Assembly: GCF_026914185.1 (NCBI RefSeq) | Contig: NC_070565.1 | Location: forward strand, 186,001-250,000 | DNA length: 64,000 nucleotides | Direction of reading: 5' to 3' | From: Puccinia triticina | Taxonomy: Eukaryota > Basidiomycota > Pucciniomycetes > Pucciniales > Pucciniaceae | Shown: one piece after another, positions 1-64,000 of the stretch | Layout: every line of letters begins with the position of its first letter | Position numbering within the stretch: the first letter of the stretch is position 1 | Translations under genes and position numbers: made by a program | The notes under the pieces: generated by a model | What the model saw: the letters and a program-made list of their open reading frames with translations, nothing else | Database searches by the model: none | What the model was told of the DNA's origin: nothing

Positions 1-2290
1 AGATCCTTCTGGTCTTGATGGGAGATAATGGTTTAGTCAAGATGTCAGAGACGTTGTCGTTAGTTGAGACATAACAGACTTTGAAGTTCTTGGCTTTCTT
101 GATGTGATGGCGGAGCCAGTGATGACGGACCATAATGTGGTGTGATTGATGTTGGTAGATGGGATTTTCCAGGAGCGCAAGTGACCCTTGATTGTCACAG
201 TAGAGATGGACAGCCAAGAAGTCGATGTCAATGAAAGGGGAAATGTCATCAAGCAATTGTTCTGCCCAACGGAGATCATGGCCAGTTTTGGAGCAGGCTC
301 TGTATTCCGCTTCTGTGGTGGATAGTGCCGGGCCATTGTTGTCCTGTTTGGCACATCCCCACCCCACCGGTCCATGGAAAAGGACAAGGCTTCCGGAGAA
401 GGATGAGGCATTGATACCATTGGCGTAGCTTGAATCGGAGTACCCGGCTAGGTGTTGCTCCCCAGGTACGTTGCCAAGATTCAAATGTAGTTGAGCTGAG
501 TACTTAAGGTACCAGAGAACGTGTCAGAAGAAATTTTTGTGTGTCTTGGTTGGCGCGTTGAGAAACTGGGACAAGAAGCTTCATGCAAACGCCAGGTCCA
601 GTCAAGTACACCGCACCAGGTAGTTCAGTAGTCCGATGGAACGTTGATAGTTGAAGCCAGGTGTGACCAGGGAGGGATTGGTGGGGCACGTGAGCGCGTT
701 GAGAGGGAGAGTTGCGGTGATGGGGTGACAGTTTGACATCCCAAACTCTTCCAGGACTTCTGAGATGTATTGGTCCTGACACAGAGAGACTGTTTTGTTG
801 ATTTGGTTCGACGTTACCCTCATGCGTAGAACCCAATTGCATTCGCCAAGGTCTTCCATTTCAAATCAAGCCTTGATGAGATCTTTGAAGAACCAAACTT
901 CAGGACCAAAGATAACCATGTCATTGACGTGGACAAACACAAAACAGGGTTGCGACTTGTCTTAGACTTGATGGATGAAGAGGCAGGGATTTGCAGCAGC
1001 TGGTTGAAAATTGACGGACTCAAAGAAGCCCTTCAGCACTTTGTACCAGCATCTGTGGCTCTGTTTGAGACCATAGAGAGACTTTTGAAGCTTCAGACCA
1101 TAGCCCGGAGGTATTTTGATGTTGACGCTATTGGGTACCTTGATGAAGATGTCCTCATCAGGGATCCCGTCGAGGAAGGCGCACTTGACGTCCATTTGTT
1201 GGAGATCCCATCCTCAAGCCGCTGTCAGACCAAAGAGCATGCGGAGGGTACACACTCTGCCGATCAGAGCAAAGGTATGATTATAGTTGAGTCCCTTGAT
1301 TTGTTGGAACCCACGGACGCAAAGTCGTGCCTTGTACTTGAGGAGCTCCCCATTGGCATTGATTTTTGTTTGAATACCCAGACTGTGTCAAGCTCTTTCG
1401 TCCCCAGTATGAGGGGAGCAACCACCCAAACCTCGTGACGCTTGATGTTGTTCACCTTGACCTCAATGGCCACAAGCCACTTGTTGCCGTCCAAACGGCC
1501 CACCGCTTCCGCATACGTGATGGAATCCTTTGGGGAAGCTGTTTTGTCCACCAACAGCATGGTCATGTTTCGACGTCCCCAGGCAATCATGTTTGCTGGG
1601 TCAATGTCACTTGAGATGTCCTTTGAGGCCGTGTCATAGAATGACACGTACACGTACCCCTTACTGGCCGATTTAGATATGGCTTCTTGACTAGCGCCGG
1701 ATTTGCTGGATGAGGATTGAATAACCCCCTTGGGGAGGATCGGACTCCCCTTCAACCTGAGGGATTGGGTTTCCCTCTGGGACCAACGGAGCGGGAACTA
1801 GCGAGTCGTGGTCAGCGGAAGCAAGGGATCCGGGGTGGTCATTGTTGATGACTGGGGCTTGTGGGACGTCTGTGGTGGATGTTGCTGGAGTTCTTGCGGA
1901 TTCAGCTTCAGGATTGGGCATGGTTGCTGTCGGGAGTTCAAAGTCAAATAATGATGCGGGCCCCACTGGCTCACTACTTGAGGTGAGATAGGGAAAGATA
2001 TGAGGAAAAGTGCGTATGTGATGAGAGTGTTGGATGAGATACTGAGAGGGGACCCACACTTTGTAGGTGTGATGTCTATCATGATAGCCAAGGAAGATGG
2101 CCTCCACCCCCGAAGGAGAGAATTTTGAGTCTCTCCATTTCTTCTCCTGGTAGACAACAACACAACAGCTGAGTGAGATCTGGCTTAGACCCATGCCAGA
2201 GCTCATAAGGAGATGCCCATTGGATTGAGCTGTTGGGTGTGCGGTTTTCAAGGTAGACGGCGGTGGTAACAGCATCCCCCCACCAAGACA
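1..2290 (-). pseudogene. copia integrase C-terminal part, reverse transcriptase and RNase H
   Basis: Minus-strand frames give, in order, the integrase C-terminal side (FSPSGVEAIFLGYHDR near 2100), an RVT_2 start (DSITYAEAVGRLDGNKWLVA near 1520), the RT palm (MDVKCAFLDGIPDEDIF near 1190, KSLYGLKQSHRCWYK near 1080), and the RNase H signature STTEAEYRACSKTG near 330 with CDNQGSLALLE near 200 and DNVSDILTKPL near 40. At least four frame changes separate these blocks. The RT active site, normally YVDDM, reads HVNDM at about 915-930: the first catalytic Asp is Asn. RNase H still has its acidic residues. This is a decayed copy, not an expressed gene. Confidence 0.85.
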
Positions 2291-3505
2291 GGGACAGACT
2301 GCTGGTCATGAGGAGGGTTCTTGCCTTTTCAAAGGTCTTCCTGTTACCCCGCTCCGCAAAAGGATTTTGCTGAGTTGTGTACGGGGCCGTGGTGTGATGG
2401 ATGATACCTTTGCTTTCATACAGGGCCTTGAATGCATGATTGACAAATTCTCCGCCGTTGTTGGAGACTACAGATTGAAGATGGTGATTTGTGAAGTTTT
2501 TGTGAGACTTCACGTCTAGGTGAAAGGCCGCAGACCCATAAATTGGGAAAGCGGCCGGGATCCCCAATAGCTGTGGCAACTGGTAAGCAAAGCAAACCAG
2601 TTCTGCAGTCCAAATCTGGTTCCGCGGAGTCAAAAAAACTGACTCATCACTTGATGTATGCAGACTCAGCTCCAATGATCAGCAAAGTCAGTCTTGTGGA
2701 AAATCCCGGCCCCAAGTCACTGAAAACTAGAATATCAGCTATTGCCAAAGGTGTGTAGATGATGTTTAAGCTTACATGTGACAAGATATGAGCTAACACT
2801 CTATCCCAACCCTCTGGTAGACAAATTCAACCCAAAAAAGATCAGCACTACCAATTCCCCACAAAGTGAAGGAAACTCCATTGGTAAGTGTTTGTATCCA
2901 AACCAAAAAGGAGAAACTATAGGCTCACGTGCAGTGTAATCATGACACAGATAACATTGCACTCTTCCTACGCCGTTTCACCAACACTAAAGTGAAAGGA
3001 CCCTAAGGGTCAAAAAGGCTCTAAGAGCACTAGCTCTATCAAAACCGGTCTCATTTCTTTCTAGTTTTTCTATCTCTCTTCAGTAGAGAGCAGCCCATTG
3101 CCTGCTCTTATTCATTGGTATTCTTTCAGTTTTCAGCTTGATTGAGAAAGCTGACAAAAATTTGGAAAGTGTCGGACTTACATTGATGAACCAATACTTG
3201 CTGAAGCCATTGATGATCTTGAGAAAGTACCTGTTCCCCCCTCGCGATGCAGGAGTGATTGGTCCACACAATTCCATGTGAATGCATTCGAAGGGTTGGG
3301 ATAGTTTGGGAAAAGATCCTGAGAATGGGACCCAGTGCATCTTGGATAGATCACAAACCAAACAGTCAAACTTGCTGATGGGGACGTTGGGAAATGCTTT
3401 CTTGAGGTAATTGATGCTGGGATGACCAAGTGCTCGATGAAGATCCAGGACACTTGAAGTGTTGACTGATAGCGCCTTGAGAGGATTGAGATTGATCAAG
3501 AGCAC
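2079..3505 (-). pseudogene. copia GAG-pre-integrase and integrase core, broken
   Basis: The segment 3505-3110 (minus) has the HHCC zinc-binding head (HRALGHPS with CLVC) and the start of the catalytic core (FECIHMELCGPITP, where the usual Asp after IHM/IHL is Glu). The core resumes at about 2530 with VVSNNGGEFVNHAFKALY and continues through ERGNRKTFEKARTLLM and WGDAVTTAVYLENRTP. The canonical SDNGGEF is SNNGGEF here, so the second DDE acidic residue is lost. About 0.5 kb of sequence between the two halves (roughly 2530-3110) does not look like integrase and is probably an old insertion of unknown type. Confidence 0.8.
2530..3110. other. unidentified insertion inside the copia integrase
   Basis: The integrase reading stops matching on the left side near 2530 and on the right side near 3110. 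The sequence between has no copia-like translation on either strand. I found no clear terminal repeats or target duplication, so the exact limits and the nature of the insert are open. Confidence 0.4.
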
Positions 3506-3604
3506 GTTGGATGTGGTGGTTCCGGTAAAGAGGACACCTTGAGGAGATCAACATTCAAACCGTTTCCCGCCATGAGTTGGGGAAAGGGTGAATCCACATT
3601 GAAG

Positions 3605-4622
3605 TTAGAAAGTGAGAGGAATGAGAGAGTTGGAAATTTTGGGCGCATAGTATGCCTGCTCAATTTGCAAGGGACTTGCCAAGGTGTGAATGATTGCTGA
3701 TACCTGTCCAATGATTGGGATAGTGGATCCGCTGGCCACATAGACAGTGGTGGCAATAGTCTTCATGTTTTCAAAGTACTCTCTATGTCTGAGATAGTGT
3801 CCTGAGGCGCCACTATTGAGTACGATTGCATCCATGATCCCATGTCCCACATGCAAACCGGACTTTGGATTAACTCCAGCGCTGGCTTTGAGTCTCTCTA
3901 GGGCCTCTTCATGGTAAGCAGCCGCTCTTCCGGGATGAAGTTGATAGCAGTTTTTGGCTGAGTGATTTGTCTCTGGGTTGTGTACCCCGTTTTCACAGAT
4001 CCAACGCAGCTTCTTGGTGTGAGTGGATTGGGAGGATTGACCCTGTTCTGTCTGACGATTTGACACTGCCAAGGCGCTCAAAGTGGCAGATGGATCCGCC
4101 TGGCGTTTTATTTCTTGCTTGAGGTCGGCAAGAAAACTGCTCATCAAGATAACTGCATCTGGTTTGCCGTATTTGGTGTACTTGATTGTCTTGAACAGAG
4201 CAAACTTTGTCTGAAGTGCAATGAGAACCCAGTATACCCAGAGTCTCTCAACCATTTTCTTCTCCCACTTGTGTTTGGTAGTTTGAACAAGCCTTGGAAG
4301 TCATTGATTGTTGAGCTTGCTGAGTCGGTCCCAAAATCATAGGCCACAAGAGTTCGCATTAGATTGGCACCATTCTCCATTGATTTAGCCGTGTAGTAGC
4401 TGCCAATGGAGTCCCACAATTCCTTCGGCTTATAGGTGTTGATTTCATCATTGTACACAAACCTAGCTGAATTGTCTCCATCAAGATGCATCCTGATGAT
4501 GTTGGTGGTTAACTTGGCTTTGTGGTCGCGGTCAGAAGTCAAGGGAAGGGTTTCAAGACTTTTGTTGACATATTGGTCAAGATTCAGGGGGCTGATTGAG
4601 GTGTAGAGTTCTCGTCTCCAGG
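3605..4622 (-). pseudogene. copia gag (C-terminal part) and protease
   Basis: Minus strand. From the hAT junction at 4622 the frame gives WRRELYTSISPLNLDQYV and then an UBN2-type gag (SARFVYNDEINTYKPKELWD, YYTAKSMENGANLMRTL). A frameshift near 4250 leads into the zinc-knuckle-like CENGVHNPETNHSAKNC and the aspartic protease. The protease motif reads LNSGASGHY near 3815 where copia proteases have DSGAS, so the catalytic Asp is replaced by Asn. The N-terminal part of the same gag lies 7.6 kb away at 12285-12582, beyond the hAT insertion. Confidence 0.85.
4616..4622. repeat. left target-site duplication of the hAT element
   Basis: CTCCAGG, repeated at 12285-12291. Confidence 0.85.
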
Positions 4623-4634
4623 CAACAATGGGCC

Positions 4635-4980
4635 ACTACGCTACGCTACGCTACGCGCCAATATCCGTTAGCGTATCCCACCGTAGCCAAGGTGTCAAAT
4701 CATGTATTGTTATCTTCAATAACAGCGCAATACACTAACTGTTAGGGTAACCAAGATTTTGGTTTTAGGAGTTCTGGTATTGTTAGCCAACTGTTAGTGA
4801 GGATACGTTAACAAGTAGCGTATTGTTTTGGGGATAACCATATATTTTGTTACATGTTATCGTATTGAAGTTAGGATAACACTACGCTACACCACGCGTT
4901 GCGGATAACAATACGCTCCAGCGCGCTGCGGATAACAATACGCTACACTTTAGCTGCGGATAACAAGTGGTTAACACTTG
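4635..4980. repeat. left subterminal repeats of the hAT element
   Basis: Many short, partly palindromic copies of CTACGCTACGC and AATACACTAACTGTTAG-like words, mixed with GATAACAATACGC. The same words return near the other end of the element (11950-12275). Clusters like this are typical transposase-binding sites in hAT elements; here that role is inferred. Confidence 0.7.
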
Positions 4981-5099
4981 CGTAGTGATACTCACTGCTC
5001 TCAGCAAAATATGATTCTGGCAGGTAATCGAACCCGCGACCATGCCATCCAAGCGCAGGCAGCAACACGATCAGGCGGCAAATTGCCACGCATAGGCTA

Positions 5100-6430
5100 C
5101 ACCACCTGCAAATGGGTGTGGTTTTCTCCGCAGCCACACCCAGTGGTTTTCCAACTGAACTCGCGCGGCCCCCGGGAACCATCATTCGGGGTAAACATAA
5201 CTCGCCCGGGCCGGTCATCTGCCTGGTCACATGACGACCAGCCAAGTTGTACAGCTTGATGAACGGCGAGCCGCGGGTCATCAGGACGCACCGATGACCG
5301 GACAGCTGGGCGGTCATCAAGGTATACATGCCTCGATGACTGGTCAGACGGCTGGTCGTCAAGGCAGACAGCTCGATGACTGGAGCCGGCCGGTCATCAA
5401 GACGGTAGACACTCGATGACCGGCCATCTAATCGGTCATTAAGGCACAGATACAACTCGATCACCGGCCAGCTGGCTGGTCATCGAGGTGTCCTTGATGT
5501 CAAGGTACATGTACCTTGATGACCAGCCATCTGAGCAGTCATCGAGGTATACACCTCAATGACCGGCCAACTGGCTGGCCATCAACATATGTACCTCGAT
5601 GACCAGCCAGCCGGCTGGTCTTCGAGGTATGAATGTACCTTGATGAACCGACCCGAGCTGGCCGGTCATCAAGGTGTATGCCTTAATGGCCGGTTGGCTC
5701 CGGTCATCAATGATCAAGGCCTTGATGACCGGCCGGCTCCGGTCATCAATGATCCAGCCTTGATGACAGGGATGATCAAGGTGTATGCCTTGACGACCGG
5801 CCTGCTCCGGTCATCAAGGTGCCTGTATACCTCGACGACCAGCCAGCTGACCGGTCATCGAGGTAAAATTTTGATGGCCAGCCAGTTGGCCGGTCATTGA
5901 GGTGTATACCTTGATGACTGGTCAGACGGCTGGCCATCGAGGTATACATGTACCTCGATGACCGGAGCCAGCCGGTCATCAAGGACACTTCAATGACCAG
6001 CCAGCTGGCCGGTCTGAGGTGATCGAGGTGTATCCTTGATGACCGGTCATTGATCAGTGTCTGCCTTCTTGATGACCGGCCGGCTCCGGTCATCGAGCTG
6101 TCTGCCTTGATGACCAGCCGTCTGACCAGTCATTGAGGCATGTATAGCTCGATGACCGGCCAGCTGTCCGGTCATCGGTGTGTCCTGATGACCCGCGGCT
6201 GTCCGGTCATCGGTGTGTCCTGATGACCCGCGGCTCGCCGGTCATCAAGTTGCACAACTTGGCTGGTCGTCATTTGACCAGCCAGATGAACGGCCCGGGT
6301 GAGTTATGTGTATCATCACCCCGAATGATGGTTTCCGGGGGCCGCACGAGTTTTCCGGGGGCCGCGCGAGTTCCGAGGGAAAACCACTGGCTGTGGCTGC
6401 GGAGAAAACCACACCCATTTGCAGGTGGTG
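5100..6430. mobile_element. fold-back element with 3-bp target duplication, inside the hAT
   Basis: The left end CACCACCTGCAAATGGGTG (5100) is mirrored by CACCCATTTGCAGGTGGTG ending at 6430. The inverted match continues inward for roughly 150-190 bp (GTGGTTTTCTCCGCAGCCAC, then AACTCGCGCGGCCCCCGG). CTA at 5097-5099 and CTA at 6431-6433 are a likely 3-bp target duplication. The interior (about 5210-6260) is an array of CCGGTCATCAAGG / CCTTGATGACCGG units in alternating orientation. No coding capacity is seen; open frames in the array are a by-product of the repeat. Confidence 0.8.
5210..6260. repeat. array of alternating inverted GGTCATCAAG / CTTGATGACC units
   Basis: About 1 kb of short units built from GATGACCGGCC, GGCCGGTCATC and AAGGTGTATGCCTTGATGACC. 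The spacing is irregular and successive units are often inverted relative to each other, so the region could form many hairpins. It fills the interior of the fold-back element. Confidence 0.85.
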
Positions 6431-6433
6431 CTA

Positions 6434-8600
6434 TGTCAGCTATATTAATGATATCTTCGACCGTCAAGGAGTACATCAAGACCAATCACCTCCAAGCCTT
6501 CGGGGAAGCCGGCAAGTTGCCATCATACCCAAGCCCCTGCACAAGCGGTCAGGAATTCTGGACCTCCATCATACCCAAGCCCCTGCAAAAGCGGTCAGGA
6601 AATTTGGACCTGTGTTCAGCGACCAACAACCGCTGATTTGTTGGCCGATCACCAAGGGATGAGGGGAACCCAAGCGGGTGAGAGAGAAGAAAAAGAGGGG
6701 GGAAGATGTTCTGGTAATTTGGGTGGAAGAGAAGAAACAGAGAGGGGAAAATGTACCAGTAATATGCTACGGCCACAGCAGCTTATCGTTCAATGGCCTG
6801 GGCCCAAGTTGGCCTATGATGGATCAAAGTTCAATATCGTTTTCGAGCGCGGTGGGTAGCCAATTCATCCCGGCCGACACTTGATACCGCCAGGGAGCAG
6901 CTTCTAACCTATCTCGGCCGATACAACACCATCATCATCAGCATCTTCATTGCGTAATGTAGTTGGGCACACTCTGCTGGTGATTTCGGCGATCCCAACA
7001 GTGATTGTCCACCCGAACGGCTCATTTGCCTGCTTCATTGTGGCCATCATCTTCAGGCACCCTTTTTCACCTGTACTCTCCAGTAGCGCACATGTTTTGA
7101 AGTCCATTGAGCAATAGGACCACTGATCCGCTACTGAATTGCAGTCGCAGATAATGGGCATTGGCAACGGTGGATTCAAGTCCCTCGTGGCTGAACAAGC
7201 CAATACTGATAACCAAAAACCTCATATGCGCCGCAACGTGGTTTACCCCCCTGGGAGAACGTTTTAGTGCAGGAAGGGGCTTGCCCTACGTTTCAGTCAC
7301 AGTATCAACACAGTTGTACTGTCGGATTCCACGGAATCCGACAGTACGACTGAGTTGGGGCAGCTTTGCCGGGGCGTTGGTGCAGCCTCAGGCAGGGGCT
7401 TGTGTGTTTTGGGACAGTTGTTCTGTCGGATTATGCGTAATCCGACAGTACGACTGAGTTGGGGCAGCTTTGAGGGAGTGTTGGTGCAGGCACCATAAAA
7501 AATCTCACTAATTTTGTTGAAGATTGAGAAAAATATTTGACAAAAGATTTGGGAACTTCAATTATGCATTGTGCTCCTATATCAGAATCAGTTATGAAAT
7601 TATTCACCATGTTTGACGGTTGGTTGTTATTTAAGTACTGATAGAATGTTGATCTATTTTCATATATCATGTTTTCAATATTAAATCAGTCACATCATGG
7701 AAAACAAAAACTCAACAAAGCACCTGCCTGAGGCTTTTCTGAAGGATCTTATAATTTATGCCCTATCAGTTATTGTTTAATCATAGAAAACAAAATCTCA
7801 ACAAAGCACCTGCCTGAGGCTTTTCTGAAGGGTCTTTTCCCTATCAGGGATTCTTGTTTGAAAATCTTTTGTGCCTTGGTGCTACTAAAATTTGAGTGTC
7901 CCAAATTGAACCTACATGATTGGCCACCTATTCAAAACTTGAATGTATGATTGGGCTACATTCTAGTGTTCCTCTGGTAGAAATCAAGGTCATATCCTCA
8001 CTGTCCTTGTGTCTTTTTATATTTTTCCAATACCTTAATTTGTTCAGAATGTAAACTGATCACACTGTAAATTTCCAACTGGGCTCACCCAAAGCAATGT
8101 GTTATTATTATTATTTCTTGCTGTCTATATAGTATAAATGTTTAAAACATTGAGCCAAGAGACATACATTTTGGAAACTATGTACAACAAGCCAAGTGGT
8201 AAGAGGCATGTGAGGTACACAAAGTGAGTCTTGAAATTTCATGGGCAAAACAGGTTTCAGTTCAGTGTGTGATTCTGATGGAAAGAACAAAAACAGGGCT
8301 TTAATCCAAGCAAGTCAAAAATTTGATCAATTAATTCATGATTTTAATCACGTAATCCCATGGTTCTTACGTGTCACCGTGTGAGAATCCATTTCAATTA
8401 TCCTAACCAAGAATTGTTAGCAATACTGAACCCTTGATCTTCGCATATTTAGCTCTTCTGAAATCTGATCCATCAAATCACCAATTTGTAGATAACAAAA
8501 TAACTATGTCAAGTCAACCCGCTCCAGCATCCAAGGGAGCCCAACAAGGATACGCAAGCGATGCCTCCGAAGGACGTCTAGAATTACGACTCCTGTCAAG
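6434..8600. other. non-coding part of the hAT element upstream of its transposase
   Basis: No gene recognised. It holds a 46-bp tandem duplication (6520-6565 and 6566-6611), a duplicated palindrome block at 7311-7490, an approximately 88-bp tandem duplication at 7695-7858 (unit contains CACCTGCCTGAGGCTTTTC), and AT-rich sequence leading to the transposase gene. Confidence 0.6.
7311..7490. repeat. direct duplication, each copy carrying a near-perfect palindrome
   Basis: Copy 1 has the 15-bp-arm palindrome at 7316-7347 (GTACTGTCGGATTCC, spacer AC, then its reverse complement). Copy 2 has CTGTCGGATTA, spacer TGCG and its reverse complement at 7423-7448. Both are followed by the same CAGTACGACTGAGTTGGGGC and end in GTTGGTGCAG. 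The arms are shared but the loops differ. Confidence 0.8.
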
Positions 8601-8609
8601 CGAAGTGGA

Positions 8610-11600
8610 ATGGTACCAGCATCAACTGATTCCCGCCGATCAATAGTTTTTCCAACGGCTATTCCGAATAATCCATCAAAAAAACGTGTCCACAGTTCCT
8701 CTAAAGCTACCTCCGAGGCTAATTCAACTATCACCAAGGCAAAATCCCAAAAGAAGTCGAGATCCAATAAAAAATCTGGGGAGCCAACTCTGATCAACGC
8801 CGATGGCAAGTCATCAATTGAAATCATTGACTACGCTCAAAATTCAGACGAGGATAATGCAAAGGTCCATAATCCGGCTAAAAAGAAAAATAACAAATTC
8901 GATGAAATTATGCTTTTCTTCAAGGCACTGGTTTACATTCAGACAGATGTAAGTCAATTTTTGAAAGGGAGGAAATTTGAACTGAGAAAATTAAATTTGT
9001 AATTTTATTCAGGACCATAATCAACCTCCAGTCAACTTTGAATGTAAATGGTGCCGAAAGGTTGTCCGTGGTTCCGTGACGGGTGGTACTGGTAACCTCC
9101 GAGTGCACCGCGATGGATCTCGTCAAGCGGGAAGGTCTGCGACTGGGTGCACGAAACGGCATGTAGCAATTGATAACGGAGCCAAACTTCCTAAAACCGC
9201 GCAGCAAGAAGCCCAAGACGTCATAAATGCCAAAAGCGGTTTAATCACAAATCACTTCCATCCGACTGAAAAGTTTGACAACACCACCTTCAACCAGATT
9301 GTAACACTGTGGCTTATTCGTCAGGCGTTTCCTTGGAGTCGCGTTGAAGATCCGTACCTACGAGCGGCCTTCAACTATTGTCAAGCTGCCGCCACTTTGT
9401 TCAAACGAAAATGGGCTGCTAATTCCGCCAAAGTTTTGTACCTAGATTTGCAAAAATCCATGATTTCGAGCTTAAAAGTGAGTCGTTCTTTTCAGATCAT
9501 CTTTAACATACTCCATTTTTTTGCAAGTCTAAATTGATTTTTTACCATTTAATGCTAGGCAAATGACAGTAAATTCAACCTTGTACATGATGTTTGGACG
9601 ACCAAAGGTAATCGACATTGCTTCATTGGTGCCTCAGTTACATTTATCGACAACAATTGGAAATATCGGGTATATCATTTGAGTCTGAAGCTTGTTGCCT
9701 GGCACCACAAGGGGAGCATGTTGGCCGAGCCAATTGTTGACATATTGCAAAAATACCATCTTTCCAATAAGATAAGTATATTTTTGTCTTTTTTTCTGTC
9801 ATGTGCAGCACAACTAACATAAGACAAAACTTGTTTACATGCTTTGCCAGACAACTGATTCAGCATCCTCCAACAATACTATGGCAAGAAAAATGCACGA
9901 AAAGATTTTTGAACAAGCTTCCGGGTCCGATTTTTCGTGGGATTATACGACCATGCACATCAAGTGCTTTTGTCACAAGATTGCTTTAGTTGTGACTGCT
10001 GGCTTGAAAGAGTTGAGACTCGCGACGACCGAACCAAATAAAACCAAGAAATCGTTTTTTGGAGTCTTTCCTTTCTCCAACTTGCTTGCAACAATACAGG
10101 AGGAGAATGAAGACGAAGGAAACTCTGATTCTGACGGGAATTTGGAGTCTGAAGAACTGGAAGAAGATGTTGTTAACGAGTCCGAAATTGATGAGGATGA
10201 CGATTTCAGTTCAAGATCTGAATCGGAAGAAGAGAACACCGATCCCACCGACGACGAGAATCACAATTCCTCTAAAAAGAGAAAAACCAAAGGAAAAAAG
10301 AGGGGTACTACTCGTAACAAGGCTAATGAACTTGATGAGCTTACAAAAAGTGTAAGTCAATCTTTTTGTTTTGTAGTTAGCCATATTAAAACAATGATCT
10401 GAATGTTTTTGGTGTACATCTAGTTGGACGCTGTCATAATCAAAATCACAGGATCATCGGCTTGGAGACAGGCGTTTGAAAGGAAGGCTGCAGGAAAGAA
10501 TCTTAAAAATCTGATTGCAGGGTACGGAATCCGCTGGAACATTAAGTATCAAAGTCGGAAGCGCGCTTATGATGCTAGAGAGGTCAGTGGTTTCACAACA
10601 TTTAATCCGGTAAAAATAAAACAAAGCAAGATTTAAAAATCCATCTGTCATATTATAGGTTATTGATGCTCTTCTCAAGGAGGAATACGACAAATTTTCT
10701 GATCAAATCTCCAAGTCCAGCCGAAAAAATCGCCGAAAAAAGTTAGGCCACTTCAAAGAGGTCCAATTCAGTGGTTGGGAATGGTTGAAAATAAAAGAGC
10801 TTAACAATCTTCTTGAAGTAAGATTTTCATTTTGTTCTTCTTTTGAAAAATCACATTAAAGTTCAGTCAGAACTTTAATGTTTTTCATCCTTTTTCAATT
10901 CTAGCCTTTCGACCAACTCACTCGAGACATGGAGGGTGATGGACCAACGGGCTGTCAAGTTTTGCCACAATATTTCCAAACGATCGCAACCTTGAAGAAG
11001 AAGCAACAAGCCTGCCTGAAAGAAGACGCTTTGTATCCGATGTATTCTAAAATGATTGCCAAACTTACTCAATATCAGAATGAGGCGTTGGAATGCGAAA
11101 CACTTGTGATGGCAACTATTCTTCACCCAAGTTATCGTTTGAAACTGATTGAGGTCTGCTGGCCAGACAAAGCAAGGAACGCTCGATCATTGTTGGAAAA
11201 ACACTTTATCACCCGGAAGGATCTCCTGGCAGAGAAAGAAAGACATCTTCTCAACAAATCCGGCGTATTGGACCCGAATCCCGTTGAAGAAGAAAGTATA
11301 TTCAATCAGTTTGATGCTCCTTCAGCTGATGTAGAAAGCAAGGAACTCAAAATTTACCTCCAAAAATTGGATCCTCCAACTTTCAAGTCAAAAGATGGGA
11401 GCAAGACTTTAGTGTGGTGGAACGTAAGTTTCATTTTATTCCAAAATTACTTTTAAGAGCGTGAACCCCTTTTTGAACATCTCATCCGCTTTTAGGATCA
11501 TACTCACAACTACCCGGTCCTTTCATCCTTGGCAAAGGATTACCTTGCAAGTACAGCATCATCATGTGCTGCAGAGCGCACATTTTCTTCGGCTGCTGAC

Positions 11601-11768
11601 ATTTGTTCAAATAATCAAGGCAAACTAAAGCCAAGGACAGTTGAAAGATGTGTTAGCAGCCGCATGTGGCTCAAAGAAGATATACAAGTATCTGGTGTGT
11701 TTGAAAAGGCTCAGGGTGTTGTTAATAATTATTTGAAGTTTGTTGAAAACAAAAACAATCCATATTAG
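8610..11768 (+). CDS. hAT transposase (BED zinc finger, hATC dimerisation domain), multi-exon
   Basis: Likely encodes the transposase that moves the surrounding element. The first exon has a basic Ser/Lys-rich leader. After an intron at 8949-9012 comes a BED-type zinc finger (FECKWCRKVVRG, NLRVHRDG). Later exons show the RNase H-like core (SKFNLVHDVWTTKGN near 9575; QTTDSASSNNTMARK near 9845; HIKCFCHKIALVV near 9960), an acidic linker (10090-10260), and the C-terminal hATC block (YLASTASSCAAERTFSSAAD near 11550). Visible introns: about 9477-9558, 9780-9849 (limits unsure), 10351-10423, 10580-10657, 10818-10903 and 11424-11494. Exons are open and junctions mostly conventional, so this may be functional. 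The start is uncertain: ATG 8610 is used, but the frame is open upstream, and an ATG at 8506 in another frame begins a short overlapping ORF. Confidence 0.85.
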
Positions 11769-12275
11769 CACTTAGTCTTCACAATTATATTTCATTATTA
11801 CTCAACAATACTTTTCTACACTTTATAAATCTCATATATCCTGAACTTATCCCCCACATGTTCTTTTTCCATTTTTTTGGCATCTGAAAAATACTCTTGA
11901 AATTTTTTGTCTCAATTTATCTCTACTTGGCTAGCCACTTCCAATTTTTTCACTAGGAATAACAATACACTAACTGTTATCCTATTGTTAACCTCAGGGA
12001 TGCAATAACTGTTATTGTATCCACTATCACAAATACACTAACTGTTAGTGCATCCATTTTTGGAGATAACATGGATAACCACCACAAAATTTGAATTTGG
12101 TTATTGTTAACCTGCTATCTTTTAGCTACACTAACAATACAATAACAGCAAAAAATGAATAACACCAAAAGAAGTATTGTTATTTGCAAAAAAACAAGGA
12201 TAACAGTATTATTGATGTAGTGCAGTGCAAAAAAATAACAATACACTACACTAACAATACAGTTAGTGTATCAGC
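11769..12275. repeat. 3' part and right subterminal repeats of the hAT element
   Basis: After the transposase stop there is about 180 bp of AT-rich trailer. From about 11950 come repeated ACACTAACTGTTAGTGTA-like palindromes and AACAATAC words, the counterpart of the repeats at 4635-4980. Confidence 0.7.
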
Positions 12276-12284
12276 CCACCGTTG

Positions 12285-12291
12285 CTCCAGG
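12285..12291. repeat. right target-site duplication of the hAT element
   Basis: CTCCAGG, matching 4616-4622. The next outer bases differ (C against T), giving 7 of 8 for an 8-bp hAT target. Confidence 0.85.
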
Positions 12292-12582
12292 TAGTGAAGT
12301 TGGTCCCATTGAGTTTTTGGTGTAGTATTTGATTGAATTGAGACCAAGGGATGATTTGGACATGATGTTCAAAGATGATTGAGGTTTAGCATCCTCGATG
12401 ATGTCTTCTGGCTGTAGTTGTTTGGCTAGACGGGCGGTTTCTCCGGTAGTATTGGTATGAAAAGAGTCGAAGGACTGATGATCATCTTTGTCTTTCACGT
12501 CTGATGTAGATGATGATGGAGATGATTGATCAGAGGGAATGAGGGTTTTCTGATTGTTGGAGGAGCCTGTTGGGTCTGCCAC
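12285..12582 (-). pseudogene. copia gag N-terminal part, cut off by the hAT insertion
   Basis: Minus strand. The ORF beginning at 12582 (MADPTGSSNNQKTLIP) is a Ser/Asp-rich copia gag leader. In a second frame, ending at the junction, the sequence reads KLNGTNFTTW, the conserved start of the copia gag fold. This frame continues directly at 4622 on the other side of the hAT element when one copy of the CTCCAGG target site is counted, which identifies the two blocks as one gene. The frame change between leader and fold shows that gag was already damaged, or that it uses a frame I cannot resolve. Confidence 0.75.
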
Positions 12583-12693
12583 GGTGCTTTGCTTTGCAAG
12601 TTTGAAAGAAAAAGAAGGGGAACAGTCCTGTTGGTTCCGTGCTCTTTACAAGATCTGGTTCTAGCGTCAGTGGAGTGCTGGGCTCATAACCTA

Positions 12694-13050
12694 TGACATG
12701 CCAGAGTGATGGCGGTGAGCTGCGGGACCGAGTGATGGGACTGAGAAGCAAACAAGAGAAATGCACCTGAAGATGGTGCGGGCAATCAGACAAGATGTGA
12801 GTGAGGAAGAAAAGAAAAAGGAAACACAAGGTATGAACTATCTTCTAATATACAAGCTTTGGAGCTAAACCTAATATGATGATAGTGAAACCTCAGTTGT
12901 TCCTCCTCACCCCGCCGAGTCGCCGAGTCGCTCCTGTGATAGGTCTGTGTAACTCAACAGCACCAAGAGGCTGATGTGGATTGATTGCACTACTTCTGGC
13001 CGGGTCATCAGGGCACGTGTAGGTGAAAAATCACGCAAAATCTTTTTGAC
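12694..13050 (-). repeat. probable 5' LTR and leader of the copia element
   Basis: On the minus strand, GGTTATGAGCCCAGCAC just downstream of position 12694 resembles a copia primer-binding site, and it is preceded by ...CATGTCA, a plausible LTR end in CA. The other LTR boundary is not visible to me, no second LTR is in the window, and no target duplication can be checked. The limits are approximate. Confidence 0.3.
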
Positions 13051-13276
13051 CCAAGACAATGATCAGTATTTTTTTCATGTTTGGGTACAATGTGCAAGGA
13101 ATGTATGACTTATACTAACAGTCACATCTGTGATTGTTGGGATTGCCTGTGGAACAGCCCGGCGTCTGATCCTTGCACTGGTCATAACCTACAATAACCA
13201 AAGTTGAGACAATTAGGTGTTGCAACGGATTAGCAAGCCCAATACCATACTTACCAACTTTGCAAGTGCACTCTTT

Positions 13277-14130
13277 TCATATTTGAGCATCAGTGACACT
13301 GGTGATGGCATCATTGTCTTGAGCATCATCTTGAGCGGCATATCCAGGGGGCAAATTCAATAACTTCCATTCATTGGACATTGCATCCAGATCGGCCTGC
13401 AAATGCAACGCATCCAGTCAACTGCCCTAGACATGGATGATTAAAGTTAAATGAGGTGATATGAGAGACTTACTTTGACCAATACAAGAGGAGTATTGGC
13501 GATGAGAGAGAGGTTGGAAACCGCTTGAGTTTGGCCGTAAGATTGGAGATTGGGCAGGAGAAGCTTCTGGGGAAGTTTTGCTCAAATCAGGTAGTTAGAG
13601 TGGGAATATTCATGCTTTCCAAATTCTGAACAGGAAAGCACATACTTGGACCTTGTGGTGGTAAACAAAACCCCTAGTGGTGTTGGCTGGATTAATGGAT
13701 GGGACAACCTTGGTGCTGCCCTGGACCCCAATTGGACCAAGAGCAACTTGGTTTCAAATCAATTCAAGGTATATGAAATGAGCAAGCCAAAGATCTGGCT
13801 TGGGGAGCTGGGCAAGTGGAAATATTCAGAGAGAGTGAAAATTGCCTGAGATAAAATTAAACTCACACTTGCCATATGTTGAGCACGCTCCAGCTGACTG
13901 GTTGTGAGGCCAATCTCAATTCCAATTTGTCCGACCCTATTTGCTTTGCGGGGCATGGGAGTGTCCTCTGGGGCATGTTTTATGGGGTCCTGTGGGGATT
14001 CAGGAACACATTCACCAATATTGCCCTTGTGAGGTTGGCCTGGATTGCCATTGGCTTTGTCGGCGTTATTGGAGCCGGGTTTTCTGTATTCGCCTTTGCT
14101 GAGGGGAGTAGGGGTGAGCTCCGGGAGTTC
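13277..14130 (-). CDS. possible multi-exon gene of unknown function (minus strand)
   Basis: No family recognised. Protein-like stretches on the minus strand join through plausible GT-AG introns. Exon near 14130-13868 reads ELTPTPLSKGEYRKPGSNN and ends IGLTTSQLERAQHMAS. Exon near 13765-13649 contains VALGPIGVQGSTKVVPSIN and ends at a GTATGTG donor. Exon near 13568-13476 reads KLLLPNLQSYGQTQAVSNL. The last exon (about 13396-13277) reads ADLDAMSNEWKLLNLPPGY and stops at 13277. The phases of the last two junctions agree. The 5' end is unknown, and no start codon is proposed. It could be a real gene, part of a transposon, or a fragment. Confidence 0.4.
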
Positions 14131-16164
14131 TGTCGCTCAATAAAGGTCAGGATGTATCCTTGGTGGTGGCAAAGAGTCTCAAACGGTGTGGTAGAGGGAA
14201 AAGTGAAAAATCAAAAGTTTTTTCTCATACATATATTTACTTGTAATACGCCTCAAGATACCATTAAAAAGACCTCAGGAATGGATTCTACGGCAAATTT
14301 TACCCCTAGTCACCACTGGAAGCATCACCTGAACCCCACTGGATTGGAACCTACACTTCTTTGGACACTGGACACCCATCACACGTTCAACATACCCAGT
14401 CACCAGCCTGTCACAAGCCTCAAGTCAAGGATCACAGCATTATGCTTATACAAATCACAGGATACAAACATACATCTCCCCATCAGACTACAGTCATTAC
14501 ATATTATCAAGTACTCTTCTATTTCCATATTATGATGTCATCACACACTGACTCTGCAGCCTCAGACTTCATTTATGCACCCCCTGCATCCACCTGTTGA
14601 CTCATGCAGTCTAATTTCACTTTACGCAGCCTTCATGCGGCCCTACTGCATTCTTATGACATCATTTATGTACCCCTGACACATTATGACATCATTTGTA
14701 TCTACTCTCACCAGCTAAAATCCCTCACACTGTTGTTTAGATTAGTTGAAACCCTAACCCACAAGCCCTCTGGGGCTCCACTTTTTGTCTATATAAGGAG
14801 CTCTATCCTCCCCAGTTGTCAGCTCCTCAGCTCAGTATTCCCCAGTTATTTACATACCACCCTCACACTTACCATCACATCTATACCTCACCACAACCCT
14901 CATATTTGCAAATAACCACTGGACTCACTCTCAACTCTCACATACCTGTTGTCGAACAACTTCATCTGGAACTAGACCAGACCTATCACTTGATTAAAAC
15001 TTGCCAAGCTTAGCTTGGTGGGTCTTGTTATCTGATAGTATAGAAGGGCAGAGTTTGCACCTCCATCATCCCCTTCTCCATTCATCAAAAGGGTTTCACA
15101 ATCACTTTTGAGTCTTACAACGGTGTGGTGATCAATTCTGGAACACGTGTCAAATTGACCACGGAGCAATCAGTGCGGCGCACAGGCGGTGCGGAAACAG
15201 TGCAGAACTGAGCGGAGCGGAGCGCACAACTGAAGGCAACAGAGCGCAGAGCTCAACGGTGTGGAACTCCTACCGTGCCAGGCGGTAGGCAGTGCTTTGA
15301 AGGAAAAGTGGTGATGAGCCTGCCTTCCTGTGAGGTCCTAGGATGAATGAGATCTGAGAAAGACCAGAGAAAGGGGGTTGAACAACAATGTCAGTGAGAC
15401 TTGTTGGTGGATTTGGGGGTTGAGGATCTGGAAAGGGATGCTGATGAGGATCTTGAGGGTTGATAAGGATCTGATGAGGTGATGAGGATAAGGATCTGAG
15501 AATCCTGATGGTGTATTTCGTGGATCAGAAGACTGCCATGCCCCCCCCCCCATCATCTGAGTTTGAAGTTCAAACTCAGACTCCAGGAAGTGAACATGTC
15601 ACAGACATGTTCATCACATCCCTAACTACAAACAAGCTCTGCACAACACAAACAAAACAAAACACACAAAGAAAAGATCAACCACATACATAGAAAAATG
15701 AGGAGAGTAACATAAGAGGATGGGTGCAATGGATCAAAAAGAATGGAGAGAAAAATCAACAAAAATCATCAATATCAATCATAACTTCTTGAATCTTGAG
15801 CTTGAGATTTGAGATGGATAATCTTGAAGTCTTGATCTTGATAACTGGTCACTTGAATCTTGAGTCTTCATCTGGATCTTGAATCATGGACCGTCTGTAC
15901 CATTTTGCTCACCACAACCGCAGAACTGGACTCAGACTAAGCAGGCCAGCGCGGACTGGATAGCGGAGGTGGTGATTGGGGGAATCCGTGGCAGCCAGAA
16001 GGGTGGCGTGTGGGATCCTGACATGATAGGCTAGACAGGGGCGTGGAAGCTAGAGCAAGGAGTTTGACGGCGGTCGAAGGCAAGCGGCGGAGACAACAGG
16101 AGTTGGCGGATTACATGCGTGTATAGCGCTTGGCGGATGACAAGTGTGGAGTTTTGGCAAACGG
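14131..16164. other. non-coding stretch with an LTR-like promoter
   Basis: No gene supported. A TATATAAGG box (about 14791-14799), followed by pyrimidine-rich sequence and CTCAGCTCAG, resembles an LTR or RNA polymerase II core promoter. Repeated TATGACATCATT words lie upstream. A run of 12 C (15541-15552) and GC-rich blocks near 15180-15290 and 15960-16130 have no visible function. Open frames here lack any family resemblance. Confidence 0.4.
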
Positions 16165-16335
16165 ATTCTTCGGTCCCAAACCAAAGAAAAAGTGATCACA
16201 TCTTTGGTTTGCGACCGTACAGCTCCCAGAGCTGAGGGGGCCAGCTCTGCACATCAATGGTTTTTAACCGTATAGGTACCTGAGCTGAAGGAGCCAGCTC
16301 TCCACATTCTGAGGAGAGTACAGCAGCCCAATGAA
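16165..16335. repeat. left terminal inverted repeat of the giant element (hairpin part)
   Basis: Contains TTCTTCGGTCCCAAACCAAAG, itself partly self-complementary, then AGCTCCCAGAGCTGAGGGGG and a second GAGCTGAAGGAGCCAGCTC copy. It is the inverted counterpart of about 36225-36388. Confidence 0.8.
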
Positions 16336-18340
16336 ATAAATCATCAGCTCACCCAGCTCACAGAATCACCTCACTGTAGCCAGCTCACCCAGCTCTGCCC
16401 AACCCACACAGATCCAGCTCACCCAGCTCCACCAACCACACCAGATCACCCAGCTCATGCAGCTCCTGCACCACACATAATCTCCAGCTCACCCAGCTCC
16501 TGCACCTGTCATACTACCCAGCTCACCCAGCTCCTGCACCTGTCATAGTACCCAGCTCACCCACCCAGCTCACCAAGCTCCCCCACCACACATAATAACT
16601 AGCTCACCCAGCTCCCAAACCACACATTATACCCAGCTCACCCAGCTCCCAAGCCACACATAATACCCAGCTCGCCCAGCTCCCTAAAATACCCAGCTTG
16701 CCCAGCTACCTCACCACATCATACCTAAGCTCACACATAATCTCCAGCCCACACAGCTCCCGCACCACACATAATCTCCAGCTCACCCAGCCCCCGTACC
16801 ACACATAATCTCCAGCTCACCCAGCTCCCGCACCACACATACTCTCCAGCTCACCCAGCTCCCTCACCACACAGCATACCTAGCTCACCCTCACCCAGAT
16901 CACCCAGCTCCCACACCAAGCTCCCATACCACACATAATCTCCAGCTCACCCAGCTCCCGCACCACACATACTCTCCAGCTCACCCAGCTCCCTCACCAC
17001 ACAGCATACCTAGCTCACCCTCACCCAGATCACCCAGCTCCCACACCAAGCTCCCATACCACACATAATACCCAGCTCACCCAGCTCCCACACCACACAT
17101 ACTCTCCAGCTCACCCAGCTCCCTCACCACACAGCATACCTAGCTCACCCTCACCCAGATCACCCAGCTCCCACACCACACATAATACCCAGCTCCCGCA
17201 CCACACATAATACCCAGCTCCCGCACCACACATAATCTCCAGCTCACCCAGCTCCCTCACCACACATAATACCTAGCTCACCCAGCCCCCACACCACACA
17301 TATATAATACCTAGCTCACCCAGCTCTGGCACAACACATAATACCCAGCTTACCCAGCTCCCCAAAATCCCCAGCTCTCCCAGCTACCACACCACACATA
17401 ATACCTAGCTCACCCAGCTCACCCAGCTCACCCACCACACATAACACCCAGCTCACCCAGCTCCCCCATCACACATAATACCCAGCTCACCCAGCTCCCC
17501 CACCACACATAACACCCAGCTCACCCAGCTCCCCCACCACACATAACACCCAGCTCACCCAGCTCCCCCATCACACATAACACCCAGCTCACCCAGCTCA
17601 CCCAGCTCCCCCACCACACATAAAACCCAGCTCACCCAGCTCCCCCACCACACATAACACCCAGCTCACCCAGCTCCCCCACCACACATAACACCCAGCT
17701 CACCCAGCTCCCCCACCACACATAACACCCAGCTCACCCAGCTCACCCACCACACATAACACCCAGCTCACCCAGCTCCCCCACCACACATAACACCCAG
17801 CTCACCCAGCTCCCCCACCACACATAACACCCAGCTCACCCAGCTCCCCCACCACACATAACACCCAGCTCACCCAGCTCCCCCACCACACATAACACCC
17901 AGCTCACCCAGCTCACCCACCACACATAACACCCAGCTCACCCAGCTCCCCCAACACACATAACACCCAGCTCACCCAGCTCCCCCAACACACATAAAAC
18001 CCAGCTCATTGGCTCACCCAGCTCCTGCACCACACATAAAACCTAGCTCACCCAGCTCCGCACAGCACATACTACCCAGCTCACCTAGCTTCCCAAAATA
18101 CCCAGCTTTCCCAGCTACTACACCACAAATAATACCTAGCTCACCCAGCTCACCAGATCACCCAGCCCCCGCACCACACATAATACCTAGCTCACCCAGC
18201 TCCCACACCACGAATAATACCCAGCTCACCCAACTCTCCCAGCTACCACACCACACATAATACCTTGCTCACCCAGCTCCCGCACAACACATAATAACCA
18301 GCGCACCTAGCTCCCGCCCCACATATCCCGCACCACACAT
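16335..18340. repeat. left CAGCTCACC minisatellite, about 2 kb
   Basis: Tandem units of about 34 bp in the most regular part (17440-18000), with core CCAGCTCACCCAGCTCC and spacer CACCACACATAA. Units are less regular at both sides. Open frames rich in Pro/Ser are artefacts of the repeat. The right end of the element has the same unit inverted (core GGAGCTGGGTGAGCTGG, spacer TATGTGTGGTCC). Confidence 0.9.
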
Positions 18341-18934
18341 CCAATTGATTTCTTCATATTATGTGTTTGCAACATTGTTTTCATGGAAAAGAACTTTGAT
18401 CCCTCTTCTACCTATGTATACAAATAAGGTCTGCCACATAGTAACCTGGAACTTCTTATGTTTCCATTGGTGTTCTGACACATCCACAAACATCTCTTCT
18501 TTACACATTTTTTTCCATTTACCAGAGGAATAAAATTTAGGGTACAGAGAATTGTCCCTAAAACTAATTCCTGGAAATCTTTAGCAATAGTGTGTCAGAA
18601 TAAAATGACAGATAAACAGTTTGACGACTAGTTGTTGGTATCTCAATTCTATGCTTTAGCAGCACACACACAATATTTGCAGTGTTTGGTAATAATGTGC
18701 TTGAGTTATTTTGCAGTGCATGCATGGGAGTGGTGTTATGTGTTGCTTGTAGCAGAAAAGGCCAGCATGGCAAAGCAGAAACAGCACAGCCGGGCAAAGC
18801 AGAAACAGCACGGCGCAGCAAAGCTGCAGCCATCACCACAAGACTGAGTCACATACCACAATTCATCACACAAGTCTCAACCAAATCACCCCACCCATCA
18901 AGCCTACCATCTAATCAATTTCCAACAATTCAAA
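18341..18934. other. non-coding DNA between the left minisatellite and the first cargo gene
   Basis: No gene seen. AT-rich sequence, then from about 18750 a short AAGCAGAAACAGCAC tandem repeat, probably part of the promoter or 5' UTR of the RGG-box gene. Confidence 0.4.
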
Positions 18935-20624
18935 ATGGTTGCAACTAGATCAAACCAGGCCCAAACAGGAGGAACAGTCATCACAGGTGGAATCAGCCGA
19001 AGAGTCGAACGAGGGAGTCGTGGAGGACGAGGCGGTAGAGGCGGCTACAGAGGGAGTGGAGGCAGTCAACGAGCTCAAGGGCAAGAACAAGGACCTAATG
19101 GAGTCGGAACGGCACACAAAGGAGGCGGACGGGCACAGGAACAATCCCAATCTGAATCGGGGGACAACCAATACCATACCAGTAGGCACCAACATAACAA
19201 TCAAGAAGAAGAGCCCCTACCTTTTGAGTTAACATTGGAAAATTATGAGAGTCAATTAAACAATTGGACCGAAAACCAACTCCGAAAAGTTTTAGAAAAA
19301 CAGAGCAAACCATCGAACCGAATCCCAACCAACATAGAAGAGGCACTTCGATTCCACAAAAGGAACTACATAAAGGCAATCTGAAAAGATGGTCAACTCA
19401 TTTCTGTGTGTTCAATTAGAATAAACTGATTCACCTACTTTGCAACAACTAACAACTTTCCATTACAATCACAGGGGTGAAAATCAACCACCACAAAAAA
19501 AAGCAACTGGAATCGCTATGTGGCATTCAGCATGGACAGTGCCGAGATACCAGGTTGGCACCTCCTCTATAAACTTGTTTCAATATCAAAAGATTGACAA
19601 AGTTGTATTCCTTCAGTGCCTCCACGACATTGCTCTATTGGATGGGAGGAAAGGAATGTTAAAATAGGACAAGCGTGGAAGAAACGATCCCCGACTGAAA
19701 GAATGGTATTCGATGCACGGATATTTGGTTTCTTCTCCAAACTTCCAATCCATTACTGTGACGATGAAAATATGGAAGATGGTGAAGATGAGGAAAACCA
19801 ACCTGCTGATCTTCTTACTCCAGAGGAAGAGGTTTTGTATAGACCCCTCTACGAAGATTTAGTTAACCATGAGAAGGTCGCATTGGTTGCCGACAAACCA
19901 CCTGAGCTTGGCACCAAAGACAAAAAAAATGCCCTCAAGCATGTCATGCGAATCAATGCAGAGGTGATTGCAAATCTTTTGTTTTGGAATACTTGGTTGA
20001 GATACTGACCTATGCCCTCAAAGCTCTTTACTATTTCAAACCTTTACAACTTGACCTTCTATCTGTTGTCTGCCACCAGAAATCCAGGAATCAGCAGCTT
20101 CTGCAAAGAGTTATCAAACGATCAGTCCTGGCTGGGAGTGGCAAAAGACTACTGGGTTGCCAAGGAAACCTTTGAAGCATTTAGTCATGGACGGGATATT
20201 CAAAAAATTGTACAACGATGCTCTTTGCAACAAGCCTCTGAATCAGATCCCTCAGCTCCCTCCAATCCTCGCCACGCAAAAAGGCCCAAACGTAGTGATC
20301 AAATACGATCCCAGCTTCGTGCTCAACTTAACAGTTTGCTGGGTGAGTAATTGAACCACCATTAATCTCTGTGCAATGCTGATTTTTGAAATCACAGCTC
20401 AAGCTCTAGGCCGCGACAAAGTCAATTTTCCGAAGCAAAGGGATCCTTTGTCAATTGTATCTAAGGATTATCCTACTGTGAAGATTCTCCGATCAGAAGA
20501 TTGCACTCTAAGTGAGGAAGTATTGATGGTCGGATTAGAATCAATGCACTCAGAATATAGAGAAAAATGGCTTAATGATATTGAGCGTGGGGCTTTCCAA
20601 ATCCTTCCTCAAATACCCGAATAG
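18935..20624 (+). CDS. RGG-box protein of unknown function, cargo of the giant element
   Basis: ATG at 18935 opens MVATRSNQAQTGG, followed by an Arg/Gly-rich box (RGSRGGRGGRGGYRGSGG) typical of RNA-binding tails, then Gln/Glu-rich sequence and a helical block (LENYESQLNNWTENQLRKVL) up to 19384. Protein-like sequence in the same direction continues at about 19660-19960 (AWKKRSPTERMVFDARIFGF, an acidic stretch, LVNHEKVALVADKPPELG), 20040-20345 (NPGISSFCKELSNDQSWLG) and 20398-20624 (LSIVSKDYPTVKILRSEDC). These look like exons of one gene, but only some junctions are clean and a frameshift cannot be excluded. No family recognised. It is divergent in direction from the neighbouring dioxygenase gene: the two 3' ends face each other about 200 bp apart. 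Confidence 0.55.
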
Positions 20625-20826
20625 TGTTTTTTCCTTAACTGCTTTTGATATAATTAAAAATTCATATTCATCTCAAATTTAAACCATTTTGCTTATCTTC
20701 AAGAAACAAAAGTTTTGAACTGATTTAATATACCGATTTTGAGCTTAACATTCAGATGATCAGAAATGGAGTAAAAATTTAGAAACTAATTAATAAGCCC
20801 GAATGATTTTAATTAGAAACTAAATA

Positions 20827-22608
20827 CTAAACAGGAATCATTTGCTTGTTTTTGATTGATTCTATCTTCCTAATTTTCTTATCAATTTTACATTCTTCTT
20901 TGAACAAATCACGAACTTTTTCCAATGAGTATTCCGGATAAAGGGGTAGCCAGTATGCCGGATCACTAAAAATCTGTACCATAAAGTGTCAGACTTAGCT
21001 CTGAAAAGGACATAGTTATTCACAAAGGGGCTTACTTGATTACCGGCTTTGTACGCAGCCCCTCGAGCAATAGCTGAAAAAGTCGTAGCCCTGCTCCACA
21101 TAGCCAGAGAAAAGCGCCTAGGTTCCTTGACTTCTTCCAAGAAGTAATGTTGTGCCACACCATGCAAAAGGATACGAAACGGTCCATGGAATGAGTATCC
21201 ATGCAATCCACAGTATGCCACCCCAAGCAATGGGAGAATAAACTCCCCACCAAGATGGTTCCCGAAAAAGAATACGCTGTCCATTAAGAGGGCATTATTA
21301 ATGTCGTGGTGGGTGTAAGGCTGCACATTCACTGAGACAGTTCGAGCTGGGAGGTAGTGATTCTCAGGAGTATATTTTATAATCAGGATGAACTTGTAGA
21401 AGACTTACAAGCAACAATTCGGTTGTTTTCTCGTTCAATTGCTTCTTTGACAGCCGAGGATCGATTTTTGGATAAAAATTCAATGGCACGTTCGGCAACG
21501 GCAGATGATTCGGGTAGGAAGATTCGATTTATCCAATACAAAAGCTTTGAATAAAATACAGTATCATATCGAAGCTCAACTAAGCCACAAAGGGTTGCAC
21601 CAGTTTCAGACCGCATTGGTTCCGGAAGGTGAGGTTTGGGTTCAGACTTCCATTCTTCACCATGGCCCTGCAACTCTTCAGTCTTGATTTGGTGAGTTGA
21701 ACATGGAATCTTCTTGTCGGCAGCTCCGGCTGAGAGTGGCTGCTTGCAGTGAATGTTGTGTAAGTTATTGAAACGTTGTCCAAAAGAAGAATACTCACAC
21801 TGCCTAAGCCAAATCCATATGTTTGATGAGAGCACATTGAATCCTTGGCCCCCTTTGCAGAACGGACAAGGCCTTTTGGGTTGGATGAGAGTGGAAAGGG
21901 TGATTGCGGATGTGGAGCAGTGTTTTTGTTTGGACCAATGCGGACAGCCTCATCTTCTTTGATTTTAACAACATTTTTGGATACAAACGTATCCAGCGTC
22001 TTTATGGCCCGCACCTATTGGCAAAGAAATTGATGGGTTAAATTGATTCCATCCTGTTGACAACAAATTGTGGAATTACATACATCACAGGGCATATGGC
22101 CGGTCTTGTCAGATGGAGGCTTTGGTGGAAGTCCAACTCCAACACAAATACCACCCTCATCAATCAGCACAACCATGACGTCGGTTGGCAACACTTCGCA
22201 CATCTTTTTGAGTTTGCTGGAATGCTGTAGAACCAATTCATATGTTGGAAAGCAGAGGCAAAAAGGTTTTCTGGTGCTGGGGTTAGTCTTCAATTGGTCC
22301 TGGTACGTCTGAATCCGAGTTTTAACCAATTTTGCTGCATTAACAATTTGATACATCAGCATGTTTTGAGGTGGGGTGGCCTCAGTAAAAGCCCCCTCAA
22401 CCATTCCGATGATCTTGCAGATGTGATGTCCAGCATCAAATCCCTGCATTAGAAAGACTGCCAGTAGATCAAAGTCAACAACCTTTGTAATCGCCAAAGA
22501 ATGCTGTTTCTGCAAGAAGTGGAGTGCTTGCAAGTTGAGGCTGGAGGTGTCTTTGTAATCGGAGCCCCGTTCAAATCCAACTGAAACCTGTGATTGGCTA
22601 GAATCCAT
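20827..22608 (-). CDS. TET/JBP-like 2-oxoglutarate/Fe(II) dioxygenase, five exons, intact
   Basis: Predicted to oxidise a modified base (5-methylcytosine or thymine in the TET/JBP family) in the nucleus; substrate is inferred. Five exons on the minus strand: 22608-22084, 22014-21799, 21742-21409, 21346-21036, 20973-20827, with GT-AG introns of 56-70 nt and agreeing phases. The total is 1533 nt, or 510 residues, with no in-frame stop. The catalytic double-stranded beta-helix is in exon 4: an HxD motif followed by Asn (YTHHDINNA; H371, D373), the strand FFFGNHLGGEFILPLLG (384-400), and the distal His in ILLHGVAQHY (H420), with Arg 436 (PRRFSL) as the likely 2-oxoglutarate anchor. The first 350 residues match nothing I know. 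Intact exons beside decaying neighbours suggest recent function. Alternative: another 2OG oxygenase subfamily of the same fold. Confidence 0.72.
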
Positions 22609-23195
22609 CTTTATTGGTTGAATTCGGGGTCAGTTTTCAACGCCACCAGTTGGTGTAAGTGTTGTTGTGGGGTAAGGATCAATAACCCCTTGTCTTCGCG
22701 TCAAGTGGTTATTGATCCCACCATGTGGTGGCAGGTGAGGTTTCGCACTTCATCCCGCCATCACACAGCACCCTTGACAACATCCACCAACCTGTGAAAT
22801 ATTTTTTTTGTATGTATGAAAAGTTGCTTACTTTGACCATTGTATAGTTGATTGGCTAACTACCTGCACTGATAAACCTAAAAGCACTAACTGCGCGAAT
22901 GATTAAATTTATGGTCAGAACACCAAAAGAGGTTATTTCCACAATAAGATATTGAAATTAGCAGTAAGTGAAAATGGGGGGGGGGGGGGGGGGGGGGGGG
23001 GGGTGCTTGGAATCAGTTGATCAGTGTATGCTCGGAATCCAATCTGATTGGAGTTCGTTTGGGCTGGATGCTGCGGATGGCTTGAGGATTGGCTGACTGA
23101 TCGGGATCCATAGTACTGTTTGGATGAGGGTGGCTTGTGGGAGACAGGCACTTTTGTGACCTCGTGTATTTGATTCAGACCTGTATCTCTCATCA
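22609..23195. other. non-coding DNA with a 28-base G run
   Basis: Contains the probable 5' flank of the dioxygenase gene and a homopolymer of 28 G at 22976-23003. No gene seen; a Pro-rich frame on the minus strand is created by the G run. Confidence 0.5.
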
Positions 23196-23199
23196 TTCA

Positions 23200-23969
23200 A
23201 CCAAAACATTCGAAAAAAAGAAGAAAAAAAACTTCAGATTCTCTGCCGCAAGAAATAGAGCGTGCATGATTAAATTACAGTCAAACTGTATCGGTTTTCT
23301 TGACAGACTGTATCCACTGCCAGCCGCGCCACCTTTGATTCTGAATGTTGGGCCCTGGGAAGGCTGTCGTACGGTTGCAAAAGAGGGCTTGGACCAGGCC
23401 GATAGCATTGGTAGATTTACCTTCTCCTAGAGGAGTAGGTGTAATACTGTTTGTGGGTGTGGGTGCAGTAAAAAAATCAGCTGGTTGGCCAGCTTGGACT
23501 CGATCACAGATGATAGACATACCCAACAACCCCTACATATTTTCCAGACTGTCGGGAGGTCCTGAGTGTACCTATGGCACTGGGTGACGGTGGCATTTTT
23601 GCAACGGAGAAGAGAGCAGACTGGGGTGCCAACGATATCACTCCGGCCCAAGACGACGGCATGCTTACAGGAGAGTTGAAAGCCGGTAGAGTCGATCAAT
23701 CTGATGACCCCGGCGGGGGTGCACGGGTTAAAGAGTGGCTCGGAGCCCCTGGAGCTGAGCAGTCCGAGGTTGTACGCATGGAAGCCGTTGACATCCTTCT
23801 GGGGACTGACGGCCTCGGTCAGCCGACGCTCGCCCTCCTGACCAATCGAAGCTTTCAGAGGGAGCTGGACCAAGAGCCACTTACGAGCTTGATCAGGATT
23901 GTGCTTGAGGTACTTGCAGATGATTTCTGTCCATGATAGGCCGGGGCCAACGGTGTTTGGAAAAGACAA
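23200..23969 (-). pseudogene. captured fragment of C1-tetrahydrofolate synthase (ADE3/MTHFD1-like)
   Basis: Minus strand. The first part is the methylenetetrahydrofolate dehydrogenase/cyclohydrolase domain: LLVQLPLKAS, QKDVNGFHAYNLG, NPCTPAGVIRLIDSTGF and AVVLGRSDIVGTPVCSLL. After an internal deletion it passes to the N-terminal part of formate-tetrahydrofolate ligase: [20 protein letters not shown], then in another frame [20 protein letters not shown] and a degenerate [12 protein letters not shown]. The linker, most of the synthetase and the N-terminus are missing, and frames change at least twice. A functional enzyme would be about 930-950 aa. Unexpected inside a transposon: a captured host gene piece. 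Confidence 0.85.
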
Positions 23970-23999
23970 AATAATCCATGATCTTAATGAGAAATCAAC

Positions 24000-24190
24000 T
24001 TGGGCCTACAAGTCCGATTGATCCAATGGTAGAAAAACTACATACCTTTGGCGAGGTTAGTGGTTGGGGTGATTAGGTACCCTTGGCGGTGATGGGCGTG
24101 GATTGAGCCCATGATCCGGCTGATCTGACCAAGTCGAACGCGAGCATATCAACTTGGGCCTACAAGCCCGATCGATCCCACAGTAGACAA
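24000..24190. repeat. short direct duplication between the captured fragments
   Basis: ATCAACTTGGGCCTACAAG followed by a CGATxGATCC-type block and GTAGA-AAACTACAT occurs near 23994-24045 and again near 24148-24195, with a few differences. Confidence 0.6.
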
Positions 24191-24450
24191 ACTACATTGT
24201 ACATTGTTCACAGACAGATACATGCATTGGTAGATACTCACCTGATGGCGAGAGATGATAGACATCCCGTTTGAAGGAGGGTGTGCAATCGATGAGGTTG
24301 TACTGTCCGCCGGCCTGAGCCAGGCGATCACGTGTAGGACGGACCTCGTAGATCGGGACGCCGACTAGTCGCAAGAGCGTGGCGAACTCGAGCAGCAATG
24401 AGCCGGCGCCCGCCGTGCATGTCTCAGTACCTTCCCCAGCCACGACACCA
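24190..24450 (-). pseudogene. captured fragment of an EDEM-type GH47 alpha-mannosidase
   Basis: Minus strand, near 24443-24320: INLRYGVVAGEGTETCTAG and AGSLLLEFATLLRLVGVPIY correspond to the GH47 block VNLKTGV...ETCTAGAGSLL.EF..LSRL of ER degradation-enhancing mannosidases. The downstream residues (YEVRPTRDRLAQAGGQYNL) diverge quickly and no other GH47 motif is present, so only a short piece survives. The family acts on misfolded glycoproteins in the ER. It lies next to the folate-enzyme fragment on the same strand, and both are GC-richer than the surrounding element. Confidence 0.65.
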
Positions 24451-24579
24451 TATCTGAGATTAATCTAAGAGGTGTAGGGAAGGTAGTGAGTGAATGAATG
24501 GAGGAAGATTCAGGATAAGAGGAAAAGGTGGTGGTGGTGGTGGACGAACGCGAGCATCGTCCGTCCGTAGCCTCGTGGG

Positions 24580-24893
24580 CTGGTGCGTGCACCCTCGTCG
24601 GATCCTTGGACTATGCTGCCCCGGCGTCGGCGTCGGCGCTGATGGTCGGTCCGGGCGGTTTCCGGGACGCAGTCGCGTGTCCGAATGTGTCTTTGTCAGC
24701 GAGGAGGCCGACTGCACCTGGTTTGATGCAAACGACATGGGGTCTGAGACCCTGGGCTTCCAGTCGAACAGCTTTGTTCTAGAGGGCTTTGACGATCGTC
24801 CCGAGCTTTACCCCTTCTTCATGACAGTGGAGAAGAAGTTAATCCAGTCGAGGGGGATTGTGCTTGATAGGGCGGCGTTGTGACGGTCGTCCG
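24580..24893 (-). pseudogene. unidentified captured coding fragment
   Basis: On the minus strand a protein-like reading runs from about 24890: NAALSSTIPLDWINFFSTVM, then in a second frame after a shift LEAQGLRPHVVCIKPGAVGL and LADKDTFGHA, with an in-frame stop between. I do not recognise the family. GC-rich composition and position match the other captured pieces. Confidence 0.4.
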
Positions 24894-25705
24894 GGGTAAG
24901 AGGTCTGTCAGTAGTGGCGAGGGAGATGGGTTTTCTGTTCAATTTTGGTACGATTTCAGTTCACGGGGGTGGCCATCATCAAGAAAAGATTCTGATCTAC
25001 AAGTGGGATATCTTACATTCTTTGCCCTGCCTGATTGATGTGGGTCCGGTCACCGCCACATGTTGAGTTCAAGTCCTGCCGCCAGAGCATCTCGGAAATG
25101 GGGTGGACTGGACTGCTAGCATACATACAGCCAATCCGCCGCTTGCCATGACCTCACCTCGACGACCCAATCTGAAACTGTTCTAGGGGGAAGAAGAGAA
25201 GAAGATGGTGGGAGGGAGGAGGGGTAGAAAGGGGACAGGATAAGTGAAATTAAGAAATACTTACAGGTTGCTTGACCCCAGGAATTGATAGTTCGAAGCC
25301 GGCAATGAATGTGGTCCATGGATGTAGGCGCACATTGGTTTGAAGTGGATTGGGCCCCCGGCTGGGGAGTTTGCCCCCGGACCAGTATACACCAACACTT
25401 GATATTGAAGTCCTCCTCTTTGGCAATTCAAGAGTAATTTGCAAAGGAATGCAAAAAAAAGATAATTATGTTTGGCAAACCTGCAGATACAATGCAAGAC
25501 AATTTGAATTGATCAAAATTTTCCTTTTGGGTAGATGATAATTTATTCATCAAAAAGCTATTGTTGTTAACAACAAGCACTGTTAATAGTTCCTTTGGGA
25601 CTGGTAATTGTTTCCGGATGAACTATTAACAGTGCTGGACAAAAATGAAAGGATGTCTTTGATTTGCAGAAATGATTCTGAATCCAAAGACTTCCCACTG
25701 GCAAC
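24894..25705. other. non-coding DNA within the giant element
   Basis: No gene or clear repeat recognised. It separates the captured fragments from the MITE. Confidence 0.4.
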
Positions 25706-25708
25706 TAA

Positions 25709-26096
25709 GGCCCTGTTTGGCACTGATATAAATATAGGTGATATAATCACTGGTTAATTGAATAAAAAATACAAAATTCAACATAAAGCCTCCAAATGTT
25801 TTTTGTAGGCAACCTACAGTGCTGGTCTCTTCAACTGTGAACCCAGAATCAACTTATCCAGCCATCTTCAGCACCATAATACCATTATATCACTTCATAT
25901 TGGTCAAAAGTGATATAATGGTATTATGGGGCTGAAGATGGCTGAATCAGTTAGATCTGATTTCAGATTTGAAGAGACCAGCACTGTAGGTTGCCCACAA
26001 AAAAAATTTGGAGGCTTTATGTTGAATTTTATATTTTTTATTGAATTAATCAGCAATTATATATCACCTATAATTATATTGGTGCCAAACAGGGCC
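25709..26096. mobile_element. PIF/Harbinger (Tourist-like) MITE, 388 bp
   Basis: Ends GGCCCTGTTTGGC at 25709 and GCCAAACAGGGCC ending at 26096 are perfect inverted repeats, flanked by TAA at 25706-25708 and TAA at 26097-26099, the 3-bp target of this superfamily. The inverted similarity extends almost through the whole element (AAAGCCTCCAAAT against ATTTGGAGGCTTT; CAGTGCTGGTCTCTTCAA against its complement), so the strand can fold on itself. No coding capacity. Confidence 0.92.
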
Positions 26097-26099
26097 TAA

Positions 26100-26682
26100 T
26101 ATGATTTTACTATCTTCAGACTTCAATGATTAACCACTTTGAGAGCAACATGCACTTTTTTTGTCTTATTTTTTTATTTGGGAATCAAATTGGATATTTT
26201 GATCTCAAAAAATTATCAGAAGTAATGAACTGTGCAAAACATCACAGAAGAGCAATCCTTTATCTCAATCAATAATTTATAATTCATCATGTGAGATGCA
26301 CTGGATCCGGAATATAATTACAATGTCAGATTAGATACCTACTGATAATATTTCATTTGTTTGCAGCAGACCATTAGGACAGTTATGTGTACCTGCCAGA
26401 GGTCATACCAAACCACACTCTAGTATGACAATCTCATGTGGTAGTTTGGCTAGGTTCAATCAGGGCTTTGTTCTCATGACTTGACCAGAGAATGAATTCT
26501 TGGTCAGGTTGCAGACCCCACAACGGGGAGTTGTAACCAGGTTGTAACCTGGGAGATTTAAAATCAAAACTATCTCTCTCACACAGTTCAAGTTGAATCT
26601 TTCAACTCAGAGTTGGTCACCTTCAACTGTTCAACTCGAAATGCGTGGATTTGAAGGTGAGGGTGGCAAGAAGTCTTGACGG
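26100..26682. other. AT-rich region upstream of the KDZ transposase
   Basis: Non-coding; likely promoter and first-exon region of the transposase. A short frame from ATG 26640 (MRGFEG) ends in a possible GTGAGG donor and may be the first exon. Confidence 0.35.
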
Positions 26683-29600
26683 CGGAAAAAACCACGAACG
26701 GAGAAAGGCAGACAATACATACAGGAATCCAAACAGGCCAGCCAGAACTTTATAGCTTCAAATAGGACACACATCCCACCTTCGAACCTTCATGAAGAAA
26801 CTTATAGTACTGATCACCATAATCTTCAAGGACAAGGAATCGACCTCAATCCAGGTGAATATGATGATCAACCCATGAATCATGAAGCTGATCCTCAGGT
26901 GCAGGGGCTTCACGAATACCTGACCAGCCAAAACTACAAACGAAGAAAACTATTGGAAGAAAAAAACTGGGAAGAGGTATATAATCAGATGTTCACCTGG
27001 TTCTACCAGTGTTCAGCTAAAACAAACACTTGGGGGAATCTTGAAAACTGGGATCATGACTGGAAGCCTGGATGCCACTGCGCAGAAAGTCGAACTCGAC
27101 CTATGATTCTGGTTGATATATTAAGTTCTGCTGCCTTTCTAAACTTCCTTCCTTGACATCATTAAAGCAGTGGCTGAGACTGGAATTTTTCATACATATC
27201 TATTCAGCTCAAAAGCAGTCGGATGTCCAATTTTGTAAATGTCAGCCCGATCAAGTCCGCCTCATCCAGATGGGCTACATAGGTGGCTCCCCCAAGTTCC
27301 CAAGGACAGCTTTTTTGATTCAGTTGTTACAGTTTCACCATATACTATGGAAGAATAGTGCAGTGGCTATGTTACCATTTTCTAAAGCACTGGACGAGTT
27401 CTTGGATGCAAACAATCCACTTGTTTTGATCCCAAAGAAAAATGAAGATGACCCTGAAATCTCTGTTGGTGTAAGTTTTATTCCTCTTTTATCTTATTTT
27501 ATGTGTTTAACCAGCCCATTTCTACAGACTCGCCAATGGAGAAGAACCCTTTCTTCAGCTGTAGATGCCTTTCGCGAAATGTTACAGAGGGAAAAACTCA
27601 TATGCGACCAGCTTTTTGGTATGGGATCCATGGACAAGTTGGCTGATATCTGTCCAGTGTGTTATGGTCCCCATGTTCCTGGGAAGAAAGACCATGAACC
27701 CGATTTCATAGTATGCATGGATGGAAATTTTCAGCACCGGAGACATAAGGAAGCTAGTTTGGAGATACCTGAAACTCTCAAGACCCCGAGCCTCTTTGTA
27801 CCTGCCGAAGAGGTTGCTGAAATGGAACAGTACATGAATTGAGCCTATCAGAGAAACAACAATCCTAGGGATACTGTAGTAAAAATTACTCAAGGCTAAA
27901 CACATTGTGTTGATCGCTAATGTTAATTTTTTTCATTTAGGATCCGTGTGGTCAGAGCCACACAGCTGCGGATGATGCAAGGACTGGCGGAACCTGGAAG
28001 GAGTGTGACGATACCGGTTTATTTGGAATGGCATGTCGACATGATCAGATGATACGGATCATCAACATTGTTCAGAGCGGTGAAAAGTAAGTCTTTGGTT
28101 GGTTGGGTTGAATATCTCTGTCTTGCTAAAGTAACTTAATCACCCTTTGATCAAATCCGACCAATCATTAGGGCTTATTTCCCAATGACTATGATCAATA
28201 ACCTCATAGAAAGTACCAAACAGGGCTTCAGTCGGAAGAAATTGGCTTTTTTGTATGATATTGGGTGTCATGTTGAAAAGGGTATAGTCCGAGTAAGCAA
28301 ATTAAAATGAGCGATTGTTTTATAATTTTCTTACAGATTTTTTTATTCCTCTTTCCTAGCGAAATCAATTCCCAGAAGAACTAGAATCCAATCTTCTGAT
28401 GTTCGGAACAAGTGTATTCCATTCTTATGTACATGAGTGGTCTTGCCAGCTTAAATACAATCCCAGGCTGAACAAGGGTTGGGGAATGTCTGATGGCGAG
28501 GGCTTAGAACGGAGATGGTCTTCCTTGTCCCCTTTGATTGGCCCACTTCGATACTCATCAAAAAACCACAGACTTGTGGCAGTCAACATTCAGTTGGAAC
28601 ATCACAACGAGATAGGAAAGACTTATTCATGTAAGATTTGAATACTCCGCATTTTTGTACATAATGAATCCCTGTATACTAATCCCGTAAAACAGTCCGA
28701 TTGTTGTTACATTGGGCAAAGCATATATTAACGATTTTGAAAAAATCCGAGGCGGAATTGCAAGATATACGGGATGAAACTGGCTATGAATTGTCTTATT
28801 TCAAGGAGCAATGGGATCGGCAGAGGCAAATCCAGCTTTCAGCAATTGAGACCGATACTGAAAAACAGATGAGAGAACAAGTGGAAGCCCTTGTTGAGCT
28901 GGAGGACAAACTCCGAGAGACACAGTTGGGTTTTTATCTCTTATCTAGTTGTTTGTTGCACCAGGAATCAATATTTTTTTCCATTTGTTAAATACCCAGC
29001 TATGATATGATTCAACTTAGCCAGACCCGGAGACGAAATTGTACCGAGGCACAGTCACAACAATTAGGACAACTTCCAGATACATTAATAAGTCTTGAAA
29101 GTGAGATAGAGCAAGCAATTGAGACACTAGGCTCTGACAAATTCCGGAATTTGGCTGGCGGCTCTGGTTTGTGATCTTAAATCTTGAATAATGGAAGCTT
29201 ACTTGTTAAGTTGTTACTCACAAGTATGTATTGGATGTAGATCCACAAACAAGGTCTTTGATCAAGCTTAAAATAAGCAAGTCAAAACTTTACGAAGCCA
29301 AAGTTGGTGTCCTTGAGATTCAAAGGAAGTGGGACCAAAGGGGATCCGGTAGGGCTTAACTTATCAAGCAACCTCTCAACAAGGATTCAAGCTGACAAAA
29401 GTTTACAACACTTTAGGAACTCGAGCCCAAGCCAGATTTAAAAAGCTGATGAATGCTAAGATGTGTCTTATGCGGAAGAAATTGGTTGCATATAATAACC
29501 GAGCAGATCATCACAATTCAACTTTCACCCCTGAAAACCTGTTAGAGACACCGACTTTAGATGATGTCAAAGCTTTTGAGATCGACAATCCTTTTTGGAA

Positions 29601-30265
29601 TTTTGGCTCGCTAAACCATCCGTCTGAGCCGTGGGCGGTTGATTTGAACACAATAAATGGAATCCGTGCATATCTTCAGGTTACTAACTGCCAGGATGAG
29701 CTGCATCGAATTGCAAGGGAGGCGAGGCAGGGGATGCAATGGGCAATTGAAAAATCGAAGAAAATTGACAATATTGGTGCCCTGTTACAAGATTGTGGGT
29801 ACACATATTTTTTGCCGAACTTCAAATCCAAACTGAAGTTTCATTACATCTTTGTCTATGATAGATCAGACAGGCCATGTCGTTCCTTCTTCAGAGGGAC
29901 AAGATCAATTGCAGCAAATCTGTTCAGAGAATGGATTCCCTGTGACTGTACTCCAATCAATTTTCAGCAACCTCGCCAAATCTCACTGTCGTCTTTGGAT
30001 GTCGTGGAATTGCCACTGCTTGGAACTGCTGAGATGGAGTCGCCCCTTTGTTGAAACTGCACACGAAGCTGAAGAAAATCTCAAGGAGCAGTGGGATTTA
30101 TTAATCATGAACTCCCAGGAAATATGGAGAAAACTAATTGGTGTTGAAACCGTTATGATGGAGTTTGAAACACCGGATGATCAAGAGGAGGAGGATGTTT
30201 TAGAGGATGAAGCATTACAATTCCACGAAAATCCATTCCCATTTAACCAAACAGAAGATATGTAG
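26683..30265 (+). CDS. KDZ-family transposase (Kyakuja-Dileera-Zisupton), multi-exon, one nonsense codon
   Basis: The transposase of the giant element. Upstream part: KGRQYIQESKQASQNFI (about 26690), then a cysteine block (WKPGCHCAESRTRPMILVDI, FCKCQPDQVRLIQMGYIGG). The catalytic region follows in family order: CPVCYGPHVPG, DFIVCMDGNFQHRRHKEAS (first Asp, about 27700), TWKECDDTGLFGMACRHD (about 28000), FLYDIGCHVEKG (second Asp, about 28260), SVFHSYVHEWSCQLKYNPR and GMSDGEGLERRWSSLS (Glu, about 28500). A coiled, acidic C-terminus ends at 30265. Introns visible: 27471-27527, about 27877-27940, 28088-28171, 28293-28360, 28631-28695 and several later. TGA at 27840-27842 interrupts an otherwise conserved reading (MN, stop, AYQRNNNP) and would be explained by CGA to TGA. 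The first exon is uncertain. Confidence 0.85.
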
Positions 30266-30389
30266 TTGCTTTAGCTGAAAAAGAAAGAAATGTATGTGAT
30301 CTGCAAGTGTGCAACTCGTTCCAAACTTCCTAATACTTTCCTCTCCTGTGGCCCATCGGTCCCCAATTATACTCCAGTTTGTCAAGATT

Positions 30390-31235
30390 GTGGGGGTCGC
30401 GGCACCCAGGTGTCGCACCCGTTTTCCTGAAAAATAGGCACCGCACCCGTACCCGGCACCTGCCGGCGGGTGCCGCGGGTGTACCGGCGGTGTACCGGCG
30501 GGTGCCGCCGGAAAGGATCCCTTCCGGGAGACGAGGCTGTTGTAGTCTTGTTGTCCGCAAGGGATCCGCGGACGACGAGGCTACAACAGCCTCGTCGCTC
30601 GCAAGGGATCCGCGGACGACAAGATACAGCCTCGTCGCTCGCAAGTGATCCCTTGCGGGCGACGAGGCTGTATCTTGTCGTCCGCAAGGGTTCACTTGCG
30701 GACGAGGAGGCTGTATCTTGTCGTCCGCAAGGGATCACTTGCGGACGACGAGGCTACAACTCGTCGTCCGCAAGTGATCCCTTGCGGACGACGAGATACA
30801 GCCTCCTCGTCCGCAAGGGATCCCTTCCGGGAGACGAGGCTGTTGTAGCCTCGTCCTCCGCGAGGGATCCGGACGACGCGGCTACAACAGCCTAGTCTCA
30901 CTGAAGGGATCCCTCCCGGACGACGACGCTACAACAGCCTCGTCTCCCGGAAGGGATTCCTCCCAGACGACGAGGCTACAACAGCCTCGTCTCCCAGAAG
31001 GGATTCCTCCCGGACGACGAGGCTACAACAGCCTCGTCTCCCGGAAGGGATTCCTCCCGGACGACGAGGCTACAACAGCCTCGTCTCCCGGAAGGGATTC
31101 CTCCCGGACGACGAGGCTACAACAGCCTCGTCTCCCGGAAGGGATTCCCGCACCAGGCACCCGCGCGCGGGTGCGGGGCAGGTGCCGGAGGTACCTGCCA
31201 ACAGGTGCCGGGTACCTGCCGCGGGTCCAACAGCA
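30390..31235. repeat. GGTACC-rich block enclosing an array of inverted GACGAGGC / GCCTCGTC units
   Basis: The outer parts (30415-30505 and 31150-31230) are rich in GGTACCTGCC/GGCACCCG words and roughly mirror each other. Between them, units of about 40-50 bp contain AAGGGATCC, GGACGACGAGGCTACAACAG and its complement CTCGTC in alternating order, with near-identical copies at 30940-31140. The layout resembles the fold-back element at 5100-6430. The limits and any target duplication are not clear. Confidence 0.7.
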
Positions 31236-31380
31236 GATTCTCTATGAGTTGGCAACTGTCCGCGGCTGTCAGCAACCTTCAAGCACAATCACCAGCACTC
31301 ACTTGTCCAGGAGCTTGCACAGTGTCTGGTGGGAATAGGCATCCAGCCAGAGAGTGGGCTCATTGGGCATGTTGAGCTAC
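31236..31380. other. short non-coding spacer
   Basis: No feature recognised. Confidence 0.3.
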
Positions 31381-31508
31381 ACACTGGGTGGGGGCACACT
31401 GGGTGGGGGCACACTGGGTGGGGGCACACTGGGTGGGGGCACACTGGGTGGGGGCACACTGGGTGGGGGCACACTGGGTGGGGGCACACTGGGTGGGGGC
31501 ACACTGGG
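31381..31508. repeat. 15-bp minisatellite, 8 copies plus a partial one
   Basis: Perfect tandem copies of ACACTGGGTGGGGGC. Because 15 is divisible by three, all six frames stay open, which creates spurious repetitive ORFs. Confidence 0.95.
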
Positions 31509-32453
31509 CAGGAGACAAAAAAAGACAGTGGAAAGGGCAAAAATGGAGTGATAGGGTGTTGGGAGGCTGTTGAAGCTGAGGCGTTTGAAGGTGTTGACCG
31601 GGCCTACAGGTCTGGTTCCATGAGACAAACCCCTGTAATTTCTTGAGGCCATACAGATGTTCTGTAGTGCCAGAGTTGGCTTCATTGGATGGAGGGGCAG
31701 GAACAACAGCCCAGTTTTCACGCAAATACAGGAAAACCAACTGGAGTGTTGTTTCTTCCCAGTTTCTACTGTCCTAGACTGGCAAAATTTATTACGCTAT
31801 GCTATGGGGACACCCATCCTGCTACACTAACCTATAGTGTAGCTGATTTGCAACAACTACTGCTGCAGCAGTGCCACCAGCATCTGGACGTCTGCCACTG
31901 CTGCATTCCCCCAATCAATCTTCCTATCACCCTTTGCCACCCTTGGACCTTATAACCACATTCAGACACAGAAAAATCAGCTCACTGATGCTGAAAAAGC
32001 CGTCAGTGGTGTTCAGCAGCTGTCAGTGGCCATTCAGCTGTTTTCCCACTGTTCTGCCACTGACACAAGTAGTTTTCAACTGGAAACAGTGTGAGCAGAG
32101 GCTCAAATCACTGTGCCACTGATTGGTTGCTGATTGAGCAAGCTGAAATTCAAGAAAGTTCTCCAGTCATTTCAATCAGTGCTTAGCACATTGCTACACC
32201 AGCTGATTTGCAGTGCAGTGCAGCCCTCCCAAAAGTTGCCACACTGACAGTTTTGCTTTTCTGTTTGCATCACAGCCATTAGTGCGGGGAGCTGGGTATG
32301 TGTGTGCTAGGCGGAGCTGAGCATGTGTGACACTGTGGGCCAGCTATGCTAACTGTAGCATAGCAGAATTGTGCTAGCTTTGAGTGTAGCATTATCAGAA
32401 TTCTGCCATCTCTTTGCTAATGCTACACACACAGGGTGCAAAAAAGTGACCCT
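31509..32453. other. non-coding DNA
   Basis: No gene seen. Contains several short GCTATGC / GCAGTGCCAC-type repeats that may be remains of CACTG-ended MITEs. Confidence 0.3.
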
Positions 32454-32668
32454 CACTGCAAGAAAAAGTTGCGCACCTTCAAGCAGTTCACATGTGAGAG
32501 CATTGGGAAAAGTTTCGGTGCTACTCCATCCTTTGTTGAGTTGTGTTGACCAACCTTCAATGCACATTCACTGTGCATGATGCACAGTTACTGTGCAAAA
32601 AAAGACTGTCAAGTGTCTGGGTGGAGCTAGAACAACTGCTTTTGTATGCGTGAGTTTTTCTTGTAGTG
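32454..32668. mobile_element. CACTA-type MITE, 215 bp
   Basis: Ends CACTGCAAGAAAAAG and, inverted, CACTACAAGAAAAAC. Inside it carries a CTTCAATGCACA...CACTGTGCA hairpin also present in the MITE at 50081-50327, so the two belong to one family. Flanking CCT and CAT agree at two of three bases, so the target duplication is not proven. Confidence 0.65.
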
Positions 32669-32929
32669 CATATGTTGCACTACTGCACCATGTAGCAGAC
32701 TTTTGGCCTATCTTGACCTATTTGACCACCAAAAGGGCCATAGAGAAGTTAATGTAGCTTATTGGCAGTAGCACATTGCTATTCTAACTCTACAGGAAAT
32801 GTGGACACTGTTAGTGCTGCTACACTGAAACCAAGTGGCCCTGTAGCGTGGTGTAGCATAGCAGCCTACCATTGATGTGTGTGGTAGGCAGAGATGGGTG
32901 ATTTGGAGATCCGGACAATCTGGGTATAT

Positions 32930-35900
32930 CTCTGGTGCTGGGAGCTGGGTGAGCAGGGTAAATGTTTGGTGGGCAGAGATGGCTGTACATATTAGTGCGG
33001 TTGGTGGAGCTGGGTGAGCTAGGTTGTCAGCTGGCTACTATGGCAGAGCCACCGTGAAAAATAAAAATATAAAAAGTAGTTTTACATATGAAAGAGACAT
33101 TATTACTCTTACATATGTAAAACTACGCAAAAACATTAAATACATATATAATTAATTAATTACTCAGCTTTATGTAATTAATATGTAAAATATTATAGAA
33201 GATTCTTATTCTACGGGTAAAATAACCTTGGGTACCTCACTTACAAGTACCCTTAATTATTACCCCTTCCTTGTGTAAACTAACTACAGAGTTTACGCAA
33301 GTGCATTGTATGCACATATATATATAACTACATATACTTACAACCATTTTCAGTGACGTAACTGAGGTGTTGTGTACAGTTCAAAAGATAGCTTTATTTG
33401 TTGTGTGGCGCACCCAAGCCCGCGTGTTCTGTTGCCTAGAGCTCAAGCCCGCGCCCATAGTGTACATATATGCATAATGCATAAACTAGCCCGCAACCAA
33501 AGCGCTCAGGCTACCAATAAGTAAGAATGGGCCAGAATACGCCCCAATAACAATATTACATGTGTTATAGGGCTTGTACACATGTAATTAATCACCAAAC
33601 AAGATGTAATTACCACATCATTCAATATGAAAACATTCTAGACTGAAAAGAGCTCTTGCAGCGTGCACAGGAGACACTAGAAAGCGCCCCAGCTTCTCCC
33701 AAGCCTCACTACACGTAAATTACAACTGTAGTAAATATGTAGAAGGGGTCAAATGAACTGGAGCAATCAATGAGCGCCTCCAGAACATGTATAAAGCACT
33801 GCTTACACGTGTACAAGTACACAGAAGCCAGTTCTAGTACCTTCTGTGGCACATTTCCACGGAAATGAGCGTCACAGAACCCCCAAACCAGCCCCCATGA
33901 CGTGGAAGGCATGTGTAAAATCACGCAGAACCTCTGTAAATGATCCTTGGCAACCCTTGTATCCAAGCCCCAAGGTTCCACGACCCACAGCGCCTTCTAG
34001 CGCAACCAAATTGCCTCAGAATGCGCCCACAAGTGTCCCCATGTCCCCTGGGCGCCCCTGGAGGCCTGCCTAGGCTATAAAAAGGGCCCTTTATCCGACC
34101 AAAAAGAGATTCCCCAGCTTTACATTACCTACTAGAATTTTACCCGCCTTCAACAGCCTCATTAGCCTGTGATTTGCCAGGTAAAATACCTACTTTCGTG
34201 ATTTTTAGCCCCAATTTCCGCCCTGAAGCTGTCCAGTAACCACCCTGCCCTCAAGATTACCTCTTCTGAGCGCCTCCAACTGCCCAACTTCACGCCTGAA
34301 GAACCTCAAGTGCCCCTAGGGTCTTATACTAGTAAGTTTAAGCCCCTTCTCTTGAGATTCTCCGCTATTTCTTTCTGGGATTTGAAACACCCCTGTTTAC
34401 AGGCCCCAGTTCTTCATTCTAGAGGGATTAAACACCCCTGATTTATCAGGCCCCTCTTAAAATTACATATATTCATTTTATTACGTCAAATTGGCCCAAA
34501 TTGGCCCAAATTGCCTTATTCTTACGCCTTAATTCCCAACAATTACGTTGGAATTAACCCTTATAACCTTGTCTTAGAGTTTTATAACTCTAATCTTTTG
34601 CTTTGCACCACGTGTAGCTAGAAGGATAATATCCTTGGCATCACGTAGGCTGACATAGGTATATTTGTGGCCCAGGGAGCTGGGAGCTGGGTGTAGTGGT
34701 GGGGTTGGTAGAGCTGGGTGAGCCAGGTATACATGTGGTCCGGGGAGTTGAATGAGCTCGTTGTGGCACTGGTGGGTTTGGTGGAGCTGTGTGAGATGGG
34801 TATATGTGTGGTCCTGGGAGCTGGCAGAGCTGGGTGTTGTGGTGGGGTTGGTGGAGCTGGGTGAGCTGGGTATATGTGTGATCCCCGGAGCTGGCGGAGC
34901 TGGGTATATGTGTGGTCCCGGGAGCTGGCGGAGCTGGGTGAGCTGTGTATATGTGTGGCCCAGGGAGCTGGGGGAGCTGGGGGAGCTGGGGCTAGTGGTG
35001 GAGTTGGTGGAGCTGGTAAGCTGGATATATGTGTGCTCCTGGGAGCTGGCAGAGCTGGGTGTTGTGGTGGGGTTGGTGGAGCTGGTAAGCTGGATATATG
35101 TGTGCTCCTGGGAGCTGGCAGAGCTGGGTGTTGTGGTGGGGTTGGTGGAGCTGGGTGAGCTGCGTATATATGTGTGGTCCTGGGAGCTGGCGGAGCTGGG
35201 TGTTATGGTGGGGTTGTTAAAGCTGGGTGAGCTGGATATATGTGTGGTCCGGGAAGCTGCGTGAGCTGGGTGAGCTGGGTAAATGTGTGGCCCAGGGAGC
35301 TGGAGGAGCTGGGTGTGGTGATGGGGTTGGTGGAGCTGGGTGAGCTAGGTATATTTGTGGCCCAGGGAGCTGGGTGAGCTGGTTGTGCTGGGGTTGGTGG
35401 AGCTGGGTGAGCTGGATATATGTGTGGTCCTGGGAGCTGGCAGAGCTGGGTGTTGTGGTGGGGTAGGTGGATCTGGGTGAGCTAGGTATATATGTGGTCC
35501 GGGAAGCTGCGTGAGCTGGGTGAGCTGGTTGTGGCATTGGTGGAGCTGGGTGAGCTGGATATATGTGTGGTCCTGGGAGCTGGCGGAGCTGGGTGAGCTG
35601 GGTAAATGTGTGGCCCAGGGAGCTGGGGGAGCTGGGTGTGGTGGTGGGGTTGGTGGAGCTGGGTGAGCTAGGTATATGTGTGGCCCAGGGAGCTGGGGGA
35701 TCTGGTTGTGGTGGGGTTGGTGGAGCTGGGTGAGCTGGGTATATATGTGGTCCGGGAAGCTGCGTGAGCTGGGTGAGCTGGTTGTGGTGGGATTGGTGGA
35801 GCTGGGTGAGCTGGATATATGTGTGGTCCTGGGAGCTGGCGAAGCTGGGTGAGCTGGGTAAATGTGTGGCCCAGGGAGCTGGGGGAGCTGGGGGTGTTGG

Positions 35901-36225
35901 TGGGGTTGGTGGAGCTGGGTGAGCTGGGTATATGTGTGGCCCAGGGAGCTGGGAGAGCTGGGTGTAGTGGTGGGGTTGGTGGAGCTGGGTGAGCTGGGAA
36001 TATATGTGGTCTGGGGGGCTGGGTGAGCAGGTTGTAGTGGAGCTGGGGGAGCTGGGTATATGTGTGGTCTGGGGAGCTGGGGGAGCTGGATATATGTGTA
36101 GTGTGGGGAGCTAGGTGAGCTGGGTGGTGGACAGAGCTGGGGGAGCTGGGTGGTGGACAGAGCTGGGGGAGCTGGGTGAAGCTGTGTGGTTGAAGGAGCT
36201 GGGTGAGCTGACTAATTGGATTTCA
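32930..36225. repeat. right GAGCTGGGTGAGCTGG minisatellite, interrupted
   Basis: Inverted counterpart of the left array. Weak units start near 32930-33030, are interrupted by about 1.6 kb of other sequence (33050-34650), and the dense array runs from about 34660 to 36225 with cores GGAGCTGGGTGAGCTGG and spacer TATATGTGTGGTCC. Long Gly/Val/Leu/Trp-rich frames here are artefacts of the repeat. Confidence 0.88.
33045..34655 (+). repeat. LTR-like insertion in the right minisatellite
   Basis: About 1.6 kb unlike the surrounding array. It contains GGCTATAAAAAGGGCCC (TATA box about 34073-34082), followed by pyrimidine-rich sequence, and it may run from TGGCAGAGCC near 33039 to GGCTGACA near 34655, giving TG...CA ends. 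I found no convincing 5-bp target duplication. A solo LTR is the best guess; no coding frame resembles a TE protein. Confidence 0.4.
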
Positions 36226-36388
36226 TCTGCCTGGCTCTCCTGTGACTGTGGAGAGCTGGCCCCCACAGCTCTGGGGGCCATTCAGTTTGAAACCGTCAAT
36301 AAGGAGAGCTGGCCCCCTCAGCTCTGGGCGCTATACGGTCCCAAACCAATGATATGACCATATTTTCTTCGGTTTGGGACCGAAGAAT
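36225..36388. repeat. right terminal inverted repeat of the giant element (hairpin part)
   Basis: Contains GAGAGCTGGCCCCC, GCTCTGGGGGCC, a second GAGAGCTGGCCCCCTCAGCTC, CGGTCCCAAACC, and the terminal CTTCGGTTTGGGACCGAAG hairpin. It is the inverse of 16165-16335. Confidence 0.8.
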
Positions 36389-37160
36389 TGGAGTGACACA
36401 GGTGCAAGTGTCCATGTGTGAATGGAGTTAGCCAAATATGGCGTGCGTGGGAGGCGGGCGGAGGATATCTTTTAGTTCTCTTCCTTTTCTCTGTAAAACC
36501 ACAGTGGGGGAGGGAGGATTCTGCATCATACTCCCCACAGACTCTCTTTATTACGGTTTTACTTTACTTTGCAGATTGTTGTGCTTCTTTTACTCTGCAT
36601 AATTTGCGGAGCGGAGTTTTTACGTTACAGACTTGCTTTATGTGTTACAGTTGTGCTTGCTTTACAACTGTTTTCTTGCGGTTTTTGCGGGTTATCTTGA
36701 GTATTGAGTCTGGCAGGAGGGGGGTCGTTTGGTGAGTGGCAGGAGGAGTGGGAGTGGGTCCGAGTTGGTTGGAGCGATCTCCCATGAATGATCTGTTTGT
36801 TTCTCACAACATGTACCCGTGATTTCAACAGAACACAAACTGTGGTGATTCCAATGGACCCTGTGAATCTGACTGATCAGTGATCACTGACCGCCATGAT
36901 TACAACAATTCAGCCACCTCCCGTGATTTTGACTGACCTGATCAGCCATCCTTGCTCCCCCCAGAATACCCATGTGCCTCTGAGTCCAAATTCAATTCAA
37001 TTTTAATCATCAGAGTAAACACCACAGACACACATCAATATAGTAACTCACTCCAACACCATTGAATAATACTGAAAAATTTCAATATGGCGGAAATACC
37101 TGGTGAGGCTTTTCTGAAAATTCTGTGCAGGCAAGTGCAGGCAAGCACTGATTGATCTCA
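36389..37160. other. non-coding DNA between the giant element and the Plavaka element
   Basis: No gene recognised. T-rich and GC-rich stretches near 36530-36700 resemble LTR leader sequence, but no ends are visible. Confidence 0.3.
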
Positions 37161-40100
37161 AGTTGATTGCAGGGTTCACCATGTTTTTAGATGCATATGG
37201 TGCTCCAAGCTACCAATTTGATTACTGTCATGGCCGCAGAATGAAATTTGTGGATGAGCACTTAAGCTCGGCGGCCCACCTGAATGCTGTCCGTCAAAAT
37301 GTGATGATGAACCAATTAAATATAAGGCAGCCAGAGATGGTAAACACTGGTCCGGCGGTACATCATGGGCCTTCACATATGGATTGGGACCATTCCTGGC
37401 CTGCCCAGGATTCATTCAACACTGAAATTCAATTCCCGGAGACAATGCAGCCTGATTACAACATCAGGGATGATGATGATGTTGGTTTTGGCTCAGAATC
37501 TTCAGGGGTTCACCATCCCCTGTCTGATTATTCTGAAGAATTTCTATCTTGGGAGATGTTTGGAGATTCAATAATTGCACAGCAGGCAGAAGCACAAAAT
37601 ACCCCCCAAGTGGGTGGAAGTCCAGCAGTGGATTGGGATCCTTTCAAAAGTGAAGAGGTATGACCAATTAATTGTGCATGGTGTTGCTTCATAGGTCTCA
37701 TTGAATTGCTCAATCTGACTTTACAGGATTTCATGGCATGCCTTATTATGGGATATTTGCACAATCTCATTTCACGTGTGACATACCTCCAACTCAGGAT
37801 TGTCCTTAAGATGAAGAAGTTGGTTCTGCCATATTGGGATGTGGTACTCAAAGCAAGAGAGAGAACAAGAGCCCTGCTGAATTTTGTCAATCAGGAGTCC
37901 ATCAGCGTGTGGGATAATAAGATATTCACCATTAGTGTAAAAGGAATCTTGACCAATGTGTGTGATTAAATATCATTGAAATACCTGATTATTATGCTGA
38001 AATAATGTTTTCCCTTTTATAGGAATTGTTGAATCCGTACGTAACCAAGCATCTGGAGTTTTATCCACATGTCCCATGTGGGGATCCAATTGATGGAATT
38101 TGTCAGAGCTTCAAGTGGAGAGAAGATCTACTGTGGGATGTTTGGGTACAGATGGTCTACAATGGACCAAAGCATTATTACATATATGAGCCCACACAGC
38201 TGAAATCTGGCGATGTTGTGATCCCCACTTATTTTTACAAGGCTAAGGGGAAATTATATGCAAAATGTTGCGTTCCTGAATATGAGCCCAATGGAACAGG
38301 AGAAGAATTTGATATCATTATTCCAGCACATGTTAAATTTAATGACACTGATAACCAGCGGGTTGTGGATATATTGGATTTTGACAAGGTCTATTCCAAA
38401 ATATCTGAAATTGTTGCGGAAGATGGTAGAAAGTTGCCAATAAAATGTGGCAAGAATCTGTATGGTGAGTAAATCATTCATCATCACAAGTATGAGATGC
38501 CAATTTGAACCATTTTATCTATGACTGATTTCTATTTATAGAAGAAGACAAGAGTGGTCAAAAATTACCAATTGATCTTCCTAACCCAGTCCAATCAGGA
38601 ATACAATTTTCAATTTGTGGCAACCTCCAATGTGGCTAGTTGTTTGGAGTTAGCAGACCCAATCATTGAGGAAATTAAGTAAGTTTTTTCACTATTAAAA
38701 GTTCTCATTGTACACAATGTTAACATTAGGTCATTTAATTAATATTTCTACCAGTGATATGAGGGTGAATGGGCATTTTGCTTATGATAGCCTACTGAAT
38801 CAGAAGGTACTTATCATGAGTATTGTCTTAGTTGCTCTTGGAGATTCACCAATGCATGCTGAGATGACCAGCACATCAATGCCTGCAAATGCCAATAGCC
38901 CATGCTGTATGTGTCAACTGTCTGTGGCAAAGAAGGAGGATAAATCATTGGTGGATTATGTGAAAGATTTTTTGGGATTGACCACAGGGGGCAATGTGGT
39001 AAGTAAATCAGCAAATGGAATTGCAGTATTGTTATTTTATATCTGACTATTGATTTGCCTTCAAGCCCCCCCCCCCCCCCCCCTCCAAGGCAGTGGGGAG
39101 AGACAATCTCCAAAACGAAAAAGTTTTGGAAAGAATCCAAAACAGAGGCCAAGACTGAATATGACAGGAAAACCAAGGAAAATGGGCTCAAAGACAACAT
39201 AAATGTAGAATTTGTTGAAAGGTACCACCAGAGGAATAAGCCAGGTCAAAAAAAAGAGATATGAGCAATCAAAAAATCTTGTTCAGACCGGCTATTCAAC
39301 CGTTTCTAAACTTTGAAGGGTGAGTCCTACTGATCAAAATGATATTTTCTTCACACTGATAAAATAAAATACAATCCATAAAAAAGTTTTGATGGGTGCA
39401 AAGATACACCAGTAGAGATCTTGCATGTATTGCAGCTAGAAATTATCCAATAACTTCTGCGTAACTTCATGGATGGCCTTAGTGAGGGAGACAGAAGGAC
39501 AGTAGAAGGAAATTGGAAGTCTTTAAACAAAGATGCACTCAATATTCCCTCCTTAAGAGCAGTTTTCATGGTCACCAACTACAACAGTTTCATTGGAAAA
39601 CACATGAAAATAGTTATTCAAGCCGCCCCGTTTGTATTCTTTGCATTCATGAACAGACAGCAGGAGGATCTATGGATGTCCATGTGACTTGTGTACATTT
39701 GTTTACCAAAAAAAATTGACAACCCGGAAAAATACATTGAAGATATTCAAAAAAACATTTATATATTCTTGTATCATGTGTTGAGCATGACTGCTCAGTG
39801 GGTCAATAAATCAAAATTCCATATGCTCCTCCATCTACCAGAATCAGTCAGGAGGTTTGGCCCGCCTAGCTTGTTTTCATCTGAAAAATTTGAATCTTAC
39901 AATGGTATAATGAGGAATTCTTCAATTCGTTCAAATAGTCAAGCCCCAGGAAAGGACATAGCAAACACTTTCTCCAATTATCAAGCAATGCAACTTATCT
40001 TATCCAGAGTTTTTCTCTACAATCACACAAAAAACTACCATTTCAGGCCTTCAAAACATTTCACAGATGTATTCAAATTCAACAAGGAAGTACAAAAACT

Positions 40101-40779
40101 CATGGGAATAGACCTTTCTGAACCAATAAGATATCCAATATTGTACAATGGTGTGGTGGCCACTGCCCGGAGAGAATGGAGTTATCCCACCAAGGTTCCT
40201 GTTGGAAAATCACCCCTCAACAAAGTAGATATTGGTTTCAAGTATTAAAACAGATGAACATGATATAGTTCAGAAAGGAAGCTTTGTCTTGGTGAGTTTG
40301 GATTTTGTAGTATGAAGGTGTCAAACACATATTTATGAAACCAGCGCCACATGTAGATAGCTAGGCGCAAGATGTACCCAATTGTTGCATGTGTGGCATC
40401 AATTTGGCAAGCAGCACATTCATCCCAAAAATTTTACATATAACTAAAAGCTTACCAGTCTGTTGGGGTCAATGCATTTTATCAAATGCGGGAATACAGA
40501 GACACAAATAAATTTATTTACGCAAGAGCTGAGGTGAGGGAACCAATATGAGTGTTCTTGAAATCAAATATTGTACACAACTGAGCAAACTATGTTTTCT
40601 CAAAGAATTTGATTTGTTGCCTCAATTTCCAACATAACTGCCATGATGCCCTGTGTCAGGTGACCCTTGAGAAACCAGCCAGAGTAGGTAGACAAGAAGG
40701 CCAGACCTCTAAATATGTTTTCAATCATCAGCACAGTTCAAATGACGGCTACATCCTCAATGCCTGCTCATTAAGATCA

Positions 40780-40784
40780 ATAAT
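40780..40784. repeat. left target-site duplication of the gypsy element
   Basis: ATAAT, repeated at 45097-45101. Confidence 0.93.
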
Positions 40785-41473
40785 TGTCAGCCATCTGCTA
40801 ACGCAGTCAGCACAGAGACTGACAAACTGCGGGCCGCCACAGAAGATGGCGACCCTGCCACCGGCGGCTCTGTAGCTACCGGGGTTTGGATCCGGCTGGG
40901 AACAGAAGCCGTGGAGGATGACTCTCAGGAACACTGTACCTGAGCCAATGTCGCGAGTGAACATACCCACTGGGTAGGTTCTAAGGAACTTCTCACGAAG
41001 TTCTCTGAATGACGACCCGTAGTCCGCAAACCACAAGCCAACCAGCTAAAGGCTGGGTATAAAGCATGAGGGATCTCCGCACATAGGATGGTCCCCCAGA
41101 TCATTATTAGTTACCAGGCCCGCTTATTTGTTGCATCGAAGATACAACGATTGGGGCGCTTACTTTCTGATCCACCTTCCCCCACCTTTACACTTCTGAC
41201 TCCGCTCTCGACCTCGACTTACCCGAATTACGTAAGTCTAGGTTTTCTTCCTTTTCTCTCTCTCTGTCCTAGAAAGGACTCTCTCTTGAATCTCTTAGAT
41301 TCCGGTTGTATTCGCTCAACCAGCCCCTCCAGACGGAGGCGCGGCTTTTCTCCTTGTGCTACGGCCAAGTCGAGCACCGACAGACAGTCGTGACAGCTGA
41401 GATCAGCCGTCAAACCTTGATTATATCAAAGGTTTCATTCAGTGCGTTGCCACTATAGAGGCACGCCCTGACA
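40785..41473 (+). repeat. 5' LTR of the gypsy element
   Basis: 689 bp, TGTCAG...CTGACA. Differs from the 3' LTR at seven sites; six are C/T or G/A changes at CpG. Confidence 0.96.
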
Positions 41474-41493
41474 TTTGGGGGCCTCATCGGGAA
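41474..41493 (+). promoter_or_regulatory. probable primer-binding site of the gypsy element
   Basis: TTTGGGGGCCTCATCGGGAA directly follows the 5' LTR. It resembles a tRNA-Pro-type site (TGGGGGCTCGTCCGGGA) with several differences; the tRNA is a guess. Confidence 0.5.
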
Positions 41494-41590
41494 ATTTTTT
41501 TTCCTGAGCCTGTGTCTTTTCAGAAGCACTTACCAGTGCGACTTCATTTTTTCTAGAACTCAATTCGACGACTCGAATTTCATTCGCTCA

Positions 41591-41806
41591 CACTGCCAGT
41601 ATATTTGGCTGGGATGAAGTCATCCCAGTTTAACTGGGATGCACTCAACCAATTTAAAACAGGTTGATCCCAGCCAATGAAATATAAAACCAAGGGGGGT
41701 ACCTTGGATTTATATTCCATCAGTTGAGATCAACCAAGTTTAAATTGGTTGAGTGCATCCCAGTTTAACTGGGATAACCTCAACCCAGCCAAATATGCTG
41801 GCAGTG
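41591..41806. mobile_element. CACTG-ended MITE nested in the gypsy element, 216 bp
   Basis: Ends CACTGCCAGTATATTTGGC and, inverted, CACTGCCAGCATATTTGGC. Inverted similarity runs for about 65 bp (ATCCCAGTTTAACTGGGATG on both arms). TCA at 41588-41590 and 41807-41809 is the 3-bp target duplication. The CACTG termini and 3-bp target fit the CACTA/Plavaka group. No coding capacity. Confidence 0.93.
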
Positions 41807-41995
41807 TCAAACGTTTCTTGCCCTACGGTATCCAACAGTAAGTAAGCGTTTGCCATTGTATTTGGAAGGTTCAACGTTTGAGCTGAGAGGCCGCTCCTTT
41901 ACCAGTGTCATCAAGGCAGATGTCTCTCCATAGTTTCTTTCAATCCAATAGACCTTGTCAAACGGCTGCTGCCAGCGGGAAAAAAGGTCCACAAG

Positions 41996-44566
41996 ATGGG
42001 GATGAAGATCTCTCTTACTAAATGTTCCTTTGGCTTTTCGGAACTGAAGGCCCTGGGCCACATTGTTAATGGTCTGTCTCTTGGCATTGACCAGCACCGG
42101 GTTGCCGCGGTGCTCCTGAAGCCTATCCCAGTAACAGTAAAGGAATTACAATCGTTCCTTGGTTTTGCCGGCTATTATCGGCTACATATTAAGGATTTTA
42201 ACCTCATGGCGTCTTGCCTGTATAAGATATGTAGCCCAAATGTTGCGTTTGAAATGACGCTGGAGCGCATTGAGGCCTATAAAGCTCTTTGGGTAGCGCT
42301 TACTACGGCTCCATTGCTCTTTCACCCGGACCCGTCCCGTCCATTTTTGCTTTATGTTGATGCGTGCATGGAAGGCATCGGGGCTGCGCTGCATCAGATT
42401 CAGATTGTTGGGGACAAGGAGCAGGAGGGCCCCATTTGTTTCATTTCGCGGCAGCTGAAGGATTCCGAAAGGAAGTACGGGGCTTCCCAACTGGAGTGCC
42501 TCTGCCTCGTTTGGGCGTTGGAAAAGCTGTACTACTACTTGGATGGCTGCGTGTTCACCGTCATTACAGACTGTGTGGCGCTAAAGTCCTTGTTAAATAT
42601 GAAGACGCCGAGCAGGCATATGATGCGCTGGCAGATATCAATCCAGGAGTGGCGTGGCTCCATGACCATTGTCCACCGGGACGGCTTGATTCACAAGAAT
42701 GTGGATGGCTTGTCCCGTTGGGCCCTGCCAAACAACGAAGATAACCCGGCCGCCGACAAGGAAGACACTCCGCGAGAGGTGCCCATAATGGCAATCAGTG
42801 TCAGCGGTTTGGCAACGGAGTTCTGGGATTCGGTGGAGCGGAGCTATGACAGTAACCCCAACACGGCTGCCTTAGTGGGTATTCTCAGATCCAAGCACTC
42901 TCAACCCAACCTGGTGGCGCGGCTGGAGGAACCGTGGGCAGCCAATTTTTCGGCAGGCCGTTTCCTGCTTTTGGATGGTCTGCTGTATCACCGTACGGGT
43001 AATCACTGCGCGCTCGTGCTCGTTGACGAGGATCATATTAGTACTATGCTCCACGAGTGTCATGATAACGTGGCCGCGGGACATTTCTCTAAGGACCGTA
43101 CGGTCGAGCGGCTCCGGGTACTGGCTTGGTGGCCTGGGTGGACCGCTCGGGTGGAGCAATACTGCTCCAGTTGCGACCGTTGCCAAAAAGCCAACCGCGC
43201 GACTGGAAAGCGGTTTGGACTTTTGCAAGCTATTGAGGAGCCCAAACAGCGTTGGGAGGTGATCAATATGGACTTCGTCACCGCGCTCCCACCGGGGGGA
43301 AAAGACAGCTTTAATGCTGTTCTAGTGGTGGTGGATCGCTTCTCCAAACGCGCCCGTTTCCTCCCTTGCTATAAAGATAATACGGTGTTGGATATCGCGC
43401 TGATCTTCTGGAATTCTATTGTTCACGACGTCGGTTGCCCTAGGGTCATTATCACGGATCGTGACCCTAAGTTTACCTCTGAGTTTTGGCAGAGTTTATT
43501 TCAGCTGATGGGGACGAAACTTTCGTTCTCTACTGCATATCATCCCCAGACTGACGGTCTGGCCGAGCGTATGATCCAGACGCTCGAGAATATGGTGCGC
43601 CGCTATTGCGCTTTTGGATTGCGGTTCAAAGATAACGAAGGCTATACCCATGACTGGGTTTCCCTTTTGCCAGCGCTGGAGCATGCCTACAACTCCAGCG
43701 TTCATTCAAGCACTGGGAAGACCCCGTTTGAACTTGAACGGGTCTGTATCCCTCACATGCCACGCAATCTAGTGCTGAGCAAGGCTGTAACCCTACACCC
43801 GTCAGCCGAACGGTTTCAAGATATGATGGTGCGGGCGGAGGCGCAAGCAAGCGCTTGCCTGGCGGATGCGGTTGCATATAATAAGGAGCGGTGGGATAAG
43901 ACGCACCAGGACCACGACATTAGAGTTGGTGATTGGGTGCTGGTTTCCACTGTGAATTTCCAGAATTTGGGCGGAAATAGGAAACTAAAGGACGCGTTTG
44001 TGGGGCCATTTTTTGTGAAAGCCTTGCATGGGAGGAACGCAGTTGAGGTGATATTAACAGAGGGGTTTGACCTTAAGCACCCCACCTTTCCGGTGAGCCT
44101 GCTCAAGAAGTATGTTGTTGACGATCATCGACCTTTGCCCCCTCCCCCGGTGGTGCCGGACTTGATGCCGGAGCACACCGATGACAAGGTGGCGTTCCGC
44201 ATTCTGGACAAAAAACTTACGCGTGTCCAAGGGCAGGACTCTTGCCTCTATCTGACTCGGTTCAAGGGGCTTTGCGCCGACCATGATAAATGGCTACCAA
44301 AGGAGGCTATCCAGAACGCTGAAGTTCTGTTGCGCAAGTTTCGCGCTTCTAAGCGCCGCAACCCGGGCACAACTCCTATCAGAGCCGTGCTTTTTTGGGG
44401 GGGCGAGTGTCAGCCATCTGCTAACGCAGTCAGCACAGAGACTGACAAACTGCGGGCCGCCACAGAAGATGGCGACCCTGCCACCGGCGGCTCTGTAGCT
44501 ACCGGGGTTTGGATCCGGCTGGGAACAGAAGCTGTGGAGGATGACTCTCAGGAACACTGTACCTGA
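41996..44566 (+). CDS. gypsy pol remnant: RT tail, RNase H, integrase, chromodomain (856 aa)
   Basis: Open from 41996 to the stop at 44566 inside the 3' LTR. Order: RT tail (ISLTKCSFGFSELKALGHIV, then ELQSFLGFAGYYR), RNase H (FLLYVDACMEGIGAALHQ; FISRQLKDSERKYGASQLEC; ITDCVALKSLL), HHCC zinc finger of integrase (HECHDNVAAGHF; CSSCDRCQKANR), integrase core with all acidic residues (INMDFVTALPPGG; ITDRDPKFTSEFW; HPQTDGLAERMIQTLEN), and a C-terminal chromodomain-like segment (RILDKKLTRVQGQDSCLYL, WLPKEAIQNAE) that in this family targets integration to heterochromatin. The RT catalytic YxDD and everything upstream are missing, so the start at 41996 is simply the first ATG after the deletion and not a natural start. 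Confidence 0.92.
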   Translation: MGMKISLTKCSFGFSELKALGHIVNGLSLGIDQHRVAAVLLKPIPVTVKELQSFLGFAGYYRLHIKDFNLMASCLYKICSPNVAFEMTLERIEAYKALWVALTTAPLLFHPDPSRPFLLYVDACMEGIGAALHQIQIVGDKEQEGPICFISRQLKDSERKYGASQLECLCLVWALEKLYYYLDGCVFTVITDCVALKSLLNMKTPSRHMMRWQISIQEWRGSMTIVHRDGLIHKNVDGLSRWALPNNEDNPAADKEDTPREVPIMAISVSGLATEFWDSVERSYDSNPNTAALVGILRSKHSQPNLVARLEEPWAANFSAGRFLLLDGLLYHRTGNHCALVLVDEDHISTMLHECHDNVAAGHFSKDRTVERLRVLAWWPGWTARVEQYCSSCDRCQKANRATGKRFGLLQAIEEPKQRWEVINMDFVTALPPGGKDSFNAVLVVVDRFSKRARFLPCYKDNTVLDIALIFWNSIVHDVGCPRVIITDRDPKFTSEFWQSLFQLMGTKLSFSTAYHPQTDGLAERMIQTLENMVRRYCAFGLRFKDNEGYTHDWVSLLPALEHAYNSSVHSSTGKTPFELERVCIPHMPRNLVLSKAVTLHPSAERFQDMMVRAEAQASACLADAVAYNKERWDKTHQDHDIRVGDWVLVSTVNFQNLGGNRKLKDAFVGPFFVKALHGRNAVEVILTEGFDLKHPTFPVSLLKKYVVDDHRPLPPPPVVPDLMPEHTDDKVAFRILDKKLTRVQGQDSCLYLTRFKGLCADHDKWLPKEAIQNAEVLLRKFRASKRRNPGTTPIRAVLFWGGECQPSANAVSTETDKLRAATEDGDPATGGSVATGVWIRLGTEAVEDDSQEHCT

Positions 44567-45096
44567 GCCGATGTCGCGAGTGAACATACCCACTGGGTAG
44601 GTTCTAAGGAACTTCTCACGAAGTTCTCTGAATGACGACCCGTAGTCCGCGAACCACAAGCCAACCAGCTAAAGGCTGGGTATAAAGCATGAGGGATCTC
44701 CGCACATAGGATGGTCCCCCAGATCATTATTAGTTACCAGGCCCGCTTATTTGTTGCATCGAAGATACAACGATTGGGGCGCTTACTTTCTGATCCACCT
44801 TCCCCCACCTTTACACTTCTGACTCCGCTCTCGACCTCGACTTACCCGAATTACGTAAGTCTAGGTTTTCTTCCTTTTCTCTCTCTCTGTCCTAGAAAGG
44901 ACTCTCTCTTGAATCTCTTAGATTCCGGTTGTATTTGCTCAACCAGCCCCTCCAGACGGAGGCGCGGCTTTTCTCCTTGTGCTACGGCCAAGTCAAGCAC
45001 CGACAGACAGTTGTGACAGCTGAGATCAGCCGTCAAACCTTGATTATATCAAAGGTTTCATTCAGTGCGTTGCCAATATAGAGGCACGCCCTGACA
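44408..45096 (+). repeat. 3' LTR of the gypsy element
   Basis: 689 bp. The pol reading frame runs into it and stops at 44566. Immediately upstream is a TTTTTTGGGGGGGCGAG tract, a likely polypurine tract. Confidence 0.96.
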
Positions 45097-45101
45097 ATAA
45101 T
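45097..45101. repeat. right target-site duplication of the gypsy element
   Basis: ATAAT, matching 40780-40784. Confidence 0.93.
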
Positions 45102-45281
45102 GGAGCACAGGACTGAGTTCAGGTTGACATTTGCGCCTATCACATCCAAGGATTGGGAAGAAGCCACTATAAAAGGAATGGAAACATGGCTCCATAGACC
45201 ACATCATCCAAATCCAAAACACAAAATAGCTGCCATTGCCAAGAAAAAAAGACCCCTAGCGTACCTCATCAAGTACCCCTG

Positions 45282-45539
45282 AAGCCCACCCAAATACCTG
45301 GCCAAAGTATTGTGACACCAACCTAACTCATCAGTTCCCCAAGCCTCAGGAGAAAACATCATATTCAGTACCGGCCACTCAAATCCATCAATTCAATGTG
45401 GATCCTACTAAAGCACAAACAAAAATGAATCCACATTATCCGCAAACCTAAGCTCCCCCCGCTGCACCCACAACAAGTAGGCATGACTCAAATTATCCAG
45501 GTATTCATATGCATTATATCCCGCAGGGCAGATGACCGG
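45282..45539. other. non-coding DNA after the Plavaka gene
   Basis: No feature recognised; probably the 3' end of the Plavaka element. Confidence 0.3.
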
Positions 45540-45945
45540 GATAGAACTCACTCATCGAGAGGGTCGTTTCCTCTTGATGACTGGGACAGACCCCGGTAAT
45601 CAAGAGGAAACAACCCTCTTGATGAGCGGGGTCTATCCCGGTCATCAAGAGGGTTGATTCCTCCCAATGACCAGGATCTGTCCCGGAAATTGAGAGTAAT
45701 TAACAACCCTCCCAATGACTGGGACAGACCCCGGTCATCAAGAGGAACCATCACTCCCAATGAATAGTCTGTAGCTGTCATCGAGTGGGGGTGTTGAATA
45801 AAAAAAAGCACAAGTACCTGCGGTACCCACAAAAAGTACCGCTGGTACCTGCCTGCGGGTGCCGTGTACGGGTACGGGTGTCTGAATATCACGAAAAACA
45901 CTGCAGGTACCCGGACACGCAGCAGGTACCCGGGTCCACTTGGCA
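45540..45945. repeat. CCGGTCATCAAGAGG inverted array plus GGTACC block
   Basis: Units with CATCAAGAGG and CCTCTTGATGA in alternating orientation (45555-45780), then a GGTACC-rich tail (GGTACCTGCCTGCGGGTGCC) like that at 30420-31230. The core GGTCATCAAG is shared with the array at 5210-6260. Confidence 0.7.
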
Positions 45946-45951
45946 ATCTCT

Positions 45952-46049
45952 AGTGCAAGCATGTCAAATGCACCCAGCTTGCCACTGTACCAGGACCCAG
46001 GCTCAAACCTGGCCCAAAGAAGAATGAGTGCAAGCATGTCAAATGCACC
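45952..46049. repeat. 23-bp direct repeat, copies 52 bp apart
   Basis: The same 23-mer, starting AGTGCAAGCATG, lies at 45952-45974 and 46027-46049. It marks a local duplication just before a small ORF. Confidence 0.8.
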
Positions 46050-46305
46050 AAGCTATAATGGATCACTTTATCCAAAAACTGATATGCAGTATAGCCCTTG
46101 TGGATCCCAGTATAACAATCAAATGTTCTACCAAGATCCTAGAACAACTCCAGAAAGCCCATACATAACACATCATCCAAATTGGTACATCCAATCAGGC
46201 CCAACTAAGAGAAGAAAAAGCATCTCTGATTCCGTCTCAGTATTGACCCCAGACTATCTGAGGCGTCATCACAAAAACATCTATCTATTCCAAATCTACA
46301 TATAA
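46026..46305 (+). CDS. small ORF of unknown function, possible fragment
   Basis: Reads MSASMSNAPSYNGSLYPK from an ATG within the duplicated 23-mer and contains SGPTKRRKSISDSVSVL, a basic stretch that could be a nuclear signal. No family recognised. Similar composition (Asn/Gln/Pro-rich with YxxP) continues around 47230-47480, so this may be the N-terminal part of the degraded Helitron-like gene. Confidence 0.35.
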
Positions 46306-46344
46306 CTAAAGAAATGGCATCTGGGGGCCAAACAAACCAGTACA

Positions 46345-46710
46345 AATACCTGTCATGCAAGTAACGCCGGCGTCAATACTTTTTTGTATCAACCGCGTCC
46401 GTTCAATGCAGAGTCTGTTCCCTCTGGATTGACTCTGCTTGAACGGACTCCTGGTGCAACTCTCTGAAAGGATTTGGTAAGAGAGTTTGCTCTTTTGCTT
46501 GAACAGACCAGTGACTCCATTAAAGCAGAATCCAGAGTCATGTTGTCAAGTCTGTTCAAGCAGACTCATCAAGCGGACTTGGTGAGCAAATTTCACCAAG
46601 TCCACTCAACCATATTGCTTGAATGGACTCTTATCACACATCAATAATCAAGCCCATTCAAGCAGATTGCTCCAACGGACTCTTACAGACACCATTTCCA
46701 TTCAAGCAAT
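46345..46710. repeat. dispersed CCGTTCAAGCAGA / TTGAACGGACT inverted motifs
   Basis: About ten copies of TTCAAGCAGACT or its inverse TCTGCTTGAACGGACT lie in both orientations, framed by CGCCGGCGTCAATACTTTTT at the left. This suggests the subterminal part of an unidentified element. No end or target site is visible. Confidence 0.5.
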
Positions 46711-46920
46711 GTTAAACTGATAATTGATCTGCATGAATTCAGCAATCACAACTCCTACATAATTCCCCTCATCATATATGCTTGAAAATCCCATCATCAT
46801 CAACTTTCACACTCTCTTCATTCTCAACAATCCCATTATCATTGATTCTCACCCTCCCATCATTACCAGCAATATTCACATTCCCATGTTCTTTTTCTCT
46901 GTGGCAGGAGCACCAACAAT

Positions 46921-47027
46921 TTATTTGATTGTTGAGTATGAGGAAAATCTTGAGGCTGATAAATAGAATGTTGGCAACATTCTATTTATCAGCCTCAAGA
47001 TTTTCCTCATACTCAACAATCAAATAA
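46921..47027. repeat. perfect 53-bp inverted repeat with a single-base spacer
   Basis: Arms 46921-46973 and 46975-47027 are exact complements (TTATTTGATTGTTGAG... against ...CTCAACAATCAAATAA), with one G at 46974 between them. Confidence 0.95.
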
Positions 47028-47229
47028 TCCAAATCATGAGTGGTCTTCATCCCCAAATTTCCATCAACATTGAAAACAGATCCCCGCATACACAGTATCA
47101 TCAAAATCATGAATCTCCTGAAAATTTCAATTGTCAAACACAAAACCAATCTAAACACAGTATCATCTAAATCACGAATCTTCTTACAATTTCAATCCTC
47201 AACCACAAAACCAATCTGAACACAGCTCG

Positions 47230-48536
47230 CACAAATCTCCATCCCAGCATGGAAATAACAATCATGGCAACCACACCTCCAGGTTGTCTATTTTTAACTT
47301 GCTCAACTCCCAGAGTGCTTCACCAAGAAATATGCAGAGTCCATTTCAAACTTATGAATATTCTTCAAATCTATCCCCTGTGCAAATACCCACAAACTGG
47401 AATGACCCACCTGAAATTGATTTGGGCCTTATTCAGGAACAAATTGATTCAAGTTTATCTCAAGAGCAGGATTTTTAAATGATCCTCCTGCTGGAAATTT
47501 GGTTGATCATGATTTCACAGGTAACCATTCCTTCGGAAATATTCCAAGAATGATGTAAACAGACCAAATGCATGGTGTTGGACTGAGCCTCCTGGGTTCA
47601 GGACAGAAACTTTGAGGGCAGTGAGATGTTGTGTGAAGTGTCAAGCCATAATCTTCACAGGACAAACAACCTAACTTTGCTGCTGCCAAGGCAGGATCAC
47701 TTCATAAAAACCACCCCCACGCCCTGAATTGCTTCAGATCTTCAAAATTACATATCAACACAATATACATGAGGGAAATCAAATCATTCTATCCATCCGC
47801 TTGATAAATAGCAACTTCACATTTACATCTCTTGGAGTCAATGCCTCAACCAGAGATGCACTCAACAATCAAGGTGAAGGTATCCATACATTCAAGGTGA
47901 AGGGTACAATTCACCATAACATTGGAAGTATGCTTCCAATTTCACAGGAATTCCCCAAATTCTTACAGCTGGACATATATGACACAGAAAATGAGTTTGA
48001 AAATCACAGAGTTCATGGTCAAGATCTACTTCCAGGACTTATGCAAAGAATCTAAACAATCCTTCACCATTAATCTCCCCTCATGCAACAGTTTGGATTT
48101 GTTCCATCTGAAATAAATCCAAATCACTCATTAAGGCTTACTGATAATGCTACAAATGTGGATCAAAGAGTTTACAAACTCCCAACAGGTGACCAAATTG
48201 CTTAATAATAATGCTCAGGAACCTTTATTGGAAAATGGGACTTTGTAATGGAACCAGGTTGGGCCCAAATGTGATTTACACAAGAGTTGTATCAGGTAAC
48301 AGAGTTAATGATTCTGTGCCCATCCCTCAGAGTCACATTCCTTTCACATCTGACTCAGATAAGTCTGGAGCTGTCTGGACTGCCTTCCAAGCTCATACAC
48401 AAGAAATTTCCTGTCAATCCGGCCTCCTCCCTCACAATCAATAAATCTCAAGGTCAAAAAATTGGTAATTTTGGTATTGTACTTCATGAACCTGTGTTTT
48501 GCATTGTCAAGAAGCAAGTCAAGCCAAACTACTAAG
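47230..48536 (+). pseudogene. Helitron remnant: Helitron-like N domain and Pif1 helicase tail
   Basis: The segment 47570-48150 has the Helitron-like N-terminal domain in broken frames: FTFTSLGVNASTRDALNNQG, IHTFKVKGTIHHNIGSMLPI and LQLDIYDTENEFENHRVH. It jumps to the C-terminal end of the Pif1-type helicase: LRNLYWKMGLCNGTRLGPN at 48220, and in another frame PVNPASSLTINKSQGQKIGN at 48410-48475. The replication initiator (HUH) and most of the helicase are deleted. A leader at 47240-47480 (NDPPEIDLGLIQEQIDSSL) may belong to the same gene. No Helitron termini were recognised. Confidence 0.75.
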
Positions 48537-48819
48537 GTAGTGATTCCACAGCCTGAAAGTGGCCAGCCTTCAAAATAAACCTCAAAAATTGTTTAAAAGG
48601 AATTTCTCTTACATTTTTAGAGTTTTTGAGTATCTCTCATCACCATTTTTCCAAATATTTACTTTTTCAATAACAAAACAGTTGAAATTTGGTTTCTCCT
48701 TTGACTGAATGCATAGTCACCCTGAAATTTTATCATCAAAGGTTTGAAAATTTTATGTCATTTCCTTTGCTCTGTCCCATTCCCTTTTGGGCCCTTCACA
48801 TCCTGTGACTTTCACACCC

Positions 48820-48915
48820 CCGGTAACCCCAAATTTGGGGGCTATTTACTTGCTGTGATTTACAAACCCCCATGACTTTAACACCCCCTGGAACCCCAAA
48901 TTTGGGGTATTCCCC
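48820..48915. repeat. duplicated CCCCAAATTTGGGG palindrome
   Basis: Perfect 14-bp palindromes at 48827-48840 and 48894-48907, each preceded by CACCCCC and GGTAA/GGAA. They lie between the Helitron remnant and the OTU pseudogene. Confidence 0.85.
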
Positions 48916-48949
48916 TTGTGCAAGGAATAAGGTAGAGGCCAAGACATTT

Positions 48950-49938
48950 GGACCTCCTCCTTATCCACCCACAAGGTGGGATGACTACATATGGAAATTA
49001 CCTCCATCAATACAAGCATTTGTGGAGGAAATTTTTGATGTTAAAGGAGATGGACACTGCGGGTTCAGGACAGTGGCATTCTGTCTGGAAAGAGGAGAAG
49101 GGGATTACATGAAGATCCGGAAAGAGCTAATTCATGAATTGACACAAAGGCAAGAATTCTATAGAAAAGCAAACCCTTTATACTTTTGAAGAGCATCTAC
49201 AAATGTTGGATGCGCCATCCTCTGATCCATGTGGCCCAAACTATTGGATGGGGATTGTAAGGACTCCAGTTGGGAGTCCTTCACTGTCCGTTGAGTGGGG
49301 CACAGAGGGGGGGGGACCTTGAGACAAGATCTAGTTCATGGGGCTGTATATTGCAGATGGGGAACAATCTAGCCGGGAGAGATGTGAAGGGCAAGATCTC
49401 TCAGTATATACAACTCAGGGAATCAGAAGGGAAAGGAGAGAGAAGAAGGAAAAGGGGAAAGCTTACCTAGCCGGGAGAGATGTGAAGGGCAAGATCTCTA
49501 CCGGCTAGAATGTGGAAGAGAGTGTAGACTAAGTATCAGGCGGATTATCTAATCTAGTGATAGCTATGTGACATCTTTGTGAGACCCCAAAGGAGGGGGC
49601 TTACAGGGATGCCTGGGATGGGAAGGCTTATTGCCAATGCCTTTCAGAGACCATTATTTTTTTACTCCATACATGAGTGCCAATCATTTTTCCCAGACTT
49701 TGTTGGTCCAAATGACAACCGGCCTATTACTTTTGCATTCATTGCATCAAAGCAACATTTGGTTGCTTTGAAAATCAAGTCTATTACTGAATTCCCAGTT
49801 CCCAAACCAGTTGGATTTGTGGGAGAGTCATTTTCCCAACATCATATGGCCTGGCGGTACAAGTATCAAAAGTGCATCAACCTTTACAAAATAACCAAGA
49901 ATGAGAAAGAATATGCAAAGATCACAGGCCAGCTGTAA
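48950..49938 (+). pseudogene. OTU-type cysteine protease gene, disrupted by a solo LTR
   Basis: OTU domain start KGDGHCGFRTVAFCLERGEG at about 49040 with the catalytic Asp-Gly-x-Cys. A frameshift near 49170 leads into FEEHLQMLDAPSSDPCGPNY. The gene is then interrupted at 49256 by a solo LTR and resumes at 49611 with PGMGRLIANAFQRPLFFYS and the catalytic His in SKQHLVALKIK. OTU proteases cleave ubiquitin chains, and OTU domains are known in fungal Helitron and other TE proteins. Its position just downstream of the Helitron remnant, in the same direction, suggests one element. Confidence 0.82.
49256..49605. mobile_element. solo LTR (350 bp) inside the OTU gene
   Basis: TGTAAGGACTCC...GGGGGCTTACA, so the ends are TGTAAG/CTTACA, flanked by GGGAT at 49251-49255 and 49606-49610. 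Counting the target once rejoins the OTU frame exactly. Internally, GCCGGGAGAGATGTGAAGGG followed by CAAGATCTCT is present twice (about 49373 and 49472). No internal retrotransposon sequence remains. Confidence 0.93.
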
Positions 49939-50080
49939 AAAGAATATCATTTTGTAAAAGCAAGAGATGAGGTGTTGAAAAAATAAAGGTTGGATTTTAC
50001 TGCTGTATGGTACTTCTTATGGTACTTCTTACCGCATGGGACATGCCTTGCAATCAAGTTGTTTAGGATTTACACATTGT

Positions 50081-50327
50081 CACTGCAAAAAAAACTGTGT
50101 CAACTGTGAGCAGTTGACATGCGGCAACTCTGAGGAAGCTTGTGGTGTTACACCAGTCTTACTCAAGGTTTAACTCAACCCAAGCTTCAATGCACAGTCA
50201 CTGTGCACCTTGCACAGTGACTGTGCCAACAAAGGCACTATTGCATTCATGTGGAGTTACAATGGCAGCTTGGATTGAGTATCCTGCATGTCAACTGCAA
50301 GCAGTTGACCAAGTTATTTTTGCAGTG
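50081..50327. mobile_element. CACTA-type MITE, 247 bp
   Basis: Ends CACTGCAAAAAAAACTGTG and, inverted, CACTGCAAAAATAACTTGG; both arms continue with GTCAACTG...CAGTTGACATG. TGT at 50078-50080 and 50328-50330 is a likely 3-bp target duplication. The centre has the ATGCACAGTCACTGTGCA hairpin shared with 32454-32668. Confidence 0.88.
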
Positions 50328-50330
50328 TGT

Positions 50331-50721
50331 TCTTATTAAAATTTCATACTGGTTTTTGTTTTCAATATCTATATGTGCATGTTTGGCTGTTTTATTTTTC
50401 TTTGAGTTTATTCTTTTCTTTGATGATTTGTTTCTCTTATCATTCATTGGTGGCTTTCAACAGTGCAGCACATCATTTGTGCTCTTGGTTACATGTGATG
50501 TAAGGATTTGACACTGAAATCCAAACAATCACTGAGGAAGAGGGGCAGAATATTGTGATGAAATGAGGGAAATCTACTGATGAGAGAAGATTATTCATTC
50601 AGGAAAAGGAGCTGAGAAATTCAACCAATCATTCAGGAAGAGGATTTGACAATTTTGGAATTGCAGGAGTAAAAAGAAATCTACTACAAATAAGGGATGT
50701 ACTATATAACAAGAGATATGG
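50331..50721. other. non-coding AT-rich DNA
   Basis: No feature recognised. Confidence 0.3.
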
Positions 50722-52290
50722 CTAGAATTGAGTTTCTTGAGCTTCACAAATAGCAGAGGCTATCTTTACACCTCTCAAGATTGCCTGCGCCGGACCCCAC
50801 TTCAAGCCAAGGTCACGCAGCTCACTGTTGCTTGTACCTTCAAACAATGTCCAGTGAAATATATTGTGGTTTGTGATCATGTCCTGGACTGGTTGGTAGT
50901 CCAGGGGGATATGAAACATCAAGAGAAATTGAGGCATGGAGAAAGGAGGTGGGCATGCTAGTTCCAAGACCGGACTTCTGCCTCTTTGGAGGTGGAGGAC
51001 AATTAGCGGAGATTGTGGCGTGTGCATGCTTGTTACGTTTGGGCACCTTGTCAAAGTTGAAGGAGACTGCGGCGCTGCTGGCAGGCTTGCAGGATGAATC
51101 CTGGGTGAAAAATTCACAAAAGTATGCAATCAGCAAGCAGACACAAAAAAATAATGTGTACCTAATGTACACTGGAAGACTTCCCATAGGATCTACGCCC
51201 CCCGTACAGACTAAAATTTCACAGGTCTAAACCTTACTTGCTGGTGAAAAGTGATTGAGATCAATTTCTCACCAGCCAGTAAGGTTTAACCTGGCCTGAC
51301 AGATCTGAATTTTTAGCCCACGGGAAGTCATCCACTAACTACCACCGTCACAATGGCAAGATTGTCCTTTGCCATGGTGAGGACCAACAAGACCATTGCA
51401 TCTCAAGACAACTTGTGCACAGCATCCACAAAAGAACAAAAGGTATTATCGGCCAAGGTGATTGTGTCCTTGTCAAACTTGTCTGGCTCCAGTATCCCGT
51501 AAGACCACTTGATCGCAGATTTGCGGCAACTATCTCAATTGGATAGATGAGCAAGTTAACATTGCCCAGGTGCAGGATGGTCAGGGCTTTGAGGAGTGAA
51601 AAGTCAAGGTTGTTGAGGTTCAGCTTCATTGGGATGTCAGGAGCCTTTGACAAGGAGATCCGCTTCAACTTTGACTCGGATTGTCCATTATTCTGGACTT
51701 GGATGTAAAGCTTGTGATCAATATGGATTGATATCTTCCCATTGGCTGATCTTGCCAGGGCCAGGTTGTTGGCTGGAGTGGGGGTGGTGGGGTCTGCAGT
51801 TGGATTCATGATAGGTGAGTTGGAGTATGGCGACTGAGGTGCAGTGTGCGGTGTGTTGTGCTTGAGAGAGGAAGATGATCCGGAAACACCCATGGATTGC
51901 ACAATGGTGACAGGCATTTTCCCATTGGCTCCACCAGGCATCTGTGCATTCCTTGTGTTTCTTCTCAAGGGAGCAACAAGGAATTCACAACAAACACAGA
52001 TGTTGTGTTCTTTTTGGCACCACCGGGAATTCAAAGGGTGCTGTGGATTCCTTGTTGGTGGAAACGACAAGGAAATCATGTGGAACACTCTTGCTGTGTT
52101 CCTGTTGGCTCCACAGGGATCTCACCTGTTTCCCCATTGGAATGATGAGGAGATCCCTGGTGGGTGGAGACAAATGGGTATCCTGGCATGTCCACCCATA
52201 TTTGATGTGATGGTGATACTGACGGGGGGCACAGTGAATTCCATGTGGGTTTCACCAATCCGGTGTCACTCATTGTATCCACAAACCGCC
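50722..52290 (-). CDS. unknown protein, probably element-associated, minus strand
   Basis: No family recognised. The minus strand has an open frame 52088-51348 with imperfect repeats of NSxWWCQKEHN / IPGGANGK type, a Ser/Thr/Pro-rich linker, and SKLKRISLSKAPDIPMKLN. A second protein-like block (50900-50722) reads IPLDYQPVQDMITNHNIF and ELRDLGLKWGPAQAILRG and stops at 50722. They are probably exons of one gene, with a hairpin-containing intron around 51220-51300. The start and junctions are not resolved, and several frames are interrupted upstream of 52088, so it may be a pseudogene. Confidence 0.4.
51222..51300. repeat. imperfect hairpin, about 80 bp
   Basis: CAGGTCTAAACCTTACTTGC and TGGTGA on the left arm pair with CACCAGCCAGTAAGGTTTAA and CCTGGCCTG on the right. 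It is small and has no visible target duplication. Confidence 0.6.
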
Positions 52291-53694
52291 TCGCCAGGAA
52301 GTACCCCCGGCGTGTAGTACAAGTTGAGTGTATAGTTTGAGCAGAGGATATGTTGAAATCTCATTCTCTTGGGTGTTCTACCAACAGCGCGCTGATTTGC
52401 GCATCACTCGGGGTCCCCAATTGGTTCCCAATTCCTCTCATTTCCGTTCTCTCCTCCATTCTTTCTCACCTCTAATTTCTCCCCACAACTCCCTGAAACA
52501 CCTTCATTGACCAGTCTCACCAGCTCCGCCATGTTATTCCTGAAACCTTCTTGCAACCACAAGCTGGCCAACTGAAGCAATCTCTGCAACCACAACTCAG
52601 CCACTCGCTTCTCATCTATAAAAGCAGCTTGTTTGCTCACCTCAAGCCTCTCCTCAGCAGAGTTCTCAACTTCAAACTTCAACATTCAGCCCTTCTGCTT
52701 GGCCTCCGCTCCAAACTCTCACCCTCGACATCATTCACCATTCCCATCCTCAAGTTTCCAATCCGCCTTTGCATCATCCCATCCACTCTACTCTACATCC
52801 TTTCTCTCTTTTCAATCATCATCCAATCTCATCACCTTTGACCCAACCTCGGTCACACCTCAAGCTCAACTCCTCTGATTCTAGTGGCTCCGACCCACTC
52901 TCTAGACCTCATCAATTGGATCTTTCCAATTTGGTGAGAAACAACACTATCCTGCCTTTGTCAATAAACTCCGGTCGTCAACTTACTCACCATCTGAACC
53001 TCCCTTCTTGTTCTTTCTTTTCAGTGTCTACTATATCTCGTTGTTTGATCTTATCTATCTTAGTCTTTCCGTGCTTGTCCCCTCAAAAACTCGCTCTCAC
53101 CGTGGTATGCTCACCTTCTCTTTGAATACAGTCTATCGTGCCATTGTTCAACAATTCTTGATATCTAACTTGTTTTTCATCTCAGTTCTGGTTCTAGTTT
53201 CAATAATAAAACCTGTTTTTCTTCAGGATATGTGATAAGCTCCCTGGCACCAGAGTCATGATGAGGTAATGTAAGATTGAGTTGAATGGGATTGATCATG
53301 GAATTCTATTCCAGTCATTTGGAAATTTTGCCTGTTGAATGGGAAGCAATCCAAGTCTTTACTCAACTTGTTAATGATTAATTTTGTTGACGAGTAGAGT
53401 AGTGCCAAGTGAAGCACTTTGTGCTGATCTTTGGTTAAAGGAAAAAGTAGGTGTATCCCTAAGATTTTAACTATACCTTTTATGTTAACAACTTGCCTCC
53501 TTTTTACTCATATGTGGTTAGATACTTGAGATTCATAGTGTGCAATGCTAAGGGCGAAATTACACCTAAAAAAAAACTATTACGCTGAAACACCCCTTGC
53601 GAGTGATTCTCCTCTGTGAACTGATGGATTTGTAGTTTATGTAATTGGCTGTTTGGGGCGAGGCTCGCTGGCCGAACCAGCCAGCAACCAAACG
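52291..53694. other. non-coding region before the ankyrin/DIL gene, with an LTR-like promoter
   Basis: TATAAAAGC at 52617-52625 is followed by long pyrimidine-rich sequence (52620-53210) and then TGGCACCAGAGTCATGATG near 53244, which could be an LTR followed by a primer-binding site. No TE gene and no second LTR are present. The last 250 bp presumably hold the promoter and 5' UTR of the downstream gene. Open frames here are pyrimidine-run artefacts. Confidence 0.35.
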
Positions 53695-56600
53695 ATGAGC
53701 CAAGAAGACTACATCGACCCACTCATCGCACTCGCACCCACCCCAGCCAACCTATCGAGACTAGCAGCAAACCAGAACCACCACGAACAGATCTCCAGGG
53801 TCTTCACCACCGCCTATCTCAGAGCAGCCAGCACCGGGGACAGCGACCTGCTCGAATGGCTGCTCTCAACAAACAGACAGCAGCAGACCACCCCCCCTGA
53901 CGGTCAAACCACCACCACGACCAGCCCGATCCTCAGGCAGGGCCAGCCGAGACAGTGGATCGAGCTCGACGCCAGGGACGAAGACGGCTCGCCGGCTATC
54001 ATCCTCGCCGCTGCATTCGGACATGCCGAGGCAGTCAGGGCCATCGTGGACGGGCTGGGCGACCAAGTCGTCGACAGGAGAGATGCTGGTCAGTCGCACG
54101 CTCAACTGCCTCATCAAGCTCAACTCACCCCCATTCTCCCTCCACACACAGTCGGCTGGACCGCCCTGCACTGGGCTGCCCGGAACGGCGACCTGACCAT
54201 CGTCTCATACTTGCTCAACCATGGCGCATCCACCTCGCTCGTCTCATTCACCGACCGGCTCCCATCCGAACACCCCTCCTCAACCCTCCCCTCCCACCTC
54301 CACAGCCGCGTCTCCTCATCCTGCTCCACCTCCACCTACGCCGGCTCAGACACCCGCTCACTCGCCCCAAGCGACCACGACTCCGCCTCCACCACCACCA
54401 CCCCACGCCGCCATCCCAAGCGGAGGCGGCGGACCAGGGCTCGCGGGCTCCGGCCCTACGATCTCGCCAAGAGGGACGAGCAGGGAGAGACGATCCGGGA
54501 AATCCTCAGGATCGCTGAACAGGCTAAATCATCATCATCATCAACAGCCACAACCTCCAACCTCAACCCACACTCTCGGTGTAACTCTCAAGCCTCGATA
54601 CGCAGCCTCAGACTGGCCGAGATCCAGTCCGAGGCCGACCTGGCGAAATCTGAAGCCAAGAAGATCATCCAGCTCGCCAGACTAGCCTCCAAAACACTCG
54701 AGATCGACCCCAGCCTACTAGGACTAGAGCCCGATCCGGCCACCGAGAACAAACCCACCCACCATCATCCTAGCCTTCATACACAACAGCAGCAACAGCA
54801 GAGCCAGCCGACGATCAGTGGTCTCATGGCCAGCTTTCACGAAGAATGGGAGCAGGAGCAGCGCGCAGAAGAGTTCGAGTGGGAGCACTGCCAGCCGGAC
54901 CAGATGCTCGTCTGCTCACTCGAAGAACTCGAAGGCATCTTCGAGGCGGTCATCAGGACCATCGAGCCTCGCCAGGCCAGATCGGACCGCTCGGTGCCCG
55001 CGAACGTCCTGTTCTTCTGCGCCCGTTTTGCAGCCCACATGGGGCCCATCGAACTACTAGAAGAAGTCTTGCTAGGCGCCGTCGATCGGATAGAGGAAAT
55101 GATCTTTGTAAGCCTGTTGTTCAAAACCACTACTCCCCCGTTCCTTGGGTTGTTCTGAGCTTATCTCCGTAACAGGCTCGCCAGGAGAATATGGCCAACT
55201 CGACCTTCTGGCTGTTCAACGCAATCTGTTTACTGTACTACATCAGACGAGAACCCTTGCTAAAGGAGCTGACAGAGCCAGACATCCAGCTGCACCTCGA
55301 AGACCTGGTAAACGAGATCTACGTGTTTATCATCCGGGATGCCGAGCGGCGGCTGGACAAGCTGATCGACTCGACCATCCTCGACTTCGAGCCCCTGCCG
55401 GAGATGGCCGTCGAGTTCGAGCCCGAAGGCTCCTGGCGCTTCGTCCGCGCACTGACTGTCAAACGCAACCGGACCACCTCCTTCAGACCCTCCATCCCTC
55501 GCTTCAACACCAAAGACTCGACCAGCAGCGATAGTCCTGCCCTCCTCCCCGCCAAACCACCCAGCTCGGCTCTCAACCCGCCCAGCTTGTTGTCTGGACA
55601 CGGCCCCCGAACAACGAGCGCACCCCACCACCCCTCCTCCCCATTCTCCCAACCACAACCACACCGGCAACACTCATCACTATCACCATCATTAAAAAGC
55701 CCCAAGCTGATCACCGATCTGCTCTCGTCGGTGCTCTTTGTGCTCCAAGCGTACGAGATCCACGGCTCGGTGATCGTGCAGATCTTCTCGCAGATCTTCT
55801 ACTGGCTGGGATGCGAGACATTCAACCGGATAATCTCGCGACGAAAGTATCTGTGTCGGTCGAAGGCGATGCAGATCAAGCTGAACGTGACTTCGATCGA
55901 GGAATGGGCGCTCGGGAACCGCCTACCTTCGGGGGTGGTCCGGAAACACTTCGAGCCCCTAGGCCAGCTGCTGAAGTGGGTCGAGTGTCTGTCCGCCAGC
56001 GGGGCCCAGTCGTTCGACCAGCTCATCGAGATCGTGTGTAGTCTCAAGACGCTCAACCCGGCCCAACTGCTCAAGGTCTCGAGGGACTATCGCTTCGAGG
56101 TCGACGAGCCCAAGCTGTCGGAGGAGTGTCGCCAGTACCTCGTCCAGACCCAGCAGGACTGGGACCGGCGCCGGATCCAACGGGTCTCCGAGCTCGAGCT
56201 GGTCGACCAACAACACTCCTCCTGCCCCTCCTCCCCGTCGAGTCCGACCAAGGGGACAACGGAGGCGAAGAAGGACGACGGATTAGCCCAGGCGATCGCG
56301 GCCATCGACCGGGCCTTCGGGGGCGAAGATGAGGAGGCCTATGGGCGGTACGAGCCCCCGGTGGCGCCGGAGTGTCTCGGCGAGCTGCTCGACTCGCGCC
56401 AGATGCTGCCCTTCGGCCTGCCCTCCTCGACGGAGGTCTTGCTCCGGTTCAGGAAAACCGTGCCCTTCGGAAGCCTCAAGACTTACCTGATCCCGGATGA
56501 GCCGAAGCCTGGCAGTCAGTGGTGGCACACCGCTAATGGCGCCGATGATGATGATGATGATGAGGAGGATGATGATGAGGCCGGGGGGTCGGATGACGAC

Positions 56601-56909
56601 GAGCAGTGGGACGGGGAGGGGGAGGAGCACAGTCTGGAGGGAGCAGAGGACGACCGGGCGGCTCAGAAGACGCCCCGCATGTCCGCCACCTCCCTCGCCC
56701 TCTCTCACTCCTCCCCTCCTCCTTCCCAACCCTCCCCCTCCAAACCAACCTCCTCCCCCTCCCCCTCATCGCATTCGCCTGTCCTTAACGCTTCCTCTGC
56801 GGCCAGACCGGCCCCCGTCGCCTCCGGATCCGTCGTCCCTATCGTCCCCTCTCACGTCCTCAAACGCATCGACCGGTGCTTGTTTAAGGCTAGCACGGCC
56901 GCCACTTGA
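53695..56909 (+). CDS. ankyrin-repeat and DIL (dilute) domain protein, 1027 aa
   Basis: Three exons: 53695-54088, 54152-55107, 55176-56909; introns 54089-54151 and 55108-55175. The sum is 3084 nt, 1027 residues. ATG 53695 (MSQEDYIDPLIALAP) is the first ATG of the frame. Residues about 90-165 are ankyrin repeats (GSPAIILAAAFGHAEAVRAI; GWTALHWAARNGDLTIVSYL, which spans intron 1). A Ser/Pro-rich part and a helical stretch (AEIQSEADLAKSEAKKIIQL) follow. Residues about 450-770 form a DIL domain (ENMANSTFWLFNAICLLYYI; TDLLSSVLFVLQAYEIHGSV; QIFYWLGCETFNRIISRR), with an inserted low-complexity loop at about 545-625. The C-terminal block VLLRFRKTVPFGSLKTYLIP precedes an acidic run (907-940) and a Ser/Pro tail. 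The DIL domain is the cargo-binding fold of class V myosins; here no motor is present. Fungi have ankyrin/DIL proteins of this layout, presumably in membrane traffic or polarity. Confidence 0.92.
54089..54151 (+). other. intron 1 of the ankyrin/DIL gene (63 nt, frame-preserving)
   Basis: GTCAGT...CACACAG. Its length is divisible by three and it has no stop, so retention would insert 21 residues within the second ankyrin repeat. Splicing restores an uninterrupted repeat (RDAVGWTALHWA), which supports it as an intron. Confidence 0.8.
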
Positions 56910-58396
56910 CACCTCCCCTGCCTCTCTTATCTGTCTGCTTCCCGGTCTTTTCTCCTTGATTGATCTCGTTTTTTTAGTGTGTGTGTGTTTTTTTCTTTTT
57001 GGTTACTTGATGGGTCTTGTTCAGTTTCCTTCTCCTCGGGCTTGAAGGTTTGTTAATACATCAGTGGATCAGTGAATAATCGTATACGTATCATTTGTCA
57101 GCATATATATAGCCTCTTATAGAACTCCCCCAAACACACGAAAAAACTTATATATATATATATATACATGTGTGTAGATGAATCCCTCCACGCCGTTCGT
57201 TATCTTGACTGTTGCATACTTACGAAAACAGCTCATGTTCTCTCCGCACTCTGTGGTTACTCTTCCATCGCATCTTGTACACAAACACATCCAGCTCTCT
57301 CTTCCAGTGTTCCTGAAACAGATGCTCGTGCCGCCAGTCGGGATGGGCTGCTCATGGTGGCCACCGTCCATGTATAGAACATCTGCATGCCAACCTTGCA
57401 GATTGGAACCCTGCATATTGTATGATATTCATTTATGTATTACATATTTCAGCGCTCCTCGTGATAATCTTGTGGATCCGCATGATTTATGTATGTAATT
57501 GTCGGAAGAAGGTTTTATGAACAGATAAGACTAAATAAATATCGGTGACATCCGCCCCGTCCCGTGAGCATGTGTTGTGTTTATGTATTGGGCGGCGGGA
57601 ACGGCAGGACTGGCGGTGAGCGGTGTTGTGGACTATGCTGTCTGTTTGTAAATACATAGATCGCTGATCTTGGCTGTATTAAATAAATACTTAAATACTT
57701 TTGCTCTGGATTGCCGAAGCGCTTACAGAAAGGGAGTGCTCTTGATCGGAGTCTATTGTATCATGATGTTGACGGGGGTGGTTCGTGGCGCGCTGCAGGG
57801 TGCTCGCTTGGGGCAGTGTACATATTGTCTGGCCGGGGCTGCCTTGGGTCTTTTGCCGGCGTCCATCGAACTTGATACAGCGACATCAGGGTTGACGATG
57901 GCTGGGCGGGATGACGTCACCAGGCTTGGGTGGGTACATAGTGTGGGAGTGTATGGGGTTGTGGGGGTATGTATGTGTTTGTGCGGAGTGTCGTCTCCTC
58001 CTTCCCTGCTTCCCTCTCTCCCTCTTTCCCTCTTTTCCTTTTCCTTTCTTCTTTTCCTTTTCCTCTGCGAGTGAGTCTCCAGACTCCAGTCAGCTCGACT
58101 GTGTGCTCACTCCCAACACCCCCCACGCTCCCAGCTGGACTGCTGCCGAGTATCACATGAGACTGAACTGACCGACCGACCGACTGGAGGATGACCACAA
58201 CTGGCTATATGCATCAGAAAATAAAAAACAGAACCTGCTGCATTCCACGAGTACATTTCCCTAAACACCACTCGGCTGAACACCCCCCCATGTATCCGAA
58301 AGCCCACATATAACTCCAGTCACTCGCTTCAGCCCCCAGCCCCCAGCCGTCACTCGCTACCCTCTCCTGATCAGATCTCCTGGGTTGAACCCAACC
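56910..58396. other. intergenic region between the ankyrin/DIL gene and the kinase gene
   Basis: Contains the 3' UTR of the first gene and the promoter of the second, with a (TA)n run near 57150-57165 and pyrimidine-rich sequence at 57990-58080, typical of fungal promoters. No gene supported; the small open frames show no family. Confidence 0.6.
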
Positions 58397-58604
58397 ATGT
58401 CTGCTGCTGCCATCGCTCAGAGATTCCAGCCAGCCCCCGACCCACCCTCATCCCCCGCCAGCCACATCACCAAACTCAGAGCCATCCGCCCGAACCCACC
58501 AGACCCGAGCATGTCACACGCCCATGTCACATTCCCCCCCTCACCCTCGCTTCAACCCCCACCCTATTCCCATCTCCCCTCACAACAACAACACCACCAC
58601 CACC

Positions 58605-58656
<52 letters not shown>

Positions 58657-61600
58657 CCAACAACAACAACAACAGTATTCTCAACGTCCCAACTCGCTAC
58701 TCCTATCCCCTCGCTCACTCACCCCACCCTTACCCCCCCTCAATACCACCTTCATCCCGGCTCATGCACCCTTGTCCCCCCGGCCTTCCCATCCGCTAGC
58801 TTCCCCAGGTGTCTGTCCGCCCTACCTCTACGAACTGGCTCAAGCCGATCGACGCGCTGGATCCGGATTCATCAGCCGCGAGCCCAGCCTGCCGAGCATC
58901 ATGAGCATGCCCCGCACCCGCCCTGCCAGCCCCGACCCCCTCCACCACAGTCGCAAGACCTCCTTCGCAGCCCGTCGAGCCAACCTCGCCACCGGCCTCC
59001 CTGCCAGCTCGTCCAGCCCCACCTCCCCCCAAGTCGCTCGCCGCTTCTTCACCCCGACCAGTGCTCGTGGACTCTCCAACCTGTGCATGTTCGAAGATGG
59101 CCTCCAGCATTACGAGCGCGTCCGTAGCCCCAGCCTCAGGGGCCACTCCAGGCGCGGCAGCCTCGTCCTCCCAGTCCCAGATCACCCCAAGGACGAGCTG
59201 GCCAACGAGATGTTCGAACTTGATCTGTCGGAAGACCTTGGCGAGGAGACCTTCCGTCAGACCCGTTGGAGCGATGACGAGGATGACGACGCCGACTCGG
59301 AGAGAGCCCACCATGCTACTGGGGCCCGCAAGCTGTTCAAGGTCGGCGATCGGGTCGGCGTCGGCACCCTCCACCAGGGATACAGGGTTCGCGATCTCTT
59401 TGACACGACCCCGAGGAGTGCTGCTCCCAGACTTGCCACCAAGACGAGCTCCGAGAGCTCTGGAGAGTCGGGAATACTTGAAGTCGTTCGGCAGATCGGG
59501 GTCGGCAGTTAGTAAGTCAGATAGATCCTACAACATCCCAAACACAAAAAAAAAAAAAACTCGTATGGTTACCTTATCTCATCGCTCATCGATCTGCAAC
59601 AGCGCGGTGGTCTACTTGGTCAGGGAAGTCCTCTTCGATCCTGCCCTCGAACCCGAACCTGCAGGGCTCGACAGTACGCTCTCACAAACACCAAAGGCAT
59701 CCGATGGCTTTGCTTCATTGTCAAAGCTTGACACGCTCTCCTCTTCCCGTCCCAGAGGGCCGTCCGAGGGGGTCGTTTACGGGAAAGACTTCGCCCTCAA
59801 ATGTCTCTGCAAGCGGAACTTGAGCGACGAGTTGTTGGTCCTCCAGCGCGGCGAAGCCGAGTTGCATCGCTCCTTACCTCTACACAACAACATTGTTGCT
59901 CTACATCGGGTTCGTCTGGTCTTTCTCATCTACGTGTCAGCAGCCTACTCATTCAATTCTATTATCCCTCACAGGCCCTCGAAACTCCCAATTGGCTCTT
60001 CCTTGTGATCGAATATTGTCCCGGTCAAGACTTGTCAGTAGTTTTTTTTTTTTGCTTGTCATTCCATTTTGCTCATTAATCCATGTCCCTCCTGTAGGTT
60101 CTATTGGTTGGAACAAGCCAGAGACAGTCAAGATCTCGAATCCCTCTCTTCGCGCACCAACTCGTGCGCTCCCCACCTACCCAGCTCCATCCAGCCCCAT
60201 TTCCATCCTATCGAAGACAAACCGCGTGAGGTCAATCCAGCCGAACCAACAGCAGTCTCCTTCAATACCCCGCCGTCCCCTTCTCTACTGGCTAGCACTG
60301 CTGACGACGAGATGCTTTCGAGAAGGAGGCTGCGACTGATCAGCAAGATGTTTGTACAGATGTGCGAGGCTGTCGAGGCTTGTCATCAGGCGGGGGTCTG
60401 TCATCGGGACATCAAACCCGAGAACTTCATTGTTGTCGACGATCGCAAGGGAACTCTGGGCGACAACTGGAAGGCCCAATCTACTGATCACCCTATCGGC
60501 GTGCGGACTTCGGTTACCGTCAAAATAACCGACTGGGGACTAGGTACCAGCTCGAAGGCTTGCGAGGACTTTGATTGTGGCAGTAAACCTTACATGGCCT
60601 ACGGTAAGTGAAGCAACAATTTTTTTTCCTTGGGGCAGAAAACTAAACTCACCACCCCTGACATCTTTCTCTTCTTCACAGAATGTCGGAACAACCTCAA
60701 CCCAACATATGATCCGATCCAGGCGGACGTCTGGTCCCTGGGCATCGTTTTGCTCAATTTGTTATATCATCGTTGTCCCTGGGCCGATCCTAGCTGCTCG
60801 GATCCCGACTTCCGCGAATTCCGTCACGCCCCCGTCTCTTTCCTCCAAGGTCGATTCGAGGGCATGGCCCAAAGTGTTGCGACCTTCCTTGCTGAAAACG
60901 TGTTTTGTGAAGTGGGCACTGGTCGCAGCCAGCGCAGGATTTCGGCTGGCAAGTTCGGTGAATGGGCCCAGAACCTGCTCCACCACATGGGCGGTGGTCT
61001 GTCTCACGCATCAGTCTCGGATGCCACGATCCCCATGTCGCCCTCTTATACCCGCGGTGTTATTGACCAACGTCGCAGCCTCCGAGGATCGTCACTAGGT
61101 GGATTATCCAAGCGATCGTCTCAGCTGTTCCACCCTATCAACCTACCCCCTGCGGTTCCTGAAGTCTTATCCCCACCGGAGCTATCGCCCACGGAACTGC
61201 CGGTAGTCATCGAGAAGGAGGTCATCTGTCCGTTCGAAAAGGAGCCTCTCCATCACTGGCCCGAGAAATCATCGGACTTGAAGGATTATCCGGAAGAGGC
61301 AACAGAGATCCTGACCGATGTGGTTCTAAACCCCGGGGGTGAGATCAAGGAACCCGCGGATGTGGTCGGCGAAGACAGCGAATCATGCACATCTGCCAGC
61401 AAGATTGGATCCGATAATCCGAAGCGGAGAAAGCGGGGCGCGCGAAAGGGCCGCAAACTGGAAGGAAGACGCAATGGGAGCGAGGCGGGATACCTGTCGT
61501 CGACGAACGAGCACGAGGGCGACATGCTGGACGGGCTGGCCGAAGCCTCACAGAGCCTAGCGCGCGAGATCAGCCAGGCGACACGGACTAAGCCGAATGA

Positions 61601-62378
61601 GGAAGGCGGCACATCGCTAGCAACAACAACAACGACAACGACGACCAAGAGGAAACTGAACATCGCCGAACGGATGATGGAGAAGTTCCGGGACGGCTCG
61701 AACCCGGATCTGCAAGCGTTTGTCGCCCGAGCACGGGCCCGAGAAGCGGCGTACATGGGCAAAGCCTCCTCGAACACGGCCTCTGCGCCTGCCCAGCTCC
61801 AGGACGTCCACCACCGCTATGGGGGCCAGCGAGGCCTGTTCGACCGCGCGGCACTGTCGACAACCAGTAGTTCTGGCATTGCGACTACGTTGAGTACCTC
61901 CAGTAATACGAGCTGGGCCGGTGGCGGCTCCGACGCTTCCTCCGCTTTCTCTAAGCCTCACACCCACTGGACTTCGGCCTCCCATCGCCGCGAACGGATC
62001 CAGAAAACTGGCTCGCCTGCACCTGCTGTGCCCCCCGTCCCGCCTCTCCCTGCTGCCCCGCGCTCCCTCGGCCCTCCTACCACCACCCCTAACCCTCCTC
62101 CCTCGACGACTCCTCCCGTGGGCTCGAACCCAGGGACGAATAAGAAGGAAGAAAGTAAAAACAAACTCGCCCAGCTCTTGACTTCTTTCAAGCGCTTCAA
62201 CTCGACCGTCGGCAACCACCACTCATCGTCTTCCTCCTCTGCTACTACTGCTGCTACTTCTATCTCTTCTGCTGCTTCTACCAATCCTTCTAACCCTTCG
62301 GCTACCAATCCTTCTTCGTCCGGCCCTGCCGCCACTCTTTCTTCTTCTTCTTCTGGTTTCTTCACTGACAGTCGTTAA
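58397..62378 (+). CDS. Ser/Thr protein kinase, Ksp1/Ran1-like group, 1227 aa
   Basis: Five exons: 58397-59511, 59603-59909, 59975-60033, 60098-60603, 60682-62378; phases agree and the sum is 3684 nt (1227 residues). ATG 58397 sits in CAACCATGTC, a good fungal context. The first 360 residues are low complexity, with a Gln/His run (58590-58680). The kinase domain is about 365-740: glycine loop IGVGSYAVVYLV (spanning intron 1), catalytic Lys in FALKCLCKRN (about 438), HRDIKPENFIV (about 596), metal-binding triplet DWG instead of DFG (TDWGLGTSS, about 639), and GSKPYMAYECRNN with ADVWSLGIVLLNLLYHRCPW. Two inserts lengthen it: about 55 residues between beta-2 and beta-3, and about 70 after EYCPGQDLFYWLEQARD. 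The 490-residue tail is Ser/Pro/Thr-rich. In yeasts this group controls meiosis, nutrient response and filamentous growth; the role here is inferred only. Confidence 0.9.
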
Positions 62379-63435
62379 CGAGAGCATCTTCTTATCCACA
62401 CACACTCCCCTATTATCCCCTGGCCCTTTTCTCTCACCAACACCCCGCTTCCTCCCCCCTTTTTTCAGTTTGTTTCTTCTTTTGGTTTTGTATAAGGAGG
62501 AGGACGAGGAAGGACGCCGGCCGCACCCAACAAAAGCCCGTGTCCCGGACGGGCACAGCAGCCGGCCCTCCCGCGCCGACGGCTGTCCGGCCTGCCCGGG
62601 CGGTGTCTTGCCGTTACTTTTTTCTCTGTTTTTTTGTTTTTTGTTTTGTGAGATATGTGTGTGCGGTGGGCGCGATGATAAATATATATCAGTAATTGTA
62701 AATATATATGTGTCTGTGTTTGGCCGCGGGCTGGTCTGTGTGTGCACGAGCTTTGCCGAGTGCGGTGGTCTGGTTTAACATTGCGCACTTGAGTGTATGT
62801 CTTCTTTGTGTACACAGGAAAGGGCATTCAATGGCCGTAACAAGTGGGCCTTGGAGGACAACTTGTCAGGTATCTCTCTGGTTGGGAGGGGGTTATGGCT
62901 GGAGGAAATTTGCCTAGCATTGCCCTGCCTTCCCCCTCAGCTCCTGCAAACATGCCCCAGAGCCAAAATACACTTCTCGGCCTCAGCTTTCAAATGGCGC
63001 TGGTCTCAGCTCCCCATTCCTTACCATTTTTGCTGTAACTGATGTTTTAAAAATAGATAAAAACACGGAGAAATGTAAGCTGAGGGTCCACAGCCATTGT
63101 GCCTGGTGGATCTTGGATTCACAAACCCGCAGATACCTGCAGCCACACAATTTTTCCATTTTGTTGCAGATAGGATATCCAATCTTGCATAATATCCAAA
63201 AAACCAAAAACGGATCTCCAGGCAACAATCGGGCTATCCTACACTCTACTATAACTGGGCCTTTCTGTTATTGTATAGGTCTGGTTGTACCACCCTATAC
63301 TCATAACTGTACTAGTATTGGCCCTTGCTGCAAGTGGCCCGTATAGTATTCTGTGGTTTTTCTCTGGAAGAAAAAATACGGGTATAGTAACTTTTTTTGC
63401 CCCTGGTTACCGCAATAACACACTTAACCAGGTGT
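62379..63435. other. 3' UTR of the kinase gene and intergenic DNA
   Basis: Pyrimidine-rich and T-rich trailer with AATATATATCAG-like possible polyadenylation signals near 62680-62710. From about 63060 the sequence becomes AT-rich and repeat-like (GTATAGTA words near 63290-63390). No gene seen. Confidence 0.5.
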
Positions 63436-63439
63436 AAAC

Positions 63440-63700
63440 ATAAGGCAATGACATGTGGGCTCCTGGTGATGGTACAGGCAAACCATGCTACCTATGTTGT
63501 CCTTGCAGTAATAGCAAGGGCTTATTTAGGAACACCGGGTAGGTCTTGTTCTGTTGAGAGATTGTTCTCTGTGGCTCCAAACGTGGGGGTCTGTTCCCTT
63601 CAACTACTTCAAAATCCTTCAGCAGCCTTATGTGGCTTTGTGAGGATTTTCCCCTCTCAGGGGACTTTGCTGAGGCCGGAAAGGCTTTGGGTGCTCTGAT
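63440..63700 (+). pseudogene. hAT transposase C-terminal remnant
   Basis: The frame around 63495-63570 reads VIARAYLGTPGRSCSVERLFS, the start of the hATC dimerisation domain (compare YLASTASSCAAERTFSS in the hAT element at 11550). The following residues fit only loosely, and nothing upstream in the window is recognisable, so it is a short, decayed piece of a different hAT family. Confidence 0.6.
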
Positions 63701-64000
63701 CCCCAAGCCCAAAAAATAGATAGATTTTCATCCCTACTGAGTAGTGGTACTGGCCACATCTGGCCAGTATAGTATTGAGACTTTTTGTATTTCTTCCTTC
63801 ATTTGGATATAGTACTAGAGGCCAAGGCGGCTTCGCCGCTGCAGGGCCCAAAAACCTGTGTCAACTTCCTAAGGGCCCACCTACCATTTCTCCCTTGGCA
63901 TAGTCATTCCCTTCCAGGCGCCCCCAAATTAGGTATAAAATTATCTCATACACATTCATAAATTTTGATTGGAGGACTTCTGGTTGGCTAAAATTCTTAA
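63701..64000. other. non-coding DNA at the right edge
   Basis: Contains the short palindrome CTGGCCACATCTGGCCAG (63750-63767). No gene recognised. Confidence 0.4.

What the first reader, a model, noticed from the sequence alone, without database searches (positions are those of the whole stretch)
20827..22608. Intact TET/JBP-like dioxygenase as cargo of the KDZ element
Seen: five exons with consistent phases, 510 residues, HxD (H371/D373) plus Asn, GGEFILPLLG strand, distal H420 and candidate R436. Known: I recall that TET/JBP genes expanded together with KDZ transposons in some basidiomycetes. Inferred: this is the same partnership in a likely rust, with the dioxygenase still open while the transposase has a nonsense codon. 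A mobile enzyme that can oxidise 5-methylcytosine would let an element counter methylation-based silencing.
Basis: partly seen in the sequence, partly recalled or inferred. Interest (0 to 1): 0.95.

Follow-up and report, generated by a model that had tools for sequence, protein, structure and literature searches.

The report
Transposon-borne TET-like DNA dioxygenase gene
A rust-fungus jumping gene carries its own TET-like enzyme gene, probably one that acts on methylated DNA; this pairing is already published, and here the enzyme leaves no sign of having shielded its element from methylation-type mutation.

Summary
Window 20827-22608 (-) is a five-exon, 510-residue gene with the TET/JBP active-site pattern. 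It lies inside a 20,256-bp KDZ transposon (16149-36404) with inverted ends, a KDZ/CxC1 transposase and a third gene. Two near-identical copies elsewhere have different exact 8-bp target duplications, so the dioxygenase moves with the transposase. Of 32 TET loci, 20 lie within 25 kb of a same-subfamily transposase, all 20 head-to-head (0.44 expected).

Plain Pfam and PDB searches do not recognise the protein. A profile of its relatives aligns to phage TET/JBP proteins with the active-site motifs in register (0 of 200 shuffles reach the score). Spacing predicts a 5mC-type pocket (N376, S382, W442, R444).

The partnership is already in print for Puccinia (Kojima 2025, citing Iyer 2014).

Counter-silencing is unproven. 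The three copies carry strong TCG hypermutation scars. Four TET+ families are hit as hard as five TET- KDZ families. In this family TET shows no recent purifying selection (17 nonsynonymous, 4 synonymous codon differences). Ten related loci keep transposase and third gene without detectable TET, so TET looks like an optional module.

The parts
16149..36404 (.). whole KDZ transposon, 20,256 bp
   Evidence: shared block with copies on C5 and C9, bounded on both sides
16141..16148 (.). left target-site duplication, CAAGTGTG
   Evidence: 7 of 8 identical to the right one; the C5 and C9 copies have 8 of 8
36405..36412 (.). right target-site duplication, CAAGTGTC
16149..16328 (+). left inverted terminal repeat (first 180 bp compared)
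   Evidence: aligns to the reverse complement of 36225-36404 from about base 17 inward
36225..36404 (-). right inverted terminal repeat
16345..18323 (+). left subterminal tandem repeats, units of about 34 bp
   Evidence: inverted counterpart at the right end
34658..36210 (-). right subterminal tandem repeats
18848..20624 (+). third gene of the element, function unknown (outer limits approximate)
   Evidence: ORFs; 41 loci in the genome, 23 tail-to-tail with TET, 29 near the KDZ subfamily
22084..22608 (-). TET exon 1
21799..22014 (-). TET exon 2
21409..21742 (-). TET exon 3 (or to 21745 or 21739)
21036..21346 (-). TET exon 4: H371, D373, N376, S382, H420, R436, W442, R444
20827..20973 (-). TET exon 5 and stop
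23427..24005 (-). captured fragment of a methylene-THF dehydrogenase/cyclohydrolase gene
   Evidence: PF02882 E 2.4e-22; in all three copies; likely parent at C7:6954833, 79%
26680..30265 (+). KDZ transposase region (split frames)
   Evidence: 27117-27842: CxC1 PF18802 1e-25, KDZ PF18758 7e-4; 98% copies on C5 and C9. The flanking frames 26680-27156, 29353-30054 and 29837-30265 have no Pfam match.

Best explanation
The gene encodes a TET/JBP-type 2-oxoglutarate/Fe(II) dioxygenase, of the PU type by its host and setting. It travels as an accessory gene inside a KDZ cut-and-paste transposon, Dileera-like by published association, together with the transposase and a third gene. Shown here: the gene structure, the active-site pattern, co-transposition, and repeated pairing with this transposase subfamily. 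Inferred: the enzyme oxidises 5-methylcytosine rather than N6-methyladenine, because N376 and S382 sit where conventional Tets have Asn/Asp and Thr/Ser, and it relieves CG-methylation silencing of the element's genes enough to allow transposition. Also inferred: this benefit is transient and does not stop the TCG-type hypermutation that later breaks transposase and dioxygenase alike. The gene was selected over the long term, but the window's own family now shows no purifying selection and its transposase frame is interrupted, so this copy probably no longer moves by itself.
For: Gene model and recurring introns. Active-site residues kept across copies. hhalign of 9 relatives against 8 phage TET/JBP proteins: score 31.68, E 8.7e-4, 92 columns, with HxDxxN, GG..LP, HGV and R.S in register; 0 of 200 column shuffles reach it (best 23.1). 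Three insertions with inverted ends and 8-bp target duplications. 20 of 32 TET loci within 25 kb of a same-subfamily KDZ (19 distinct transposase loci of 33), 20 of 20 head-to-head, 0.44 expected by uniform placement; 15 of 32 within 10 kb, 0.18 expected. 23 of 32 within 15 kb of the third gene, all 23 tail-to-tail. Long-term constraint: dN/dS 0.15 for L005-L008. Substrate mapping from PMC11040006. CG methylation of young transposons in P. graminis is published (PMC8444563).
Against: The window protein has no Pfam Tet_JBP hit. Of 9 longer exon 3-4 relatives only 1 hits Tet_JBP (E 0.033), beside two unrelated families at similar E, and an unnamed PHROG scores better (E 0.0098, 2 of 9). No TET appears in PDB sequence or profile searches. 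hhalign probability is only 23%. The one fold model was useless (mean pLDDT 53). TET+ families show no less TCG hypermutation than TET- families. Recent changes in this family look neutral (17 nonsynonymous, 4 synonymous). R436 is lost in 13 of 31 copies. Ten loci have the KDZ and the third gene without detectable TET. No expression or methylation data.
Confidence: 0.72

Rival explanations
1. The transposon-borne dioxygenase protects its element from C-to-T hypermutation itself, as Kojima suggests: it removes 5mC before it can deaminate.
For: Proposed in PMC12730594 section 4.2. The hypermutation exists here: 64 of 155 singleton differences among the three copies are CpG transitions, 49 of the 64 in TCG/CGA context, against 211 of 716 CpG positions.
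Against: TCG hits scaled to non-CpG change: TET+ families 63, 40, 37, 50; TET- families 49, 65, 75, 21, 6; Mann-Whitney p = 1.0. Raw TCG hits per site are if anything higher in TET+ (p = 0.06). The arginine R436 is itself often lost by CpG-type changes.
Confidence: 0.12
2. The gene is a passenger now: captured once, useful to ancestors, decaying without function in the window's own three-copy family.
For: 17 nonsynonymous to 4 synonymous codon differences among the three copies, one of which has a stop; window vs C5 copy dN/dS 1.8 on few changes; private stop in the window's transposase frame.
Against: Two of three copies still have open TET frames, and all three keep the splice sites; at least 8 of 32 loci read open through exons 1-4 in the models. 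Other pairs give dN/dS below 1: 0.15 for L005-L008 and 0.35-0.52 for four within-family pairs. With so few changes, TCG mutation alone could inflate nonsynonymous counts.
Confidence: 0.35
3. The enzyme modifies DNA in another way (5-glyceryl-methylcytosine like CMD1, thymine hydroxylation like JBP, or 6mA demethylation like CcTet).
For: Kojima notes that other activities cannot be excluded for the PU type. Similarity to characterised Tets is weak. One phage homolog listed is annotated as a thymidine hydroxylase.
Against: N376 (14 of 14 rows) lies at CcTet Gly331 = hTet2 Asn1387 and S382 (13 of 14) at Asp337 = Thr1393, by equal spacing from the first His, the pattern said to favour 5mC and exclude 6mA. 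No sugar-transferase gene was seen in the eight other ORF pieces of the element scanned with Pfam; the element was not searched exhaustively.
Confidence: 0.15
4. A host dioxygenase gene that merely sits next to a transposon.
For: A host-derived THF dehydrogenase fragment in the same element suggests that host DNA can be captured.
Against: Same gene in three insertions with different target duplications; 32 loci, 20 in the same head-to-head layout with KDZ.
Confidence: 0.02

Closest known systems
TET+ Dileera DNA transposons of Pucciniales (Zisupton-1_PGr; families in P. graminis, P. triticina, M. larici-populina), PMC12730594
   Same: KDZ transposase plus TET/JBP gene in one element, 8-bp target duplication, rust host
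   Different: I could not compare sequences (supplement not available), so I cannot say whether this exact family is catalogued. A third gene and TET-less sister elements are not described for Dileera in what I read (sections 4, 23, 26, 34 and part 1 of 3 of section 9).
AG-type TETs of Kyakuja transposons and CcTet of Coprinopsis cinerea
   Same: transposon association; HxD..H..R; by spacing an aromatic at CcTet Phe391 and an Arg at CcTet Arg393
   Different: Asn376/Ser382 here against Gly331/Asp337 in CcTet, so 5mC rather than 5mC plus 6mA is predicted; no sequence match to CcTet in the PDB searches
Phage TET/JBP proteins (Mycobacterium phage Nigel gp2 and relatives)
   Same: HxDxxN, GG..LP, HGV, R.S in register over 92 columns
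   Different: 22% identity; no transposase context
hTet2 and NgTet1
   Same: iron triad and 2OG-arginine pattern; Asn at the hTet2 Asn1387 position by spacing
   Different: not detected by plain sequence or profile search of the PDB; even phage Nigel gp2 finds NgTet1 only at E 0.31

Membership tests
TET/JBP 2OG-Fe(II) dioxygenases | HxD...H iron triad and distal 2OG arginine | tested here: met
   H371/D373/H420/R436 in the window; conserved in copies apart from frequent loss of R436
TET/JBP 2OG-Fe(II) dioxygenases | profile similarity with motifs in register to accepted members | tested here: met
   hhalign against phage TET/JBP, 0 of 200 shuffles reach the score; hhalign probability itself is only 23%, and no other 2OG family was compared
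TET/JBP 2OG-Fe(II) dioxygenases | Pfam Tet_JBP (PF12851) above gathering score | tested here: inconclusive
   No hit for the window protein; weak hits in 3 of 14 exon-4 relatives, best E 0.025, and in 1 of 9 exon 3-4 relatives, E 0.033. The accepted phage member Nigel gp2 also falls below the cut-off (26.5 of 34.9 bits), so the cut-off is not a fair test.
TET/JBP 2OG-Fe(II) dioxygenases | double-stranded beta-helix fold with clustered triad | tested here: inconclusive
TET/JBP 2OG-Fe(II) dioxygenases | oxidation of 5mC (or T) in DNA | not testable with these tools
   needs biochemistry
KDZ transposons | KDZ transposase with cysteine cluster | tested here: met
   CxC1 1e-25 above its cut-off; KDZ 7e-4, below its cut-off on this partial exon
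KDZ transposons | inverted termini and 8-bp target duplication (Dileera/Zisupton; Kyakuja has 7 bp) | tested here: met
   AAAACACG and AGAATAAT exact in the C5 and C9 copies; 7 of 8 in the window. A 7-bp reading of the window copy alone is possible but would not fit the other two.
Dileera subgroup of KDZ | placement in the Dileera clade | not tested
   no reference sequences to hand; inferred from Kojima's statement that Puccinia TETs go mainly with Dileera among KDZ
PU-type TET | PU-specific conserved residues (Kojima Fig. 7) | not tested
   figure and supplement not held; inferred from host and transposon context

The most novel reading that the evidence does not exclude
The transposon's TET does not shield its DNA from the host's TCG hypermutation and may even feed it: oxidised 5mC, or its faulty repair, could raise C-to-T change at TCG. 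TET would then be a short-lived expression booster that the element pays for in mutations, which would explain why it is gained and lost as an optional module while the transposase and third gene persist.
Probability: 0.1. Interest if true: 0.75.

Novelty: already known. Interest (0 to 1): 0.4.

Why it matters
Transposons that carry a DNA-demethylation enzyme would be a eukaryotic parallel to phage anti-restriction. That such elements exist in rusts is known; whether the enzyme helps the element is not. This one genome holds related KDZ families with and without TET and a readable mutation record, so the protection hypothesis can be tested by sequence alone. The small first test made here shows no protection.

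Tried and rejected
Pfam Tet_JBP search of the whole genome found nothing, but its 14 controls found nothing either. Pfam and PHROGs scans of the window protein and relatives gave only weak Tet_JBP hits, a few unrelated Pfam families and PHROG hits (two unnamed, one HTH protein) at E 0.0098-0.2. PDB sequence and profile searches gave DDX19 helicases, acyl-CoA hydrolases and others at E 0.03 and above; rejected as chance. Fold prediction of exon 4 alone was meaningless, so no fold search was run. The host-gene reading was rejected by the target duplications. I set aside the window copy's possible 7-bp duplication because both other copies give 8 bp.

Limits of the TCG comparison: nine families of 3-5 copies; TET regions in TET+ families against transposase regions in TET- families; three of the five TET- families belong to other KDZ subfamilies; changes polarised by majority only; in two TET+ families 62-74% of TCG sites are already hit, so rates there are saturated (a Poisson correction was applied). 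TET- here means no TET match within 50 kb; the nearest is 54 kb. In one search the tandem-repeat regions were left out and sites where all three copies differ were not counted.

Rows dropped and limits of counts: the 34 matches were merged to 32 loci; 31 of them have an exon-4 match. Alignment A1 uses 14 of those 31 and A2 uses 9 of 27 modelled copies, chosen without stops in the piece used and to avoid most near-duplicates. One search scored 150 of 247 candidates and its list is cut, so the KDZ set is a lower bound. One search used 48 rows of at least 57% identity and by oversight left out two short rows; one search repeats it with all 50 rows (33 loci): still 20 of 32, expectation 0.44 instead of 0.41. 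Uniform placement ignores that transposons cluster. One search entered the same KDZ set, without those two rows, as 32 places.

Full report
What is there. The window is C8:186001-250000 of a 122.8-Mb genome in 18 contigs. That matches P. triticina haplotypes (18 chromosomes, 121.8-123.8 Mb; PMC10627818, passages); the species is inferred, not shown.

Copies. A genome search with a 180-residue piece found 34 matches, which I merged to 32 loci. Two besides the window are 98% identical (C5, C9); the others are 38-66%, apart from one 25-residue scrap at 92%. Modelling 27 copies recovered four introns of 53-107 nt at the same places in 21. At least 8 of 32 loci read open through exons 1-4 in these models (window, L002, L005, L009, L010, L011, L014, L020; two more, L012 and L013, have no stop in the models but change frame in exon 1). 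Of 31 copies with an exon-4 match, H371 is kept in 24 of 25 that cover it, D373 in 23 of 25, H420 in 29 of 29, but R436 in only 18 of 31. R436 is glutamine in 6, a stop in 3 and another residue in 4; the glutamine and stop codons are those that CpG-type transitions of an arginine CG codon would give.

Is it TET/JBP? Direct searches do not say so: no Tet_JBP hit for the window protein and no TET in the PDB searches. Three of 14 exon-4 relatives hit Tet_JBP weakly, best E 0.025, over profile positions 81-163 of 164; of 9 longer relatives only one did, E 0.033. To test further I took phage Nigel gp2, which hits Tet_JBP at 4e-6, itself below the curated cut-off, and seven relatives. The profile of nine rust relatives aligned to these phage proteins at score 31.68, E 8.7e-4, over 92 columns, with HxDxxN, GG..LP, HGV and R.S in register. 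None of 200 column-shuffled versions reached it (best 23.1), and the reversed profile scored 10. The hhalign probability is modest (23%), and no other 2OG family was used as a control.

Substrate. The CcTet paper (PMC11040006, passages) assigns Gly331 (hTet2 Asn1387), Asp337 (hTet2 Thr1393, NgTet1 Ser238), Phe391 (hTet2 Tyr1902) and Arg393 (hTet2 His1904) to base recognition, and His326, Asp328 and Arg385 to iron and cofactor. Counted from the first iron histidine and from the 2OG arginine, the rust protein has Asn376, Ser382, Trp442 and Arg444 at these places. Across 14 rows N376 is kept in 14, S382 in 13, W442 in 13 and R444 in 12. The phage proteins share the Asn (8 of 8) and have an aromatic Tyr (8 of 8), but not the Ser/Thr or the Arg/His. 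This spacing argument predicts 5mC and not 6mA as substrate. It is inference.

The element. Comparison with C5 and C9 bounds a shared block at 16149 and 36404. The ends are inverted repeats with subterminal arrays of about 34-bp units. The 8-bp target duplications are AAAACACG (C5) and AGAATAAT (C9), exact, and CAAGTGTG/CAAGTGTC (window, 7 of 8). Eight bp is what Kojima reports for the Dileera element Zisupton-1_PGr. Inside lie the KDZ/CxC1 transposase, the TET gene, a third gene and a captured THF-dehydrogenase fragment. The window transposase frame 27117-27842 ends in a stop that the other two copies lack.

Association. 20 of 32 TET loci lie within 25 kb of a transposase of the same subfamily (19 distinct transposase loci of 33); all 20 are head-to-head; 0.44 would be expected under uniform placement (one search gave 0.41 with two rows missing). 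The third gene has 41 loci; 23 are within 15 kb of TET, all 23 tail-to-tail; 29 are within 30 kb of the KDZ subfamily; 10 have KDZ but no TET. Two further TET queries found none at those ten (single-exon queries, so a very divergent TET could be missed). TET thus looks like an optional part of an element whose core is the transposase plus the third gene. The other 12 TET loci were not assigned; Kojima reports seven transposon lineages with TET in rusts.

Does it protect? Among the three copies, 155 singleton differences in 14,546 aligned columns include 64 CpG transitions, though CpG positions are 716 of 14,546 (p 6e-42). Of these, 49 are in TCG/CGA context, which makes up 211 of 716 (p 1e-14). 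This is the hypermutation that Kojima cites for Pucciniomycotina. Four TET+ families and five TET- KDZ families compare as 63, 40, 37, 50 against 49, 65, 75, 21, 6 for TCG hits scaled to non-CpG change (p = 1.0); raw rates lean higher in TET+ (p = 0.06). No shielding is visible, within small numbers and unmatched genes. In the TET coding sequence 21 codons differ among the three copies, 17 nonsynonymous and 4 synonymous; one copy has a stop. Other comparisons show constraint: dN/dS 0.15 for L005-L008 and 0.35-0.52 for four within-family pairs; synonymous sites are saturated between the window and all ten more distant copies tested.

Prior work. Kojima 2025 (PMC12730594; outline, passages, sections 4, 23, 26, 34 and part 1 of 3 of section 9) describes PU-type TET genes in seven transposon lineages of rusts, including Dileera in P. 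graminis, P. triticina and Melampsora, and credits Iyer et al. with the KDZ association. The supplement could not be consulted, so the exact family may or may not be listed. In P. graminis young transposons are CG-methylated (PMC8444563, passages). A search for Puccinia with 5-hydroxymethylcytosine returned two papers, Kojima and a review (search listing), so I found no report of oxidised cytosine measured in a Puccinia in this library.

Verdict. The added points are three: proof of co-transposition for this family, the optional status of TET next to a conserved third gene, and the absence of a protective mutation signature.

Noticed in passing
window 23427-24005 (-): A piece of a methylene-THF dehydrogenase/cyclohydrolase gene captured in the element and present in all three copies; a 79% match on C7 (6954833-6955982) is the likely host parent.
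   Followed up: partly
window 18848-20624 (+): Third gene, with no credible Pfam match in the two pieces scanned, that accompanies 29 of 32 transposase places of this KDZ subfamily, with or without TET. Function unknown.
   Followed up: partly
window 25576/25577: Both other copies carry extra DNA at exactly this junction (634 bp on C5, about 2.8 kb on C9): an insertion hot spot or a deletion in the window copy.
   Followed up: no
G000:C7:3872537-3873877: Remnant of a fourth copy of this family: third gene at 92% and 25 residues of TET at 92%.
   Followed up: no
codon 436 of TET in the genome's copies: The predicted 2OG arginine is lost in 13 of 31 copies, 9 of them (Gln or stop) by codons that CpG transitions would give, while the iron ligands are nearly always kept.
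   Followed up: partly
window 8496-11456 (+): hAT-type transposase fragments (RNase-H domain E 3.8e-7 in 10905-11456), outside the KDZ element.
   Followed up: no
window 37118-40248 (+): Another repeat family, 150 matches listed in the genome for one piece, directly right of the element; no Pfam match in three pieces.
   Followed up: no
window 22976-23003: Run of 28 G between TET and the THF fragment.
   Followed up: no
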